Origin: an uncultured Maribacter sp.
GTDB taxonomy: Bacteria; Bacteroidota; Bacteroidia; Flavobacteriales; Flavobacteriaceae
Assembly: GCA_947498505.1 (NCBI GenBank)
Contig: CANMKG010000001.1
Span: forward strand, 1-64,000
Reading direction: 5' to 3'
DNA length: 64,000 bases
Under the pieces are notes generated by a model that did not search any database, was not told where the DNA came from, and saw only the letters and a program-made list of their open reading frames with translations. A program made the position numbers and the translations under genes. Numbering within the stretch: position 1 is the stretch's first letter; each line of letters begins with the position of its first letter. Shown here one piece after another: positions 1 to 64,000 of the stretch.

Positions 1-860
1 ATAATGCTGATGATGATGATGACGGAGACGGTACCCCAGATGTTGATGATGCTTTTCCATTAGATCCAAATGAAGATGCTGATACGGATAATGATGGTAC
101 AGGCGATAATGCTGATGATGATGATGACGGAGACGGTACCCCAGATGTTGATGATGCTTTTCCATTAGATCCAAATGAAGATACGGATACTGATAATGAT
201 GGTACAGGCGATAATGCCGATGACGATGATGACGGAGATGGTACCCCAGACGGAGATGATGCTTTTCCATTAGATCCAAATGAAGATACTGATACCGATA
301 ATGATGGTACAGGAGATAATGCCGATGACGATGATGATGGAGACGGTACCCCAGACGGAGACGATGCTTTTCCATTAGATCCAAATGAAGATACTGATAC
401 TGATAATGATGGTACGGGCGATAATGCCGATGACGATGATGACGGAGATGGTACTCCAGATGGAGACGATGCTTTCCCATTAGATCCAAATGAAGATACG
501 GATACTGATAATGATGGTACAGGCGATAATGCCGATGACGATGATGATGGAGACGGAACACCAGACGGAGACGATGCTTTCCCATTAGATCCAAATGAAG
601 ATACTGATACCGATAATGATGGTACTGGTGATAATGCCGATAACGATGATGATGATGACGGGACCCCAGATTCAGATGATGACTTTCCATTAGATCCAAA
701 TGAGGATACTGATACCGATAATGATGGAATTGGAGACAATTCAGATGACGACGATGATGATGATGGTACACCAGACTCTGAAGACGCATTTCCATTAGAC
801 CCAACAGAAGATACTGACAGTGATAACGATGGTATTGGCGATTATACGGATGATGATGAT
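1..860 (+). repeat. 105-bp in-frame tandem repeat (TSP3 stalk)
   Basis: The segment TTAGATCCAAATGAAGAT recurs with exact 105-bp spacing: its GAT codon falls at 63, 168, 273, 378, 483, 588, 693 and 798. The first six or seven units are nearly identical at the DNA level; those after about 640 drift. The array is truncated by the window start. Its period equals one 35-residue protein unit, so copy-number changes keep the reading frame. Confidence 0.95.
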
Positions 861-1478
861 GATGGCGATGGTAATATTGATACCGATAGTGATGGCGATG
901 GTCTAGGAAACAATATCGATTTAGACGATGATAATGATGGTTCATTAGATTTTGAAGATGCATTCCCTACTGATCCAACCGAAGACATTGATACGGATAA
1001 TGATGGAGTAGGTGACAATGCCGATGAAGATGATGATAACGACGGATTCTCTGATGTTGAGGAAGAAAGAGAAGGAACAGACTCCAAGAACTTTGAAAGT
1101 ACACCAGAGGATACTGATGGTGATGGCATATCAGATAGTATAGATCCAGATGATGACAATGATGGTGTAATAGATAGTGATGATGCTTTTCCAAAAACTG
1201 CAGAACCTACATTAATACCAGCAGAAGCTTTTACTCCAAATGGAGATGGTAATAATGATGCATGGATTGTACCAGGTATAGATAATTATCCAAACTCTAA
1301 TGTTAGAGTCTATAATAGATGGGGTCATGAAGTCTTTTCCGCCTTCAATTATCGAAATGATTGGGAAGGTAATTACAACTCCAATTCTGAGAAATTACCA
1401 CCAGGGTCATACATGTATATTATTGATTTAGGTATTGGAAGTCCATTAATTAAAGGTTGGTTATTCATCAATTATTAA
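3..1478 (+). CDS. T9SS-secreted thrombospondin-3-repeat protein with CHU_C C-terminus (5' end outside window)
   Basis: Open in frame 3 from the window edge to TAA at 1476-1478; the start lies upstream, so only the last ~491 residues are seen. The body is Asp-rich calcium-binding thrombospondin type 3 repeat sequence in a regular 35-residue unit built around DTDNDGTGDNADDDDDG and AFPLDPNE. After about residue 400 comes a gliding-motility-associated C-terminal (CHU_C, type B T9SS sorting) domain: EAFTPNGDGNNDAW, then VYNRWGHEVF and LPPGSYMYIIDLG, ending GWLFINY. The protein should be exported by the type IX system and displayed or released at the surface, with Ca2+ stiffening the repeat stalk. 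A PorP/SprF-type gene follows after 11 bp, the usual pairing for CHU_C cargo. The N-terminal function (adhesin or enzyme) cannot be seen. Confidence 0.9.
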   Translation, partial: NADDDDDGDGTPDVDDAFPLDPNEDADTDNDGTGDNADDDDDGDGTPDVDDAFPLDPNEDTDTDNDGTGDNADDDDDGDGTPDGDDAFPLDPNEDTDTDNDGTGDNADDDDDGDGTPDGDDAFPLDPNEDTDTDNDGTGDNADDDDDGDGTPDGDDAFPLDPNEDTDTDNDGTGDNADDDDDGDGTPDGDDAFPLDPNEDTDTDNDGTGDNADNDDDDDGTPDSDDDFPLDPNEDTDTDNDGIGDNSDDDDDDDGTPDSEDAFPLDPTEDTDSDNDGIGDYTDDDDDGDGNIDTDSDGDGLGNNIDLDDDNDGSLDFEDAFPTDPTEDIDTDNDGVGDNADEDDDNDGFSDVEEEREGTDSKNFESTPEDTDGDGISDSIDPDDDNDGVIDSDDAFPKTAEPTLIPAEAFTPNGDGNNDAWIVPGIDNYPNSNVRVYNRWGHEVFSAFNYRNDWEGNYNSNSEKLPPGSYMYIIDLGIGSPLIKGWLFINY

Positions 1479-1489
1479 AATAGATAAAC

Positions 1490-2377
1490 ATGAAAATTTT
1501 AAATATATACATCACTTTAGTTTTGTTGCTATGCACTTTGGTAGTCTCAGCACAACAAGACCCTAATTATACATTCTATAGGTATAATATGAATTTAATT
1601 AATCCAGCCTATGCTGGAGCAAATGACGGTACGGATATAGGTTTAAATGTTCGAAGCCAATGGGCTAGTGTAGAGGGAGCCCCCGAAACCCAGAGTGTAA
1701 TCTTTGGAACTCCAATGGGAAAAAACCTTGGAATAGGAGTGTCTATAATAAACGATAGAACGTTTATTGAAAATCAAACTTCAGTGGCACTGGACTTTTC
1801 GTATAAACTTAAATTAAATGAGAAAAACAGGGTTTATTTTGGGTTTAAGGCAGGCTTTAATTCTTATGATGCAAATACTTCTGGATTAATGACATATGGT
1901 ATATCTCAAGACCCTTCATTAATGAATATTGACGGAAGGTATAACGTAAACTTTGGAGCTGGTGTTCTCCTTAAAAACGAGAAGTACTTTATTGCTTTTT
2001 CCATACCTAAAATCCTAACTCCCGAAAGGTTAGAACATGATGATGGTATTGCCCGTTTAGGAGTGGACAGAATGCACATGTATCTAGCAGCTGGATATGA
2101 CTTTAGATTGAGTGATAATGTTGTTTTAAAGCCATCAGTTTTATTCAGACACGTAAACGCATCACCATTGTCAGTTGACGCTACTGCGTTACTTGAATTG
2201 AGTAAACGTTTTGAAATAGGAGCAGCTTATCGATTAGATGAAAGTATGAGCGGACTTTTAATTTTTAAAGCCAACCAGTGGTTTCAGATAGGGTATGCAT
2301 ATGAAGCTGCATTTGAAAGTCCAGTTAGAGATTTAGATAACGGGACACATGAAATAATGTTAAACATCAAATTATAA
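1490..2377 (+). CDS. PorP/SprF family type IX secretion system outer-membrane protein
   Basis: 295 residues with a signal peptide (hydrophobic residues 5-20, cleavage near VSAQQDP). The mature start, DPNYTFYRYNMNLINPAYAGANDG, is the hallmark of the PorP/SprF family, followed by beta-barrel-like sequence (GLNVRSQWASVEGAP, then YFGFKAGFNSYD, and a C-terminal strand HEIMLNIKL). Members sit in the outer membrane; each is usually paired with a large CHU_C cargo protein and is thought to help its export or anchoring. The 11-bp gap to the preceding cargo gene supports co-transcription. A hairpin terminator follows. Confidence 0.92.
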   Translation: MKILNIYITLVLLLCTLVVSAQQDPNYTFYRYNMNLINPAYAGANDGTDIGLNVRSQWASVEGAPETQSVIFGTPMGKNLGIGVSIINDRTFIENQTSVALDFSYKLKLNEKNRVYFGFKAGFNSYDANTSGLMTYGISQDPSLMNIDGRYNVNFGAGVLLKNEKYFIAFSIPKILTPERLEHDDGIARLGVDRMHMYLAAGYDFRLSDNVVLKPSVLFRHVNASPLSVDATALLELSKRFEIGAAYRLDESMSGLLIFKANQWFQIGYAYEAAFESPVRDLDNGTHEIMLNIKL

Positions 2378-2407
2378 AAAGAAGTAGTTTAAGTATTTTT
2401 TGGGGCG

Positions 2408-2428
2408 CATAACTATTATTTAGTTATG
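2408..2428 (+). other. Inverted repeat before the terminator
   Basis: CATAACTA and TAGTTATG form a perfect 8-bp stem with a TTATT loop, just upstream of the terminator hairpin. It may be a 3'-end mRNA structure; no further role is seen. Confidence 0.4.
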
Positions 2429-2433
2429 TATGC

Positions 2434-2467
2434 AAAAAAGGCAATCACAAATGTGGTTGCTTTTTTT
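2434..2467 (+). terminator. Rho-independent terminator after the PorP/SprF gene
   Basis: GCAATCAC (2441-2448) pairs with GTGGTTGC (2453-2460) through one G-U wobble, and seven T follow. It ends the cargo-PorP/SprF transcript. Confidence 0.8.
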
Positions 2468-2497
2468 GTATTAAAAACTGTAATGTATCTAACTTTA
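2465..2497 (+). promoter_or_regulatory. Candidate Bacteroidota-type promoter
   Basis: TTTG (2465-2468), a 21-nt spacer and TAACTTTA (2490-2497) fit the -33 TTTG / -7 TAnnTTTG pattern with one mismatch, about 95 nt upstream of the propeller glycosidase-like gene. The -33 part overlaps the terminator T tract. Confidence 0.4.
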
Positions 2498-2591
2498 GAA
2501 TTTAAAATCATTTTTTACTTTTTTAAAACTACAATAGCAAAGAAAGCCTAAATTTAGGGCTACGGTTTATTCAAAAGACAAGATTTACATA

Positions 2592-5024
2592 ATGCATAAA
2601 AGTTATTTAAGATTCTCATTCATTTTCATTTTTTTATTCAGTGTACAACTTGGTGTAAGTCAAATAACACTACTAGGAGACAATGCCCCATATGATAATG
2701 TTTTAGATGGAGATTTTAATGCTGTATGGGCATATTGGCGAGAGGCTAAACAGTCGCCTTTTTGGATAACTAAAATTGGTGAAGGCAAAGAGCCTATGGG
2801 ATTACATCATGGAGCTTTGTTTAGTATGAATAAAGTTGGTGTTGCCGAGTCCAGAATATTAAATGCTAATTCGGAATATCAACATCCCAAAAGTGGAGAT
2901 GTGTTAAATTGGAGTTTTGGTGCCGACTTAGAATACATAAGTAACGGAACCATTTCAATTAGCTTAGTTTTTGGAACCCAAGAAAGAGTTCTGGCAGAAA
3001 AGGTTAGGTTAAAAGGTTCAGATAAAATAATTGAACATTTTAATGGTCAATATGTTATTAATAAGGAAGATCAGCAAGCTGGGCTCCCTTTTATAAGAGC
3101 TACTTTTTATTCAGGAGAAGATGTAAAAGTGTATTTGCATTATGTAAATATAAGTGTTGAAAAAGAGGAAAAACGAGGTCCAAAACTGTTTGCTGAAGCA
3201 AAAGAAAAGGGGATAGTCTTAAGCTGGGAAGATGAACTAGCAAGTGAAAAAACAATGTTTAACATATATCGTCGTCAGACAGAAAGAGCTCCATTTAAGA
3301 AAATAGGAGAAACCTCTAAATATATGTTTTTGGATAGCAATTTTACTAATGGTTTGGCATATACATATGTAATAACTAGACGAGATGAGAGTGAATCATC
3401 TGGCTCAAATAAAGTAGTAATTGCAAAAATAGATGAGGAGCCTCCAGTACCGCCAACCCAATTAAGTACAGAGGTATTTGAAACTGAAGTGAAAATATCA
3501 TGGGAGAGTAGTAAAAATAATGATATAAAAAATTATTCTATTTATAGAGGCAATGATGCTGGTGACAATTTCCAACAAATTGCTCATGATATTTCGGGAA
3601 ATAGTTTTGTAGACTTTACACCTGAAAAAGAAAAAATTAATACATATATAGTTTATGCTCATGATTTCAGTGGTAACAAAAGCGTGGCTTCTGAGGTAAC
3701 TAAAGCTAAGGTTAGGGCTTTTAAAGGAGCTTCATTTAGTGATTTAATTTTACCAATGCCTATTCATGAAAAGTTAAATTCTACCCTTTGGGGAACTCAA
3801 GATGTACTACCCAGAGATTCAGATAATGGAATTGAGCATCCTGAATGGAGTTATTGGGGTGGGCGTCCAGTTAAAGATATGGACGGAAAATACCATATGA
3901 ATGTTACCAGATGGCCTGCAAATGCTACAAAGGGACATTGGGAATGGCCAAATTCTACGGTAGCTTATACCGTGGCCGACAAACCTACAGGGCCTTATAT
4001 TGTTCAAAAAGATGTTGCATACACCTTTAATGAAGGGTATGGCCATAATCCAGATGTTGTTTTGTGTAATGATGGTACGTACCTTTTATATTCATTAATA
4101 AATTGGGAGGCAACCTTGTTTACATCTAAAACAATGAAAGGTCCGTGGAAAAGGCTAGGAGTCATTACAGTTAATGAAGAAGAATCGGGTGAAAAACCAA
4201 ATTTGTATTACAGGTTTTATCGAAATCTTTCTGGAGTTCATTTAGATGATGGTCGTTATTTGTTTGTTACAAAAGCTGGTGCCATTATGCTTAGTGAAGG
4301 AACAAACCCATTGGGTCCGTATAATGTGTTAACCAAACCAATTCAAGGAAATAGTATTATTCCAGAAAAATACAGAAACTCAAATTACGAAGATCCAGTA
4401 ATATGGAAAGATGATTTACAGTTTCATATGATTATCAATGCCTTTTGGGATTACAGAGCAATTTACCTTAGATCAAAAGATGGTATTCATTGGAAGTTTA
4501 ATCCAGGTACTGCATATACACCAAATAATACTTTTTATGAGGACGGAACGCAGACGCATTGGTATAAGTTAGAACGTCCACATATACTACAAGATGAACA
4601 TTTAAGAGCAACACACCTTTCTCTGGCTGTGATTGACGTTCCCAAAAGAGATGATCTAGCACGTGATAAACATAGCTCTAAAAATATAATTCTTCCCTTA
4701 GTTAAGCACAAACTCCTAAAAATGCTTAACAGGAAAAAAGTTGAATCAGAAACTAAAAAAATAAAAGTTCTTATCAAGTCAGAAGAGGGTTTTAATGCTC
4801 AAACGGATATTGATTTAGAAAGCTTGCGATTTGGAGGCTCTGAAGCGGTAAATTTTGGAGGAGGAAGTAAGCTTATGAAAACAAAGAAAAAGGGTAATGA
4901 CTTAATTCTCGTATTTAAAGGAGAAGGAAACAGTATTACCAATAAAAACTTTGTTTGTAAGTTATTAGGTAGAACAAAAAATGGGGGACTTCTTATAGGG
5001 TTTACCCATTTAAAGGTTATGTAA
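2592..5024 (+). CDS. Secreted five-bladed beta-propeller glycosidase-like protein with two FnIII domains
   Basis: 810 residues. Signal peptide (1-23, GVSQ). A jelly-roll, carbohydrate-binding-like region spans about 25-190 (DNVLDGDFNAVWAYWREA). Two fibronectin type III-like domains follow at about 195-290 and 290-385 (ISWESSKNNDIKNYSIYRG). Residues ~390-700 look like a GH43/GH117-like five-bladed propeller: NPDVVLCNDGTYLLYS, YEDPVIWKDDLQFHM, LRSKDGIHWKF and LERPHILQDE carry the acidic and Trp blade motifs of that fold. Export is clear, but substrate and exact family cannot be assigned from sequence alone. It lies between T9SS-related genes yet has no recognisable sorting domain at its end. 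Confidence 0.7.
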   Translation: MHKSYLRFSFIFIFLFSVQLGVSQITLLGDNAPYDNVLDGDFNAVWAYWREAKQSPFWITKIGEGKEPMGLHHGALFSMNKVGVAESRILNANSEYQHPKSGDVLNWSFGADLEYISNGTISISLVFGTQERVLAEKVRLKGSDKIIEHFNGQYVINKEDQQAGLPFIRATFYSGEDVKVYLHYVNISVEKEEKRGPKLFAEAKEKGIVLSWEDELASEKTMFNIYRRQTERAPFKKIGETSKYMFLDSNFTNGLAYTYVITRRDESESSGSNKVVIAKIDEEPPVPPTQLSTEVFETEVKISWESSKNNDIKNYSIYRGNDAGDNFQQIAHDISGNSFVDFTPEKEKINTYIVYAHDFSGNKSVASEVTKAKVRAFKGASFSDLILPMPIHEKLNSTLWGTQDVLPRDSDNGIEHPEWSYWGGRPVKDMDGKYHMNVTRWPANATKGHWEWPNSTVAYTVADKPTGPYIVQKDVAYTFNEGYGHNPDVVLCNDGTYLLYSLINWEATLFTSKTMKGPWKRLGVITVNEEESGEKPNLYYRFYRNLSGVHLDDGRYLFVTKAGAIMLSEGTNPLGPYNVLTKPIQGNSIIPEKYRNSNYEDPVIWKDDLQFHMIINAFWDYRAIYLRSKDGIHWKFNPGTAYTPNNTFYEDGTQTHWYKLERPHILQDEHLRATHLSLAVIDVPKRDDLARDKHSSKNIILPLVKHKLLKMLNRKKVESETKKIKVLIKSEEGFNAQTDIDLESLRFGGSEAVNFGGGSKLMKTKKKGNDLILVFKGEGNSITNKNFVCKLLGRTKNGGLLIGFTHLKVM

Positions 5025-5117
5025 TATAGGGTAAAACTAAAACCTATGAAATTTTACCAGTACAACTATCAAAGTAATTTTTGAACTTTGGTAACATAAC
5101 CCTAATATCTTATAATT

Positions 5118-6317
5118 ATGAAAAATGCTATAACCTACACACTGGCTTTTACATGTATTATTTTTCTTTTTAGTTATACAGTTTCAGCCCAAACAGAAAC
5201 ACAAAAAAGAATGGAAAACTATCTCGAGTTAAAAAAACTCGGATATAAAGACAAAGCCATTTTTGAAGATTTGGGAAATGCAAACTTCTTACTAGAAGAC
5301 TATGAAACTGCTTTGTTTTGGTATGAAAGACTAAAAGAAATAAGTAAAAACAAAGAACTTAGTAATACTTATAACCAGAGGTATCATTATGCCATTCAGA
5401 AAAATGGCGTTCTGTTTAATACAGAACAGCAGGAAAACAGAGATTGGCTTGCAATGATTAAGTCAGACTATGAAGTAAAAGGTAAACCTACTAAAAACAA
5501 ACAATTAGCAAGTGCTTATAGAGCTATTGATGCGCAGCTTAAAGATTTACACATGGTAAATAAAAGCGAAATGGTTAGCGTAGAAGACCAAAAAAACTAC
5601 AAAGCTCCAATGGCTATAACACCAGATGGAAATACAGCATACTTTAGTAAGGAAGTTCAGATAAAGCCGTTGTATGGAATTTTTTCTAAAAAACAGACAA
5701 TTAGTAAAATTTACCGTGCAGATAAAATGGATGGCGAATGGACAAATATCAAACAAGTTGCCGTATGCCCAAAATATGCTTCAGCAAAACACCCCACAAT
5801 ATCGTTAGATGGTACTCGGTTATTTTTTGCTTCTGATATGCCAGGAAGTTTTGGGGCATATGATATTTATGTTGCTAATATTAATAGCAACGGAACATAT
5901 GGAGAAGCTAAAAACTTAGGAGAAAAAGTAAACACTAAACAAAATGACGTTTTCCCAAGAATGTTAGGAGATAATACATTGTTTTTTGCTTCAGAAGGGC
6001 GAAATGGTCAAGGAGGTTTAGACGTTTATATGGTTGAAGTTGACCAAAAAAAGATTGGTTTGGCGGTTAATTTAGGAAGCCCTATAAATAGTACAGGAGA
6101 TGATTTTTCGATAGAATTTGTGAATCAAAAAGGAATGGGGTACGTAATTTCCAATAGAGGAAAAAACAAAAAGACCATTCAACAAGTAGCTTTTACCTAT
6201 GATACTAATGAAAAGGAATTAGCTAGTAATAAAAGAAATTATAACATCTTAGAAATTTTAAACGATAACTCAAAAGTGAACTATTCATCATCAGTATATG
6301 AAGATGATTTAGAGTAA
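5118..6317 (+). CDS. TPR and PD40 (WD40-like) beta-propeller protein, no OmpA domain
   Basis: 399 residues with a signal peptide (1-24, TVSAQTET). TPR-like helices lie at ~28-75 (FEDLGNANFLLEDYETALFWYERLKE) and PD40 propeller blades at ~165-340 (MAITPDGNTAYFSK, HPTISLDGTRLFFASDMPG, DVFPRMLGDNTLFFASEGR). The order resembles the N-terminal two thirds of PorE/OmpA-family peptidoglycan-linked proteins that accompany PorP/SprF genes, but it stops before the CRD and OmpA domains expected in those ~600-residue proteins. The next gene, 119 bp downstream, is a PorP/SprF-SPOR fusion, so the pair may form an envelope module in which SPOR supplies the peptidoglycan contact. The function is inferred. Confidence 0.75.
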   Translation: MKNAITYTLAFTCIIFLFSYTVSAQTETQKRMENYLELKKLGYKDKAIFEDLGNANFLLEDYETALFWYERLKEISKNKELSNTYNQRYHYAIQKNGVLFNTEQQENRDWLAMIKSDYEVKGKPTKNKQLASAYRAIDAQLKDLHMVNKSEMVSVEDQKNYKAPMAITPDGNTAYFSKEVQIKPLYGIFSKKQTISKIYRADKMDGEWTNIKQVAVCPKYASAKHPTISLDGTRLFFASDMPGSFGAYDIYVANINSNGTYGEAKNLGEKVNTKQNDVFPRMLGDNTLFFASEGRNGQGGLDVYMVEVDQKKIGLAVNLGSPINSTGDDFSIEFVNQKGMGYVISNRGKNKKTIQQVAFTYDTNEKELASNKRNYNILEILNDNSKVNYSSSVYEDDLE

Positions 6318-6436
6318 AAGTTCCCTTAATGATAGTTGCTCGTTTACCAAAATAACCTGTATTAAAATACAGATTAATTGGGTGTCATTTTCCCTATTCA
6401 TTTTAATAGGGTTGTATAACAGTAAATTTTAGTAAG

Positions 6437-8095
6437 ATGAAACATAAGACCACAACTTCTTTTATATATGGATTACTGATAGTTCTGTTCGCTTTTTTTA
6501 GTGTGCAGACTTCGGTGGCCCAAGAAACAGAAATACAACCAAATGTTGGGTCAAAAACAACATATCACAATCAATTATTTTTTAATAGATTTTTGATTAA
6601 CCCTACATTTTCGTTAGTAAGAGAAAACAAAACCTATTTGAATGTTTTACATAGAAACCAATATGCTACGTTCGAGGATAACAGCCAAAACTATTTTTTA
6701 GGATTTAGTAATAAGTTAAATGAAAATACAGCATTAGGTTTAAGTGTATATAGTCAATGGGCAGGCGTAGTTCAAGAATTTGGATTTAATGCCAATTACG
6801 CAAGATCTGTACGTTTAGGAACAAATAGTAGGTTAACTTTTGGAGCAAACGTCAGCTATTTTAATGAAGGACTTAATAAAAATAGGGTAGTAGTATCTGA
6901 TGATGATACTACAATTAATGAAGCTCAAAAAGAAAGTAAAATTGCAGTACAACCGGGAATAACATTATCTCTGGGTAGTTTTGATTTTGGTTTGTATGCC
7001 CACGATATACTTAAATATAATCAAACAAGTAATGAGTTTGTAACAAACTTTAATGAAAAAAGTATTAAAGCATCACTTCAATATACCCATATGTTTAATA
7101 CAACAAGAGGTCTATTTGCTGATGCGCGTTTAATGCCTTTGTTGCAAGTCAATAAAAATGAAGAGGGCAATTTAGGTTACTTGGGAGCCGTACTATTAGA
7201 GTTGCCAAAATATGGTTGGTTGCAAAGTACTGTTGATGATGAGTATGGAATATCATTGGGCTTTGGATTTAATGTAAGTAAAAAAATATCACTTGGATAT
7301 TTGGTTGAAAAAGGTATAGAAAAAGAAGCTCAAGATTTAGGTTGGAATCATGAAATTTCAATGGCGTACACCATGAAGAATACTAAAAATAATGGGATTG
7401 GTTTTGCAGAAAGATCAAATGATGCCAAGATTGATGAAATTGTAAGAAACTACGAAGAGCAAATTTTACAATTAACCGCTGAGAAAAATAAGACGGATAA
7501 AGATATTGCTAACACAGAGGTAACCTATAATCAGAGTGAAAATACAAATGACTTAGCATATCAAAATCGTTTGATTTTAGATGAGCTTATGTTAAGACAA
7601 GATTCTATTGAGGAAGCCCGTACAAGAGCTTTTGAAAAAAGGTTTGAATTCATAGTTAGAACATTACGTAGCGAGATTAAAACCAATACTAAAGGTAAAA
7701 AAGAAATTAGAAGGGCATCATCTAAAGGAAGTTTAGCATCTAATCAGCAGCATACTAAAATTAATAGAGATAATTATAAAGAGCTTCCAATTAAAGTTTT
7801 AAATCAGTCTAATATAATAGGTGTAAAGTCTGGTTATTATGTTATTGCTAACGTATATAAAAACAAGAGATACAAAGATGCTTTTATGAAAACATTAAAA
7901 AATCAAGGCATTGAAGCTAAACAATTCTATAATAAAGAAAATGGTTTGTATTATGTGTATTTAGCTGATTTTAACTTTAAACAAGATGCTGAGACAGCCT
8001 TTGTATCACATTTAGATGGAAAGTATCACGATGAAAAATGGATTATGCAAGTAGATAATTCAGCGGCCACAGCTTTAAATATGTATTCAGAATAA
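6437..8095 (+). CDS. PorP/SprF-type barrel fused to a C-terminal SPOR-like domain
   Basis: 552 residues. Signal peptide (1-28, TSVAQET). Residues ~40-320 follow the PorP/SprF pattern (FFNRFLINPTFSLV, then QWAGVVQEFGFNANYARSV, GFGFNVSKKISLGYLVEKG). A charged, partly coiled-coil linker spans about 330-440 (EEQILQLTAEKNKTDKDIAN). The last ~90 residues (SGYYVIANVYKNKRYKDAF and GLYYVYLADFNFKQDAE) look like a SPOR domain, which binds denuded peptidoglycan glycan. The predicted product is an outer-membrane barrel with a periplasmic peptidoglycan-binding arm. A terminator follows at 8160. Confidence 0.8.
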   Translation: MKHKTTTSFIYGLLIVLFAFFSVQTSVAQETEIQPNVGSKTTYHNQLFFNRFLINPTFSLVRENKTYLNVLHRNQYATFEDNSQNYFLGFSNKLNENTALGLSVYSQWAGVVQEFGFNANYARSVRLGTNSRLTFGANVSYFNEGLNKNRVVVSDDDTTINEAQKESKIAVQPGITLSLGSFDFGLYAHDILKYNQTSNEFVTNFNEKSIKASLQYTHMFNTTRGLFADARLMPLLQVNKNEEGNLGYLGAVLLELPKYGWLQSTVDDEYGISLGFGFNVSKKISLGYLVEKGIEKEAQDLGWNHEISMAYTMKNTKNNGIGFAERSNDAKIDEIVRNYEEQILQLTAEKNKTDKDIANTEVTYNQSENTNDLAYQNRLILDELMLRQDSIEEARTRAFEKRFEFIVRTLRSEIKTNTKGKKEIRRASSKGSLASNQQHTKINRDNYKELPIKVLNQSNIIGVKSGYYVIANVYKNKRYKDAFMKTLKNQGIEAKQFYNKENGLYYVYLADFNFKQDAETAFVSHLDGKYHDEKWIMQVDNSAATALNMYSE

Positions 8096-8159
8096 ATTAG
8101 TAGTCTCCCTGCTGTAAGATTAGGGATTATGTTACAGTTTAAATATTTACGTTGAAGAA

Positions 8160-8202
8160 AGAGGGGGAGAATCCGGGGGGACAAATATCTCCCTCTTTTT
8201 TG
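8160..8202 (+). terminator. Rho-independent terminator after the PorP/SprF-SPOR gene
   Basis: AGAGGGGGAGA (8160-8170) pairs with TCTCCCTCT (8188-8196) with a 2-nt bulge, followed by a T tract. Confidence 0.75.
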
Positions 8203-8722
8203 TAAATACTTATGGGAGTTCTGTGTTTTATTATAGGTTCCAAAAAATAGTCACTATTGTGCATTTTAACGAAAAAATATATCAATTCAACGAGCGTACC
8301 TTATTTTTCTTTATATTTAGATAGTTCTAGAGCTTATTAAAAAATTAATTGTCAAACATCCTAATCCCCCCAATGAATATGGAAAAAAGACTTTACTCAA
8401 AAAGAACCACACATCACCATTCAGGCTTCGGTATTAAAAAAGGAAGGAGTCACCCACTCATCTCACATTTGAAACCTTAAATTATAGTTTGCCCCAAACA
8501 GGCTTATAATTTAATTATAAAAAGGAATATATATTCTTAGTTGCTGTGTGTCTACAACACTGCATTTGTACTAAGTATGTGTAATAACCCTATGACTGTA
8601 CTCAATTATTGTTCAAATAATTGGGAAGAAATTCTGATGCCTTTTTTGAGGTGTTTAAACTTAACCTACTTAATTCAAAACCGCTTTGTTTTTTTAAACT
8701 AATTGGCTAAATAGAATATGTT
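8203..8722. other. Long intergenic region with dyads and a doubtful 35-codon ORF
   Basis: No clear gene in 520 bp. Two inverted repeats are visible: TTAAATTATAG (8477-8487) against CTTATAATTTAA (8503-8514), and CAATTATT (8603-8610) against AATAATTG (8616-8623) with a 5-nt loop. A small ORF at 8373-8480 (+), MNMEKRLYSKRTTHHHSG and onward, is very basic and His-rich but has no evident ribosome site; its status is uncertain. The region is probably the leader and control region of the LuxR-type gene downstream. Confidence 0.5.
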
Positions 8723-9343
8723 ATGAATTCAAATATTTTAAAAATTATTATTATAGATACAGATTTACGCTTACACGAATCTTATAAATGGTTTTTTGCA
8801 AATTATACTGACTATGCATTGGTTGGATTATATACATCCACTGAAGATGCGGAAAAAGAGTACCATAATACAAAACCTGATATTATTATTTCTGAAGTTC
8901 ATCTTCCTGTAATAGGAGGTATAGAGAGTATTAGATTATTTAGAGCAAAAAATAGAAATGTAAAAATAATCATGATAAGCAATCGACCAGATTTTGAACT
9001 TGTGAAAAAAGCGTTTAAAAGTGGTGCAAATGGTTACTTAACAAGACCCGTAGATAAAGATCGCTTATACAATGCGTTAAATGCTATAAAATACGAAGGT
9101 GCTGCTATGAGTAATGACATTGTGAAAAAAGTGATTTCTAATTTTCATAGAAAATCGTACAAGTTTTTTTCAGAGCGTGAAAATCAAATCATTGATTACT
9201 TGTGTAAAGGAGCTACCTATAAAATGATAGCGGATAAGCTTTTTGTTACGACAAGTACCATTAACTTTCATATCCAAAATATTTACTTAAAACTTAATGT
9301 AAATTCAAAATCTGAGGCTTTAATAAAGTTACGAGAGCTCTAA
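8723..9343 (+). CDS. NarL/LuxR-type response regulator with degenerate receiver
   Basis: 206 residues: receiver-like domain (~7-125) and LuxR/GerE helix-turn-helix (~143-203: FSERENQIIDYLCKGATYKMIADKLFVTTSTINFHIQNIYLKL). The acidic pair D12/D14 and S86 are in place, but the phospho-acceptor position is Glu58 (PDIIISEVHLPV, where Asp is expected before VxLP) and the conserved Lys is Arg108 (GYLTRPVD). Glu often mimics phospho-Asp, so the protein may be constitutively active or respond to something other than phosphorylation. No kinase gene is adjacent. The targets are unknown; the T9SS/PorP block upstream is only a positional candidate. Confidence 0.88.
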   Translation: MNSNILKIIIIDTDLRLHESYKWFFANYTDYALVGLYTSTEDAEKEYHNTKPDIIISEVHLPVIGGIESIRLFRAKNRNVKIIMISNRPDFELVKKAFKSGANGYLTRPVDKDRLYNALNAIKYEGAAMSNDIVKKVISNFHRKSYKFFSERENQIIDYLCKGATYKMIADKLFVTTSTINFHIQNIYLKLNVNSKSEALIKLREL

Positions 9344-9378
9344 AAAAAAAGAGGGATAGTAACCACAACTATCCCTCT
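9342..9378 (-). terminator. Terminator for the minus-strand glycosyltransferase gene
   Basis: AGAGGGATAGT (9350-9360) and ACTATCCCTCT (9368-9378) form a perfect 11-bp stem. The A run at 9342-9350 gives a U tract only on the minus strand, so it ends the glycosyltransferase transcript. Confidence 0.8.
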
Positions 9379-9391
9379 AAACATATTTAAC

Positions 9392-10633
9392 CTAACCACT
9401 ATTACTATTAAGTTTTTGTGTACTTTTTGATAAATATTTTTGGAGTATTGCATCCATTGCTGTTTTGTTTGAGTTTTGAAACAGTATAGCCTTAAAAAAT
9501 GCCATATACTTTTCTGTAATATTGTACATCGATAAAGAGTACGCAGCTTTGTAATTAGCTTTACCCAAAAACTTTTGATATTTATCATGAGCCAGAATTA
9601 CGTGAATAGCGTTTCCTAACGATTCTACATTTTTAGGGGAATAAAACTCAGCCATAAATTTTCTTTTTTTAATGATCGAGTTATATATGTTATGATAAGG
9701 CATTACCATTGCTTTTCCGTAACTACCAGCTAAATGCACTTCTTTTAAAATACTTGTTTTTATGGTATTGGAGAAAACAACTATAGAACATTGTTCAAAT
9801 AATTTTGAAACATCCTGAGAAGCTATATGTTCTATAAAATGCACCTGTGGTGTATGAAAATATTGCTGCTTAATTTTACTTAAATACCCAGGTGTTTGTT
9901 TACTATCTTCCCCAGCAATTATAATTTCTATGTTTTCGTTTGTTCGCTCTCTTAAAAATTCTACACTTTCAATTAAAATGTCCAAATTATAACTCGGGTC
10001 AAACTTTCCAAACGCCAAAATTTTTCTTGACCCACGGGGAATGTTAAAGTTTGGAGGAACCATTTTTTGAAAAGCATCGTAAGGTATAACAGCGGCATTA
10101 CGAGCTTTGTATTTTTCTTCTAAAACAGATAGGTGACTTTGCTTAGTTACTGCTATAAGGTCTGAAAACAGTAATAGTTTGGTAAAAACGAAATTTAGAT
10201 TTTTTTGAATGTTAAACAAAGAATACTTTTTGTCGTCATTTAATTCTTCCTCTAAGATGTTATGCAGTAAACTTACGACAGCAATTTTTTTCGTCTTTAA
10301 AAGCGTAGGTAGAACTGTGTAAATAGAAGCTTTAATTCTTGCTGCAGAATGTAAAAATTGATAATTAATTAAAACAAGGTCTGGAGCAATTTGCAAAATA
10401 ACATTTCTTATCCTGTAAATGTCCCAAAAGTAGTTTAAGTTTAAAATGGGCTTTACAGTTATTTTACATCCTTCATTTTTAAAATTTAATTCTTTACTAC
10501 TTATTGGTTTGTTGGTTAGTAGGGTTATTTCTGTAATATCTTTTTCCAACCTTAAATGTTTGAGTAATAAGTAAGAATACGGCAACAAGGTGTCATTGTT
10601 TTTAGGATATTCCGTAAGTATTACTAATTTCAT
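9392..10633 (-). CDS. GT4-like family 1 glycosyltransferase
   Basis: 413 residues, no signal peptide, so cytoplasmic or membrane-associated. The N-terminal half (MKLVILTEYPKNNDT, then APDLVLINYQFLHSAARIKAS) looks like a GT-B acceptor domain. The C-terminal half carries the donor-domain pattern of Glycos_transf_1: RKILAFGKFDPSYNLDILIESVEFL, IIIAGEDS, VHFIEHIASQDVSKLFEQCSIVVFS. The usual EGFG-type donor motif is replaced by KTSILKEVHLAGSYGKAMVMP. It probably adds a sugar to a surface polysaccharide or other glycan; donor and acceptor cannot be read from sequence. It stands alone, convergent with the LuxR-type gene and divergent from the xylose operon. Confidence 0.75.
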   Translation of the reverse strand: MKLVILTEYPKNNDTLLPYSYLLLKHLRLEKDITEITLLTNKPISSKELNFKNEGCKITVKPILNLNYFWDIYRIRNVILQIAPDLVLINYQFLHSAARIKASIYTVLPTLLKTKKIAVVSLLHNILEEELNDDKKYSLFNIQKNLNFVFTKLLLFSDLIAVTKQSHLSVLEEKYKARNAAVIPYDAFQKMVPPNFNIPRGSRKILAFGKFDPSYNLDILIESVEFLRERTNENIEIIIAGEDSKQTPGYLSKIKQQYFHTPQVHFIEHIASQDVSKLFEQCSIVVFSNTIKTSILKEVHLAGSYGKAMVMPYHNIYNSIIKKRKFMAEFYSPKNVESLGNAIHVILAHDKYQKFLGKANYKAAYSLSMYNITEKYMAFFKAILFQNSNKTAMDAILQKYLSKSTQKLNSNSG

Positions 10634-10773
10634 TTAAGTCGTTTTTCTGTAATTTCTATAGTTCAAATATCCATGAATAATTTTGTTGTATTTTGTTTTT
10701 ACGGTTCATTCAGCATTTGGTATAGACGAAACGAAATTCATAGACGATAAGCAGTCCATTAGTTTGGATGTTA

Positions 10774-10801
10774 AAAATTACGAAAGCGTTTTCGTAATTT
10801 T
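10774..10801. promoter_or_regulatory. LacI-family-type operator upstream of xylB
   Basis: A 28-bp palindrome centred on CG: the half ATTACGAAAGC (10777-10787) faces GTTTTCGTAAT (10788-10798), with one mismatch and further A/T pairing outside. The core CGAAAGCGTTTTCG has the central CG and AAAGCG/CGTTTT layout of LacI-family operators such as catabolite-response elements. The LacI-family gene at 15288 is the obvious candidate regulator. It lies about 190 bp upstream of the xylB start. Confidence 0.65.
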
Positions 10802-10938
10802 TTGAGTCATCTTAATGTGGGATTAACTATCTTATTTTCAATAGTTTAAATGTTTTTATTTGAAGTTTACTAAAGACGCATGAGTCATTTTCTGATTTAG
10901 GTTTGGGTTAAAATTACTGTATGTAGAAGGCTTTGTAA

Positions 10939-10946
10939 TAAATTTG
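10939..10946 (+). promoter_or_regulatory. Candidate -7 element for the xylose operon
   Basis: TAAATTTG matches TAnnTTTG, 43 nt before the xylB ATG. No -33 TTTG is seen at the normal distance, so the call is tentative. Confidence 0.35.
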
Positions 10947-10989
10947 AGAGAGACAGGACATTGTAGTATTACAAATTCAAAAGTTATTT

Positions 10990-12474
10990 ATGTATTACTT
11001 AGGGTTAGATATTGGAAGCTCGTCCATAAAGGCAGCTTTAGTAGAAATTTCTAGTGGGAAAAGTATTGGTGTTGTACAAGAACCAGAAAAAGAAATGAGT
11101 ATTCATGCTTCTCAAAAAGGATGGGCGGAGCAAGCTCCTGAAGATTGGTGGAAGTATTGTTGTGATGCTATTGTAAAGTTAAAAACAAAGTATAAAATTT
11201 CTAGAACGCAGATTAAAGGTATAGGTATTTCGTATCAAATGCATGGGTTAGTATTGTTAGATAAGAAGGGAAAACCGTTACGTAAATCAATTATATGGTG
11301 TGATAGTAGAGCAGTGACCACAGGTGAAAACGCTTATGAAGCCATCGGAGAAGTAAAATGTAAAACACATTTATTAAACTCTCCTGCCAATTTTACAGCA
11401 TCTAAACTAAAATGGGTTAAAGAAAACGAACCTGAAATATATAAATCTATTTATAAGTTTATGCTTCCTGGAGATTACATAGCTTATAAGTTTAGCAATG
11501 TAATGAATACCACAATATCTGGTTTGTCAGAAGGAATATTTTGGGATTTCAAAAAAAACAATATTGCATCCTTTTTAATGGAGCATTACGGCATAGAAGA
11601 AAATATGATTCCTGATATTGTTGACACATTTGGTTTACAATCTAAGGTTAACGGTATAGGTGAGGCGGAAAGTGCTATCGCTGCAGGAACTCCAATTTTT
11701 TATAGAGCGGGTGACCAACCTAACAATGCACTTTCATTGAATGTTTTTGAGCCTGGTGAAATAGCAGCAACAGGTGGAACTTCTGGAGTTGTTTATGCAG
11801 TGACTAATAGTCTTTCTGTTGAAGAAAGTTCAAGAGTAAACAATTTTGCACATGTTAACTATACTAAGGATAAGGAGGCACGAATAGGAAAGTTATTATG
11901 TATAAATGGTGCTGGAATTCAATACCGTTGGTTGTTGAATAATCTTGAGGTAAAGTCATACAGTGAAATGAATGCATTAGCAGCAAATGTAGAAGTTGGA
12001 GCCGATGGAGCAATCATGATTCCTTTTGGTAATGGAGCTGAGCGAATGCTTAACAATCAGGACATTGGAACACGACTTGTAAATGTAAACTTAAATAGGC
12101 ATGATAAAGCTCATCTCTGTAGGGCTGCATTAGAAGGCATTGCTTTTTCATTTGTATATGGTATAGAAATTTTAAAGTCAGATGGTATTACAGTTAATGT
12201 AATACGTGCTGGTAATGACAATTTGTTTCGTTCTGAAATTTTTGCAAATACCATTGCCACTTTAATAGAACATGATATTGAAATTTACAATACCACAGGA
12301 GCTATTGGTGCAGCTCGCGCAGCAGGCTTACATGAAGGAGGTTTTGAAAAATTTGGAAAATATATTACGGACAACGATTACGTAAAGACTTTTAAGCCTT
12401 TACAGGATAAAACGGTTTACGTAAAAGCGTATCAAGCTTGGAAAAAAGAACTAGAATTAATTATCAATAAATAA
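10990..12474 (+). CDS. xylB: Xylulokinase
   Basis: 494 residues, FGGY carbohydrate kinase fold. The first nucleotide-binding motif is GLDIGSSSIKAALVE (residues 4-18). SYQMHGLVLLDKKGKPLRKSIIWCDSRA is the family signature containing the substrate MHG and WCDxR residues, and GATGGTSGVVYAV-type glycine motifs and AALEGIAFSFVYGIEIL belong to the C-terminal ATP domain. It phosphorylates D-xylulose to xylulose-5-phosphate in the cytoplasm. It is first in an operon with xylose isomerase (8-bp gap) and a sugar-proton symporter, which confirms xylose rather than another FGGY substrate. Confidence 0.92.
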   Translation: MYYLGLDIGSSSIKAALVEISSGKSIGVVQEPEKEMSIHASQKGWAEQAPEDWWKYCCDAIVKLKTKYKISRTQIKGIGISYQMHGLVLLDKKGKPLRKSIIWCDSRAVTTGENAYEAIGEVKCKTHLLNSPANFTASKLKWVKENEPEIYKSIYKFMLPGDYIAYKFSNVMNTTISGLSEGIFWDFKKNNIASFLMEHYGIEENMIPDIVDTFGLQSKVNGIGEAESAIAAGTPIFYRAGDQPNNALSLNVFEPGEIAATGGTSGVVYAVTNSLSVEESSRVNNFAHVNYTKDKEARIGKLLCINGAGIQYRWLLNNLEVKSYSEMNALAANVEVGADGAIMIPFGNGAERMLNNQDIGTRLVNVNLNRHDKAHLCRAALEGIAFSFVYGIEILKSDGITVNVIRAGNDNLFRSEIFANTIATLIEHDIEIYNTTGAIGAARAAGLHEGGFEKFGKYITDNDYVKTFKPLQDKTVYVKAYQAWKKELELIINK

Positions 12475-12482
12475 TTTAGATT

Positions 12483-13808
12483 ATGGCCTTAATAGGAGAA
12501 AAGGAATATTTTAAGGAAATACAAGACATTAAATTTGAGGGAAAAGAATCTGATAACCCGTTAGCGTTTAAATATTATAATCCAGAACAGGTTGTTGCAG
12601 GAAAAACAATGCGTGAACATTTTAAGTTTGCAGTTGCGTATTGGCATACGTTCTGTGGACAGGGTGCTGATCCATTTGGACCAGGAACACAAAATTTTGA
12701 ATGGGATAAGTCTACAGATCCACTACAAGCTGCAAAAGATAAAGCAGATGCTGCTTTTGAGTTTATTACAAAAATGGGATTCGATTATTTTTGTTTTCAT
12801 GATTATGACTTAATTCAAGAAGGAGCAACATTTACAGAGTCTGAAAAAAGATTAGTTTCCATAACGGAATATTTAAAAGAAAAAAAAGCGGCTTCTGGAG
12901 TTAAGTTACTTTGGGGGACAGCAAATTGCTTTTCTAACCCCAGATATATGAATGGAGCAGCCACAAATCCAGAATTTAGTGTGGTAGCTCGTGCTGGAGG
13001 ACAAATAAAACTTGCCCTTGATGCAACAATAGCTTTAGACGGAGAAAACTATGTTTTCTGGGGAGGACGTGAAGGTTATATGTCTTTGCTAAATACAGAC
13101 ATGGGTCGCGAATTAGATCATATGGGGCAGTTTTTAACAATGGCCCGAGATTATGCTAGGGGTCAAGGATTTAAAGGAACCTTTTTTATAGAACCAAAAC
13201 CTATGGAGCCAATGAAACATCAATACGATTTTGATGCTGCTACTGCCATAGGATTTTTAAAAGAATATGGTTTAGAAAAGGACTTTAAGATGAATATTGA
13301 GGTGAACCATGCGACGCTGGCTCAACATACTTTTCAGCATGAATTGGAAGTTTCTGCAAAAGCAGGAATGTTAGGTAGTATTGATGCTAACCGTGGAGAT
13401 TATCAAAATGGGTGGGATACTGACCAGTTTCCAAATAATATTCAAGAAGCTACAGAGGCTATGCTGGTGTTTTTACAAGCTGGAGGATTACAAGGAGGTG
13501 GAATTAATTTTGATGCAAAAATCAGAAGAAATTCAACCGATTTAGAAGATGTGTTTTTAGCACATATTGGAGGAGCAGATACTTTTGCAAGAGCGCTATT
13601 AACAGCAGACAAAATTATAGCATCTTCGGCGTACACTAGTCTTAGAGAAAAAAGATATAGTTCTTTTGACCAAGGTAAAGGCAACGATTTTGAAAATGGG
13701 AAATTAAACCTTCAAGATTTATATGAAATAGCGCACGAAAATGGTGAATTAGCTTTAAAAAGCGGAAAGCAAGAACTTTTTGAAAATATCATTAATCAAT
13801 ACATTTGA
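12483..13808 (+). CDS. xylA: Xylose isomerase
   Basis: 441 residues, the normal length for type II enzymes. Metal- and substrate-binding motifs are intact: FCFHDYDL (catalytic His), [17 protein letters not shown], the metal-ligand stretch [19 protein letters not shown] and [20 protein letters not shown]. It converts D-xylose to D-xylulose in the cytoplasm, feeding XylB. The stop codon overlaps an upstream TTG of the transporter frame, so the two genes are tightly coupled. Confidence 0.97.
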
Positions 13809-13810
13809 TT

Positions 13811-15187
13811 ATGAGCCAAAATAAAGCTTTTGTATATGTTGTAACACTAGTCGCTACATTAGGTGGATTGTTATTTGGGTATGATACTGCTGTAATATCT
13901 GGAGCGGAAAAATCTATTCAAACTTTTTTGATAGATAGCCTTGGGTTGAGTTCCTTTTTACATGGTATAACTGTTTCATCAGCTTTAATTGGTTGTATTA
14001 TTGGAGGTGCAATTTCAGGAATTGTATCATCAAAATACGGAAGAAAAAAAGCACTAATTATTGCAGGTGTTTTATTTTTATTATCAGCTATGGGGTCAGG
14101 CAATCCCGAGTTTTTATTTTTTGAAAGAGGAGTTCCATCAATAGGATTGCTTTGGACATTTAATATTTATCGTGTTATTGGCGGTATTGGTGTTGGCTTA
14201 GCATCCGCGGTATGCCCTATGTATATTGGAGAAATTGCGCCAGCTAATATTCGAGGAAAATTAGTATCCTTAAATCAATTCGCCATTATTTTTGGAATGC
14301 TAGTGGTATATTTTGTGAATTGGGGTATTGCGGAAGGGCAAACAATGGATTGGATAAACACCATTGGATGGAGAAGAATGTTTACTTCTGAAGCAATACC
14401 TGCTTCTTTGTTTGCTGTTTTAATGTTTTTCATGCCTGAAACCCCTCGATATTTGGCATTAAATAAACAAGACGAAAAGGCCTTATCTATTTTAACGCGA
14501 ATAAATGGAGTGGATAAAGCAAAACAGATTCTTGTTGATATTAAAAATACAGTACAAACATCCAAAGGAAAGCTGTTTTCTTATGGTAAAGTTGTGATAA
14601 TAGTAGGTATATTGTTATCTGTTTTTCAGCAATTTGTTGGTATAAATGTAGCCCTCTACTATGCTCCGCGAATTTTTGAAAGTATGGGAGCCGCTAAAGA
14701 TGCATCCATGCTTCAAACCATCATAATGGGACTCGTGAATGTAATATTTACGATTGTAGCTATTTTAACAGTTGATAAATGGGGCAGAAAACCATTGTTA
14801 ATTATTGGTTCTATTGGTATGGCTATTGGAATGATAGCAATTTCAATACTATCTTTTCAAAATGTTATTGGTATAGCTACATTGGTTTTTATAATTATAT
14901 ATACGGCTTCATTCATGATGAGTTGGGGACCAATATGTTGGGTTTTAATAGCTGAGATTTATCCAAATAAGATTAGAAGTCAAGCCATTGCAATTGCAGT
15001 TGCAGCTCAATGGGCTGCGAACTTTTTTATATCATCAACCTATCCTCCAATGATGGAGTTAAGTAGCGGAGGTACATATTTGTTTTATGGAATTATGAGT
15101 ATTATCTCAGCAATGTTTGTATGGAAAATGGTTCCAGAAACAAAAGGGAAAACACTTGAAGAAATGGAGCATATATGGAAAAAGTAA
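13811..15187 (+). CDS. xylE: XylE-like sugar:proton symporter (MFS)
   Basis: About 458 residues with 12 predicted membrane segments. Sugar-porter signatures are present: GGLLFGYDTAVISGAE in TM1, the RGKL motif after TM4 (GEIAPANIRGKLVSLNQ), PETPRYL after TM6, QQFVGINVALYYAPRIFE in TM7 and PETKGKTLEE at the end. I place the start at ATG 13811 (MSQNKAF); a TTG two codons earlier overlaps the xylA stop. It would import xylose, or a related pentose or hexose, with a proton. A terminator follows at 15209. Confidence 0.88.
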   Translation: MSQNKAFVYVVTLVATLGGLLFGYDTAVISGAEKSIQTFLIDSLGLSSFLHGITVSSALIGCIIGGAISGIVSSKYGRKKALIIAGVLFLLSAMGSGNPEFLFFERGVPSIGLLWTFNIYRVIGGIGVGLASAVCPMYIGEIAPANIRGKLVSLNQFAIIFGMLVVYFVNWGIAEGQTMDWINTIGWRRMFTSEAIPASLFAVLMFFMPETPRYLALNKQDEKALSILTRINGVDKAKQILVDIKNTVQTSKGKLFSYGKVVIIVGILLSVFQQFVGINVALYYAPRIFESMGAAKDASMLQTIIMGLVNVIFTIVAILTVDKWGRKPLLIIGSIGMAIGMIAISILSFQNVIGIATLVFIIIYTASFMMSWGPICWVLIAEIYPNKIRSQAIAIAVAAQWAANFFISSTYPPMMELSSGGTYLFYGIMSIISAMFVWKMVPETKGKTLEEMEHIWKK

Positions 15188-15208
15188 ATAATGTTGTTTT
15201 TAAATTGG

Positions 15209-15242
15209 AAACCTGCTTTTATCTATTAAAAGTAGGTTTTTT
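15209..15242 (+). terminator. Terminator of the xylose operon
   Basis: AAACCTGCTTTTA (15209-15221) pairs with TAAAAGTAGGTTT (15227-15239), one G-U pair, then a T tract. Confidence 0.85.
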
Positions 15243-15272
15243 GCATTGTTAAATAGTATTTACTTTTTATGT

Positions 15273-15280
15273 TAACTTTG
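15273..15280 (+). promoter_or_regulatory. -7 element of the LacI-family gene; possibly leaderless mRNA
   Basis: TAACTTTG matches TAnnTTTG exactly and ends only 7 nt before the ATG at 15288, so transcription would begin at or next to the start codon. TTG at 15246-15248 is the nearest -33 candidate, with a 24-nt spacer (slightly long). Confidence 0.5.
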
Positions 15281-15287
15281 GATAACC

Positions 15288-16313
15288 ATGTCCAAGCTTA
15301 AATTAAAAGATATTGCAAAACATTTTGATGTATCGGTATCTACCGTTTCAAAAGCTATTAATGATAGTCATGAAGTTAGCTTAAGTCTAAAGAAGAAAAT
15401 TCAGTCTTACGCTAACAAGCATCATTATAGACCAAATATGGTTGCTCTTAATTTAAGACAGCGAAGTACCAAAACAATTGGTGTGGTTATTCCAAATATC
15501 CTGAATTATTTTTTTGTAAAAGTGCTGTATGGTATTGAAAAAATTGCTGATGAAAGAGGATACAGCATAGTTACTTGTATTACCAATCAATCATTTGAAA
15601 AAGAAACGAAAACGCTAGAGTATCTTAATACTGGTGTAGTGGATGGCGTTATATTTTCTACCGCCGCTGAAGAGTCTCAATTTGAAAACCACTCTAAGTA
15701 TTTAGAGGAACTAACCGAAAGTAACTTGCCAATAGTAATGTTTGATAGAGCAACAGATTTTGATTCTTGTGATAAAGTTGTTGTCGATGATTTTGAAGCA
15801 GGTTATAAAGCAGCTAAATATCTAATTAAAACGGGTTGTAAAGCATTGGCTATTGCAACCCCAATAAATCAATCTAAAATTAGCAGATTGCGAATTGAAG
15901 GCTACAAAAAAGCACTAAAGGAGTATAATATTTCTTTAGATAAAAAACTCATTGTTCCCATAAGTAACAAAGAAGATATAGAGCTCACCATGTCTTTTCT
16001 ATTAAATTATAAGAAAATTGACGGTATTATAATTTTAGACGAAATCACAGCCGTTAAGGTTATGAAAATAGTTCAAAAACGCGGTTATAAAATTCCTGAA
16101 GATATTTCTATTATTGGATTTACCAATGGTCAATTGTCAAGATATGTATCTCCCTCATTGACCACTATTAGTCAGCATGGAACACACATTGGAGAAACCA
16201 CAGCTAAGATTTTAATTGATAAAATTGAAAGAAAAATTCCCTTTGACGCTTACGAAACCACTACGGTTAAAACTAGTTTGGTGGTAAGAGATTCAACAAA
16301 AGCCTTAAAATAA
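15288..16313 (+). CDS. LacI-family transcriptional regulator
   Basis: 341 residues. The N-terminal LacI helix-turn-helix (KLKDIAKHFDVSVSTVSKAINDSHEVS) and hinge helix (RPNMVALNLRQRST) come first, then a periplasmic-binding-protein-like sensor domain (KTIGVVIPNILNYFFVKVLYGIEKIADERGY through SLTTISQHGTHIGETTAKILI). It is separated from the xylose operon by a terminator and has its own promoter. The operator at 10774 is its likely target; the ligand could be xylose or a PUL-derived sugar. Confidence 0.93.
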   Translation: MSKLKLKDIAKHFDVSVSTVSKAINDSHEVSLSLKKKIQSYANKHHYRPNMVALNLRQRSTKTIGVVIPNILNYFFVKVLYGIEKIADERGYSIVTCITNQSFEKETKTLEYLNTGVVDGVIFSTAAEESQFENHSKYLEELTESNLPIVMFDRATDFDSCDKVVVDDFEAGYKAAKYLIKTGCKALAIATPINQSKISRLRIEGYKKALKEYNISLDKKLIVPISNKEDIELTMSFLLNYKKIDGIIILDEITAVKVMKIVQKRGYKIPEDISIIGFTNGQLSRYVSPSLTTISQHGTHIGETTAKILIDKIERKIPFDAYETTTVKTSLVVRDSTKALK

Positions 16314-16349
16314 AAAATTACGTTTTAAAAAGCTTAAAACGTAATTTTT
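16313..16349. terminator. Bidirectional terminator between the LacI-family gene and the DUF4861 gene
   Basis: AAAAATTACGTTTTAA (16313-16328) and TTAAAACGTAATTTTT (16334-16349) form a perfect 16-bp stem with a 5-nt loop, flanked by A and T runs on both sides. It separates two convergent genes. Confidence 0.85.
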
Positions 16350-16374
16350 ACGGTAGTAATAATAATTAAAAAGT

Positions 16375-17559
16375 TTACTTTTCTCTAATTAATTCAATTT
16401 GAATTGGATTATTAAGTTTTTCACTAAAACTGCTTAGATATTGTTCCCATTCTTGTTTAGTATTGAACTGTCCACTTTTTTTCCAACCAAATCCAGCATA
16501 GTAGTTAACTATGTTATTCGTTACTTTCAAATGAGCATAAGCGTTACTTAAATCTGGAGTTGATACATCATATTTTTCATAACCTATAAAAGAAGCTGGT
16601 TTGGCCAGTATAGCTGTACCCAATTCGGAATCTTCATGGGGTTGCCAATAGCTTAACCAACCTTGTTTGTTATTACCACTTACAATTCCGTCTTTTTCGT
16701 GTAATGTTAATCCGGCGGAGATGGTGTCACTTCCTTTTAGTGAAATTTGAAATTTGGATAGATTTTGCCCGTAATCAAGACTTATTATTCTAGATTCTTC
16801 AATTTTAGTACCGTCTGCATGCCAATCTGCATAGTCCACAGAAAAGCTAGTACGTATGGGGCCTGTTGTTATAGTTTTCCAATTTGTATAATTTTTAGAA
16901 AAGAAAAAAGAAGTATCTTTTTTTATGGCAATCCCACCAACGCCTCTACTAACACCAACATGAAAATTATCAAGTCCTTCTCCAGTATCTTCGTGGTAGC
17001 TTCCATCGGTCTCAAGCTCTTTTTTATACCATTTGTTAATTATAGGATAGTTAACCTTCTTTAACCAAGCATCTACTCCGCTGGATAATGTTCCTCCAGC
17101 GACCCCATCTTCTTTCATTTTTTGTGCAGTTGGTCCAAAAATCCTGAAAGCAACTTTATTGTTTTCCCAGGTGTAATCATCTGTTCGCTCCGGAACAAAT
17201 CGAGAGTAACAATTATCGGTAGATTTTGTTTTTTCATAATCAGAAACTTTTACAATTTCGTATCTTTTTTCTGAATTCTTAGCTATTTCTGGTTGGAATA
17301 ATAACACATCCGGAATGTTATCATAATTGTTATCCACAAGTTGAGTTATTTCTAGAGTATTAGTTTCAATATTTAAAATTCCAACGTTTTCTAGACTATC
17401 TATTTGTAAAAAGTTTTTATCCAATGTAATAGTTTCAAAAGATCTATCTGTTGCAATCGGATTTTTAAGTATTATAAAAGTAGATTCTTTTTTACTAGAA
17501 CAAGCTAGAATAGCCAGTGTAAATATTATAGTAGAGTATTTTTTAAATGAATTTGTCAT
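16375..17559 (-). CDS. DUF4861 family lipoprotein
   Basis: 394 residues; lipoprotein signal peptide (LAILACSSKKE). Recognised as DUF4861 from the overall pattern, including DNCYSRFVPERTDDYTWENN, GVDAWLKKVNYPIINKWY, DNFHVGVSRGVGGIAI and WLSYWQPHEDSELGTAIL. Members are common in Bacteroidota loci for uronic-acid polysaccharides; their activity is not established to my knowledge. The conserved Trp, Asp and His residues suggest a carbohydrate-active fold. It is second in a two-gene minus-strand operon, 13 bp after kduD. Confidence 0.8.
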   Translation of the reverse strand: MTNSFKKYSTIIFTLAILACSSKKESTFIILKNPIATDRSFETITLDKNFLQIDSLENVGILNIETNTLEITQLVDNNYDNIPDVLLFQPEIAKNSEKRYEIVKVSDYEKTKSTDNCYSRFVPERTDDYTWENNKVAFRIFGPTAQKMKEDGVAGGTLSSGVDAWLKKVNYPIINKWYKKELETDGSYHEDTGEGLDNFHVGVSRGVGGIAIKKDTSFFFSKNYTNWKTITTGPIRTSFSVDYADWHADGTKIEESRIISLDYGQNLSKFQISLKGSDTISAGLTLHEKDGIVSGNNKQGWLSYWQPHEDSELGTAILAKPASFIGYEKYDVSTPDLSNAYAHLKVTNNIVNYYAGFGWKKSGQFNTKQEWEQYLSSFSEKLNNPIQIELIREK

Positions 17560-17572
17560 GGTTATTTATGTT

Positions 17573-18367
17573 TTAATTTTCGTTAGAAGGTTTACCAATT
17601 GTAGCCAAAATTCCTCCGTCAACATAAATAATATGTCCATTGACAAAGTTACTAGCATCTGAGGCTAAAAAAATAGCAGCTCCAGCCAAATCGTTAGGGT
17701 CACCCCATTTTCCAGAAGGAGTTCTGTTAACAATAAAATCATTAAATGGATGTCCTTTAATACGTATTGGGGCAGTTTGCGAGGTGGCAAAATATCCAGG
17801 TCCAATACCATTTATTTGAATATTATGTTTGGCCCATTCAGTGGCCATATTTTGAGTAAGCATTTTTAATCCACCTTTTGCAGCTGCATACGCTCCAACA
17901 GTATTTCTTCCAAGTTCGCTCATCATGGAGCAAATATTAATTATCTTCCCTTGTTTTCGATCTATCATATTTTTTACTACATGTTTAGATACAATAAAGG
18001 GACTTACAAGGTCTACATCTATAACTTCTTTAAAATCGTGGACTTCCATTTCTTCCAAAGGAGTACGCTTAATTATACCCGCGTTGTTGACCAAAATATC
18101 AATAGCACCATGATTTTGTTGTATCTCTTGAATTGCTTCAATGACTTCTAATTCTTTGGTGACATTAAATTTAAAACCAAAAGCTTTTATTCCTGCCCTT
18201 TGATATTCTAAAACAGCGTCATCTATTTTTTTTTGCGACGAGTTACCGTTTACAATAATAGTTGCTCCTGCTTTTCCCAATCCCATTGCCATTGCCATGC
18301 CAAGTCCATGAGTACTTCCAGTAATAAGGGCAATTTTTCCATCCAAATTGAATAATGATATTCCCAT
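17573..18367 (-). CDS. kduD: KduD-type 2-dehydro-3-deoxy-gluconate 5-dehydrogenase (SDR)
   Basis: 264 residues, classical short-chain dehydrogenase. The cofactor motif is TGSTHGLGMAMAMGLG (17-32), then LVNNAGIIKRTPLEEM, catalytic Ser in NICSMMSELGRNTVGAYAAAKGG with the YxxxK pair, and C-terminal FLASDASNFVNGHIIYVDGG. The N-terminal LFNLDGKIALITG and NNAGIIKR fit KduD/gluconate 5-dehydrogenase. It would process 5-keto-4-deoxyuronate-derived sugars released by a lyase plus the GH88 enzyme. No KduI isomerase is in the window. The C-rich direct repeat at 18447-18471 lies about 80 nt before the start codon. Confidence 0.82.
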   Translation of the reverse strand: MGISLFNLDGKIALITGSTHGLGMAMAMGLGKAGATIIVNGNSSQKKIDDAVLEYQRAGIKAFGFKFNVTKELEVIEAIQEIQQNHGAIDILVNNAGIIKRTPLEEMEVHDFKEVIDVDLVSPFIVSKHVVKNMIDRKQGKIINICSMMSELGRNTVGAYAAAKGGLKMLTQNMATEWAKHNIQINGIGPGYFATSQTAPIRIKGHPFNDFIVNRTPSGKWGDPNDLAGAAIFLASDASNFVNGHIIYVDGGILATIGKPSNEN

Positions 18368-18758
18368 AATATTTTAATACAGTTTGTTAGTTGTAAGCAT
18401 AAGTTCATGCTTAAAATTAAAGTTATAAATACTAAGTTGATGTTTAGGGGGCTATAACTTCATAATAGGGGTACATATAAGCCTGTATTTTTTGTTAAAA
18501 CAACGCTCTTTACTTTACAAGCATTACCATTGAAAAATAAGTAAGTTAGATTCTTTTCTTATTTGGTAAAAACGCATAACATTTTAAAGTATCTCCAATG
18601 ATATGTCTGTCTATTAGTTGTTTCTTCACAAAATTACTATATAAATTACGAATTGAATAATTTACCCCCCATGATAAGTCTAATATTTTCCTTGGAAGAA
18701 GTTTGTTTTCAATTGTTTTGTGGAAGTAACATTCTTTAAACTAAATAACTTAACAATT
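18368..18758. other. Divergent control region kduD / susC
   Basis: 391 bp without a gene. Besides the kduD operator it contains one more C-rich half-site facing susC (TTTACCCCCCATGATAAG, 18661-18678) whose upstream partner is not convincing. No clear -7 box for susC is visible. Confidence 0.55.
18418..18471 (-). promoter_or_regulatory. Putative HTCS operator and promoter of kduD-DUF4861
   Basis: Read on the minus strand: TACCCCTATTAT (C run at 18471-18468), then AGCCCCCTAAA (C run at 18451-18447), then exactly 21 nt, then TAACTTTA (18425-18418), a -7-like element. The same layout precedes the HTCS gene and the GH88 gene. Direct repeats spaced by two helical turns suit an AraC-type dimer such as the HTCS output domain. 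Confidence 0.6.
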
Positions 18759-21719
18759 ATGAAAAGAACTATTCTCAAATTATTCAAGAGGCACGTAGTT
18801 CCTGTATTTCTATTAGTTGTATTTATGAGTATGAACTCGTATGGGCAATCAACGATTACAGGAACCATAACTTCTTCCGACGACGGCACACCTGTTCCTG
18901 GTGTAAATGTCGTAGTAAAGGGTACATCAAACGGAACTTCAACAGATTTTGATGGAAACTATGCAATAAATGCTTCTTCCAATGACGTTTTGGTTTTTAG
19001 CTATTTAGGCTTCAAAACTATTGAGAGAAGTGTTGGAGGACAATCGGTTATAGATATTGTAATGCAAGTAGATAATGAGCAACTTGATGAAGTTGTTGTA
19101 ATTGGTTACGGGACTCAGAAAAAAAGTGATTTAACTGGTGCAATATCTTCCGTATCTTCCAAAGATTTTGAAAAACAGCCGTTAATAAGAGTTGAAGATG
19201 CATTGCAATCTAGAGCAGCTGGTGTATCTGTTTCTAAGACTACAGGTGCTCCAGGCGGACAAGTTAAAATTAGAATTAGAGGGTCAAATTCTATCTCTTT
19301 TAGTAATCAACCTTTAATTGTTATAGACGGTATTCTAGGGGGAACCTTAGAAAGCCTTAATCCTAATGATATTGCTACCATGGATATCCTAAAGGATGCT
19401 TCTGCATCGGCTATTTATGGTTCTCGAGGAGCAAATGGAGTAGTAGTTATTACAACAAAAAAGGGTTCGGGAAAACCTAAAATTGGTGTAGAGTATTTTA
19501 CTACTATTTCTAATATACCTAAAAAAATATCACTTTTGTCTCCTGAACAATACGCGGAATTATCAGGTACGGAGGTAGTTAATGGAGGTACAGATTATCA
19601 GGATGAATATTTTAAAACGGCTCTTTTAAACAATATTCAGTTAACAGCAAGTGGTAAAGAAGGAAATCTTTCTTACTTTATATCAGGAAACTATGTAGAT
19701 CAAGAAGGGGTTGTTTTTAATAGTGATTATAATAGGTTTTCTTTAAGAGCTAATTTGAATGCCAAGTTTGGAGAAAAACTAAATGTAGGCTTAAATTTAT
19801 TTGGATCAAGAGAGTTAAATCATAATTTGTTTAATGGAGGAGCACGATCTTCATCAGATGCAAGAGGTGGAGTAGCTGGTATTTTAACTTGGGATCCTAC
19901 AATTCCAATTAGAAATCCTGATGGAACATATTATCAGTTACAGTCTTCTTTTGGTAATATATTAGTTAATCCTATAGCGGTACAGTCAGAAAGGAATAAT
20001 AATCGTATTCAAGACAGGTTTAATGCAAATTTGAACATTTCATATGATATTTCGAAAACTTTAAACTTTACAATATTAGGGGGTAGTTTGTTTAGACATA
20101 CCAATGATGAAAATTTTGCAGGAATACCAGCAGGTACTACTGTTCTTGAAGCACAAGCAGGCTTTAGCTCTAGTCGCTTAACAACTTATCAATTAAGTAA
20201 CATTTTATCATGGAATAAAACCTTTGGAAAAACAAATGTGAAATTAACAGGAGTTTACGAACTGCAAGGAAACCAAACAAAGACGTCCAGCGGGAGCTCT
20301 GGAGAATTTGGAATTGGTGGGCTTAGAGACGCATTTTATTTATTAGAGCTAGGTGTTGATCAAGGTGTAAGAGCCAACCAAACTGAAGGTACAATACAAT
20401 CATATGTAGGGAGAGCTGAGTTTAATTATGGAGAAGATTTTTACCTTACTGGGACTATGCGGGTAGATCAATCTTCTAATTTTAGAAAAGACAATAGAAC
20501 CGGATATTTTCCATCCGTTTCTGCAGCATATAACATTAGTAAACTGCTCCCTGAGGAAGGTTTTTTTAATAGTATTAAGTTAAGAGCTGGTTACGGTGAG
20601 GTAGGAAATCAAAATGTTGGAGCCCTAGCAACTTATCCAGATTTGCCCACTGGAAGGGATTTTGCTTTTGATGGTAGTACTCCAGAAATAGGAATTGGTA
20701 ATCCAACATTGAAGGATGAAAACTTAAAATGGGAAACTACAAAGCAAATTAATGCAGGGTTGGACTTTTCGTTTTTAAACAATAGCGTGCAATTTACAGT
20801 AGATTGGTACAAAAAGAATACTACAGATTTATTGTTAAGACAGCCAGTTCCAGATTATAATGGAGGAGGTACAGTACTTAAAAATATTGGTGAAGTTCAA
20901 AATACAGGCTTCGATTTTACGTTAAACACTTACCCTATTACTACGGAAGACTTTTCATGGAATGCTAACTTTAACTTATCTACAGTTGCAAATGAGATTG
21001 TTGACTTAGGAGGCCCAGAACAAATACTTACTGGCGCTGGAGGTGTTAACCCTGGAGGGAGTACATCAAGCTTTTACTCTTTACGAGTTGGAGAATCTTT
21101 AGGTCAATTTCATGGGGCTACTTTTTTAGGAACATGGAAAACAGCTGATGCAGCGGCAAATGGTGATATTGTTGCTGGTACACCAAGATATTTACTAGAT
21201 GAAGAAGGGGAAATTTTACTTTCCGATATCGGAAATGGTACACCGTCATTAACATGGGGACTTAATAATACCATTACCTATAAAAATATAGATTTAAATT
21301 TTGTATTACGTGGAGTACATGATTATCAGGTTTACAATGTCATTTATGCTCAGTTAATGGCTCCTACAGGTGCTGGTTTAGGAAGGCACTCTGATTATAT
21401 AAACAGATGGACACCAGAAAATGAAACAGATATTCCAACAGGAGGGGATTTATTAAATTCCTCTAGGTTTGTAGAAGATGGTGATTTTATTAGACTTAGT
21501 AATTTATCATTGGGGTACACTTTTAAAGATATTAAGTTCATAAGCTCTTTTAAACTGTACGTAAGTGGACAAAACTTATTTACTATTTCTGATTACCGTG
21601 GTTTTGATCCAGAAGTTTCTTCAACGGGTGTTTCAAATAATGATGGAGCTCCTTCATTTGATTTTGGTGCGATTCCAAATCCTAGATCATATACCATTGG
21701 GGCAAGGATTCAATTTTAA
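18759..21719 (+). CDS. susC: SusC-like TonB-dependent outer-membrane glycan importer
   Basis: 986 residues from ATG 18759 (MKRTILKLFKRHVVPVF); an upstream in-frame GTG at 18720 would only lengthen the n-region. Signal peptide to NSYGQS, a carboxypeptidase-regulatory-like domain (TITGTITSSDDGTPVPGVNVVVKG), a TonB-box/plug region (LDEVVVIGYGTQKKSDLTGAISSV, VIDGILGGTLESLNPNDIATMDILKDASASAIYGSRGANGV) and a 22-strand barrel ending GARIQF. It transports oligosaccharides bound by the SusD partner, energised through TonB. The glycan is not predictable from SusC alone. It directly precedes susD (16-bp gap). Confidence 0.96.
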   Translation: MKRTILKLFKRHVVPVFLLVVFMSMNSYGQSTITGTITSSDDGTPVPGVNVVVKGTSNGTSTDFDGNYAINASSNDVLVFSYLGFKTIERSVGGQSVIDIVMQVDNEQLDEVVVIGYGTQKKSDLTGAISSVSSKDFEKQPLIRVEDALQSRAAGVSVSKTTGAPGGQVKIRIRGSNSISFSNQPLIVIDGILGGTLESLNPNDIATMDILKDASASAIYGSRGANGVVVITTKKGSGKPKIGVEYFTTISNIPKKISLLSPEQYAELSGTEVVNGGTDYQDEYFKTALLNNIQLTASGKEGNLSYFISGNYVDQEGVVFNSDYNRFSLRANLNAKFGEKLNVGLNLFGSRELNHNLFNGGARSSSDARGGVAGILTWDPTIPIRNPDGTYYQLQSSFGNILVNPIAVQSERNNNRIQDRFNANLNISYDISKTLNFTILGGSLFRHTNDENFAGIPAGTTVLEAQAGFSSSRLTTYQLSNILSWNKTFGKTNVKLTGVYELQGNQTKTSSGSSGEFGIGGLRDAFYLLELGVDQGVRANQTEGTIQSYVGRAEFNYGEDFYLTGTMRVDQSSNFRKDNRTGYFPSVSAAYNISKLLPEEGFFNSIKLRAGYGEVGNQNVGALATYPDLPTGRDFAFDGSTPEIGIGNPTLKDENLKWETTKQINAGLDFSFLNNSVQFTVDWYKKNTTDLLLRQPVPDYNGGGTVLKNIGEVQNTGFDFTLNTYPITTEDFSWNANFNLSTVANEIVDLGGPEQILTGAGGVNPGGSTSSFYSLRVGESLGQFHGATFLGTWKTADAAANGDIVAGTPRYLLDEEGEILLSDIGNGTPSLTWGLNNTITYKNIDLNFVLRGVHDYQVYNVIYAQLMAPTGAGLGRHSDYINRWTPENETDIPTGGDLLNSSRFVEDGDFIRLSNLSLGYTFKDIKFISSFKLYVSGQNLFTISDYRGFDPEVSSTGVSNNDGAPSFDFGAIPNPRSYTIGARIQF

Positions 21720-21735
21720 TTATAAAAAAAATAAC

Positions 21736-23298
21736 ATGAAAATAGCTGAAATAAAAACAACAAATTTAGGGAGACTTCTGAGTGTCTTTTTTCTCATGGT
21801 TTCTGTATATTCTTGTGCAGATTTGGACGAAGACCCTGGTAAAACACAACTATCACCATCTACATTAAATTCTGTAGAAACATTAGGGGTTTTAGTTACA
21901 GGAATGTATAGAACAGTACAAAATGATGCTAGATGGACCGACTTTTATATTGCTGGTTTTGGAGGAGATGATATTACCACCTTTAGTGCGGGAAATAAGC
22001 AGGGTTTTAGAGAAGCGGATTGGAGAATTCAAACAAGCCTTTCTGAAAGAACTAACAGAGCATGGAGTGCGCCATACAGCATGATTGCTATTGCAAACAC
22101 TGCAATTAACGCTGCACCGGATATAACGGTATCAGAAGAAGATCAAGAATCGTTTAATACAATTATAGGTGAAGCCTATTTTATGAGAGCATTTGCTTAC
22201 ATGCACCTTACAAGAACTTTTGGAGAAGTTGTAATTAACTTAGAGGTAAATAGTTTAGAGGATAGAGAGTTATCTTCCGTTGAACAAGTTTATCAGCAGA
22301 TTGAATCAGATTTGCAACAGGCAGAAACTCTTTTACCAGATGTATATCCGGGAATTGTAGCGATTGGAGCTAGACCTAGTAAAGGAGCGGCTAAAGGTTT
22401 TTTGGCTAGATTATATATGCATTGGGCAGGATTTCCAATAAATGACTCTAGTAAATATGCTATGGCTGCGGCAAAAGCAAAAGAGGTAATTGATGGAGGC
22501 TATGGGTATGGTTTGGCTCCAAGCATGAGAGAAATGTGGACAGTGGCAAATAGGTTTAACCATAACGAAGGTGTGTTTACCATGGTGTTCTGTGATGAAC
22601 TATGTGATATAGGTAATAGAACCACAGGTCGGCTTGGGTTTCCTGTGGATGCTGGTGGTTGGAATGAAACATTTGGAGAAATAGCCTTTTTTGAGGATAT
22701 GGAAGCAGCAGCTATGGCTGAGGGTACAATGGCACGTTTTGAAGATACTTATATTCTTGAAGTAATACCCAGAAGAGATAACCCTAATGGTGCAGATTGG
22801 AGAAATTTTCAAAACGAACCTCACCCTATCTTAAGAAAAGTAGGTGGGGGAGATATGGAAGAGGTAAGTCTAGTGGTGAACAGTACCAACACTCCTTTAA
22901 ACCGTTACTTCATGAGGTATGCTGATGTCCTACTAACATATGCAGAAGCAACTGGTCGTTCTGGAGGTGATGCTCCTGAAGCTTGGGAAGCTTTAAATCA
23001 GGTTAGGAGAAGAGCTGCAGGTTTGGATCCAAATACACCAGATGCCGCAATAGATTTAACTTCGGGTGATTTAGGTGAGTTGGCTTTTACGGAACGTAAA
23101 TGGGAGTTGGCGGGAGAATATGAAAGATGGCACGATTTAGTAAGAATGGATAGAATTGCAGAAGCATTTGCAAATAGATCTCCAGAAGAAAGAGCAGATG
23201 TTGTAAACAATAGAACACCATCAGCAACTGGTCCAGCGGCTTATTTTACACCCATACCACAATCAGAAATAGATCTTTCCCCACAATTAGGAAATTAA
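21736..23298 (+). CDS. susD: SusD-like surface glycan-binding lipoprotein
   Basis: About 520 residues from ATG 21736 (MKIAEIKTTNLGRLLSVFF). An upstream ATG in the same frame, inside susC, is rejected because this start gives a normal lipoprotein signal peptide (FLMVSVYSCADL). RagB/SusD helical TPR scaffold: GEAYFMRAFAYMHLTRTFGEVV, EQVYQQIESDLQQAETLLP, AAKGFLARLYMHWAG, then the C-terminal part with RRAAGLDPNTPD and FTERKWELAGEYERWHDLVRM. It caps SusC on the cell surface and captures the glycan. A terminator follows at 23334. Confidence 0.95.
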   Translation: MKIAEIKTTNLGRLLSVFFLMVSVYSCADLDEDPGKTQLSPSTLNSVETLGVLVTGMYRTVQNDARWTDFYIAGFGGDDITTFSAGNKQGFREADWRIQTSLSERTNRAWSAPYSMIAIANTAINAAPDITVSEEDQESFNTIIGEAYFMRAFAYMHLTRTFGEVVINLEVNSLEDRELSSVEQVYQQIESDLQQAETLLPDVYPGIVAIGARPSKGAAKGFLARLYMHWAGFPINDSSKYAMAAAKAKEVIDGGYGYGLAPSMREMWTVANRFNHNEGVFTMVFCDELCDIGNRTTGRLGFPVDAGGWNETFGEIAFFEDMEAAAMAEGTMARFEDTYILEVIPRRDNPNGADWRNFQNEPHPILRKVGGGDMEEVSLVVNSTNTPLNRYFMRYADVLLTYAEATGRSGGDAPEAWEALNQVRRRAAGLDPNTPDAAIDLTSGDLGELAFTERKWELAGEYERWHDLVRMDRIAEAFANRSPEERADVVNNRTPSATGPAAYFTPIPQSEIDLSPQLGN

Positions 23299-23333
23299 AA
23301 TTGAGTTTTTTGAGTTAGTTTGGTTAATAAATT

Positions 23334-23370
23334 ATCCCTCAGTCATATTTATGATATGAGGGATTTTTTT
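23334..23370 (+). terminator. Terminator after susCD
   Basis: ATCCCTCA (23334-23341) pairs with TGAGGGAT (23357-23364), followed by a T run, so the transporter pair is a transcription unit of its own. Confidence 0.85.
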
Positions 23371-23424
23371 ATTTCTAGATTGGTAATTTTATTAATTTGT
23401 AGCTAAAAGTTTATTATTAACCAT

Positions 23425-26400
23425 ATGAGGATTCCTGAAGTAGTGTATAGTTGTTTAAAAAAATGGATTTTAGGAAAGGTTAACCATAAGGTTGTGATGC
23501 CTCTCGTTTTTATATGTTTTTTTGCTTGTTGCAAAGATTTTAAAGAAGAGGTTAAATCAGATAAACTTTTTACCAAAGTTTCAAGTGAGATTTCTAATGT
23601 TTCTTTTAAAAACGTTTTAAAAGAAAGTAAAGACTTTCATTACTACCAATATATATATTCCTATAATGGTGGAGGAGTTGCGGCTGCGGATTTTAATAAT
23701 GACGGACTAGAGGACTTATTTTTCACATCAAATACAGCGGAAAACAAATTATATTTAAATAAAGGAAACTTTTCTTTTGAAGATATCACAGCTCAATCTG
23801 GTATTAAAAAAAGAAAAGGATTTGATACTGGAGTTTCCATTGTAGACATAAATAATGATGGTTTTCTTGATATTTATATATGTCGTGCGGGTTGGTTTAC
23901 TAATGATGAGAAATATGCGAATATGCTTTATGTTAACAATGGGGATTTAACGTTTACAGAAAAGGGAAAAAAGTTTGGTTTGGATGATAAAAATAGATCA
24001 ATCGCAGCAACTTTTTTCGATTACGATAAAGACGGTGATATAGATGTGTATATAGCAAATAGTCCAAAAGTATCTAAAAATTATAAAAGCATAAGAGATT
24101 TAAAGGAAATACAAGAGAATCCTCAAACATTACAATTAAAGGGCAGTGATAAGCTGTATAGTAATGACGGTAAAGGAAATTTTAAAGATATTTCATTAAA
24201 AGCAGGAATATTACCAGAAATGGCTTTTGGTCTTAATCCGCAAATCGGAGACCTTAATAATGACGGTTGGTTAGATATTTATGTAAATAATGATTTTAAT
24301 ATGCCAGATTTCGCATACATTAATAATGGAGATGGCACTTTTACGGATAAAAAGGAGACTATGTTTAAACATATGTCCTTTTATAGTATGGGGGGAGATA
24401 TTGCCGATATTAATAATGATGGACTGAATGATATGATTTCATTGGACATGAGCCCTGAAGATTACGTAAGGTCAAAAACAACAATGGCAATGACCTCAAT
24501 AAGTAAGTTTCACGAAATGGTTAAAAAAGGGTATCAACATCAATACATGCATAATACCTTGCAATTAAATAACGGAAACGGAACATTTAGTGAAATTGCT
24601 GGCTTATCAGGGATTTCTAATACTGATTGGAGCTGGGCGCCGTTGTTTGCTGATTTTGATTTGGACGGATATCAAGATTTATACATTACCAATGGTGTTT
24701 ATAGAGATGTAATGGATAAAGACGCTATTAACAATATAATGCAAATAATTAGAGAGAAAGGAAAAAAGCCCACACCTGAAGAATTTTTAAAGTATACTCA
24801 GATGCTCCCTCAACAAAAAATTAAAAATTACTTTTTTAAAAATAATAGCAATCTTACTTTTTCTGATACCTCCGAGGAATGGGTTTCTGCTAACCCAACT
24901 TTTTCCAATGGCGCTGTTTATTCTGATTTAGATAATGATGGTGATTTAGATGTTGTGGTGAATAATATAAACGAAGAGGCTACAATACTTAAGAATAATG
25001 CAGTTGAGCAAAAAAAAGGACAATATGTTCAGTTTCTTTTAAAGGGCCCAGAGAATAATCGTTTTGGCAACGGAGTAATTGTGAATTTGTCATTTGCAGA
25101 TGGTACAAAACAAACAAGACAATTAATAACATCAAGAGGGTATTTATCTTCCGTAACCAACAAAATTCATTTTGGTTTAAAAGATTCAAGTATTATAAAA
25201 AAGGTTCAAATAATTTGGCCAGATGGAAAGAAGCAGGAATTAAAAAATATTGATGTAAATCAAACAATAGTGGTACATAGTAAAAGCGCTCTGCTTAACA
25301 GGAGTGTTCCAAATACCAACACATCAAAAATGTTTAGTGAAATTTCACTCAATTATTCTCATAAGGATAGTGTTTTTGATGATTTTGGAATACAACTTTT
25401 GTTACCACATAAATTATCTCAGTTAGGACCTGCGGTAGCAACATCGGATATAAATGCTGATGGAAATGATGATTTATATTTAGGAGGAGGATATATGCAA
25501 GCTGGAAAATTACTTTTGGGGCAATCTAATGGAGAGTTTAAAGAAGTGGAAGTGCTTGACTTTGTTAAAGATAAGGTGCATGAAGACATAGGGTCTGTTT
25601 TTTTTGATATAGATAATGATGGTGACCAAGATTTATATGTTGTAAGTGGAAGCTATGAGTTTTACGAAGGAGCAAAGGAATATCAGGATAGAGTATATGT
25701 AAATAATGGAAAAAATCAGTTTAAAAGGTGCTTAGAATGTCTACCGCAATTTTATACTTCGGGTTCCGTTGTTGTTCCAAATGATTACGACTCTGATGGT
25801 GATATAGATCTTTTTGTGGGAGGAAGGTTAATTCCTGGTAAATACCCGTATGCTCCATCTAGTTATTTGTTAGTTAATAAGGGTGGAAGATTTCAGGTTG
25901 AAACTAAAAAATATGCAGCTGACTTAGAAAAAATAGGGATGGTTACTGATGCACAATGGGTGGATATTGATGGTGATAACGATTCAGATTTAATAGTTAC
26001 CGGAGAGTGGATGGGCATTGAGGTGTTTTTAAACGAAAGTGGCGACTTGGTAAAATCAGAGGCATATACAACTCTAAATGAGACCAAAGGATGGTGGAAT
26101 AAACTATTGGCTATAGATATAGATCAGGATGGAGATATGGATATAGTTTCTGGAAATTTAGGACTTAATTATAAACATCATGCTTCAAGCTCTAATCCGT
26201 TTAAAATATATACAAAGGATTTTGACTACAATGGCACACAAGATATTTTTCTCGCCAAACAATATAAAAATAAAGAAGTTCCAGTAAGAGGAAAAAGTTG
26301 TGCAACTCAGCAGGTACCTGTTCTAGGAAGTAAAATTAAAACGTATCAAGATTTTGCAAGTAGAGATTTAAAAGGAATATTGGGCTCTGGAATAGAAACG

Positions 26401-26802
26401 GCGCTACAATACTCGGTTAATGAATTTAAATCTGGAATATTTTTTAACGATGGAAATGGAGGGTTTTCGTTTTCTCCCTTTTCTAATAATGTTCAAAAAT
26501 CTGTAGTAAATAGTATACTATATGATGATTATGATGGAGACGGAGTTAATGACCTTTTACTTGCAGGCAATAATTATTTATCTGAAATAGAAACCACACG
26601 ATTAGATGGAGGAACAGGGGCATTTTTGAAAGGTATGGGTAATGGAAAATTCGAATATATTTCAAATGTAAAAACTGGATTTTATGTTCAAAATGATGTT
26701 AGACACATGGTTAACTTAAGTTCGTCTTCGAGAAAAAGCATCATGGTAATTAATAATGACGATAGGCATCGTATGTTTAAAATTGTAAGTAATTTAAAAT
26801 AA
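23425..26802 (+). CDS. FG-GAP/VCBS repeat lipoprotein with ASPIC/UnbV domain
   Basis: 1125 residues, with a long basic n-region and a lipobox (ICFFACCKDF); the start could also be ATG 23497, one residue before PLVFICFFAC. Many FG-GAP/VCBS calcium-binding blades: GGVAAADFNNDGLEDLFFTSN, SIVDINNDGFLDIYICRAG, YSDLDNDGDLDVVVNNI, FFDIDNDGDQDLYVVSGS. An ASPIC/UnbV-type stretch lies in the middle (RFGNGVIVNLSFADGTKQTRQ through IIWPDGKKQELKN). Such propeller lipoproteins often accompany SusCD and may be surface glycan-binding; no catalytic role is evident. It is placed between susD and the HTCS gene. Confidence 0.88.
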   Translation: MRIPEVVYSCLKKWILGKVNHKVVMPLVFICFFACCKDFKEEVKSDKLFTKVSSEISNVSFKNVLKESKDFHYYQYIYSYNGGGVAAADFNNDGLEDLFFTSNTAENKLYLNKGNFSFEDITAQSGIKKRKGFDTGVSIVDINNDGFLDIYICRAGWFTNDEKYANMLYVNNGDLTFTEKGKKFGLDDKNRSIAATFFDYDKDGDIDVYIANSPKVSKNYKSIRDLKEIQENPQTLQLKGSDKLYSNDGKGNFKDISLKAGILPEMAFGLNPQIGDLNNDGWLDIYVNNDFNMPDFAYINNGDGTFTDKKETMFKHMSFYSMGGDIADINNDGLNDMISLDMSPEDYVRSKTTMAMTSISKFHEMVKKGYQHQYMHNTLQLNNGNGTFSEIAGLSGISNTDWSWAPLFADFDLDGYQDLYITNGVYRDVMDKDAINNIMQIIREKGKKPTPEEFLKYTQMLPQQKIKNYFFKNNSNLTFSDTSEEWVSANPTFSNGAVYSDLDNDGDLDVVVNNINEEATILKNNAVEQKKGQYVQFLLKGPENNRFGNGVIVNLSFADGTKQTRQLITSRGYLSSVTNKIHFGLKDSSIIKKVQIIWPDGKKQELKNIDVNQTIVVHSKSALLNRSVPNTNTSKMFSEISLNYSHKDSVFDDFGIQLLLPHKLSQLGPAVATSDINADGNDDLYLGGGYMQAGKLLLGQSNGEFKEVEVLDFVKDKVHEDIGSVFFDIDNDGDQDLYVVSGSYEFYEGAKEYQDRVYVNNGKNQFKRCLECLPQFYTSGSVVVPNDYDSDGDIDLFVGGRLIPGKYPYAPSSYLLVNKGGRFQVETKKYAADLEKIGMVTDAQWVDIDGDNDSDLIVTGEWMGIEVFLNESGDLVKSEAYTTLNETKGWWNKLLAIDIDQDGDMDIVSGNLGLNYKHHASSSNPFKIYTKDFDYNGTQDIFLAKQYKNKEVPVRGKSCATQQVPVLGSKIKTYQDFASRDLKGILGSGIETALQYSVNEFKSGIFFNDGNGGFSFSPFSNNVQKSVVNSILYDDYDGDGVNDLLLAGNNYLSEIETTRLDGGTGAFLKGMGNGKFEYISNVKTGFYVQNDVRHMVNLSSSSRKSIMVINNDDRHRMFKIVSNLK

Positions 26803-26850
26803 CTTCTTTGATGGCTGCAATCTTTTTATGTTAATTGTTTCTTGCATAAT

Positions 26851-26910
26851 ATACCCCCTTTATATCGGTTATATGCCCCCCTTTTAAGTTTGGTATGACA
26901 TGTAACTTTG
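26851..26910 (+). promoter_or_regulatory. Putative HTCS operator and promoter (autoregulation)
   Basis: ATACCCCCTTTAT (C run 26854-26858) and ATGCCCCCCTTTTAA (C run 26876-26881), then exactly 21 nt, then TAACTTTG (26903-26910), a consensus -7 box. Layout and orientation match the kduD and GH88 sites. Translation starts 160 nt downstream. Confidence 0.65.
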
Positions 26911-27070
26911 ATAGTAATCAATTTGTATTACCTTTAAAGTAAATACTTTTTACTCTTAAGTAAATTTACCTTCGTACAGGATTTACGGTGTCTTCTATAT
27001 CTAATGGATGAAATGGTTGTTAAAAGTATAAAACTGATTATTGAGCTATGATGAATATGAAGAGAAAAAA

Positions 27071-30000
27071 ATGAGATTAAAAAAGGCGTTTTTGTTTTTA
27101 GTAATATTTATTGGCTCTCTATCCTTATATGCTCAGAAAAAAAACGAATTACATAATAGTATAAAATTCAAACACTTTTCTACAAGCGAAGGACTGTCTC
27201 AGAGCTCAGTTATATGTATTTTACAAGATAGTGATGGTTTTTTATGGTTTGGCACGCGTTACGGGTTAAACAAGTATGATGGGAATACCTTTAAGAATTA
27301 TACATATGACTCTAAAAATACTAATAGTTTAAGTCACAATAAAATTACTGCCCTAGCAAAAGATTATTATGGAACAATGTGGGTGGGAACAGGTAACGGA
27401 CTAAATACATATAATGCCAAAAAAGACAATTTTAAAAGAGTAAAAAAACCTCATAATAAAGAACAATATTATAATAAGGGAGTAAGAGACATTAAGGTTC
27501 AAGATTCTATTTATTTATGGGTAGCTACCGACAAAGGATTAGATAAACTAAACATAAAAACAAATACATTTTTAAGTTATACGCATAACCCTAATAAAGC
27601 TAACTGTATTAGTTCTAATAATATATTATCTCTTTTGTTGGATGATAAGAATAATTTATGGATAAGCAATTCTTCAGGAGTAGATGTGTTTAACCAAGAT
27701 ACCAATACGTTTACACATTACGGTTATCCTAACAATCTATCTCCAAATAGGACAAGAACCAAAACAACAAAGTTATTACAAGATAGTAAAGGAAATATTT
27801 GGCTAGGTTATGATAATGGTTTGGCTATTTATGATGAAAATACAAACTCTTTTAAAGACTATACGTTTAGCGGCTCTCAAGAAAATGTTGTAGTAAATGA
27901 GGAAGTTAGAGATATTTTCGAAGACGACAAAGGCAATCTATGGATTGGAACTTATGTAGGATTGTTCTATTTAGATATTAAAAATCAGCAAGTAAATAAA
28001 TATGTGCACGATGAAGCAGATGTTCATAGTCTCAGCCAAAATTCCGTATATAAAATTGTAAAAGATTCAAGAGGAGATTTATGGATTGGCACTTGGGCAG
28101 GCGGAATAAATTATTTAGATAAAAGCGCAAATAAATTTGTTAATTTCAAAGTGGGGTCTAACAATTTAAATTACAAGGTGGTAAGTTCTATAATTGAAGA
28201 TCAAGCTGGTAATCTTTTAATAGGGACCGAAGGTGGAGGAGTAAATTATCGTACGAAAAATGGAGATTTTAAATATTTAACTCATAACCCAGATAATGAA
28301 AATAGTCTTAGCGCTAATAATGTTAAGGCCATGTTGTTGGATAATGAAAACAATCTGTGGATTGGTACTCATGATGGAGGTCTTAATTTGCGAAAAACCA
28401 ATGGAAAAATCTTTAAATTTCAAAAGTTCGAAAGTTCCTCTGTTGATAGTGTTCAGGTTTCTAATAACCGAATAACCTCCCTAGTAGAAGATAATAAGAA
28501 CCAAATATGGGTGGGAACTAATACAGGAGGGTTGTGTCTGTTAGATAAGAAATCTGGTGTACTTAAGAGAGTAAAAGATTCGGAAGGTGCTTTAGGTGAT
28601 TTTATATATGTAATCTTAAAATCTAGATATAGTAATACCCTATATGTTGGAAGTAACCATGGTCTTACCTTAATTGACGTTCTTACCAAAAAGTTGTATA
28701 ACATAAACTTAGATGGCGGGATAGAAAATAAAGATGCTACGAATGAGGTTATAAGTATTCATGAAGAGTCATCCTCTAGTTTATGGATTGGAACAGAAGG
28801 AAAAGGGCTTTTTAATTATAAATTAGATACTAAGGAAATTCGTAAATATGATATATCTAAAGGCTTATTTAATGAGGTTGTTTATGGCATACTGCCGGAT
28901 GATAGTGGTAATTTATGGTTAAGTACAAACAGTGGACTATTTAGGTTTAATATAGAGAAAGAAGAGTTTAAAAATTTTGATATATCGGATGGAATTCAGG
29001 GGAACGAATTTAATTATGGAGCCTATTTAAGGACGAACAAAGGCGAGCTAATTTTTGGAGGAACAGAAGGTTTAACAATTTTAAATCCTAACGAGATAAC
29101 CATGGATAAATTTGTACCGCCCATTAAAATTACCTCATTCAATTTTTGGAATCAACCTAATATAAATATATCCAATACGACGGAGGAAATAACCCTGAAA
29201 CATAATCAAAATGATTTTAGTATTGATTTTGTTGCGCTAGGATACTCTCAACCAAATAAAAATAAATACGCCTATAAGTTAGTGGGTTTTGATCAAGATT
29301 GGAAATATGTAGGTAATAGTAAAACCGCTGCATATACAAATCTAAATCCAGGGAGTTATGAATTTAAAGTAAAGGCATCTAATAGTGATGAAGTATGGAA
29401 TGAAACACCTGCTGTGATTAAACTAAAAATTTCCCCCCCGCTATGGGCTACATGGTGGGCATATATTATATATTTCATAGCTTCATTGGCAATAATCCTT
29501 ACAATAAGAAGGTATAGTTTAATACATATCAATGACAAAAATCAATTAAGACAAGAACGTTTAGCTAAGGAGAAAATAGAACAGGAAAACAGGTTTAAAT
29601 TGCAGTTGTTTACGAATATTTCTCATGATTTTAGAACTCCATTGACGCTTATTGTAGGGCCATTAAAACGTATGTTAAAAAATGACCAACATGATCCAAA
29701 TATTAAAAAACAGTTGGGTGGTATGTATCGGAATGCAAGCATTTTGTTACAACTAATAAATCAGTTATTGGATTTTAGAAAAAGTGAGGCAGGAAAGCTA
29801 AAATTGGCAGCTTCAAAAGCTAACATAGTGCCATTTTTAGAAAATATAAAACTAGCGTTCGAAGAGTTAGCAAATGAACGTCAAATCACATATCTATTTG
29901 AATCTAAAGAAGAGAATTTAGAATTATGGTTTTCTAAAATCGAAATGAAAAAAGTGGTGCTAAATGTACTATCTAACGCATTTAAATTCACACCTCCGAA

Positions 30001-31201
30001 AGGAAAAATAACATTAAGCGTTAGAGTGTCGGAAGAAGAAATAAAAGCATTTGACACTAAATATATAGAGATTTTAGTAAAAGATAATGGTAAAGGAATT
30101 CCAAAGGAGAACTTAGAGTTTGTGTTTGATCGTTATTTTCAGTTGGGTCAAAAAAATGAGTTAAGGTCTGGAACTGGTGTGGGGCTTGCATTAGCAAAAG
30201 ATATCGTTACGCTTCATAAAGGTAATATTCATGTAGAAAGCTCAAAAGACGAAGGTACTGTTTTCACCATTTTACTTCCAATGGGTAAAAATCATTTAGA
30301 ACCAGAAGAAATCATAGAAGACTCCTATGACGAAGATAGCTTGGAACTTTTGAGTCATTATGAACCAGCCCATGTAAAAGTTGGATGGGTCAAAGGAGAA
30401 ACCAGTATTGCTAAAATGGAGTTCAACAAATCTTTTCAATCGCTTTTGGTGGTAGAAGATAATCAAGAGGTGCGATATTTTATAAAAAGTATTTTTGAAA
30501 CGAATTTCAATGTTTTTGAAGCGAAAAACGGTAAAATAGGCCTTCAATTGGCAGAATCTAATCCAATAGACCTTATTATTAGTGATGTAATGATGCCTAA
30601 AATGGATGGGGTTGAAATGAGTAAAGCTTTAAAATCTAATATTAAAACATGCCATATTCCAATCATATTGTTAACAGCAAGAACTTCATCAAAAATTCAG
30701 AAAATTGGCTACGAAACTGGGGCCGATGCTTATGTTACCAAACCTTTTGATGCAGAATTGTTAAAGTTACAGGTTAAAAATTTATTAAAATCCAGAGAAA
30801 ATTTAGTATCAAAATTTAAAAAAGATATTCTTTTAGAACCTAAAGAACTTACAGTAGTATCAACTGATGAGATTTTTCTTAAAAATGCTATGGATATCAT
30901 TGAAGAAAATATTTCAGATTCAGAATTCAATGTTAATTCGTTTACCAGTAAAATTCACATGAGTCAATCTGTACTTTATAGAAAAATAAAAGTGTTGACA
31001 GGACAGTCAATATCAGAATTTATAAGAACTATTCGGCTTAAAAGAGCTAGTCAATTATTGGTTCAAACAGAAATGGGCGTTTCTGATATTGCCTATGATA
31101 TTGGGTTTAATGATTTAAAGTATTTTAGAAGGTGTTTTAAAAAAATCTTTGATTGTACGCCGTCTGAATATCGAAAGGCAAATACAAAGTCATCTGCGTA
31201 A
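27071..31201 (+). CDS. Hybrid two-component system (HTCS) sensor/regulator of the PUL
   Basis: 1376 residues from ATG 27071 (MRLKKAFLFLVIFIGS); the in-frame TTG 10 codons upstream gives no proper signal peptide. Order: signal peptide; about 14 two-component-propeller repeats forming a periplasmic sensor (e.g. ILQDSDGFLWFGTRYGLNKYDG); Y_Y_Y domain (YAYKLVGFDQDWKYVG); one transmembrane helix (~residues 795-815); HisKA with His852 (NISHDFRTPLTLIVGPL); HATPase (NVLSNAFKFTPPKGKI, GTGVGLALAKDIV); receiver with Asp1172 (LIISDVMMPKMDG); AraC helix-turn-helix (SISEFIRTIRLKRASQLL, IGFNDLKYFRRCFKK). All catalytic residues are intact. It senses an oligosaccharide in the periplasm and activates PUL promoters. 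Confidence 0.96.
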   Translation: MRLKKAFLFLVIFIGSLSLYAQKKNELHNSIKFKHFSTSEGLSQSSVICILQDSDGFLWFGTRYGLNKYDGNTFKNYTYDSKNTNSLSHNKITALAKDYYGTMWVGTGNGLNTYNAKKDNFKRVKKPHNKEQYYNKGVRDIKVQDSIYLWVATDKGLDKLNIKTNTFLSYTHNPNKANCISSNNILSLLLDDKNNLWISNSSGVDVFNQDTNTFTHYGYPNNLSPNRTRTKTTKLLQDSKGNIWLGYDNGLAIYDENTNSFKDYTFSGSQENVVVNEEVRDIFEDDKGNLWIGTYVGLFYLDIKNQQVNKYVHDEADVHSLSQNSVYKIVKDSRGDLWIGTWAGGINYLDKSANKFVNFKVGSNNLNYKVVSSIIEDQAGNLLIGTEGGGVNYRTKNGDFKYLTHNPDNENSLSANNVKAMLLDNENNLWIGTHDGGLNLRKTNGKIFKFQKFESSSVDSVQVSNNRITSLVEDNKNQIWVGTNTGGLCLLDKKSGVLKRVKDSEGALGDFIYVILKSRYSNTLYVGSNHGLTLIDVLTKKLYNINLDGGIENKDATNEVISIHEESSSSLWIGTEGKGLFNYKLDTKEIRKYDISKGLFNEVVYGILPDDSGNLWLSTNSGLFRFNIEKEEFKNFDISDGIQGNEFNYGAYLRTNKGELIFGGTEGLTILNPNEITMDKFVPPIKITSFNFWNQPNINISNTTEEITLKHNQNDFSIDFVALGYSQPNKNKYAYKLVGFDQDWKYVGNSKTAAYTNLNPGSYEFKVKASNSDEVWNETPAVIKLKISPPLWATWWAYIIYFIASLAIILTIRRYSLIHINDKNQLRQERLAKEKIEQENRFKLQLFTNISHDFRTPLTLIVGPLKRMLKNDQHDPNIKKQLGGMYRNASILLQLINQLLDFRKSEAGKLKLAASKANIVPFLENIKLAFEELANERQITYLFESKEENLELWFSKIEMKKVVLNVLSNAFKFTPPKGKITLSVRVSEEEIKAFDTKYIEILVKDNGKGIPKENLEFVFDRYFQLGQKNELRSGTGVGLALAKDIVTLHKGNIHVESSKDEGTVFTILLPMGKNHLEPEEIIEDSYDEDSLELLSHYEPAHVKVGWVKGETSIAKMEFNKSFQSLLVVEDNQEVRYFIKSIFETNFNVFEAKNGKIGLQLAESNPIDLIISDVMMPKMDGVEMSKALKSNIKTCHIPIILLTARTSSKIQKIGYETGADAYVTKPFDAELLKLQVKNLLKSRENLVSKFKKDILLEPKELTVVSTDEIFLKNAMDIIEENISDSEFNVNSFTSKIHMSQSVLYRKIKVLTGQSISEFIRTIRLKRASQLLVQTEMGVSDIAYDIGFNDLKYFRRCFKKIFDCTPSEYRKANTKSSA

Positions 31202-31277
31202 TATATTGTTGTAGAACAAAACGAAAATCTCATGAAGCCCTGATACATATGGTTTTTTAAACTAAAAGAATGATTTA

Positions 31278-31333
31278 CACCCTGTATCGGAACTTAAATC
31301 CACCCTGTTTAGTGTTAAATACTCGGATCTTTA
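31278..31333 (+). promoter_or_regulatory. Putative HTCS operator and promoter of the enzyme operon
   Basis: CACCCTGT occurs at 31278-31285 and again at 31301-31308, 23 bp apart, followed after 20 nt from the last C by GATCTTTA (31326-31333) at the -7 position. TACACCCTGTATCGG resembles the HTCS-gene site TACCCCCTTTATATCGG. The GH88 ATG is 88 nt downstream. Confidence 0.6.
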
Positions 31334-31420
31334 TCCCGCTAATATTGATAGTTAAAAAAGTATAGAAATGAGCTAACCTTCATGCTATATTTTCAAGATA
31401 ATCTTAAAAACATTTATTGA

Positions 31421-32623
31421 ATGAATTTTTTAAAAGGTCTATTTTTTGTCGCTATAACTTGTGCAGCATATTCGTGCAACGAAGTTAAATCTCAGAAAAC
31501 TAAAGTAGTTGAAAATCTGGCTTTAGAAAAGGCAGAAAAACAATTAAGCCTTCAGTTAAAAGTTGCGGAAAAAGCAGAAAGAATTCCTAGAACTGTAAAT
31601 TCAAAAGGAGAAATACACTGGACGCATAATAATTTTGATTGGACAGAGGGTTTTTTTCCAGGTAGTTGTTGGTACTTGTATGAATATACTAAAGATGATA
31701 AATGGAAAAATGCAGCAGAAAAGTTTCAGTCTTTGTTTGAAAATCATAAATATTTAACTACAAATCATGATTTAGGCTTTGTTTTTAATTGCTCTTTTGG
31801 TAATGGTTACCGCCTAACAGGAAATAAAGAATATGTGAATGTCTTAACAACCGCAGGAGATTCTTTGTTATCAAGATATAACCCAGTCGTAGGTTGTATA
31901 CAAAGTTGGGATGTTGTAAATGGCTGGCAATCTAAAAAAAACTGGATGTTTCCTGTGATTATTGATAATATGATGAATTTAGAGTTGTTGTTTGAACTTA
32001 CTAGATTAACAGGTGACAAAAAATATGAAGAGGTAGCTATAACACATGCGAATACTACATTGAAAAATCATTTCCGTCCAAATAACAGTTCCTATCATGT
32101 ATTGGACTACGATCCAGAAACAGGTGCTGTAAGAAGCAAACAAACAGCACAGGGATTTGCAGATGAAAGTTCATGGGCAAGAGGGCAAGCATGGGGTTTA
32201 TACGGATATACTGTTTGCTATAGGTATACAAAAGATATTAGATATTTAGAACAGGCGAATAAAATAGCTAAGTTTATAATGAAATATGAAGGTTTGCCAG
32301 ATGATGGTATTCCCTATTGGGATTATAATGCTCCAAATGTGCCCAATGAGCCTAGAGATGTATCAGCAGCAGCTATTACGGCATCAGCATTAATTGAGTT
32401 AGATGGTTATACTTCTGAATCATATTTACCATTTATTGATAAAGTTTTAAATACTCTTGCAACTGCTAAATACACCGCAGAATTGGGTAAAAATCATAAT
32501 TTTATTTTAATGCATAGTGTGGGTAGCATACCGCATAATAACGAAATAGATGTTCCTCTAAATTATGCGGATTATTATTACCTAGAGGCCTTAATGCGAT
32601 ATAAAAAGTATAAACTAGAATAA
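31421..32623 (+). CDS. GH88 unsaturated glucuronyl hydrolase
   Basis: 400 residues; lipoprotein-like signal peptide (AYSCNEV). An (alpha/alpha)6-barrel enzyme of GH88: THNNFDWTEGFFPGSCWYLYE, catalytic Asp117 in NHDLGFVFNCSFG, Asp182 in PVIIDNMMNLELLF, SSWARGQAWGLYGYTVCY and GIPYWDYNAPNVPNEPRDVSAAAI. It removes the 4,5-unsaturated uronic acid that a lyase leaves at the non-reducing end, giving 5-keto-4-deoxyuronate. This links the PL8-like lyase to KduD. It is the first gene of the enzyme operon and is 9 bp before the beta-helix gene. Confidence 0.92.
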   Translation: MNFLKGLFFVAITCAAYSCNEVKSQKTKVVENLALEKAEKQLSLQLKVAEKAERIPRTVNSKGEIHWTHNNFDWTEGFFPGSCWYLYEYTKDDKWKNAAEKFQSLFENHKYLTTNHDLGFVFNCSFGNGYRLTGNKEYVNVLTTAGDSLLSRYNPVVGCIQSWDVVNGWQSKKNWMFPVIIDNMMNLELLFELTRLTGDKKYEEVAITHANTTLKNHFRPNNSSYHVLDYDPETGAVRSKQTAQGFADESSWARGQAWGLYGYTVCYRYTKDIRYLEQANKIAKFIMKYEGLPDDGIPYWDYNAPNVPNEPRDVSAAAITASALIELDGYTSESYLPFIDKVLNTLATAKYTAELGKNHNFILMHSVGSIPHNNEIDVPLNYADYYYLEALMRYKKYKLE

Positions 32624-32632
32624 TTAATGTAA

Positions 32633-34189
32633 ATGAAATCAAAAGGTATTATTCTAGCTATTTTGTTGCTTAATATTGGAGTTGCTTTCGGGCAAAAAAG
32701 TGCAATTTGGAATGATTTTGTTTCAGCAAAAAATACAGCAAAAGAAGCTGTTTTACCTGATTTTTCGTACGCTGGGTATAAATTTAGTGAAGAGGCAATA
32801 CCAAAGGTTAATTATAAAGTTTTTAATGTTCTTGATTTTGGCGCAGTTCCCAATGACAAAATATCTGATAAGAGTTCGATAAAAAAGGCTATTAAAGCTG
32901 CAGAAGAAAATGGTGAAGGGGTTATTTTTTTTCCAAAAGGGAAATATTGGATTAATACCCCAAAGGACGACCAAAGCTTGATTACTGTAAAATCGTCGAA
33001 AATTGTATTTAGAGGAGAGGAAGAAAAAAAAACCATTTTATTTTTTGATAAGGATTTACCACCGGCGGACCCGGAAAAATTTTGGACATGTCCTTCAGCG
33101 ATTAAGGTTCAAAGCTTAGATGAAAATGAATATATTACCAAAGTAATAGCTGATGCTAATAGGGAAACGCATCGTATTAAAGTTGAGGATGCTTCAAGAG
33201 TAAAAATAGGAGATTGGCTGGTAATTCAGGTTCTTAATAACGATAAAGATTTGGTAAAGGAAGATTTAGGCACTTTAAAACCAGATAAAGAATGGACATC
33301 TATTTTAGAAAAAGGTGTAAAAGTTAATGAGGTTCATCAAGTAGCATCTGTAAATGGTAATGAAATTGAATTTACGTCATCAATTCATTATAAAATAAGA
33401 GCAAAACATAACTGGGAGGTTTATAGCTTTGCTCATGTAGAAAGTATTGGATTTGAAAACATAACGTTTGAAGGGAATTGGACTAAGAAATTTATTCATC
33501 ATCGGTCTGCCCAAGATGATGGTGGTTGGAGTATTTTAAAAATTTCTAATGCCGTTAATTCATGGGTTAAGAATTGTACTTTTAAAAACGTGAATAATGC
33601 AGCTAGTTTTTCTCATTCCGCGGCTTCTACAGTGTTAAACGTAACAATTGAAGGAAATTTGGGGCATAGTGCTATTCATTCTTCTCGTTCAACAAATATT
33701 TTAATTGCAAATAGTAATGATATTGCAGGGATGCACCATTCTTTTGGTGTTGATGGAAATTCTTCAGGAACTGTAATTTGGAGGTCTAAGTATGCTTCTC
33801 ATACGAGTTTTGAATCCCATGCTTCGCAGCCTCGTTGTACTCTTTTAGATAACGTTGAAGGAGGTTTTTTTCAAGGTAGGGCAGGAGGGGCAAGATTTAA
33901 TTTACCAAACCATGGAAAACATCTTGTTTTATGGAATTTTAAGGAAACGGATGAACCTGAAGAGAATTTTAGATTTGTAGCAAATGATACTTGGTACTGG
34001 CGAATTGTACCTCCAATAATTGTTGGGTTTCATGGAGCTGGCACAACATTCAAAAAAGATGAAGTAGAAGTTTTGGAGAGTTTAGGTAAGCCTGTAACTC
34101 CAGAATCATTATTTGAAAAACAATTAGAGCTTAGGTTAGGAAAGCTTCCACAATGGATAGTAAATATTAAAAATAAACCAAAGCTATAA
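32633..34189 (+). CDS. Secreted right-handed beta-helix protein, pectate-lyase-3/DUF4955 type
   Basis: 518 residues with signal peptide (NIGVAFGQKS). The N-terminal FNVLDFGAVPNDKISDKSSIKKAIKAAEENGEGVIFFPKGKYWI is the classic Pectate_lyase_3 start of a parallel beta-helix; Asn/Ser-rich coils follow (WVKNCTFKNVNNAASFSHS). The C-terminal region (HTSFESHASQPRCTLLDNVEGGFFQGRAGG, NHGKHLVLWNFKET, WIVNIKNKPKL) looks like DUF4955. It may be a lyase or glycosidase acting on a uronate or galactose-containing chain; no activity is assigned. It sits next to GH88 in the enzyme operon. Confidence 0.78.
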   Translation: MKSKGIILAILLLNIGVAFGQKSAIWNDFVSAKNTAKEAVLPDFSYAGYKFSEEAIPKVNYKVFNVLDFGAVPNDKISDKSSIKKAIKAAEENGEGVIFFPKGKYWINTPKDDQSLITVKSSKIVFRGEEEKKTILFFDKDLPPADPEKFWTCPSAIKVQSLDENEYITKVIADANRETHRIKVEDASRVKIGDWLVIQVLNNDKDLVKEDLGTLKPDKEWTSILEKGVKVNEVHQVASVNGNEIEFTSSIHYKIRAKHNWEVYSFAHVESIGFENITFEGNWTKKFIHHRSAQDDGGWSILKISNAVNSWVKNCTFKNVNNAASFSHSAASTVLNVTIEGNLGHSAIHSSRSTNILIANSNDIAGMHHSFGVDGNSSGTVIWRSKYASHTSFESHASQPRCTLLDNVEGGFFQGRAGGARFNLPNHGKHLVLWNFKETDEPEENFRFVANDTWYWRIVPPIIVGFHGAGTTFKKDEVEVLESLGKPVTPESLFEKQLELRLGKLPQWIVNIKNKPKL

Positions 34190-34505
34190 GATTGCGTTTT
34201 GTTACTTAGTTTAGGTAATAAGGATAGAATGCCTTCTATTTTAGGGACAAGACTATTTTTAAATTTAGAAAAGACTTATTCAATAGTATTTGATTTGGTC
34301 ACTTTCATTATGATAATATAATTCCAGATTCTACAGAACCTAACCACCCTAAAAAATACCCCTAAAACGATTAAAATACGGCGAACTTGTATAATCGTTT
34401 AAATAGAAAAAAAATTTAAATATTAAAAGGAATAAAGAGCGCTAAAGACGTATAAATAATTTTAGTAAAAACCTCGATAGCTCTAGCGTAAAAAAGAAAA
34501 AATCA
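34190..34505 (+). promoter_or_regulatory. Intergenic region with a weaker HTCS-like site before GH2
   Basis: 316 bp without a gene. TACCCCTAAAA (C run 34359-34362) is followed after 20 nt by GAACTTGT (34383-34390) where a -7 box is expected, the spacing seen at the GH88 promoter. The upstream half-site is degenerate (GAACCTAACC at 34336-34345, with CACCCTAAA at 34345-34353). Probably a second start point for the distal enzyme genes; tentative. Confidence 0.4.
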
Positions 34506-37786
<3,281 letters not shown>

Positions 37787-37791
37787 CCTAA

Positions 37792-40269
37792 ATGACTTCT
37801 AATTTTAAAAACACTTTTTTCTCTGTAATAGCTCTTTTGTCACTAATAGCATGTAACAACCGTAAAACGGAAACTATAGAGCAGCAAAAAACGAATGTTA
37901 GTGAAGCGTCAGCTTCCCGTTGGCAAGATGCGTTAATTAGTGGAAACGGAGAAATGGGTATTATGGTTTATGGAAATCCGCGTGATGAGAAAATCATTTT
38001 CAACCATGAGTTTTTATACGAATACATAGGGACGGAAGGCGTAAAACCTCCTGATATAGGTGATATAATGCCAAAGGCAAAACAGTTAATTAAAGCTGAA
38101 AAATATGCAGAAGCCAAAAGCGAAATATTAAAGCATGCTAAAACCAGAGGATATCAAGATATTTTATGGACCGACCCTTATCACCCTGCTTGTGTACTAA
38201 ACTTAAATCAAGAATTTCAAGGAGATGTTTCGGGTTACGAACGAAGCTTAAACTATGAAAGTGGAGAGATTACCGTAACATGGAATGTAGATGAAACGCA
38301 ATTTCAACGAACATCTTTTGTATCTCGACCCGATAATGTAATTGCTACAAAGATTAAAAGTAGCAAAGAAAAAAACATCAACATTGCATTTTCTTTAGCC
38401 CATCAAATTGATGGAAACCAATCTGAAGAAGATAAAGAATCGGGTATTCAGCAAAATATAATAATGCTATTTCCTGATAAATGGGAACAACTAAATACAC
38501 CCTTGGTTGAGCAACCTGAAACTATTACAGATAACCACTGGATAACGTTTAGGAGTAAATATCAATTAGTCGATAGAGGTTATGAGGTAGTTGTGAATAT
38601 TAAAAATGAAGGCGGTCTTCTAACGACTAAAAACGATAAAATAATTGTTAAGGAAGCTGATAACGTTGAAGTTTACGCAAAGGTGATTCCTATTGAACCG
38701 TTTTCAGAGTCTGTTATTTCAGAAGTAAAAACAACTATTAACAGTTTAGCATCTTATGATGAGGTTTTAAAAAAACATGAAGCAATACATGGTGAAATGT
38801 TTAACCGCGTTACCTTAAATCTTGATAAAACAGGGTTTACAGATGGTTCTAACGAAACACTCATAGCTAACCAAAAAGGAATAGAAGTTATCAATCCGTA
38901 TTTACTTGAAAAAGTATTCAATATGGGGGTGTATGGTTTAATTTCTAGTAGTGGAAAAAATCCACCTAACTTAATGGGCATATGGAACGGAAGCTGGAGA
39001 CCACGTTGGTCAGGTGATTTTACATTAGATGCTAATGTGAATTTACAAGTGGCCGCCGTTAATCTAGCCAATCAAAAAGAAGCTATAGATAGTTATATGA
39101 CATTGTTAGAACGTATTGCACCAGATTGGGAAGTGAATGCTAAAAATTTGTTTGGATGCAGAGGTTACGTATCAGGAACACGAACTTCGGGGAGGCATAA
39201 TTATCATACACATTTTGGCAAATGGCCTGGGAATTATTGGACTGCAGGCGTTGAATGGTTATTACTGCCCTGTTATGAATACTATCAGTGTACAGGAGAT
39301 AAACAGTTTATGCAAAAAAGGCTGTATCCCATGATGAAGAAAACAGCGTTATTCTATGAAGATTTTTTGGATATGTATGATGATAACGGAAAGTATTTAA
39401 TAGGACCTTCTTATTCACCTGAAAATAAAGCCATATTACCAAATGGAGAACGAATGGGAGCCGTTGCAAATGCTACTATGGATGTTGCAGTCATTAGAGA
39501 ATTACTCACCAATTTAATTACCATAAATAAGGAGTTGAATTTAAAAGAAGAGAAAGTAGTACTTTGGCAAGATATGTTGCAAAAGTTACCTCCTTATTTA
39601 ATCAACGAAGACGGTGCTTTAAAAGAATGGGCACATCCTAATTTAAAGGATAATTATAACCACAGACACATCTCTCATCTTTATCCTGTGTGGCCTGGGT
39701 TAGAAATTTCGCCAGAAGAAAAAACACTGTTTGAAGCGTCAAATATCGCTATTGAAAAACGTGGACGAGGAAACGGTAGTGCCCATGGTTTGGCACATAC
39801 AGCACTTATAGCGGCTCGTTTAAAAAAGAGTGATTTAGTATATGGTAATTTGTTGTTTCTTATGAAAAATGATTATCTGTATAATAGTTTGGTAACATCG
39901 CACAACCCAGGCGTAATTTATAATACCGATGCACTGCATTCAATACCAGCAGTGATATTGGAGATGTTAGTGTTTTCAAAACCTGGAGTTATTGAGTTTT
40001 TACCAGCATTATCTAAAAAACTTCCAAAAGGAAATGTCTCTGGTGTTTTATGCAGAACACAAGCTAAAGTGGAAAACTTGGAGTGGAATATGGTTAATAA
40101 AATCATGACTGCCAAAGTATCGAGTGGAAAAAAACAAAACATAACCTTTCAATTACGTAAAGCAATTACAGAAGCAAAAGTGAATGGAGAAAAAGTGAGT
40201 TTGGAAGGAGATACTTTTTTTACAAATTTTGAAGCTGGAGAAGCAAAAACAATAGAGTTATCATGGTAA
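37792..40269 (+). CDS. GH95-family alpha-L-fucosidase/galactosidase-like lipoprotein
   Basis: 825 residues; lipoprotein signal peptide (ALLSLIACNNRK). N-terminal SRWQDALISGNGEMGIMVYG is the GH95 start; the (alpha/alpha)6 barrel shows MGIWNGSWRPRWSGDFTLDANVNLQVAAVNL (with the NxN pair typical of the active site), HRHISHLYPVWPGLEIS, RGRGNGSAHGLAHTALIAARL and a C-terminal beta domain. The segment where GH95 usually has DANFGxxxGIAEML reads NTDALHSIPAVILEML: the acidic residue is kept but the NFG is not. It should remove terminal alpha-L-fucose or alpha-L-galactose side groups. The gene overlaps the next one by 7 bp. Confidence 0.85.
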   Translation: MTSNFKNTFFSVIALLSLIACNNRKTETIEQQKTNVSEASASRWQDALISGNGEMGIMVYGNPRDEKIIFNHEFLYEYIGTEGVKPPDIGDIMPKAKQLIKAEKYAEAKSEILKHAKTRGYQDILWTDPYHPACVLNLNQEFQGDVSGYERSLNYESGEITVTWNVDETQFQRTSFVSRPDNVIATKIKSSKEKNINIAFSLAHQIDGNQSEEDKESGIQQNIIMLFPDKWEQLNTPLVEQPETITDNHWITFRSKYQLVDRGYEVVVNIKNEGGLLTTKNDKIIVKEADNVEVYAKVIPIEPFSESVISEVKTTINSLASYDEVLKKHEAIHGEMFNRVTLNLDKTGFTDGSNETLIANQKGIEVINPYLLEKVFNMGVYGLISSSGKNPPNLMGIWNGSWRPRWSGDFTLDANVNLQVAAVNLANQKEAIDSYMTLLERIAPDWEVNAKNLFGCRGYVSGTRTSGRHNYHTHFGKWPGNYWTAGVEWLLLPCYEYYQCTGDKQFMQKRLYPMMKKTALFYEDFLDMYDDNGKYLIGPSYSPENKAILPNGERMGAVANATMDVAVIRELLTNLITINKELNLKEEKVVLWQDMLQKLPPYLINEDGALKEWAHPNLKDNYNHRHISHLYPVWPGLEISPEEKTLFEASNIAIEKRGRGNGSAHGLAHTALIAARLKKSDLVYGNLLFLMKNDYLYNSLVTSHNPGVIYNTDALHSIPAVILEMLVFSKPGVIEFLPALSKKLPKGNVSGVLCRTQAKVENLEWNMVNKIMTAKVSSGKKQNITFQLRKAITEAKVNGEKVSLEGDTFFTNFEAGEAKTIELSW

Positions 40270-43200
40270 AATTAAAGTTAGGGTTATTATCTCTTATGTT
40301 ATTAGTAATTGTTAATAGCATACAAGCTCAGACTATTTCCTTTGAAGAAGGACTACCAAAAAATATACAATTCAAAAAGGGAGAGATTTATCTATCGGGT
40401 TTACACAGAGTTTCAGGAAACTATGGGTTGCATTGGAAATTTACTCCTGATGATGAATTACGAATAAAGACTAAAATTGGCTACGCACCACAAAGTGTGG
40501 ATACCATAGTAACTGTAAATCATGTAGATTATGCCATTACCAATGAACCAGCAGTATTTACACTCCCTATCTATTCAGAAAAAAAACAAGATGCCATTGT
40601 TAGGGTAAGTTTTGGTAGAGGGGAAGAAATAGACTGTTTTATAGATATTCATTTAGCTTACAAAGGTTGGAGAAAATTTACCATTCCTTATGCTCGTGGA
40701 CATATGAGAGGGAAACCTCATGAGGATATGGACTTTATGAAGCTTTCTATTTTAGGAAACCAAGAAGGTGAAATTTTTCTAGATGATATTGTATTGCTGA
40801 AACGAGAAAGTCCAAAAGGAATTAAACCTACCCATTTAGTGCCAGGATTGAAGTTACATCCGCAACGGCGTGCTTTGGGAGACGAGATTGAACAAGAATG
40901 GCATTTGTACCAACCTTGGTTTGCACTTCAGGATAGAGTAACGCCAGAGCAACAGCAATCTTTTAAAACTATTGAAGAGCGCCTTTGGCAACTAGAATGG
41001 GGAGGAGGAAAACCCAAAGAATCACTGCCGACTAAAGATTTTGAAGATTTAAAAAAGCGATATGCCGATTATAATATTATCCGAAACGGAGAAGTTATAA
41101 ACGGGTTACATCTTGAAGCAGGTGGAAAAAGGTCAAAGTTTAACCAATTAGGAAAAGCCATTGCCATTGCTTATCGAACGACATCAAATACCTCTCAGAA
41201 AGTAGTATTAAAAGACATGGCGCTTAACATGATAGCACACGGAATAGATTGTGATGTCAATTTAGATTGGTACCACGGACGTGGGTTTGCAGATATGTGT
41301 TTTTTAATGAAAGATGAGTTAAAAGCAATCGGAAAATTAGAAGAAGCAAATGCATTTATAAGACGTAAATACGAGTTTAATAGATTTTATAATGAAGATG
41401 TAAATAAAGGCAGGCATAATGTAATTGGTATGTCGTCTGATGCTTTATACACCAATAGCATTGGCTACTTAATGTGTATAATGCTGTTAGATGGTCCTGA
41501 AAAAGTACGCGATATGCAACACTTAGTATCCTATTACAGTAATTTAGGATTAGGCTACGCTAATGGTCTTACAGATTCGTTTAAACCAGATGGTTCCCAC
41601 TACCACCACGCAAACGCCGCATTAACGCGTTACGGTAGTTATACCATGCCAAAAGTAGCTGAGGTGATTTATATACTTTCAGGAACCGAATTTCGTATTT
41701 ATGAAGCTGCTCATGAACGCATGAAACACAATTTGTACATGCGTAATTTTTACAGTTCTCGTAATTACTTTCCGTGGAGCTATTCACATAACCGAATTAA
41801 ATCATTAACTCCAGGAGATAATTATGAATTTTTATACATGGCATTGGCGGGTACACCAGATGGAAAACAAGACATTGATAAAGAAATAGCCGAAATGTAT
41901 TTCTATCAAATGGAAGGTCGTGAAATGCCTGAATTAGCAGCATCGCTTTTAGATAAAAACATTGAAACGGCTACTTTCCCACAAGGCCATCATACATTAT
42001 CCTATCATGCAAAGGGCATTCATAGAAAAGACGATTGGATGACCGTAATAGGCGCTCACAGTCGTTATATTTTTCAAAAGGAAATTTGGGGATGGCATTC
42101 CTCAAGAGGCAATATGAAATATGGCATGTTCGAAAATTGGGGAAGTCTGGAAATTATTTATCCAGATAAGCCAGGACTTAAGCAAATTGATAATGGCAGA
42201 GGTTTAAAAGGATGGGATTGGACAATGATACCTGGTGTTACCAGTGTAAATGCACCTTTAAAAAATATTGAAAATAAACCACTTAAATTGGGTGATGATG
42301 CTTATCAAGAACATTTACGAAGCGACCAAGCTTTTGTTGGAGGTTTAGATTTTTCAGACGGTAATGGTGTTTTTGTTGCTAAAATACGTGGGCATGACAA
42401 GTATAAATTAGAATCGTTTTATGCGACCAAAAGCTGGTTTAGTTTCGGTGATTTAATTGTTTGTTTAGGGTCTGATATTCAAAACGATTTACCTGAATAT
42501 ACTACGCATACGTCCATTTTTCAGAATGATTTATCGCAAACAGATTTTAATCTAAAAATAGATAAAACCAAAGTATTAAAACCATCGCCTTTTAACAAGC
42601 AATATGATGAAACCTCACATTGGATGCTAGATAGCAGAAATGTGGGATACTACATTCCATCAGGTCAAAAACTAAATCTGTGGTATGGGGAAAATACATC
42701 GCCAGATTATCAAGGAAAAGCGATGACTACTGGTACTTATGAAAAGGCTTGGTTATCTCATGGAAAAGCACCAGATGGAGAAGCGTATGAGTATGCCGTA
42801 AAAGTGAAAACTTCAAAAGAAACCATGAAGGTTTTCGCTAAAAATCAAGATGAACAGCAGGAATATAAAGTGCTTGTAAAAAATAACACGGCGCATATAG
42901 TTAAACACCTAGCATCAAATACCACAGCAGCCATAGTTTTTGAGCCTCAATATCAGTTAAAACTAGGTAAATTTAAAGGAGTGTCTCATTCTGGTATTTA
43001 TATGTTGAAAGAAGAAAATAACAAAATAACATTGGCAGTAAGTGACCCTGATTTACGTTTTTATGAAGGACACAGTAACGATGTAGATTTAGCTCTGAAT
43101 CGGAAGGAATTACCAGGATATAGCAATTATTGGCATGCAGCAAATAGTATCCCTTCTAAAATTAAAGTGTTTTTAGATGGCGAGTGGGACATAGATACCA

Positions 43201-43307
43201 TTGTAAAAGGTAATGGAACGGTTGTACAGCAAGCTAATGGTGTTACAGTTATAGAGTTTGTTTGTAAAGACGGACTTACTAATGAGGTGCAATTGGTAAA
43301 AGAGTAA
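40263..43307 (+). CDS. PL8/chondroitinase-ABC-like polysaccharide lyase
   Basis: 1014 residues, the size of chondroitinase ABC enzymes. Signal peptide (VNSIQAQTIS). An N-terminal beta-sandwich (KGEIYLSGLHRVSGNYGLHWKF, then YKGWRKFTIPYARGHM, IFLDDIVLLKRES) corresponds to the chondroitinase ABC N-terminal domain. The (alpha/alpha) toroid carries NVIGMSSDALYTNSIGYLM and SFKPDGSHYHHANAALTRYG with candidate catalytic His449 and Tyr457, then antiparallel beta-sheet domains. It would cleave next to a uronic acid by beta-elimination. PL8 and the related PL37 are both possible; the substrate is not readable. It starts inside GH95, implying translational coupling. Confidence 0.78.
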   Translation: MVKLKLGLLSLMLLVIVNSIQAQTISFEEGLPKNIQFKKGEIYLSGLHRVSGNYGLHWKFTPDDELRIKTKIGYAPQSVDTIVTVNHVDYAITNEPAVFTLPIYSEKKQDAIVRVSFGRGEEIDCFIDIHLAYKGWRKFTIPYARGHMRGKPHEDMDFMKLSILGNQEGEIFLDDIVLLKRESPKGIKPTHLVPGLKLHPQRRALGDEIEQEWHLYQPWFALQDRVTPEQQQSFKTIEERLWQLEWGGGKPKESLPTKDFEDLKKRYADYNIIRNGEVINGLHLEAGGKRSKFNQLGKAIAIAYRTTSNTSQKVVLKDMALNMIAHGIDCDVNLDWYHGRGFADMCFLMKDELKAIGKLEEANAFIRRKYEFNRFYNEDVNKGRHNVIGMSSDALYTNSIGYLMCIMLLDGPEKVRDMQHLVSYYSNLGLGYANGLTDSFKPDGSHYHHANAALTRYGSYTMPKVAEVIYILSGTEFRIYEAAHERMKHNLYMRNFYSSRNYFPWSYSHNRIKSLTPGDNYEFLYMALAGTPDGKQDIDKEIAEMYFYQMEGREMPELAASLLDKNIETATFPQGHHTLSYHAKGIHRKDDWMTVIGAHSRYIFQKEIWGWHSSRGNMKYGMFENWGSLEIIYPDKPGLKQIDNGRGLKGWDWTMIPGVTSVNAPLKNIENKPLKLGDDAYQEHLRSDQAFVGGLDFSDGNGVFVAKIRGHDKYKLESFYATKSWFSFGDLIVCLGSDIQNDLPEYTTHTSIFQNDLSQTDFNLKIDKTKVLKPSPFNKQYDETSHWMLDSRNVGYYIPSGQKLNLWYGENTSPDYQGKAMTTGTYEKAWLSHGKAPDGEAYEYAVKVKTSKETMKVFAKNQDEQQEYKVLVKNNTAHIVKHLASNTTAAIVFEPQYQLKLGKFKGVSHSGIYMLKEENNKITLAVSDPDLRFYEGHSNDVDLALNRKELPGYSNYWHAANSIPSKIKVFLDGEWDIDTIVKGNGTVVQQANGVTVIEFVCKDGLTNEVQLVKE

Positions 43308-43332
43308 GACTTAAATAAAATAAATCTGATTT

Positions 43333-44421
43333 ATGATTAAATTAAAAAATTTAGTACTCGTAATTGGTGTGGTAACAATGTTTTCTTGTACGGAAAAAGA
43401 GAAGCGTACCCATTTGGAAATCAAGGAAAATCAGTTTTATATTAATGGAGATCTCACCTATAAAGACCGCTACTGGAACGGACATAAAGTGGAAGGTTTA
43501 TTGATGAATTCAAGAATGGTTCAAGGTATTTATGATGATTTAAACCCTGAATCTGTAGACCGATTCAAATATCCAGATACAGGCGAATGGGACCCTAATA
43601 GAAATACCAACGAATTTATAGCTGCCATGGAAGCGTGGAAAAATCATGGTATGATAGCGTTTACATTAAACTTACAAGGAGGCAGCCCCATGGGATATGG
43701 GAATAAAAACAGCATCAATTCTACATTTAAACCTGATGGTGGTTTAAGACCTGCATATATGGAACGGCTTGAGAAAGTTCTTGAGAAAGCAGATGAATTG
43801 GAAATGGTTGTCATCCTGGGATATTTTTATTTCGGACAAGATCATGTTTTAAAAGATGAAGCTGCAGTAATTAAAGGCGTTGATAACATAACAAACTGGA
43901 TTTTAGAGAAAGGTTATAAAAATATTCTTGTAGAGGTTGCAAACGAAGTTGATTATCCTCGATATGACCACCCTATACTCGATGTTGCGCGTGTTCATGA
44001 GTTGGTGGCACGTGTGAAAAATACCGAAAAGAATGGGAATAGACTTTTAGTAAGTACAAGTTTTAGGGGAGGAAGGCCACCATCTGAAAAAGTTGTAGAC
44101 GTAGCCGATTTTATTTTGATTCATGGAAACAAAGTCGAAGACCCTGATGATATAACTACTTTGGTTGAAAAAGTTAGAAGCATGAAAGGGTATTCAAATC
44201 AGCCCATACTTTTTAATGAAGACGACCACTTTAACTTTGATGCCAAAAGTAATAATATGGTCAATGCAGTTAAAGCTTATGCATCTTGGGGGTATTTTGA
44301 TTTTCGAAAAGAAGGCGAAGCATTCGAGAACGGATTTCAAACCGTACCTGTTAGTTGGGGAATCAATTCGGAACGAAAAAAGAGCTTTTTCAATAAGTTA
44401 AAAGAAATTACAGGATATTAA
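43333..44421 (+). CDS. Clan GH-A (GH5-like) glycosidase lipoprotein
   Basis: 362 residues; lipoprotein signal peptide (GVVTMFSCTEKE). TIM-barrel pattern of clan GH-A: LEIKENQFYINGD, then EAWKNHGMIAFTLNLQGGSPMGYG, MERLEKVLEKADELEMVVILGYFYFGQD, acid/base Glu205 in ILVEVANEVDYPRY and candidate nucleophile Glu296 in ILFNEDDHFNF. The spacing suits a GH5-type enzyme. Substrate is unknown; co-transcription with the lyase suggests it acts on the same glycan. Confidence 0.72.
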   Translation: MIKLKNLVLVIGVVTMFSCTEKEKRTHLEIKENQFYINGDLTYKDRYWNGHKVEGLLMNSRMVQGIYDDLNPESVDRFKYPDTGEWDPNRNTNEFIAAMEAWKNHGMIAFTLNLQGGSPMGYGNKNSINSTFKPDGGLRPAYMERLEKVLEKADELEMVVILGYFYFGQDHVLKDEAAVIKGVDNITNWILEKGYKNILVEVANEVDYPRYDHPILDVARVHELVARVKNTEKNGNRLLVSTSFRGGRPPSEKVVDVADFILIHGNKVEDPDDITTLVEKVRSMKGYSNQPILFNEDDHFNFDAKSNNMVNAVKAYASWGYFDFRKEGEAFENGFQTVPVSWGINSERKKSFFNKLKEITGY

Positions 44422-44436
44422 GCAGGTTAATTTCAA

Positions 44437-44736
44437 ATGAGATTTATTGTTCTTTTATTACTTTTTTGTCTGAATTTGTTCCTGAGTGCTCAAGAAAAAC
44501 CGCGTTTGGTAGTTCTGGTATATATGGGAAATGAACCCAATGGCGATACTCTAACTTATTATTGGTGGGTATACCCAGAAGCTGGAACCTATAAAAAGGA
44601 AATTAATATTCTTGGACAGTCTCAACCTAGAGCTAATTTAAAAATACCTAAAGACTCAAAATGAACAGCAATTCATCTTATTCTGGAAGTTAAAGACAAG
44701 AATAGTATTGTTGTCTTAGTGATTATAGGAGGATAG
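44437..44736 (+). pseudogene. Internally deleted DUF1593 (Sde182-like) gene with premature stop
   Basis: A signal peptide and the N-terminal DUF1593 start (EKPRLVVLVYMGNEPN, where KPRLVVLTDxGNEPDD is usual) run straight into the family's C-terminal domain (GDTLTYYWWVYPEAGTYKK, then RANLKIPKDSK). The ~400 residues normally between them are missing. A TGA (44662-44664) then stands where family members have Gly; the frame continues TAIHLILEVKDKN to a TAG at 44734-44736, the expected end of the domain. DUF1593 proteins are secreted nucleoside-hydrolase-like proteins of unknown substrate common in PULs. The gene is dead by both deletion and nonsense change. Confidence 0.8.
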
Positions 44737-44845
44737 TTATTGAGGTGGATGAATAGTTTTTATTACATCATGAGTGCACTCATTCGAATGAAAATTAACT
44801 TTTTCTTATATATTTGAAACTAACTGATTCCTAAGATTATCTGAA

Positions 44846-44879
44846 TTGAAAGTTTTAAAAGTGTTTTAGTTTAATTTTG
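44846..44879 (+). promoter_or_regulatory. Candidate promoter of the dipeptidase-esterase pair
   Basis: TTG (44846-44848), a 23-nt spacer and TAATTTTG (44872-44879, consensus TAnnTTTG) end 5 nt before the ATG at 44885, so the leader would be very short or absent. Confidence 0.45.
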
Positions 44880-44884
44880 TTATT

Positions 44885-45610
44885 ATGAAATACTTTAAAT
44901 ATGTAGGATTGGTAGGCTTTTGCCTAATTTGTTGCAAGCAGGTTGATAAGGAGAGAAAAACATTTGAAAGTCAAGAGGAACTAGATACTACCATAGTTTT
45001 ACCTCGGAAAGAGGAAAAATCAGAAAAAAAACTCAAGTCCTTCGAAGGTATTCCAGATACTCTGTTTATTCGCTTAGCCGATTTTAGCAAAGACTTTATT
45101 TACGACTTACGTTACGCAACTGAGAATAATTTTTTAAAAGCGAAAGTGTATGATTGTGCAGAATGTTATACTCGTGTGAAAACCGCCAAGGCATTGTTAA
45201 AAGCAAATAAAGCGTTTATAGAAAAGGGTTATAAGATAAAATTCTTTGATTGCTATAGACCTAATTCTGTTCAATATAAAATGTGGGAAATTGTTCCAAA
45301 TCCACAGTATGTAGCAAACCCTGTGAAGGGGTCAATCCACAATAAAGGAGGAGCTGTTGATATTACACTAGTTACCCTAGATGGAGAAGAATTAGATATG
45401 GGGACAGACTTTGATTTTTTTGGAAGAAAAGCATATCATGATAATACCGATTTGCCGGATACAGTTTTAAAAAACAGAAAATTATTAAAACAAACTATGG
45501 AAAAGTTTGGTTTTTGGTCTATAAGAACAGAATGGTGGCATTATAATTTATCTGCTGCGAGCAATGATAAAGTAGCAAATTTTAAATGGGAATGTAATGA
45601 TGTTAATTAA
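44885..45610 (+). CDS. VanX-type D-alanyl-D-alanine dipeptidase lipoprotein (M15D)
   Basis: 241 residues; lipoprotein signal peptide (FCLICCKQV). Peptidase M15D pattern: FIYDLRYATENNFLKAKVYD, DCYRPNSVQYKMWEI (the conserved Arg), zinc ligands His152 and Asp159 in SIHNKGGAVDITL, and catalytic Glu216 with zinc ligand His219 in RTEWWHYN. It should hydrolyse D-Ala-D-Ala or similar D,D-dipeptides in the periplasm, a peptidoglycan-recycling role. Its place in a PUL is unusual, but its own promoter and the dead gene upstream suggest it is not part of the glycan operon. The next gene overlaps it by 14 bp. Confidence 0.9.
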   Translation: MKYFKYVGLVGFCLICCKQVDKERKTFESQEELDTTIVLPRKEEKSEKKLKSFEGIPDTLFIRLADFSKDFIYDLRYATENNFLKAKVYDCAECYTRVKTAKALLKANKAFIEKGYKIKFFDCYRPNSVQYKMWEIVPNPQYVANPVKGSIHNKGGAVDITLVTLDGEELDMGTDFDFFGRKAYHDNTDLPDTVLKNRKLLKQTMEKFGFWSIRTEWWHYNLSAASNDKVANFKWECNDVN

Positions 45611-46526
45611 ACTTCAAAAATATTTAATGGTGCTTATATTGTTTGGATTTTTTGGTTGCGAATCAAATAAAAATATAATAGCGTTATGGCCAGACGATAA
45701 AATTCCAAATCATATAGAAATTAATATAGAAGAAGTACATGAACAAACTAATATTCTCAGAATAAAAAACGTTCAAAAACCTACTATAGAAGTATTTTTA
45801 CCAGATGAATCTATTGCCACAGGTAAAGCCTTATTAATTTTTCCTGGAGGCGGTTACGGTTTACTTGCTTACGATTGGGAAGGAACTGATATTGCTAAAT
45901 TTTTGAATAAACATGGCATTGCAGGTATTGTAGTTAAGTACAGGTTACCATCAGATAAAACACAAACCAAAAAACATACCGTACCTTTAATAGATGCACA
46001 ACGAGCAATTAGATTGGTTCGTAGTAAAGCCAAAAAATGGAATATTAACGAAAATGAACTTGGTATTATTGGTTTTTCTGCTGGAGGCCATTTAGCATCT
46101 ACTTTAGGAACCCAGTATAACAAAAAAGTTTATAATCCAATGGACAGTGTGGATAATTTAAGTGCAAAACCAGATTTCATGGCTTTAATTTATCCTGTAA
46201 TAACTATGGGAGAAAAAACGCATAAAGGGTCTAAAAAAAATCTGTTAGGAGAAAATCCATCCGAAGCCTTGGTTAACACGTATTCTAGTCATCTTCATGT
46301 TAATGAAAATACACCCACAACATTTCTTGTCCATGCCATAGATGATAAAGCTGTACCAAGAGAAAATAGTGAGTTTTTTCATGCGATGTTATCAGCAAAA
46401 GGGGAAGGGAAGTCTATTCTGCATCTTTACGAAAAAGGCGGACACGGGTTTTCATTAGGAGAAAAAGATGTTCATTTACGAGTATGGACCGACCGTTTAT
46501 TGGAATGGTTGGAAAGTTTAGAGTAA
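45597..46526 (+). CDS. Alpha/beta-hydrolase, acetyl-xylan-esterase-like lipoprotein
   Basis: 309 residues; short hydrophobic leader ending FFGCESN (lipoprotein). Esterase/lipase fold of the BD-FAE/Axe1-like type: oxyanion region LLIFPGGGYGLLAYDWEG, nucleophile Ser161 in GIIGFSAGGHLAS, acid/base region FLVHAIDDKAVP (Asp) and GGHGFSLG (His). It probably removes acetyl or feruloyl-type groups from the PUL glycan. It overlaps the dipeptidase gene, so the two are translated together. Confidence 0.85.
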   Translation: MMLIKLQKYLMVLILFGFFGCESNKNIIALWPDDKIPNHIEINIEEVHEQTNILRIKNVQKPTIEVFLPDESIATGKALLIFPGGGYGLLAYDWEGTDIAKFLNKHGIAGIVVKYRLPSDKTQTKKHTVPLIDAQRAIRLVRSKAKKWNINENELGIIGFSAGGHLASTLGTQYNKKVYNPMDSVDNLSAKPDFMALIYPVITMGEKTHKGSKKNLLGENPSEALVNTYSSHLHVNENTPTTFLVHAIDDKAVPRENSEFFHAMLSAKGEGKSILHLYEKGGHGFSLGEKDVHLRVWTDRLLEWLESLE

Positions 46527-46536
46527 AATATTCCTA

Positions 46537-46576
46537 TAAAAAAAAAGCAGTATATAATACTATATACTGCCTTTTT
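46537..46576. terminator. Bidirectional terminator, end of the PUL
   Basis: GCAGTATATA (46547-46556) and TATATACTGC (46561-46570) form a perfect stem with A run before and T run after; it separates convergent genes. Confidence 0.85.
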
Positions 46577-46599
46577 AGTATGGACTTTAAAATAAATAC

Positions 46600-48177
46600 C
46601 TAAAACTCGTAGGCACCTATATCTATAGATTCGCCATTAATTTTTCTTGGCTCTACACCATTTGGAAGTTTAAATTGGTATTCTAATTTTTTTGCGTCAG
46701 CCGGAATTTCTATACCAGCATCAATTGCCTTAGAATTATTTTGAAGTAAGTAAGCGTTAGAAGAGTCCAGTAAGAAATCTTGATCAGAAATCATCATTCC
46801 TTCTACCTTTTCGAATAATAGGCTGCTATTTCCACATCTTTTTTGATCTTCACCAGTATATCTAGTACTATAAGAAGCTCGGGTTGCTGTTGTAATTAAA
46901 TTATTAGAAAACACTTCGGCCGTTCCTGAATTTCTTAATATACTCACGTGTATGTCTGGATCGGTACTATCATTTTGATAATATAAAATGTTGTTAAAAG
47001 CTTTTAATTTTCCTTCACAAAAAGTAAGGTCAAAAAACATTTTTCGATAACTTAATTTATTATTTCCTTTTAAAACAAAAGTATTATTATAGCAGTATAA
47101 TGTACCTTTTCTATTGCCTTTACCATCTGGTGTTGCAGAATCTACATCATTTCCGTAATGTAAAATAGTTCCAGCACCAGTAGCACTACCTTCTATAATG
47201 TTACCAGCAAAATAGGTTGTTTTAAAGGACGGTAATTGCGGAAAATAGTCTACTGCATTTTCTGTTTCAGCAAGGTTAATTTGTCTTCCAGCAGGACCAA
47301 CAAAACGATTATACATAATAACATCTCCGGAAGATCTACTTTTGTAATTTCCTCCAGTAGACCCTTCTCTAATAGGGCCAAATTGATTTCCTGTAGAAAC
47401 AAAGCCCTCTGCTTCTATATAAATATTATGCTGGCGATCTACTTTAAACGTACCATTTTCTTTAATTATATTATTATTTAACCTAACATCTATTAAAGGG
47501 TCTTTAGGGCTATTGTATGCTCCGAAAATTCCATTACCATTATGTATAATTATACAATTGTTAACTTCTAAATGAGCACCTCTCATATATATTCCGGAAG
47601 CAGCTCTTGAAAAAGGCTTTAAATTTTCAGTCCCCATTTCGTACGTTTGCTGGGTGTCGTCTTCTTTATATTGGTTAGCACCTTGTAATTGTAAGTTACT
47701 AATAGTGATGTATTCAGGGTGGTTATCAGAGGTGCCGTTTATAATAATCATACCGGTATAAGCTGTGGTTGAGTTAAAATAGGGGTGTAAATTAACAGGT
47801 CTAACTCTAGAATTTTTGCCATCTAGTATTGGTAGTTTCCCCTTTTCATCTGGAACTCCACAAACACAAATTGGTTCATCCTTAGTACCTTTAGTACTAA
47901 TAATTAAACGCTCATAATAGGGTTCGTTTTTAGCATAAATTCTTACAGCATCTCCGGGACCTAAATTTTCGGTGGGGACATCAATTATTTTTTCATATTC
48001 TTTTCCAGGACCAACTTCGTAGAGTTTACCGTTTCCTTTAGCTTCGCATATTTTTATAGTTTCACTTAAAATAGTAGGGCTAGAATTATCAACAATAGTG
48101 TTTATTTCATCTTTGCTACACGAAACAAAAAACAATAACAAACAGACGTAACTCAATTTTTTTAGGTAATATTTCAT
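46600..48177 (-). CDS. Parallel beta-helix lipoprotein (choice-of-anchor Q type)
   Basis: 525 residues from the internal Met at 48177 (MKYYLKKLSYVCLLLFFVSCSKDE), a normal lipoprotein leader; the longer frame to 48213 adds 12 residues without signal character. GKLYEVGPGKEYEKI and YITISNLQLQGAN start a right-handed beta-helix with many short Asn/Gly-rich coils (NNCIIIHNGNGIFGAY). The end, SKAIDAGIEIPADAKK through PRKINGESIDIGAYEF, is the choice-of-anchor Q C-terminus. It resembles chondroitinase-B/PL6-like folds, but no catalytic residues can be named. Convergent with the PUL and not part of its operon. Confidence 0.8.
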   Translation of the reverse strand: MKYYLKKLSYVCLLLFFVSCSKDEINTIVDNSSPTILSETIKICEAKGNGKLYEVGPGKEYEKIIDVPTENLGPGDAVRIYAKNEPYYERLIISTKGTKDEPICVCGVPDEKGKLPILDGKNSRVRPVNLHPYFNSTTAYTGMIIINGTSDNHPEYITISNLQLQGANQYKEDDTQQTYEMGTENLKPFSRAASGIYMRGAHLEVNNCIIIHNGNGIFGAYNSPKDPLIDVRLNNNIIKENGTFKVDRQHNIYIEAEGFVSTGNQFGPIREGSTGGNYKSRSSGDVIMYNRFVGPAGRQINLAETENAVDYFPQLPSFKTTYFAGNIIEGSATGAGTILHYGNDVDSATPDGKGNRKGTLYCYNNTFVLKGNNKLSYRKMFFDLTFCEGKLKAFNNILYYQNDSTDPDIHVSILRNSGTAEVFSNNLITTATRASYSTRYTGEDQKRCGNSSLLFEKVEGMMISDQDFLLDSSNAYLLQNNSKAIDAGIEIPADAKKLEYQFKLPNGVEPRKINGESIDIGAYEF

Positions 48178-48304
48178 AGATATTTTGGGTTTGAAAGAAT
48201 AACAACAACGCATAGCATAAAATCATGTTGTGTTTAAAAGGATATTTTCTCTAAAAAGAGAGTTGATAATCTAAGAGACTTCTTTATTTTTGCATATTAT
48301 TTTC

Positions 48305-48378
48305 CGGGATGTAGCGCAGTCCGGTAGCGCACTCGGCTGGGGGTCGAGTGGTCGCAGGTTCAAATCCTGTCATCCCGA
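48305..48378 (+). tRNA. tRNA-Pro(GGG)
   Basis: 74-nt cloverleaf without encoded CCA: acceptor CGGGATG/CATCCCG perfect over 7 bp, D arm GCGC...GCGC, anticodon stem CTCGG/TCGAG with loop CTGGGGG (anticodon GGG, reads CCC/CCU), T arm GCAGG-TTCAAAT-CCTGT. Discriminator base A at 48378. Confidence 0.96.
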
Positions 48379-48380
48379 CT

Positions 48381-48443
48381 AAATAAAAGCTTTGGTTTTT
48401 GTAGAAAGTGTGCTTTCTTAAGAAAACTGGAGCTTTTATTTTT
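48381..48443 (+). terminator. tRNA-Pro terminator hairpin
   Basis: AAATAAAAGCT (48381-48391) pairs with AGCTTTTATTT (48431-48441) around an inner hairpin, then T residues. Confidence 0.6.
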
Positions 48444-48490
48444 AAATAAAGCAATGCTTTATTTGCAATGAGGGTTTATAAGGATTATCA

Positions 48491-48508
48491 AAATCCTGTC
48501 ATCCCGAC
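48491..48508 (+). repeat. Partial copy of the tRNA-Pro 3' end
   Basis: AAATCCTGTCATCCCGAC is an exact 18-bp copy of tRNA bases 48362-48379, 129 bp downstream. A tRNA 3'-end duplication is the typical mark of integrase attachment. Confidence 0.8.
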
Positions 48509-48530
48509 AAATCTAGAAATAGACAAAAAT

Positions 48531-48566
48531 AAAAACACTGATAATCATACAATTATCAGTGTTTTT
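48531..48566. terminator. Bidirectional terminator, tRNA side / PD40 gene
   Basis: AAAAACACTGATAAT (48531-48545) and ATTATCAGTGTTTTT (48552-48566) are perfect complements with a 6-nt loop. It also serves the minus-strand PD40 gene that ends at 48641. Confidence 0.85.
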
Positions 48567-48640
48567 TGTTTTTAAACATTTTATTTGATCCCAAATGAAA
48601 GCAATTAAAGGGATAAAGCTAGTGTGAAATTCCGGGAACG

Positions 48641-49828
48641 CTATTTTATTCTATATCCTTTCATCTTTTTTCCAATATTAATGATAACCTCATTAAAGTC
48701 TCCTATTTCATTACGATGAAAAGTGATTTCTCCAGGGAAATTTCTAGGAAAAAAGGATACTTCTGAACTAGGTAGTAATTCTATGTTTTTCTTTCCAGCG
48801 CCATCACCAAAAAAACGATTGCCTTCTCTTCTAAAGGAAAATGTTAAGTTGGGTTTTCCCTTAACAACAAAACTACCAACATAATTATCAAATTGCTCAG
48901 GTTTAAACATGGTAAAGACTTCTTTTTTAAGCGCTTTCCTTTTAGAAATAATTTTTTGCGCAACTATTCTTTTTCCATCTGGAGACCAATTACCGCGGGA
49001 AATAGACTGATTCTTGGGAGAGATAAACTGTAAATCTTTTCCTTTTCTACTTATGCTTAATAATGCATATTTCATAGTACGTGCATTGCCACGAGTAAAT
49101 AAAATACGCTTACCATCAGAAGACCAAGATGGACGCTCATCATAATGCTTATTATCATTAGTTATTTTTCTAATTTTAGAATTATTAACTTTCATTATAT
49201 ATATAGCGCTATTTCCTTCTATTTCTGAATTAAAAGCTATCCATTTACCGTTTGGTGAAAACACAGGGTCAGTACTTTCGTATGCATTATTGGTAAGTCT
49301 ACGTTGGTTAGTCCCATCTGAATTCATTATATATATTTCTCTATGTCCATCGCGTTCTGAAGAAAACACAATTTCTTGTCCATTGGGAGACCAAGCTGGC
49401 CATCCATCACGTGCAGAATGTGTTGTTAATCTTTGTTGGTTTGTTCCATCAGCGTTCATGATATAAACATCTGTATTTCCCTTGCTTTCATATTGATAAA
49501 CAATCTTACTTCCATCTGGAGACCAGCTTCCATGGTCTTCTTTTGCAGAATTAGCAGTTAACCGCTTAATATTTAACCCGTTTGCATCCATAACATACAA
49601 GTCACGATTTCCTTTTAATTTCGAATCAAATAATATTTGTTTCCCATTAGGAGACCACTCAGGTTCTTCGTCTCTAGTTGAGTTTTTGATGGGTGTTTCA
49701 ATTTTTTCTTCGGAAGGTGTCAAAATCACAATCTGAGATTTGTGATTTTGAGCACTTACCAGAGATACGGTGACACATAAAATAATGGTAATTATTTTTG
49801 TTGGATATAATGAATTATTAATAAACAT
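48641..49828 (-). CDS. Secreted TolB/PD40-type beta-propeller protein
   Basis: 395 residues with signal peptide (VSLVSAQNHK). At least six PD40 blades with strongly repeated WSPDG/WSPNG motifs: EPEWSPNGKQILFDSKLKGNRDLYVMDANG, GSWSPDGSKIVYQ, PAWSPNGQEIVFSSERDG, PVFSPNGKWIAFNSE. The last ~90 residues (FKPEQFDNYVGSFVVKGKPNLTFSFRREG) resemble the DUF3471-like tail of beta-lactamase-family proteins. Likely a periplasmic binding or scaffold protein. It lies downstream of the LytTR/kinase pair, same strand, 130 bp away, and may be their target. Confidence 0.82.
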   Translation of the reverse strand: MFINNSLYPTKIITIILCVTVSLVSAQNHKSQIVILTPSEEKIETPIKNSTRDEEPEWSPNGKQILFDSKLKGNRDLYVMDANGLNIKRLTANSAKEDHGSWSPDGSKIVYQYESKGNTDVYIMNADGTNQQRLTTHSARDGWPAWSPNGQEIVFSSERDGHREIYIMNSDGTNQRRLTNNAYESTDPVFSPNGKWIAFNSEIEGNSAIYIMKVNNSKIRKITNDNKHYDERPSWSSDGKRILFTRGNARTMKYALLSISRKGKDLQFISPKNQSISRGNWSPDGKRIVAQKIISKRKALKKEVFTMFKPEQFDNYVGSFVVKGKPNLTFSFRREGNRFFGDGAGKKNIELLPSSEVSFFPRNFPGEITFHRNEIGDFNEVIINIGKKMKGYRIK

Positions 49829-49958
49829 GATTTTATTTTTTTGATTAAACAGTTATTTCCAACGAAAGTATATGGCATTGGTACTATCTAGAAAAAGAAG
49901 TGATACATGTAGCCCAAGGTGTTATAGATACTGGATGTTATAAATTTTAAAAAAGATA

Positions 49959-50642
49959 TTAGCTGATATTGAGTAACTCGAACACCAAATCCTTATAACG
50001 AATTCCGATAGGGATACTAATAGTGTCTAAAAAAACATGATTATTTTCTATCTTTTTAATATGCTCAGGATTGAGCATAAAGGAATTGTGTACTCTTAAA
50101 AGTAATTTTTCTGGTACTATTTCAACAAGTTGTGCAAAGGTCATTCTTGCCATGGTTTTCTTATGATTGCTAAAATAGATGTCTAAATAGTTTCCATTGC
50201 TTTTCACATATTCTATTTCGTTAAAAATAATTTTCACCTGCTTATATCCATCTTTAACAAAAAAGGAGTCTTGTTTATTGGTATCGGTATTTAGTAATTT
50301 AATTGCTTTATTCACTCCTTTGTAAAACCTGTCAAATTCTATAGGTTTCATAAGGTAATCAACCGCATCAAAATCATAGCTTTCAAGTGCAAACTCAGAG
50401 TAGGCCGTTGTGAAAATAATAAGAGGTCTGTTTTTTAGTTTTTTGATTAGTTCGATTCCCGATATTTCGGGCATATTTATGTCTAAAAAAACTAAATCTA
50501 TAATGTTGTTCTTTAAATATTCAAGACCGTGTTTTGGATTGGAATAGCAAGCTACCAAATCTAATTTAGGTATTTTATTAGCGTGAATTTTTATAACATC
50601 TAATGCACTTGGTTCATCATCTATAGCTATTCCTTTTATCAT
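49959..50642 (-). CDS. LytTR-family response regulator
   Basis: 227 residues: receiver (1-115) with AIDDEPSALDVI, phospho-acceptor in IDLVFLDINMPEISG and the Lys in DYLMKPIEFD, then a LytTR DNA-binding domain (~130-225: FFVKDGYKQVKIIFNEIEYVKSNGNYLDIYF, LLRVHNSFMLNPEHIKKIENNHVFL). All key residues are intact. It pairs with the histidine kinase 43 bp upstream on the same strand. Confidence 0.94.
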   Translation of the reverse strand: MIKGIAIDDEPSALDVIKIHANKIPKLDLVACYSNPKHGLEYLKNNIIDLVFLDINMPEISGIELIKKLKNRPLIIFTTAYSEFALESYDFDAVDYLMKPIEFDRFYKGVNKAIKLLNTDTNKQDSFFVKDGYKQVKIIFNEIEYVKSNGNYLDIYFSNHKKTMARMTFAQLVEIVPEKLLLRVHNSFMLNPEHIKKIENNHVFLDTISIPIGIRYKDLVFELLNIS

Positions 50643-50685
50643 AAAACTAAAAGTATATGAATTATATCAATATTTCTGATGTTTT

Positions 50686-52395
50686 TCACAAATAAATTTT
50701 TAACGAAACATAAAACCTTTCTTGATTTTCGATTATCGATAAATCATGTTTTTGGGGATATATTAATTCCAATCGTCTACGCACATTTTTTATACCTATA
50801 CCATATCCTTTTTCTTTATGAAATGCTTTAAAATTTTTATCCATAGAATTTTCTATGATAAATTCCATTTTTTGATTCTTGGCTTTTACTTCAAATTTTA
50901 ATTCAGATGTTTTGTTTGGATGTAATCCATGTTTAAAGGCATTTTCTATAAATGGAATTAATAACATTGGTGCAATTTTATATTCAAAATCTTCATAAAT
51001 AGATATCTGAATATTGATATTATGCTTTTCTGCATTTCGAATAGATTGAAGTTCTATAAAATCATTAATGTAATCTAATTCTGTTTGAATGGGTATTCTG
51101 TCTTTATCCATGTCATTAATCAAGAAACGCATTAGGTTAGATAATTTGCCAATATATTTGGCCGTTTCGTTACTCTCTTCCTTGAGTGCAGATGCATAAA
51201 CTGTATTTAATGCATTAAATAGAAAATGTGGATTTATTTGTGATTTTAAATGATTTAATTCGGCTTCTTTTCTCCTGAATAAATGGTAGCCAATTGCTTT
51301 TTCTTGTATTATTTTTTTCCTAGAAACAGCATAAATACCAGCAGGAATAATTAACCAAAGTGATGTTAGGGACAAAGCTATATTCACTGATTTTTGCCCC
51401 CCGAATACTTTTGAAGCAGATATTGCTAAATCAATATGTTTTGTGTTAAGATAAGATTGTAAACCTTCGGCTAGAAACAATATGATTATAACAATAGAAG
51501 TAACAATGATGTTATAAAACAAATAATTGGACATCTTCTTTTTTAGCGCATAATTTGGGAATAGAATAAAAGTTTGAACATAAAAAACAGCAAGAGCAAT
51601 TACAAATAAGGATAAAAAGAAAATTCCAGAACGTCGTCCAACATTCATAATAATAGGAACACTTATTAAGGTTGAAACTATAACATTAACCAAAGCTTCA
51701 CCATTGACAAGTTTACTGTCAAATAAATATAAAACGTCTTTTCTGTTTTTGACTAAAAGATTTATATAATAAAACAGGAATGAAAATAGCACTAAAAAAA
51801 TAGATGACCCAACAAGAAAAGCAAGAACGTCACCATCTATATTTCCTTGATTGTCCCCGTAAAAGAAAGGAGATAATTTAATTTTAGCACTAATTATTCG
51901 TGTTTGAGTGAAAGTATAAGTAACCAATAAGGGAAGTAAAATTGCTCCATACAAAACGAGTCGTTTTCTATAAATAAGTTTAGGTATAAGAATGTATGTG
52001 TGTATAGTAAATAATATAACCATTAATAAGACAAACCAAACCGACCAAAATTTATAAGTATCAAAAGTTTTAAAAATATAAATGACTGATGCTATGACTA
52101 TACTTAATAGAAAGATATATTTAACCCAAATCGCATAATTAAATTTAATTATAGGCTTGTAATGTTTTGTAATGAGTTTTAAAGCCAAAAAAACAATCAA
52201 TAGAAAGAATGTAAGCCCAATAGCTATAGTAGCACCTATATTGATTAAGCTAGTTGAAAAAACAACCTTTTCTTGAAGAGGATTACTATCTTGGAAGTTG
52301 TTTTTTATAACTAAGAATGCTTCCTTAGAAAAAAACGAAATCGCAGTATTTAAAAAAGATAGAACCGTTATTAAAGGTCTTATTAAAATGTCCAT
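50686..52395 (-). CDS. LytS/YehU-type multi-pass sensor histidine kinase
   Basis: 569 residues. The first ~375 residues hold roughly eight hydrophobic segments with no extracytoplasmic sensor domain of known type. The kinase core of the His_kinase family follows: RRKEAELNHLKSQINPHFLFNALNTVYASAL (phospho-His in the INPHFLFN motif) and the HATPase (MLLIPFIENAFKHGLHPNKTS, GYGIGIKNVRRRLELIYP). It phosphorylates the adjacent LytTR regulator in response to an unknown envelope signal. Confidence 0.93.
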   Translation of the reverse strand: MDILIRPLITVLSFLNTAISFFSKEAFLVIKNNFQDSNPLQEKVVFSTSLINIGATIAIGLTFFLLIVFLALKLITKHYKPIIKFNYAIWVKYIFLLSIVIASVIYIFKTFDTYKFWSVWFVLLMVILFTIHTYILIPKLIYRKRLVLYGAILLPLLVTYTFTQTRIISAKIKLSPFFYGDNQGNIDGDVLAFLVGSSIFLVLFSFLFYYINLLVKNRKDVLYLFDSKLVNGEALVNVIVSTLISVPIIMNVGRRSGIFFLSLFVIALAVFYVQTFILFPNYALKKKMSNYLFYNIIVTSIVIIILFLAEGLQSYLNTKHIDLAISASKVFGGQKSVNIALSLTSLWLIIPAGIYAVSRKKIIQEKAIGYHLFRRKEAELNHLKSQINPHFLFNALNTVYASALKEESNETAKYIGKLSNLMRFLINDMDKDRIPIQTELDYINDFIELQSIRNAEKHNINIQISIYEDFEYKIAPMLLIPFIENAFKHGLHPNKTSELKFEVKAKNQKMEFIIENSMDKNFKAFHKEKGYGIGIKNVRRRLELIYPQKHDLSIIENQERFYVSLKIYL

Positions 52396-52685
52396 GTCAG
52401 GTTTGTTTTAAAAGCACAAGTATCACCAACAAGGTATATTTTTACTCATTATTATATAGCAAAAAGTGATGGATTATTAATAGTTTGTGATGGATTTATG
52501 TAAATAGTAATCAATGTTAGAATTGGTAGAGAATTAATCAATTTGTATCTATATCAGACTAAAGACAAACAAATTTTATTCTTTAATAGTTCTTTTATGA
52601 AATAGTGTGCAATTAGGTGAACAACCAAGTATAACTTTATGTAGTTATTCGTGTTTACAATATATGGTGGATTATTAATTTAGCT

Positions 52686-52696
52686 CTGTCATCCCG
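52686..52696 (+). repeat. Third copy of the tRNA-Pro 3'-end core
   Basis: CTGTCATCCCG is identical to 48367-48377 (tRNA T-arm plus acceptor 3' side) and to 48496-48506. It lies inside GCTCTG...CAGAGC, a 6-bp inverted repeat. Confidence 0.6.
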
Positions 52697-52700
52697 GCAG

Positions 52701-52747
52701 AGCTTCAAATACTTTATAATATAGATATTTGAGGCTTTTTGTTTTTT
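52701..52747 (+). terminator. Orphan plus-strand terminator after the tRNA 3'-end relic
   Basis: AGCTTCAAATA (52701-52711) pairs with TATTTGAGGCT (52726-52736, one G-U), followed by TTTTTGTTTTTT. No plus-strand gene lies between tRNA-Pro and this point, so it looks like the terminator of a lost tRNA gene. Confidence 0.6.
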
Positions 52748-52763
52748 AAGCTTACCAATATAA

Positions 52764-52793
52764 TTGAATTTCAGAACCAATTATATATATTTG
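52764..52793 (+). promoter_or_regulatory. Promoter of the MarR-OMP-exporter operon
   Basis: TTG (52764-52766), 19-nt spacer and TATATTTG (52786-52793) fit the Bacteroidota promoter well, 28 nt before the ATG. Confidence 0.6.
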
Positions 52794-52821
52794 TCAGAAC
52801 GAATGTTGTTTAAGCTGAGAA

Positions 52822-53277
52822 ATGGAATTAGAGAAAATTTTGGATATACTTAAAATAAAAAACGATTTAACTCAAAGAGAAAAGGTTGTAGCCAATATTC
52901 AAGTTAGGGGTAGTCGTTTTTTCTCATTATTTAACAAACAGCTGAAACCTTATTGTATTAGTGAAGTACAGTTTAATGTACTTAAAATATTGAGTAATAA
53001 ACATCCAAAACCTATTCCATCTGGTGAAATATCTAAATTATTAATTAGCCAAGCATCTGATGTTACTAGAATTATTGACCGCATGATTAAAAAGGATTTG
53101 GTTAAACGAGAAATACCAGAGGAAAATCGTAGAATGATACTAGTTTCGTTAACCGAACAAGGTTTAAAAAAGGTAGAAGAAACCAAAAATGTAGTAAACC
53201 AAATAGTTGCTAAGACTGATGTGTGGTCTGATGAAGAGGTTGCTGTTTTAAACAAGTTACTAGATAAATTAGAGTAA
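52822..53277 (+). CDS. MarR-family transcriptional regulator
   Basis: 151 residues, winged-helix fold: KPYCISEVQFNVLKILSNKHPKPIPSGEISKLL, recognition helix ISQASDVTRIIDRMIKKDLVKRE and wing IPEENRRMILVSLTEQGLKKVEE. It is the first gene of a likely three-gene unit with a small outer-membrane protein and a drug exporter, so it probably represses that unit in response to a small hydrophobic compound. Confidence 0.93.
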   Translation: MELEKILDILKIKNDLTQREKVVANIQVRGSRFFSLFNKQLKPYCISEVQFNVLKILSNKHPKPIPSGEISKLLISQASDVTRIIDRMIKKDLVKREIPEENRRMILVSLTEQGLKKVEETKNVVNQIVAKTDVWSDEEVAVLNKLLDKLE

Positions 53278-53330
53278 AAAAATTTATGAAAATATTTGTT
53301 TAAACGAATATTGTTAAAACGTTATAAAAA

Positions 53331-53954
53331 ATGAAAAAAGTATTTACACTAATAATTTTAAGTTTTATTTGGAATATTGCGAGTTCACAGCAACCTCCAA
53401 TTCCAGTAGAAGTTTTTGGGGGACATAGAGCATTATCTTATCAGCATGTGATTAATAAAAATGTATTTGATGATACATTCAATTTTTTTAATATCACATC
53501 TTTTGATGCAGAATATAAAGAAGATCCTAGAAACGTTTTTCTAATTTCCAGTCTCTTCTCTTATAATATTGGAAAAGGTTTTTCTGCTGGCATAGGAGGA
53601 GAAATACAGAGACCTGGAGCTTTTGTAATAGCAGGTGCTCAATATGCTTACAGCACTAATAATTTTTTATTGGTACTATTTCCATCGGTAAACTTAAATG
53701 GTATTACCCAATATTCCCAATTTATGCTGCTCGAGTATCGCCCTAAAATAAACGAAAAACTTAATGCATATCTTAAAATGCAATTTCTAGTGACTACCGA
53801 TTTTAGTAATTACGATAGAGGCTATCAACAATTTAGGTTTGGTTTACAGCATGAAAATATTCAGTTTGGATTAGCTGGAAATTTTGACCAGTTTAATTCC
53901 AACGAAATAACAACCAGCAATTTGGGAGTTTTTGTACGAACACTGTTTTTTTAA
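53331..53954 (+). CDS. Small secreted outer-membrane beta-barrel-like protein
   Basis: 207 residues with signal peptide (NIASSQQPP). Alternating-residue strands (FNITSFDAEYKEDPRNVFLISSLFSYNIGKGFSAGIGGE; QFRFGLQHENIQFGLAG) and a C-terminal Phe-Phe ending (LGVFVRTLFF) are typical of an 8- to 10-strand barrel. No known family is recognised. The spacing of 53 bp after MarR and 21 bp before the exporter suggests it works with the transporter. Confidence 0.6.
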   Translation: MKKVFTLIILSFIWNIASSQQPPIPVEVFGGHRALSYQHVINKNVFDDTFNFFNITSFDAEYKEDPRNVFLISSLFSYNIGKGFSAGIGGEIQRPGAFVIAGAQYAYSTNNFLLVLFPSVNLNGITQYSQFMLLEYRPKINEKLNAYLKMQFLVTTDFSNYDRGYQQFRFGLQHENIQFGLAGNFDQFNSNEITTSNLGVFVRTLFF

Positions 53955-53975
53955 TCTAGTTTTTTATTATTAACT

Positions 53976-55196
53976 ATGGGGGAGACATATACTTTTTCTA
54001 AAAGAAGAGGAATTTCAGAATACGAATTTATAGCTTTAATGGCTTTTTTAATGGCAAATGTAGCATTATCTATTGATGCCATTTTACCAGGTTTACCAGA
54101 TATCGGGACATCGTTCAATATTCATTTAGATGCTAGTTTACAGTTAATAGTAACACTAATATTTTTAGGGCTAGCTTGCGGAGAGTTAGTTTTTGGAACT
54201 TTATCTGATAGCTTTGGTAGAAAACCTATTGTATTGGTGGGAGTAGGTATTTTTATAATTGCTAGTATTATTTGTGTGATAGCACCAAATTTAGAAGTTA
54301 TGCTTTTAGGAAGAGTGCTACAAGGAATAGGGCTTTCTGCTCCTAGAACAGTAAGCATGGCTATAATTAGAGATTCTTATAGCGGCGATAATATGGCAAG
54401 AATTATGTCTTTCATTTCGGCTATTTTTGTTTTAGTACCTATGGTGGCTCCTATTTTAGGGCAAGTAATTTTAGATAGTTTTAATTGGCATTATATATTC
54501 TATTTCCAATTACTTTTTGTATTGGTGACTATAGCATGGTTTTGGTTTAGACAGGAAGAGACCTTAACTAAAACATTAAGAATTGAGTTTACAAGTAAAC
54601 TTTTTATTAATGGATTAACAGAATTTTTAAAGATTAAGACTACTGTTATTTATACTTTAATTGCTGGTTTAATGGAAGGTGTCTTTATTCTATATTTAAG
54701 TATATCCCAACAAGTTTTTCAAAAACAATATGGGCTTCATGAGGAGTTCCCATACATTTTTGCAGGATTATCGCTTACTTTTGGAATTGCCACATTTTTA
54801 AATGGCAAATTGGTTGTTAAATATGGGATGAAGAAATTGGTGGCATGGTCACTAAACTTGTTTTTAATATGTTCATTAATCTATATCTTACTTTTTTATA
54901 ATACTGAGAACCCTGACATAGAAATAGTATTATTTTTTTTAATAATTCAATTTTTACTTTTAGGTTTTATTTTTGGAAATTTAAGTGCTTTAGCAATGCA
55001 GCCAATTGGTCATATAGCGGGTGTTGGTGCTGCTATTTTTAGTTTTGTGTCTATGATATTTGGCGTGATTATCTCACTAGGAATAGGAGGTTTCGTTACA
55101 ACAACAGTACTGCCTTTGTTTATAAGTTTTTTTGTGACTGGGTTTTTAGCAATAATTTTAATCATTTCATTTAAGACAAAAGAACTAAACGTTTAG
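53976..55196 (+). CDS. Bcr/CflA-family multidrug exporter (MFS)
   Basis: 406 residues, 12 predicted transmembrane segments. Bcr/CflA-type start ALSIDAILPGLPDIGTSFN, motif A GTLSDSFGRKPIVLVG, and GRVLQGIGLSAPRTVSMAIIRD. It expels drugs or metabolites by proton antiport, probably under the adjacent MarR regulator. Confidence 0.9.
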   Translation: MGETYTFSKRRGISEYEFIALMAFLMANVALSIDAILPGLPDIGTSFNIHLDASLQLIVTLIFLGLACGELVFGTLSDSFGRKPIVLVGVGIFIIASIICVIAPNLEVMLLGRVLQGIGLSAPRTVSMAIIRDSYSGDNMARIMSFISAIFVLVPMVAPILGQVILDSFNWHYIFYFQLLFVLVTIAWFWFRQEETLTKTLRIEFTSKLFINGLTEFLKIKTTVIYTLIAGLMEGVFILYLSISQQVFQKQYGLHEEFPYIFAGLSLTFGIATFLNGKLVVKYGMKKLVAWSLNLFLICSLIYILLFYNTENPDIEIVLFFLIIQFLLLGFIFGNLSALAMQPIGHIAGVGAAIFSFVSMIFGVIISLGIGGFVTTTVLPLFISFFVTGFLAIILIISFKTKELNV

Positions 55197-55230
55197 ATAT
55201 TTTAATATTGTTTTAAAAGTGTAGTTGAAA

Positions 55231-57141
55231 TTATTCTTGAATGATTACTTTTTTTAAAGAAAAGCTTTCTTCTATAGGAAAATTTTGAGGAACGTAATTT
55301 TCTATCTTATTGTTGCTTAGCCATTGCAAAGCACGTATCATACTTTGATGAAAAGCAACACATTCCATACTAGGAGGTTGTTTTTGATTATGCCATAAAT
55401 GTCCGTAAGTAGAGCTATAAACTTTTCCTTTCCTGTATTTTACCGTCCATTCCATAGGGAAATTCAAACCAGTTTTTTCATCTTTGGCATAAGATAATAT
55501 CTCAAGGTTTTTTTCTGTTCCTCTTCCGTATCTGTAAACCTCTATATCGGCTGCAATCCATTTTTTTGGCATGCCTATATGAATAGGGTGTTGACCAATT
55601 CGTGTAATTAAGGCATTTCTACGAGGACCATGACCAGTATTTTCGCCTTCTCCTTTTGGTATTACAGTGATTTTTTCATTTTTATCAATGGTTAGCGCAA
55701 TTCCAAAATCTTTTTTTCTCCATCCTAAACCAATCATTTCATTATATGCATCCCAGCTTTTAAATGCATTGGTTGCACCATGATACATATAAACACCGCC
55801 TCCTTTTTTTACATATTCTTCAAATGATTTTTTTACGTCATCTGGCCATTGTAAACTACTTTCCTTATTAATATTATTACAAGTTTGAATAACTACGGGG
55901 TAGTTAGAAAAGTTAGGATTCCAATCCTCCCAAGCAGCGTTATTTTTTTCTTTGTTAGGACAGGTACTTACAGAAACGGCAAACTTTCCACTAGATTCCA
56001 GTATTTTTTGAAGGTATTTTGTGTTTAATTGCCAATGATGGTTACTAAAACCATCAATAATTAAAACGGGTATTTTTTTTGGTTTAACAATATTTGTTAC
56101 TTTTTCAATTTGAATATTGTCATATAAAATTCCGCCTCCAACTTTTAGAGCAGTTGAAAACATGGAGAGGGTTACTTGGCCATTTGGAGGAACTATAAAA
56201 TCATATGTAATTTTTTCCCATCGTGGAGCTTTGTAATTTTTATTTCTACTCAGATTTAAAACTAAGTTATCATTTAAAAAGACCTTGCCAGTTAAAGGGT
56301 CTTCTTGATTCCAGTATCTATGCCTAGAGTATAAAAAAGACAATCTATAATTAGCTCTAGGGATTAAATTGTTAATTGTTTGAGCAATACCACCTGGTCC
56401 ATGACCACCAAGGTCAATCATCCATTTTCCATGAGGTGTACCATAATTATCAATTGCTATAATATCAACATTCTCTTTCATAATTAACCATCCAGGAAGC
56501 TGTTCTCCAAAAAGATGAGGGTTACTGTCTTTACTATCAACTTTCATTTCAAAACTTCCGTTAACCAAATGGTTATTTACAGGAGGCTCTAACGGGAAAC
56601 CTTCTTCTATGCTAACGTTGTCTATTACAAGCCCCATTTTTCCTTTGGTTGTTGAAACAAATTCAATTTTGGCTACGCCTTTAGAAGAAGATTTAAATGC
56701 AAAACCAATTCCATTAATATAATTTGGAGCAGGGGATAGGTTACGTAGTGTTGTTAGTTTTTTATCATTTACAAAAACTTCTGCAGTAGCTAGAGTTCCT
56801 GATGTATCACGATTTCTGTTTTTCTGGTCTGCGTAAGCAAATTTTAAAGTGTAGTTGCTGTTCTTTTTTAATCCTTTAATAGTTTGGCTAATTGTTCCAG
56901 GTTGATTTCCATTTAAATCTAACACTAGGTTTTCATCTGCTGAAGAAAATGCTGTATTGCTTATTAATTCCACATTTCCGTTAGTTACTTTCCAACCGTT
57001 AAGTTTTTTTACAACCTTACTTGCTGATTTAATCTTTTTGTTCTCGAACGACCCATTTTTAATAAGGTTTTGTCCAAAAATCACATTGCATACTAAAAAA
57101 AGGATAAGTGTATTTATATTTTTATGACAGAAAATGTTCAT
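55231..57141 (-). CDS. Secreted ThuA-domain protein with two N-terminal carbohydrate-binding-like modules
   Basis: 636 residues with signal peptide (CNVIFGQN). Two DUF642/choice-of-anchor-C-like beta-sandwiches: NLIKNGSFENKKIKS (~24-180) and HLVNGSFEMKVDSKDSNP (~190-350). Then a ThuA domain (~355-600): KKIPVLIIDGFSNHHWQLNT, YVKKGGGVYMYHGATNAFKSWDAYNEMIGLGWR, GQHPIHIGMPKKW, WTVKYRKGKVYSSTYGHLWHN. ThuA-like proteins have a glutamine-amidotransferase-like fold and are linked to sugar oxidation/trehalose use. Its neighbours, an AraC regulator and a divergent quinoprotein sugar dehydrogenase, fit keto-sugar metabolism. Confidence 0.85.
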   Translation of the reverse strand: MNIFCHKNINTLILFLVCNVIFGQNLIKNGSFENKKIKSASKVVKKLNGWKVTNGNVELISNTAFSSADENLVLDLNGNQPGTISQTIKGLKKNSNYTLKFAYADQKNRNRDTSGTLATAEVFVNDKKLTTLRNLSPAPNYINGIGFAFKSSSKGVAKIEFVSTTKGKMGLVIDNVSIEEGFPLEPPVNNHLVNGSFEMKVDSKDSNPHLFGEQLPGWLIMKENVDIIAIDNYGTPHGKWMIDLGGHGPGGIAQTINNLIPRANYRLSFLYSRHRYWNQEDPLTGKVFLNDNLVLNLSRNKNYKAPRWEKITYDFIVPPNGQVTLSMFSTALKVGGGILYDNIQIEKVTNIVKPKKIPVLIIDGFSNHHWQLNTKYLQKILESSGKFAVSVSTCPNKEKNNAAWEDWNPNFSNYPVVIQTCNNINKESSLQWPDDVKKSFEEYVKKGGGVYMYHGATNAFKSWDAYNEMIGLGWRKKDFGIALTIDKNEKITVIPKGEGENTGHGPRRNALITRIGQHPIHIGMPKKWIAADIEVYRYGRGTEKNLEILSYAKDEKTGLNFPMEWTVKYRKGKVYSSTYGHLWHNQKQPPSMECVAFHQSMIRALQWLSNNKIENYVPQNFPIEESFSLKKVIIQE

Positions 57142-57319
57142 GGTTTATATTTAATATTTTAAATGCGTATAGTCTAAATTTTATACGAATTATAGCGTGC
57201 TACAAATTAAGTAATCGTAGCAACAAATACCTATCTTTATATTGTCAAGGAGTGACTGTATTTTGTCATTTGTATTAATTATTTAGTTGATTTTAACTTT
57301 AAAAATGACAAAATATAGG

Positions 57320-58174
57320 TTATACGTTATATTCCTTTTTATATTCTAAAGGTGATTTTTTAGTGATAGTTCTAAACTGTTTATTAAAATTGGATAATGT
57401 CCTAAAACCACTAGAATAACAAGCTTGCGAGGCGTTCATGTTTTTTTCTATAAGTAGTTTGCAGGCATAACCAATACGTATTTCGCTAATAAAATCTGAA
57501 AATGTTTTATTTGCATGCATTTTAAAATAGCGACTAAAAGATGTTGGTGTCATGTTAGTTAATTCTGCTAACTCTGTAATACTAATTTTTTGTTTAAAGT
57601 TTTGCATAACATAAGAATACACTTTGTTCATTCTATTGGTATCACCTTCTTTAAGAGAATTGGTATAACTAGGGCTAGTTAGTAATTCAATATCATTACT
57701 TTTCGATAAATAGTTTAGTATACTTAGTAGTTGCAAGACGCCATCAAAACCTTTTAGTTTAGGAAGCTTTAAAAGCATTTCTTTTATAGCATTTAGAGTT
57801 TTCCCTTTAATGGATATACCCCGTAAACTCAATTTTAGAAGTTGTTTTAGTTTTATAGCTTCATCTTTATTTAGAAAATTTTGGCTTATAAAATCTTCAT
57901 GAAAATATACAACAATACCTTCAGACCAGTCTTTAGAACCATCATAATCACTACGCCACAAATGCGGTAAATTAGGGCCAGTAAATGTAATACTACCTTC
58001 ATCGTACCTTTCAACATTATCTCCAATAAATCTTGTCCCTGAGCCCTTTAAAACAATGAATAATTGATATTCTGAATGAAAATGCCAATTGGGGTCAAAA
58101 AAAGGTTGTTTTAATGTTTCTACAACAAAAAAACGATTTTGTGGTATTGGCGATTTTTGAATTGCAGTTTTCAT
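57320..58174 (-). CDS. AraC-family regulator with cupin sensor domain
   Basis: 284 residues: N-terminal AraC-binding cupin-like part (DPNWHFHSEYQLFIVLKGSGTRFIGD, TFTGPNLPHLW) and C-terminal AraC double helix-turn-helix (~185-284: ISITELAELTNMTPTSFSRYFKMHANKTFSDFISEIRIGYA, SGFRTLSNFNKQFRTITKKSPLEYKKEY). Divergent from the quinoprotein gene and 178 bp upstream of the ThuA gene on the same strand, it likely controls one or both; the ligand is probably a sugar. Confidence 0.92.
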   Translation of the reverse strand: MKTAIQKSPIPQNRFFVVETLKQPFFDPNWHFHSEYQLFIVLKGSGTRFIGDNVERYDEGSITFTGPNLPHLWRSDYDGSKDWSEGIVVYFHEDFISQNFLNKDEAIKLKQLLKLSLRGISIKGKTLNAIKEMLLKLPKLKGFDGVLQLLSILNYLSKSNDIELLTSPSYTNSLKEGDTNRMNKVYSYVMQNFKQKISITELAELTNMTPTSFSRYFKMHANKTFSDFISEIRIGYACKLLIEKNMNASQACYSSGFRTLSNFNKQFRTITKKSPLEYKKEYNV

Positions 58175-58347
58175 TTTATAAAATGGATTGAATTACGGGT
58201 AAATTAACACTAATTTATCGGTAAATTGAATAAACAGTCATTTAAATGATATAATAAAGTCTATTTTAGCTAAAACACAGTCCTTTTTAAGTAGGCTAAA
58301 TTCGTATAATTGTAGCTCTTGATTAATTTACTTCATACTGTGCTTTT

Positions 58348-61200
58348 ATGTTAAAATTTATATTTAATAATTTTCGGAAATACTTTGTAGCAATTGTTAT
58401 TCTTGTTGCTATAGCATGTTCTAGTAAAAGTGAAAATAGCAGTAAAAGTATTGTTAAAACTAAAGAGCAGGTAAAAAGTAAAACAGACTATGTTGGCTGG
58501 AAGTCCTACAGAGGAGATAAAAAAGGAAACCAGTTTTCAGAATTGGCTCAAATACATGCGGCAAACGTTCATAAATTAGAGTTAGCATGGCAGTATAGAA
58601 CGGGAGATGCAGGAGAGCGTTCTTCTATGCAATGCAATCCAATAATGGTTAATGGTTTGCTTTATTTTTCAACATCCACTTTAAAGGCTATTGCTTTAGA
58701 TGCAACAACTGGTAAAGAGGCATGGGCTTTTGAGTCTTCAAAATATAATGAAAACGGAAACGTTTTTAGAGGAAGAAGCAGGGGAGTTACCTACTGGGAA
58801 TCCGCTGATGGTAATGATTCACGTATATTTCATTATGTAAAAAATAGAGTTTATGCTTTAAATGCAAAAACAGGAAACCTTATTGAAAGCTTTGGTAAGG
58901 GTAAAGGTTTTATAGACTTAAGGGAGCATTTGGATATTACATTGGAAGAAGCCTCTATAGAAGTTACCACACCTGGAATAGTTTATAAAAATTATTTAAT
59001 GGTTTCATCTAGAGTACCAGAAGGGTATAAGTCTACACCAGGTCACATAAGAGCCTATGATGCTGTAACAGGTGAGTTTAAATGGATTTTTCATACCATA
59101 CCAAAAAAAGGAGAATTTGGTTATGATACTTGGGAGTTTGTAGAAGGAGAAACCTATGGAGGCGCTAATGCTTGGGGAGGATTTACCGTAGATGAAGAAA
59201 GAGGTTGGGTATTCTGTGCAACTGGGTCTCCTTCATTTGATTTTTATGGCGGAAATAGAAAAGGAGCAAATTTGTTTGGTAATTGTGTATTGGCTTTAAA
59301 TGCTGAAACAGGTGAGCGTATATGGCATTACCAAACTGTGCATCATGATTTATGGGATTATGATAATCCATCAGCTCCGGTTTTAGTAACCATAAAAGAT
59401 GGAAACAAACAAAGAGACGCTGTAGTGCAACTTACAAAAATGGGACTTACGTTTGTGTTGGATAGGGAAACGGGAGAGCCAATATTTCCTGTGGAAGAAA
59501 CAAAAGTGCCTATTTCTACAGTTGAAGGGGAAGAGGCTTCACCTACTCAGCCAATACCAACAAAGCCTCTGCCATTGGGCCCTTTGGGTATAACAGAAGC
59601 TGATTTAACAAATATATCACCCAAAGCAAGAGCAGCTGCGCTTGAAAAATTTTCAAAACTTAGACCTGGAGTTTTATATGAACCACCATCCGAGGTGGGT
59701 ACAATAGCTGCTCCAGGAACATTGGGAGGCGTTGAGTGGCAGGGAGCTTCATTTGACCCCCACAGCAACATCTTATACGTAAATTCTAATTATGGGGCTT
59801 CTATATTGAAGCTAAAGAAAATGAGGGATTTACAAAAAGGAAAAAAAGCAACCAATTTGCAATTAGGAAAACAACTTTATGTTCAAAATTGTGCTTCTTG
59901 TCATGGAGTGGAGCGCAAAGGGAATCTACCTGTGTACCCTGGTCTAGAGAATATAACAAAATCTAAACCAGAGATTACCCAAATAATACAAAATGGACGC
60001 AATATTATGCCTGCTTTTCCACAGTTAAAAAAGAAAGAGTTAAATGCTTTATCAATGTATTTGTTGAGTAATGAAGTGATTGAGGAAGATACTATTGGTA
60101 AAAAAGGAAAAGTGAGATATATACACGATGGTTATGCTAGTTTTCTTGATAACCAAGGTCATCCTGCGGTTGCGCCACCATGGGGAACTTTAAATGGCAT
60201 TGATTTAGGAACAGGAAATTTTGTTTGGAGAAAACCATTAGGAGAATATCCTGAGTTGGTAAAGCAAGGTGTTAGAAATACAGGCACAATGAATTATGGA
60301 GGGGCAGTAGCAACTTCTGGAGGATTGGTGTTTATAGCTGCCACAGCAGATGAGAAAATTAGAGCTTTTGAAAAAAGTAGGGGGAAATTGCTATGGGAAT
60401 ACCAACTTCCTGTTGGCGGTTATGCAACACCCACAATTTATATGAAGGATGGTAAACAATATGTTGTTATTGTTGCAGGCGGTGGTGGTAAAAATGGCAC
60501 ACCGTCAGGTGATTATGTAATGGCATTTGCACTTCCTGATGATTATTTAAAAGTCTCAAAAGTGGATGTAGAAGGAGAAAAAGATGATGAAGGTTGGATA
60601 TCACTTTTTGATGGAGAAACACTAGAAGGTTGGACACATATGAATGGTTCTCATACATACAAAGTAGAAAAAGGAGCAATTATAGGCAGGACCACTCCCA
60701 ATAGCGAAAACTCTTTTTTGTGTTCTTTACAAGAATTTGATGATTTTGAATTTGAATGCGATGTTATGGTAGATAGTACTACTAACCAAGGGGTACAATT
60801 TCGTTCATCAGCAAGACCAAAAACTATAAAAAACCATAGTCTTTATAGAGCAGGGCGTGTATGGGGACCGCAATTAGAAATTAGACAAAAAATGGAAGAG
60901 AGCACGGTTACAACAGGTTTAATTTATGGAGAAGCAATGGGGATAGGTTTTCTGTCTTCAGAGGAAAAAGTTAAAAACGGTCATGATTATTATATTTCTG
61001 AAGGATGGAATAAAATTAGAATTATAGCAAAGGGGCCACGAATTCAAACATTTTTGAATGGGCACAAAATAGATGATGTTGTTAATGAGGAAGTCTATAA
61101 GACACACCCAAAAGGATTTATTGGCTTACAAGTACATGGGATGAAGGGTAAAAAACAGTATAAGATGGGGTGGAAAAATATTAGAGTAAGACCAATTTAG
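58348..61200 (+). CDS. Quinoprotein dehydrogenase-cytochrome c-DUF1080 fusion lipoprotein
   Basis: 950 residues; lipoprotein leader (AIACSSKSENS). Residues ~50-480 plus ~590-730 form a PQQ-type beta-propeller split by a cytochrome c domain: WKSYRGDKKGNQFSELAQIHAANVHKLELAWQY, DATTGKEAW, ALNAETGERIWHYQTVHHDLWDYDNPSAP, then heme site CASCHG (Cys515, Cys518, His519), then PPWGTLNGIDLGTGNFVWRKPLG. From ~745 a DUF1080 domain follows (WISLFDGETLEGWTHMNGSHTYKVEKGAIIG), a lectin-like fold of 3-keto-disaccharide hydrolases. It probably oxidises a sugar to a keto form at the outer or periplasmic face and passes electrons to the heme, while DUF1080 binds or cleaves the product. Confidence 0.88.
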   Translation: MLKFIFNNFRKYFVAIVILVAIACSSKSENSSKSIVKTKEQVKSKTDYVGWKSYRGDKKGNQFSELAQIHAANVHKLELAWQYRTGDAGERSSMQCNPIMVNGLLYFSTSTLKAIALDATTGKEAWAFESSKYNENGNVFRGRSRGVTYWESADGNDSRIFHYVKNRVYALNAKTGNLIESFGKGKGFIDLREHLDITLEEASIEVTTPGIVYKNYLMVSSRVPEGYKSTPGHIRAYDAVTGEFKWIFHTIPKKGEFGYDTWEFVEGETYGGANAWGGFTVDEERGWVFCATGSPSFDFYGGNRKGANLFGNCVLALNAETGERIWHYQTVHHDLWDYDNPSAPVLVTIKDGNKQRDAVVQLTKMGLTFVLDRETGEPIFPVEETKVPISTVEGEEASPTQPIPTKPLPLGPLGITEADLTNISPKARAAALEKFSKLRPGVLYEPPSEVGTIAAPGTLGGVEWQGASFDPHSNILYVNSNYGASILKLKKMRDLQKGKKATNLQLGKQLYVQNCASCHGVERKGNLPVYPGLENITKSKPEITQIIQNGRNIMPAFPQLKKKELNALSMYLLSNEVIEEDTIGKKGKVRYIHDGYASFLDNQGHPAVAPPWGTLNGIDLGTGNFVWRKPLGEYPELVKQGVRNTGTMNYGGAVATSGGLVFIAATADEKIRAFEKSRGKLLWEYQLPVGGYATPTIYMKDGKQYVVIVAGGGGKNGTPSGDYVMAFALPDDYLKVSKVDVEGEKDDEGWISLFDGETLEGWTHMNGSHTYKVEKGAIIGRTTPNSENSFLCSLQEFDDFEFECDVMVDSTTNQGVQFRSSARPKTIKNHSLYRAGRVWGPQLEIRQKMEESTVTTGLIYGEAMGIGFLSSEEKVKNGHDYYISEGWNKIRIIAKGPRIQTFLNGHKIDDVVNEEVYKTHPKGFIGLQVHGMKGKKQYKMGWKNIRVRPI

Positions 61201-61706
61201 GCATCCTGTATGGTGTTAAAAAAAGTGTTTAAGATTTTACGGAAGTATAACACTGGTTTCATCCAAGTATTTCTTTTTGATTAAAAAAACCAAACCAAGA
61301 TTGTAAAAACGCGAAAAAATTAATTCTTCAATTACACTTTAAATCCCAATACCTTGGTTTTCTTAGTTTGTTAATGATTTATTTAGATTAGAGCGATACA
61401 ATACTATTTATATAGTATTAACGGAATTGTTTCATCCCAATAATTAGCTTATTTGTGAGGCAGAATTCCTTACGAATGAATGAAATAATAATAAATTTTT
61501 GATAGACAAAAAGGTAAGGTAAAGTCAGGTTCCAGTGTTGTTTTATGTTTGATTAGAGGAAGGAAAGGTTAATTTAAACGACTATTATTTAGAGATAAAT
61601 TTATATTTAAGTACTTTTTGAAAGTATATTTGTTAAACTAAATGTTAAATTTTTTCATCTTACGAATACATTTAACATTTAGATTATGCTAATAAAAAAA
61701 GGAATT
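61201..61706. other. Intergenic region before the TPR/LuxR-like gene
   Basis: 506 bp without a supported gene. AAACCAAG (61292-61299) and CTTGGTTT (61353-61360) are inverted copies 53 bp apart, possibly the end of the quinoprotein transcript. A -7-like TATATTTG lies at 61625-61632 with no good -33 partner. Confidence 0.45.
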
Positions 61707-63329
61707 ATGGGGTCAAGAAAACAGTATTTTTTTGTTAAGATTTTTACCTGCTTGTTGTTTTTTTACGGAGGGATTTTTACTAGTGCTCAGGATAATTCGG
61801 TAGATAACATGTTTCTCCAAGCTCGGAATATTAGACATCAAAACCCAGATAGCTCTTTGGTTTTGTTAGAAAAGGTACACCATGAATATTTAAAAATAGG
61901 AGACACTCTTAATGCAGTAAATGCATTGCTTGAAATGCCAGATATTCTTGGACAAAAGGGAAATTATGCTACTTGCTATGAGTTTTTGTGGCAGGCACTT
62001 TTTTTATCCGATGGATTGAATGATGATGGACTTACAGCATCAATATACAATAGACTAGGAAGGTTACACAGTTTTTTTAAAAGAAAAGAAAAAGCTTTTT
62101 ATTATTTAAATAAAGCGCTCGAAATAAAAAAAGGGTTGGTAGAAAAGGGAGAATTAAATGAAGGAGATTTGGTAGAAAATTATTTTTTCATTTGTTCTAC
62201 ATACAGAGAAATTGATGATACCGTAATGGGAAGAAAATATTTAGACAGTTGTTTTCTGTTAAATAAACGTTTTCCTGACAAAGTAAGCTTACCTTATTTA
62301 AATTTTGAGAAGGCATATGTTTTATTTAAGGAGAATAAACATGAAGAGGCTTTAGTGACGTATAGAGAAACTGAACCTTGGTTTTTGAGATATGCTCCTG
62401 CCTATTTGGTTTTATTGTATACCTATTGGGGAGACTTATATATTGATTTAAATGATTATGCAAAAGGTGAAAATATGTATGAAAAAGCTTTGGCAATTTC
62501 TGACAAATACAATAGTCATATAGATTTTACTCCTCTTATTTATGAAAGACTCTCTAATACGCATTTAATAAACGGTGATTATAAAAAGTCCTTTGAGAAC
62601 TTAAAAAAGGCAAAAGAGTTAGATGAGATTTTTTTTGATAGTAGAAGTGAAAAGAATAAGGCCTTTCTTGAAATTAAAGATGAGTATAGGATTGAAAAGG
62701 AACGACAAGAAAAAGTAATACAAAAACAAAAAGTTGCTCAATTAATTCAAGAAGATAAAATTTCATTATTACAGCGTATTATTTTATTAGGTTCATTGGT
62801 GTTTTTAGCTATCATTGGATTTATATATGTTAGACAATTAAGAGCTAAACATGAAGCGGAAAAACAACTTATAAGAAAAAATAAGGAACTTGAAATTAAT
62901 AAAGCAAAAGAGTTATTAGAACTTAAAAATAAGGAGCTCGCGGCTTCAGCTTTACAATTGATAGAAAAGGATGAGTTTTTAAGATCGTTGAAAAATAACC
63001 TTAAGGAAAAAAGTTCTCCAAACGATGAAGAAATCAACAGAGTTATTAAATCAATATCATTGAACAATGATCAAAGTTGGGAAGAATTTAAATTGCGATT
63101 TACTGCTGTAAATAAGAAGTTTTATAAAAAACTTACTAAAGAGTTCCCTAATTTAAGTCAAGGAGATCAAAAAATATGTGCTTTAATTAAGCTTAACTTT
63201 TCTAGTAAAGATATGTCTCGTTTATTAGGTATTTCTGTAGAATCTGTGCATACCACAAGACATAGATTACGCAAAAAAATGAATCTTCCCAGAAGTACAA
63301 ATTTGGAAAACTTTATTGCTTCCTTATAA
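61707..63329 (+). CDS. TPR sensor / membrane-anchored LuxR-like regulator
   Basis: About 540 residues from ATG 61707 (MGSRKQYFFVKIF), preferred because AAAGGA stands 5 nt upstream; ATG 61686 in the same frame adds 7 residues. Order: signal peptide (GIFTSAQDNS), TPR units (~30-310: ASIYNRLGRLHSFFKRKEKAFYYLNKALEI, KGENMYEKALAISDKYN, GDYKKSFENLKKAKELDE), one transmembrane helix (~355-375), a coiled coil (KNKELEINKAKELLELKNKELAASAL), and a C-terminal LuxR-like helix-turn-helix (NLSQGDQKICALIKLNFSSKDMSRLLGISVESVHTTRHRLRKKM). This is the Flavobacteria-typical membrane-tethered regulator; its signal and targets are unknown. Confidence 0.88.
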   Translation: MGSRKQYFFVKIFTCLLFFYGGIFTSAQDNSVDNMFLQARNIRHQNPDSSLVLLEKVHHEYLKIGDTLNAVNALLEMPDILGQKGNYATCYEFLWQALFLSDGLNDDGLTASIYNRLGRLHSFFKRKEKAFYYLNKALEIKKGLVEKGELNEGDLVENYFFICSTYREIDDTVMGRKYLDSCFLLNKRFPDKVSLPYLNFEKAYVLFKENKHEEALVTYRETEPWFLRYAPAYLVLLYTYWGDLYIDLNDYAKGENMYEKALAISDKYNSHIDFTPLIYERLSNTHLINGDYKKSFENLKKAKELDEIFFDSRSEKNKAFLEIKDEYRIEKERQEKVIQKQKVAQLIQEDKISLLQRIILLGSLVFLAIIGFIYVRQLRAKHEAEKQLIRKNKELEINKAKELLELKNKELAASALQLIEKDEFLRSLKNNLKEKSSPNDEEINRVIKSISLNNDQSWEEFKLRFTAVNKKFYKKLTKEFPNLSQGDQKICALIKLNFSSKDMSRLLGISVESVHTTRHRLRKKMNLPRSTNLENFIASL

Positions 63330-63730
63330 TTTTATTGTGGTGAAGAGAGAGGAGAAGAGCTATTATATATATTCTTTTTCTAACCTTGGCACATCGAAAA
63401 TTGCCAAAATAATAAAAATTACTACAGAGAGGTCTTGCTCATCTTCCTTGAGCTGAGTATGGTATAGAGTAATTGGTGTATATAAATACTATTGGAAGAT
63501 ACGTAGTAATGAAAAAATGATAGTTACGTATGGTTTCTGAAAGTAATTGTATGATTCTATTTCAAAACCATGATATTCAATTGAATCTACTCTTAGCTAA
63601 TATCTGCTGAGTTTACCTTTAGGGTTATTATTAACAAGAGTATGACTAAAAAACAAAAGGGCAATTAAACTTTCGTTTAATCACCCCCTTATTAACAAAC
63701 TAACTAACTCTACTAGTTAAAATTTAACCA
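63330..63730. other. Intergenic region with minus-strand terminator
   Basis: About 400 bp without a gene. Apart from the terminator at 63648-63688 I see no clear structure. Confidence 0.5.
63648..63688 (-). terminator. Terminator of the minus-strand gene at the window edge
   Basis: ATTAAAC (63664-63670) and GTTTAAT (63675-63681) with outer GGG/CCC pairing make a hairpin whose U tract lies on the minus strand (A run at 63650-63658). Confidence 0.7.
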
Positions 63731-64000
63731 TTACGGTTGAGGTCTTAAGTTAAGTTGGCTTAACTTCATATTATCGATATAAAATTTAATAGGACCATTA
63801 TAGTTCGCATTTTGTCCTCTTATTAAGAATTTTATTTGTGAAGTGTTGCCTTGTTGCCAAGTTGCACTTTGGTAAATCCATTCACCAGCTGGCATATCTG
63901 GTTCAAAAACTGTACCTACTACATCTGCAAAAGACCAAGGTCCATCATAGAATCTAATATCTGATGCAGCATTACCAGTAGGGGCATCAGAAATTGGATC
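63731..64000 (-). CDS. C-terminal part of a secreted carbohydrate-binding-like protein (5' end outside window)
   Basis: Ninety residues in frame from the window edge to TAA (63733-63731). The visible sequence (DIRFYDGPWSFADVVGTVFEPDMPAGEWIYQSATWQQGN, then QIKFLIRGQNANYNGPIKFYIDNMKLSQLN) has the strand pattern of a jelly-roll beta-sandwich as in carbohydrate-binding modules or SusE/F-like domains; GPIKFYIDNMKL is the typical closing strand. No T9SS sorting signal is at the end. Family cannot be fixed without the upstream part. Confidence 0.65.
   Translation of the reverse strand, partial: DPISDAPTGNAASDIRFYDGPWSFADVVGTVFEPDMPAGEWIYQSATWQQGNTSQIKFLIRGQNANYNGPIKFYIDNMKLSQLNLRPQP

Follow-up and report, generated by a model that had tools for sequence, protein, structure and literature searches.

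Paired C runs adjoining promoters as candidate operators of an HTCS regulon in a Maribacter polysaccharide utilisation locus

The promoters of kduD, the HTCS gene and GH88 in a polysaccharide utilisation locus have the same layout, i.e. two C-rich half-sites in the same orientation, 21–23 bp apart, followed after 20–21 nt by a -7-like box. The locus lies in the window, which denotes the whole 64-kb stretch of DNA that was analysed. The C-run pairs are most probably direct-repeat operators of the HTCS encoded at 27071–31201, which would act by phosphorelay-driven dimer binding and polymerase recruitment. Both the layout at these three promoters and the proposal of one regulon with promoter-adjoining direct repeats, with the HTCS as its presumed binder, come from an earlier note and held up: the sites recur with the same layout, orientation, and spacing, and as far from the -7 box, at HTCS orthologs of relatives, and AT-rich loci around other HTCS relatives have no peak at this spacing.

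Results

The locus and its candidate operators

The minus strand of the locus carries DUF4861 and kduD. After kduD follow susC, a gene that we take to be susD (a name not based on a family search), a gene for an FG-GAP/ASPIC protein, the HTCS gene, GH88, DUF4955 (starting at 32633, 10 nt past the GH88 end), GH2, GH95, and a gene for a PL8-type lyase. In a domain search, the sensor, HisKA, HATPase_c, receiver, and AraC-type HTH of the HTCS were found on a single chain, which is characteristic of the class. Its receiver contains a CHIP stretch; according to excerpts of PMC11253607, an S/CHIP stretch is conserved in HTCS receivers and tied to phosphorylation-gated DNA binding.

The candidate operators and their -7 boxes are compiled in Table 1. 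A matrix was built from 11 foreign sites with spacings of 21–23 bp, and both strands of the window were scanned. The HTCS, kduD, and GH88 promoters had the three highest values (31.8, 24.7, and 21.6, respectively), followed by a coding match at 61146 with 18.8. The susC promoter is a further one with the layout, which the earlier note had overlooked. Its second half-site is degraded and, with a single good half-site, its value of 13.6 is below that of the coding match. In the susC promoter of the relative G002 (L113), the two half-sites are 22 bp apart, and the second reads CCC. The susC layout bears on the regulon reading because the HTCSs BT4124 and BT4663 have been tested on susCD promoters as their targets (excerpts of PMC11253607).

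A weaker copy at GH2 had also been claimed. Its CCCC, the distance of 21 nt and the -7-like box are present, but the distal half-site is merely ACCT, so that the candidate is not separable from background. It is absent among the 16 matrix matches listed for the window, and GH2 was rejected as an extra target.

Table 1 Candidate operators, -7 boxes, and genes in the window (half-site spacing is counted from last C to last C)
Feature	Position	Strand	Description
kduD-like dehydrogenase	17573..18367	-	proposed target; name from the earlier note, not from a family search
kduD -7 box TAACTTTA	18425-18418	-	21 nt beyond the proximal half-site; 5/6 TAnnTTTG matches
kduD candidate operator	18447..18471	-	CCCC 18471-18468 and CCCCC 18451-18447, spacing 21 bp; matrix rank 2 in the window
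susC candidate operator	18665..18691	+	CCCCCC 18665-18670 and degraded CC 18690-18691, spacing 21 bp; matrix rank 8
susC -7-like box TTGTTTTG	18713..18720	+	21 nt beyond the CC half-site
SusC-like TonB-dependent receptor	18759..21719	+	proposed target
HTCS candidate operator	26854..26881	+	CCCCC 26854-26858 and CCCCCC 26876-26881, spacing 23 bp; matrix rank 1 in the window
HTCS -7 box TAACTTTG	26903..26910	+	21 nt beyond the second half-site; 6/6 TAnnTTTG matches
HTCS	27071..31201	+	Reg_prop propeller, Y_Y_Y, HisKA, HATPase_c, Response_reg, AraC-type HTH_18; proposed binder
GH88 candidate operator	31278..31308	+	CACCCTGT twice, at 31278 and 31301, spacing 23 bp; matrix rank 3 in the window
GH88 -7-like box GATCTTTA	31326..31333	+	20 nt past the second CACCCTGT, counted from its last C; 4/6 TAnnTTTG matches
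GH88	31421..32623	+	proposed target
Weak GH2 candidate	34338..34362	+	ACCT and CCCC 34359-34362, 22 bp apart
GH2 -7-like box GAACTTGT	34384-34391	+	21 nt beyond CCCC; 3/6 TAnnTTTG matches, counted by eye

Spacing at HTCS orthologs

Orthologs of the HTCS were searched for in 149 relatives, with up to four candidates being scored in each genome, and 9 to 38 kb of DNA were taken around each ortholog. Among the matches listed, the identities to the window HTCS are 94% in G002, 60% in G079, 55% in G004, 52% in both G005 and G008, 48% and 47% for two proteins in G010, 48% in G009, and 45% in G026; the remaining listed matches have 44% or less. Homologs of GH88, DUF4955, kduD or DUF4861 are encoded beside the orthologs in varying sets. 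In G002, the closest relative, homologs of GH88, DUF4955, and GH95 are present downstream of the HTCS (L114). The GH2, PL8 and 43333 genes of the window locus (34506–37571 and 40263–44421) are missing from the G002 locus, in which they have no match at E 1e-20.

We determined the spacing of C runs near eight HTCS orthologs from seven genomes, in a set of 80 promoters that did not include the window and G002. Runs of at least three Cs were paired if one of them had at least four, and pairs with 8–60 between the last Cs were counted. Eleven of the 25 pairs are 21–23 bp apart, compared with a mean of 0.65 after dinucleotide shuffling and with none of 500 shuffles as high, in a test that was not blind, i.e. 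the rule was fixed after the ortholog promoters had been read. To the 11 sites, G079, G004, G008, G010, and G009 contribute two each and G026 one, six genomes in all; under this strict rule, G005 and the second G010 locus (G010b) have none.

That the resemblance in the window is a chance likeness among C-rich stretches would fit with the small number of strong sites, only three, and with a core that is short and of low complexity. The recurrence in six other genomes with the same spacing, orientation, and -7 distance makes this extremely unlikely, and the ortholog spacing test largely refutes it, with the reserve just given about the rule.

Distance to the -7 box

The -7 box of flavobacterial sigma-A promoters is TAnnTTTG at -12 to -5 (excerpts of PMC9723704). 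At the 11 foreign sites, the mean match to this box peaks 20–22 nt past the proximal half-site (2.82, 3.00, and 3.09 of 6), with the next-best mean, 2.73 at offset 11, little under the peak of 3.09. Matches of at least 5/6 occur in six cases at offsets 20–23 versus one at the other 36 offsets, so that the -7 box keeps a constant distance to the candidate operator. Given the usual distance between the -33 and -7 elements, the peak therefore places the gene-proximal half-site at the -33 position. Earlier, the distal half-site had been assigned to this position at constant spacing; the constant spacing was retained, and the assignment has to be moved to the proximal half-site. As a second conserved element, GG 5–15 nt past the distal C run was found at four of 15 sites, compared with a background fraction of 0.166, which by eye is not significant.

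Specificity for the HTCS group

For comparison, we analysed the loci of HTCS relatives, the tail of the list being generic hybrid kinases, together with the paralog loci of the own genome. Conceivably, C-run pairs belong to the promoters of such genomes in general, e.g. as an upstream polymerase-contact element, with no specific regulator bound. Such a general feature could explain the mild excess at 21–23 bp that is seen when GC-richer loci are kept, i.e. 22 of 172 pairs in 449 promoters, about 10 being expected for an even distribution. This excess is carried largely by few loci (e.g. L047, L082, and L076) and may reflect either composition or other HTCSs with C-containing sites, which were not told apart. 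It vanishes at loci of 42% GC or less, with two of 32 pairs (37 loci, 255 promoters). In addition, no pair at 21–23 bp is present in the 14 promoters of three HTCS paralog loci from the own genome (one, six, and seven promoters, respectively), and at a fourth the best promoter match among the top three scores 11.1. A general promoter feature is thus an improbable explanation, and sites specific for this HTCS group are preferred.

The matrix scans differentiate between the groups as well. When the tested genome was left out of training, the top match was a promoter in eight of nine loci sets, promoters being 2–6% of the stranded sequence. G002 was not counted in this test, though its top match is also a promoter. 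In the sole failing set, G010b, the top match is 50 nt from a contig end and points outwards. Matches among the top three are in promoters in 17 of 27 cases for the ortholog sets, versus nine of 102 for the other HTCS relatives (34 AT-rich loci).

The genome scan against a control, by which the earlier note had wanted its motif to be judged, was not passed by the bare core. CCCT-N17..19-CCCT has 93 matches in the genome versus 82 for the reversed pattern, a similarity that also speaks for the general promoter feature, and the bare core was rejected as a genome-wide regulon finder. The core together with a -7 box gave 10 rows (nine places) versus three in the control, and three of the nine places are the kduD, HTCS, and GH88 promoters. 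The case for the motif rests on its placement and its recurrence in relatives, not on the bare count.

Remote regulon members were searched for in 50 stretches of the own genome, chosen by eye from the 93 for an A or C preceding the proximal half-site, and none was convincing in a scan that would miss sites as weak as that of susC. Eight of the 11 rows scoring at least 17 are coding; the noncoding ones are two near-identical copies in L214 and one in L206 without a downstream gene in the stretch. The L214 copies (198–1376, G000:C6) belong to two neighbouring, diverged small lipoprotein-like genes with a near-identical upstream region containing a C-run pair 21 bp apart. A different arrangement was observed in L082, i.e. 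five tandem CCC(C)ATAGTT-like words with a 22-bp period in the promoter of a minus-strand gene at 14089–14830, which adjoins another HTCS relative.

Genes preceded by sites

Conservation upstream of orthologous genes is seen for GH88 and susC, not for the HTCS gene or kduD. With a matrix trained on all sites, the GH88 site was detected in seven of eight upstream regions, the own one and that of G002 included, and is missing only in G026. A susC site is present in G079 and, in weaker form, in the own genome, G002, and G005; the susC-like genes of G026 and G010a also have a pair, which in G010a is 24 bp apart. With the same kind of matrix, kduD has a site of its own in the window and in G002, and none upstream in five relatives. 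The kduD operons of G079, G005, G010b, and G009 are without a listed C-run pair, and in G008 the site precedes the KduI gene just upstream of kduD. Other genes behind pairs in relatives encode an alpha-L-fucosidase (G004) and a sulfatase (G009), and pairs with shorter C runs precede the genes for a DUF5060 protein (G079) and for a protein without a Pfam match (G010b).

Autoregulation of the HTCS had been suggested as well. Strong sites precede the HTCS gene in the window and in G002 (33.5 and 32.4), in agreement with this suggestion, but the eight other upstream regions have values of 7.8 or less and thus no conserved operator. Autoregulation would therefore be a local feature, confined to the lineage of the window and G002.

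The distribution of sites also bears on a second regulator of the locus, a LacI-family protein encoded in the window at 15288–16313, to which the sites might belong instead. LacI homologs with 32–36% identity are indeed encoded in the fetched DNA of six of eight distant ortholog sets. However, the sites are not accompanied by a linked LacI gene everywhere: the stretches of about 38 kb from G010a and G026 contain sites and no LacI homolog at E 1e-20, which speaks against the LacI neighbour as binder. Furthermore, LacI-family operators are palindromes, in contrast to the direct repeats found here. We regard binding by the LacI-family protein as quite unlikely and retain the HTCS as the probable binder.

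Discussion

The proposed mechanism would start with the propeller of the HTCS, which may sense an oligosaccharide of the target polymer, whereupon the kinase would phosphorylate the fused receiver. Phosphorylation would free the AraC-type domains for formation of a head-to-tail dimer on the DNA. Each CCCCT half-site would hold one subunit, and both subunits would sit on the same DNA face, separated by about two helix turns. The bound dimer would then recruit RNA polymerase to promoters in which a -7 box is present and the usual -33 box is lacking. Predicted targets are susCD, kduD-DUF4861, GH88-DUF4955, and, in the lineage of the window, also the HTCS gene. In this scheme, we infer the HTCS as binder, its dimerisation, the activation, the operon extents, and the inducing sugar. 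Genes that we take to be homologs of xylulose kinase and xylose isomerase adjoin the locus in the window (10990–13808) and in G079 (L116, 1098–3900), on opposite sides; in view of these neighbours, the target polymer may perhaps release xylose.

The arrangement in the window resembles that at I1-I2 of araBAD, where Escherichia coli AraC binds directly repeated half-sites with a spacing of about 21 bp and the proximal half-site is at the -35 region. In contrast to the HTCS, AraC is a one-component sugar sensor without a phosphorelay and has another half-site.

For each of 16 HTCSs of Bacteroides thetaiotaomicron, a motif has been predicted that consists of a direct repeat, and the distance between the two sites averages 21 bp (Ravcheev et al. 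2013, PMC3878776, excerpts). Like these operators, the window sites are two-site direct repeats that lie in promoters of the regulator's own cluster, with same-orientation half-sites at 21–23 bp, and the order of the regulator domains is common to the Bacteroides HTCSs described in those excerpts and the window HTCS. The half-site in the window is CCCCT, and the likeness concerns the repeat layout. Binding of the BT4124 and BT4663 response regulators to susCD promoters has been examined by mobility shift (PMC11253607, excerpts). These regulators resemble the window HTCS in the AraC-type output domain and in the S/CHIP stretch of the receiver (CHIP in the window), and differ in that their promoter binding was assayed, whereas binding by the window HTCS is predicted from the sequence. 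In a search of the literature that covered titles and the openings of abstracts, with most subscription papers outside it, no study of HTCS operators in flavobacteria was found. Judged by the excerpts of PMC3878776, the window sites appear to be a new example of a type of control already predicted in gut Bacteroides.

A broader interpretation is possible, but we advance it only tentatively. This group of HTCSs might be distinct in its DNA specificity (CCCCT, 22 bp, CCCCT), with sites that replace the -33 box and yield switch-like promoters largely within one cluster, and one lineage might recently have gained positive autoregulation via a new operator of the HTCS gene.

The layout provides a sequence rule for locating the targets of one group of glycan-sensing regulators, tied to promoter geometry, and from the rule it can be predicted which genes would be induced jointly by the polysaccharide. 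With an operator of the HTCS gene in two close genomes, and none at eight other orthologs, a gain or loss of autoregulation is directly testable.
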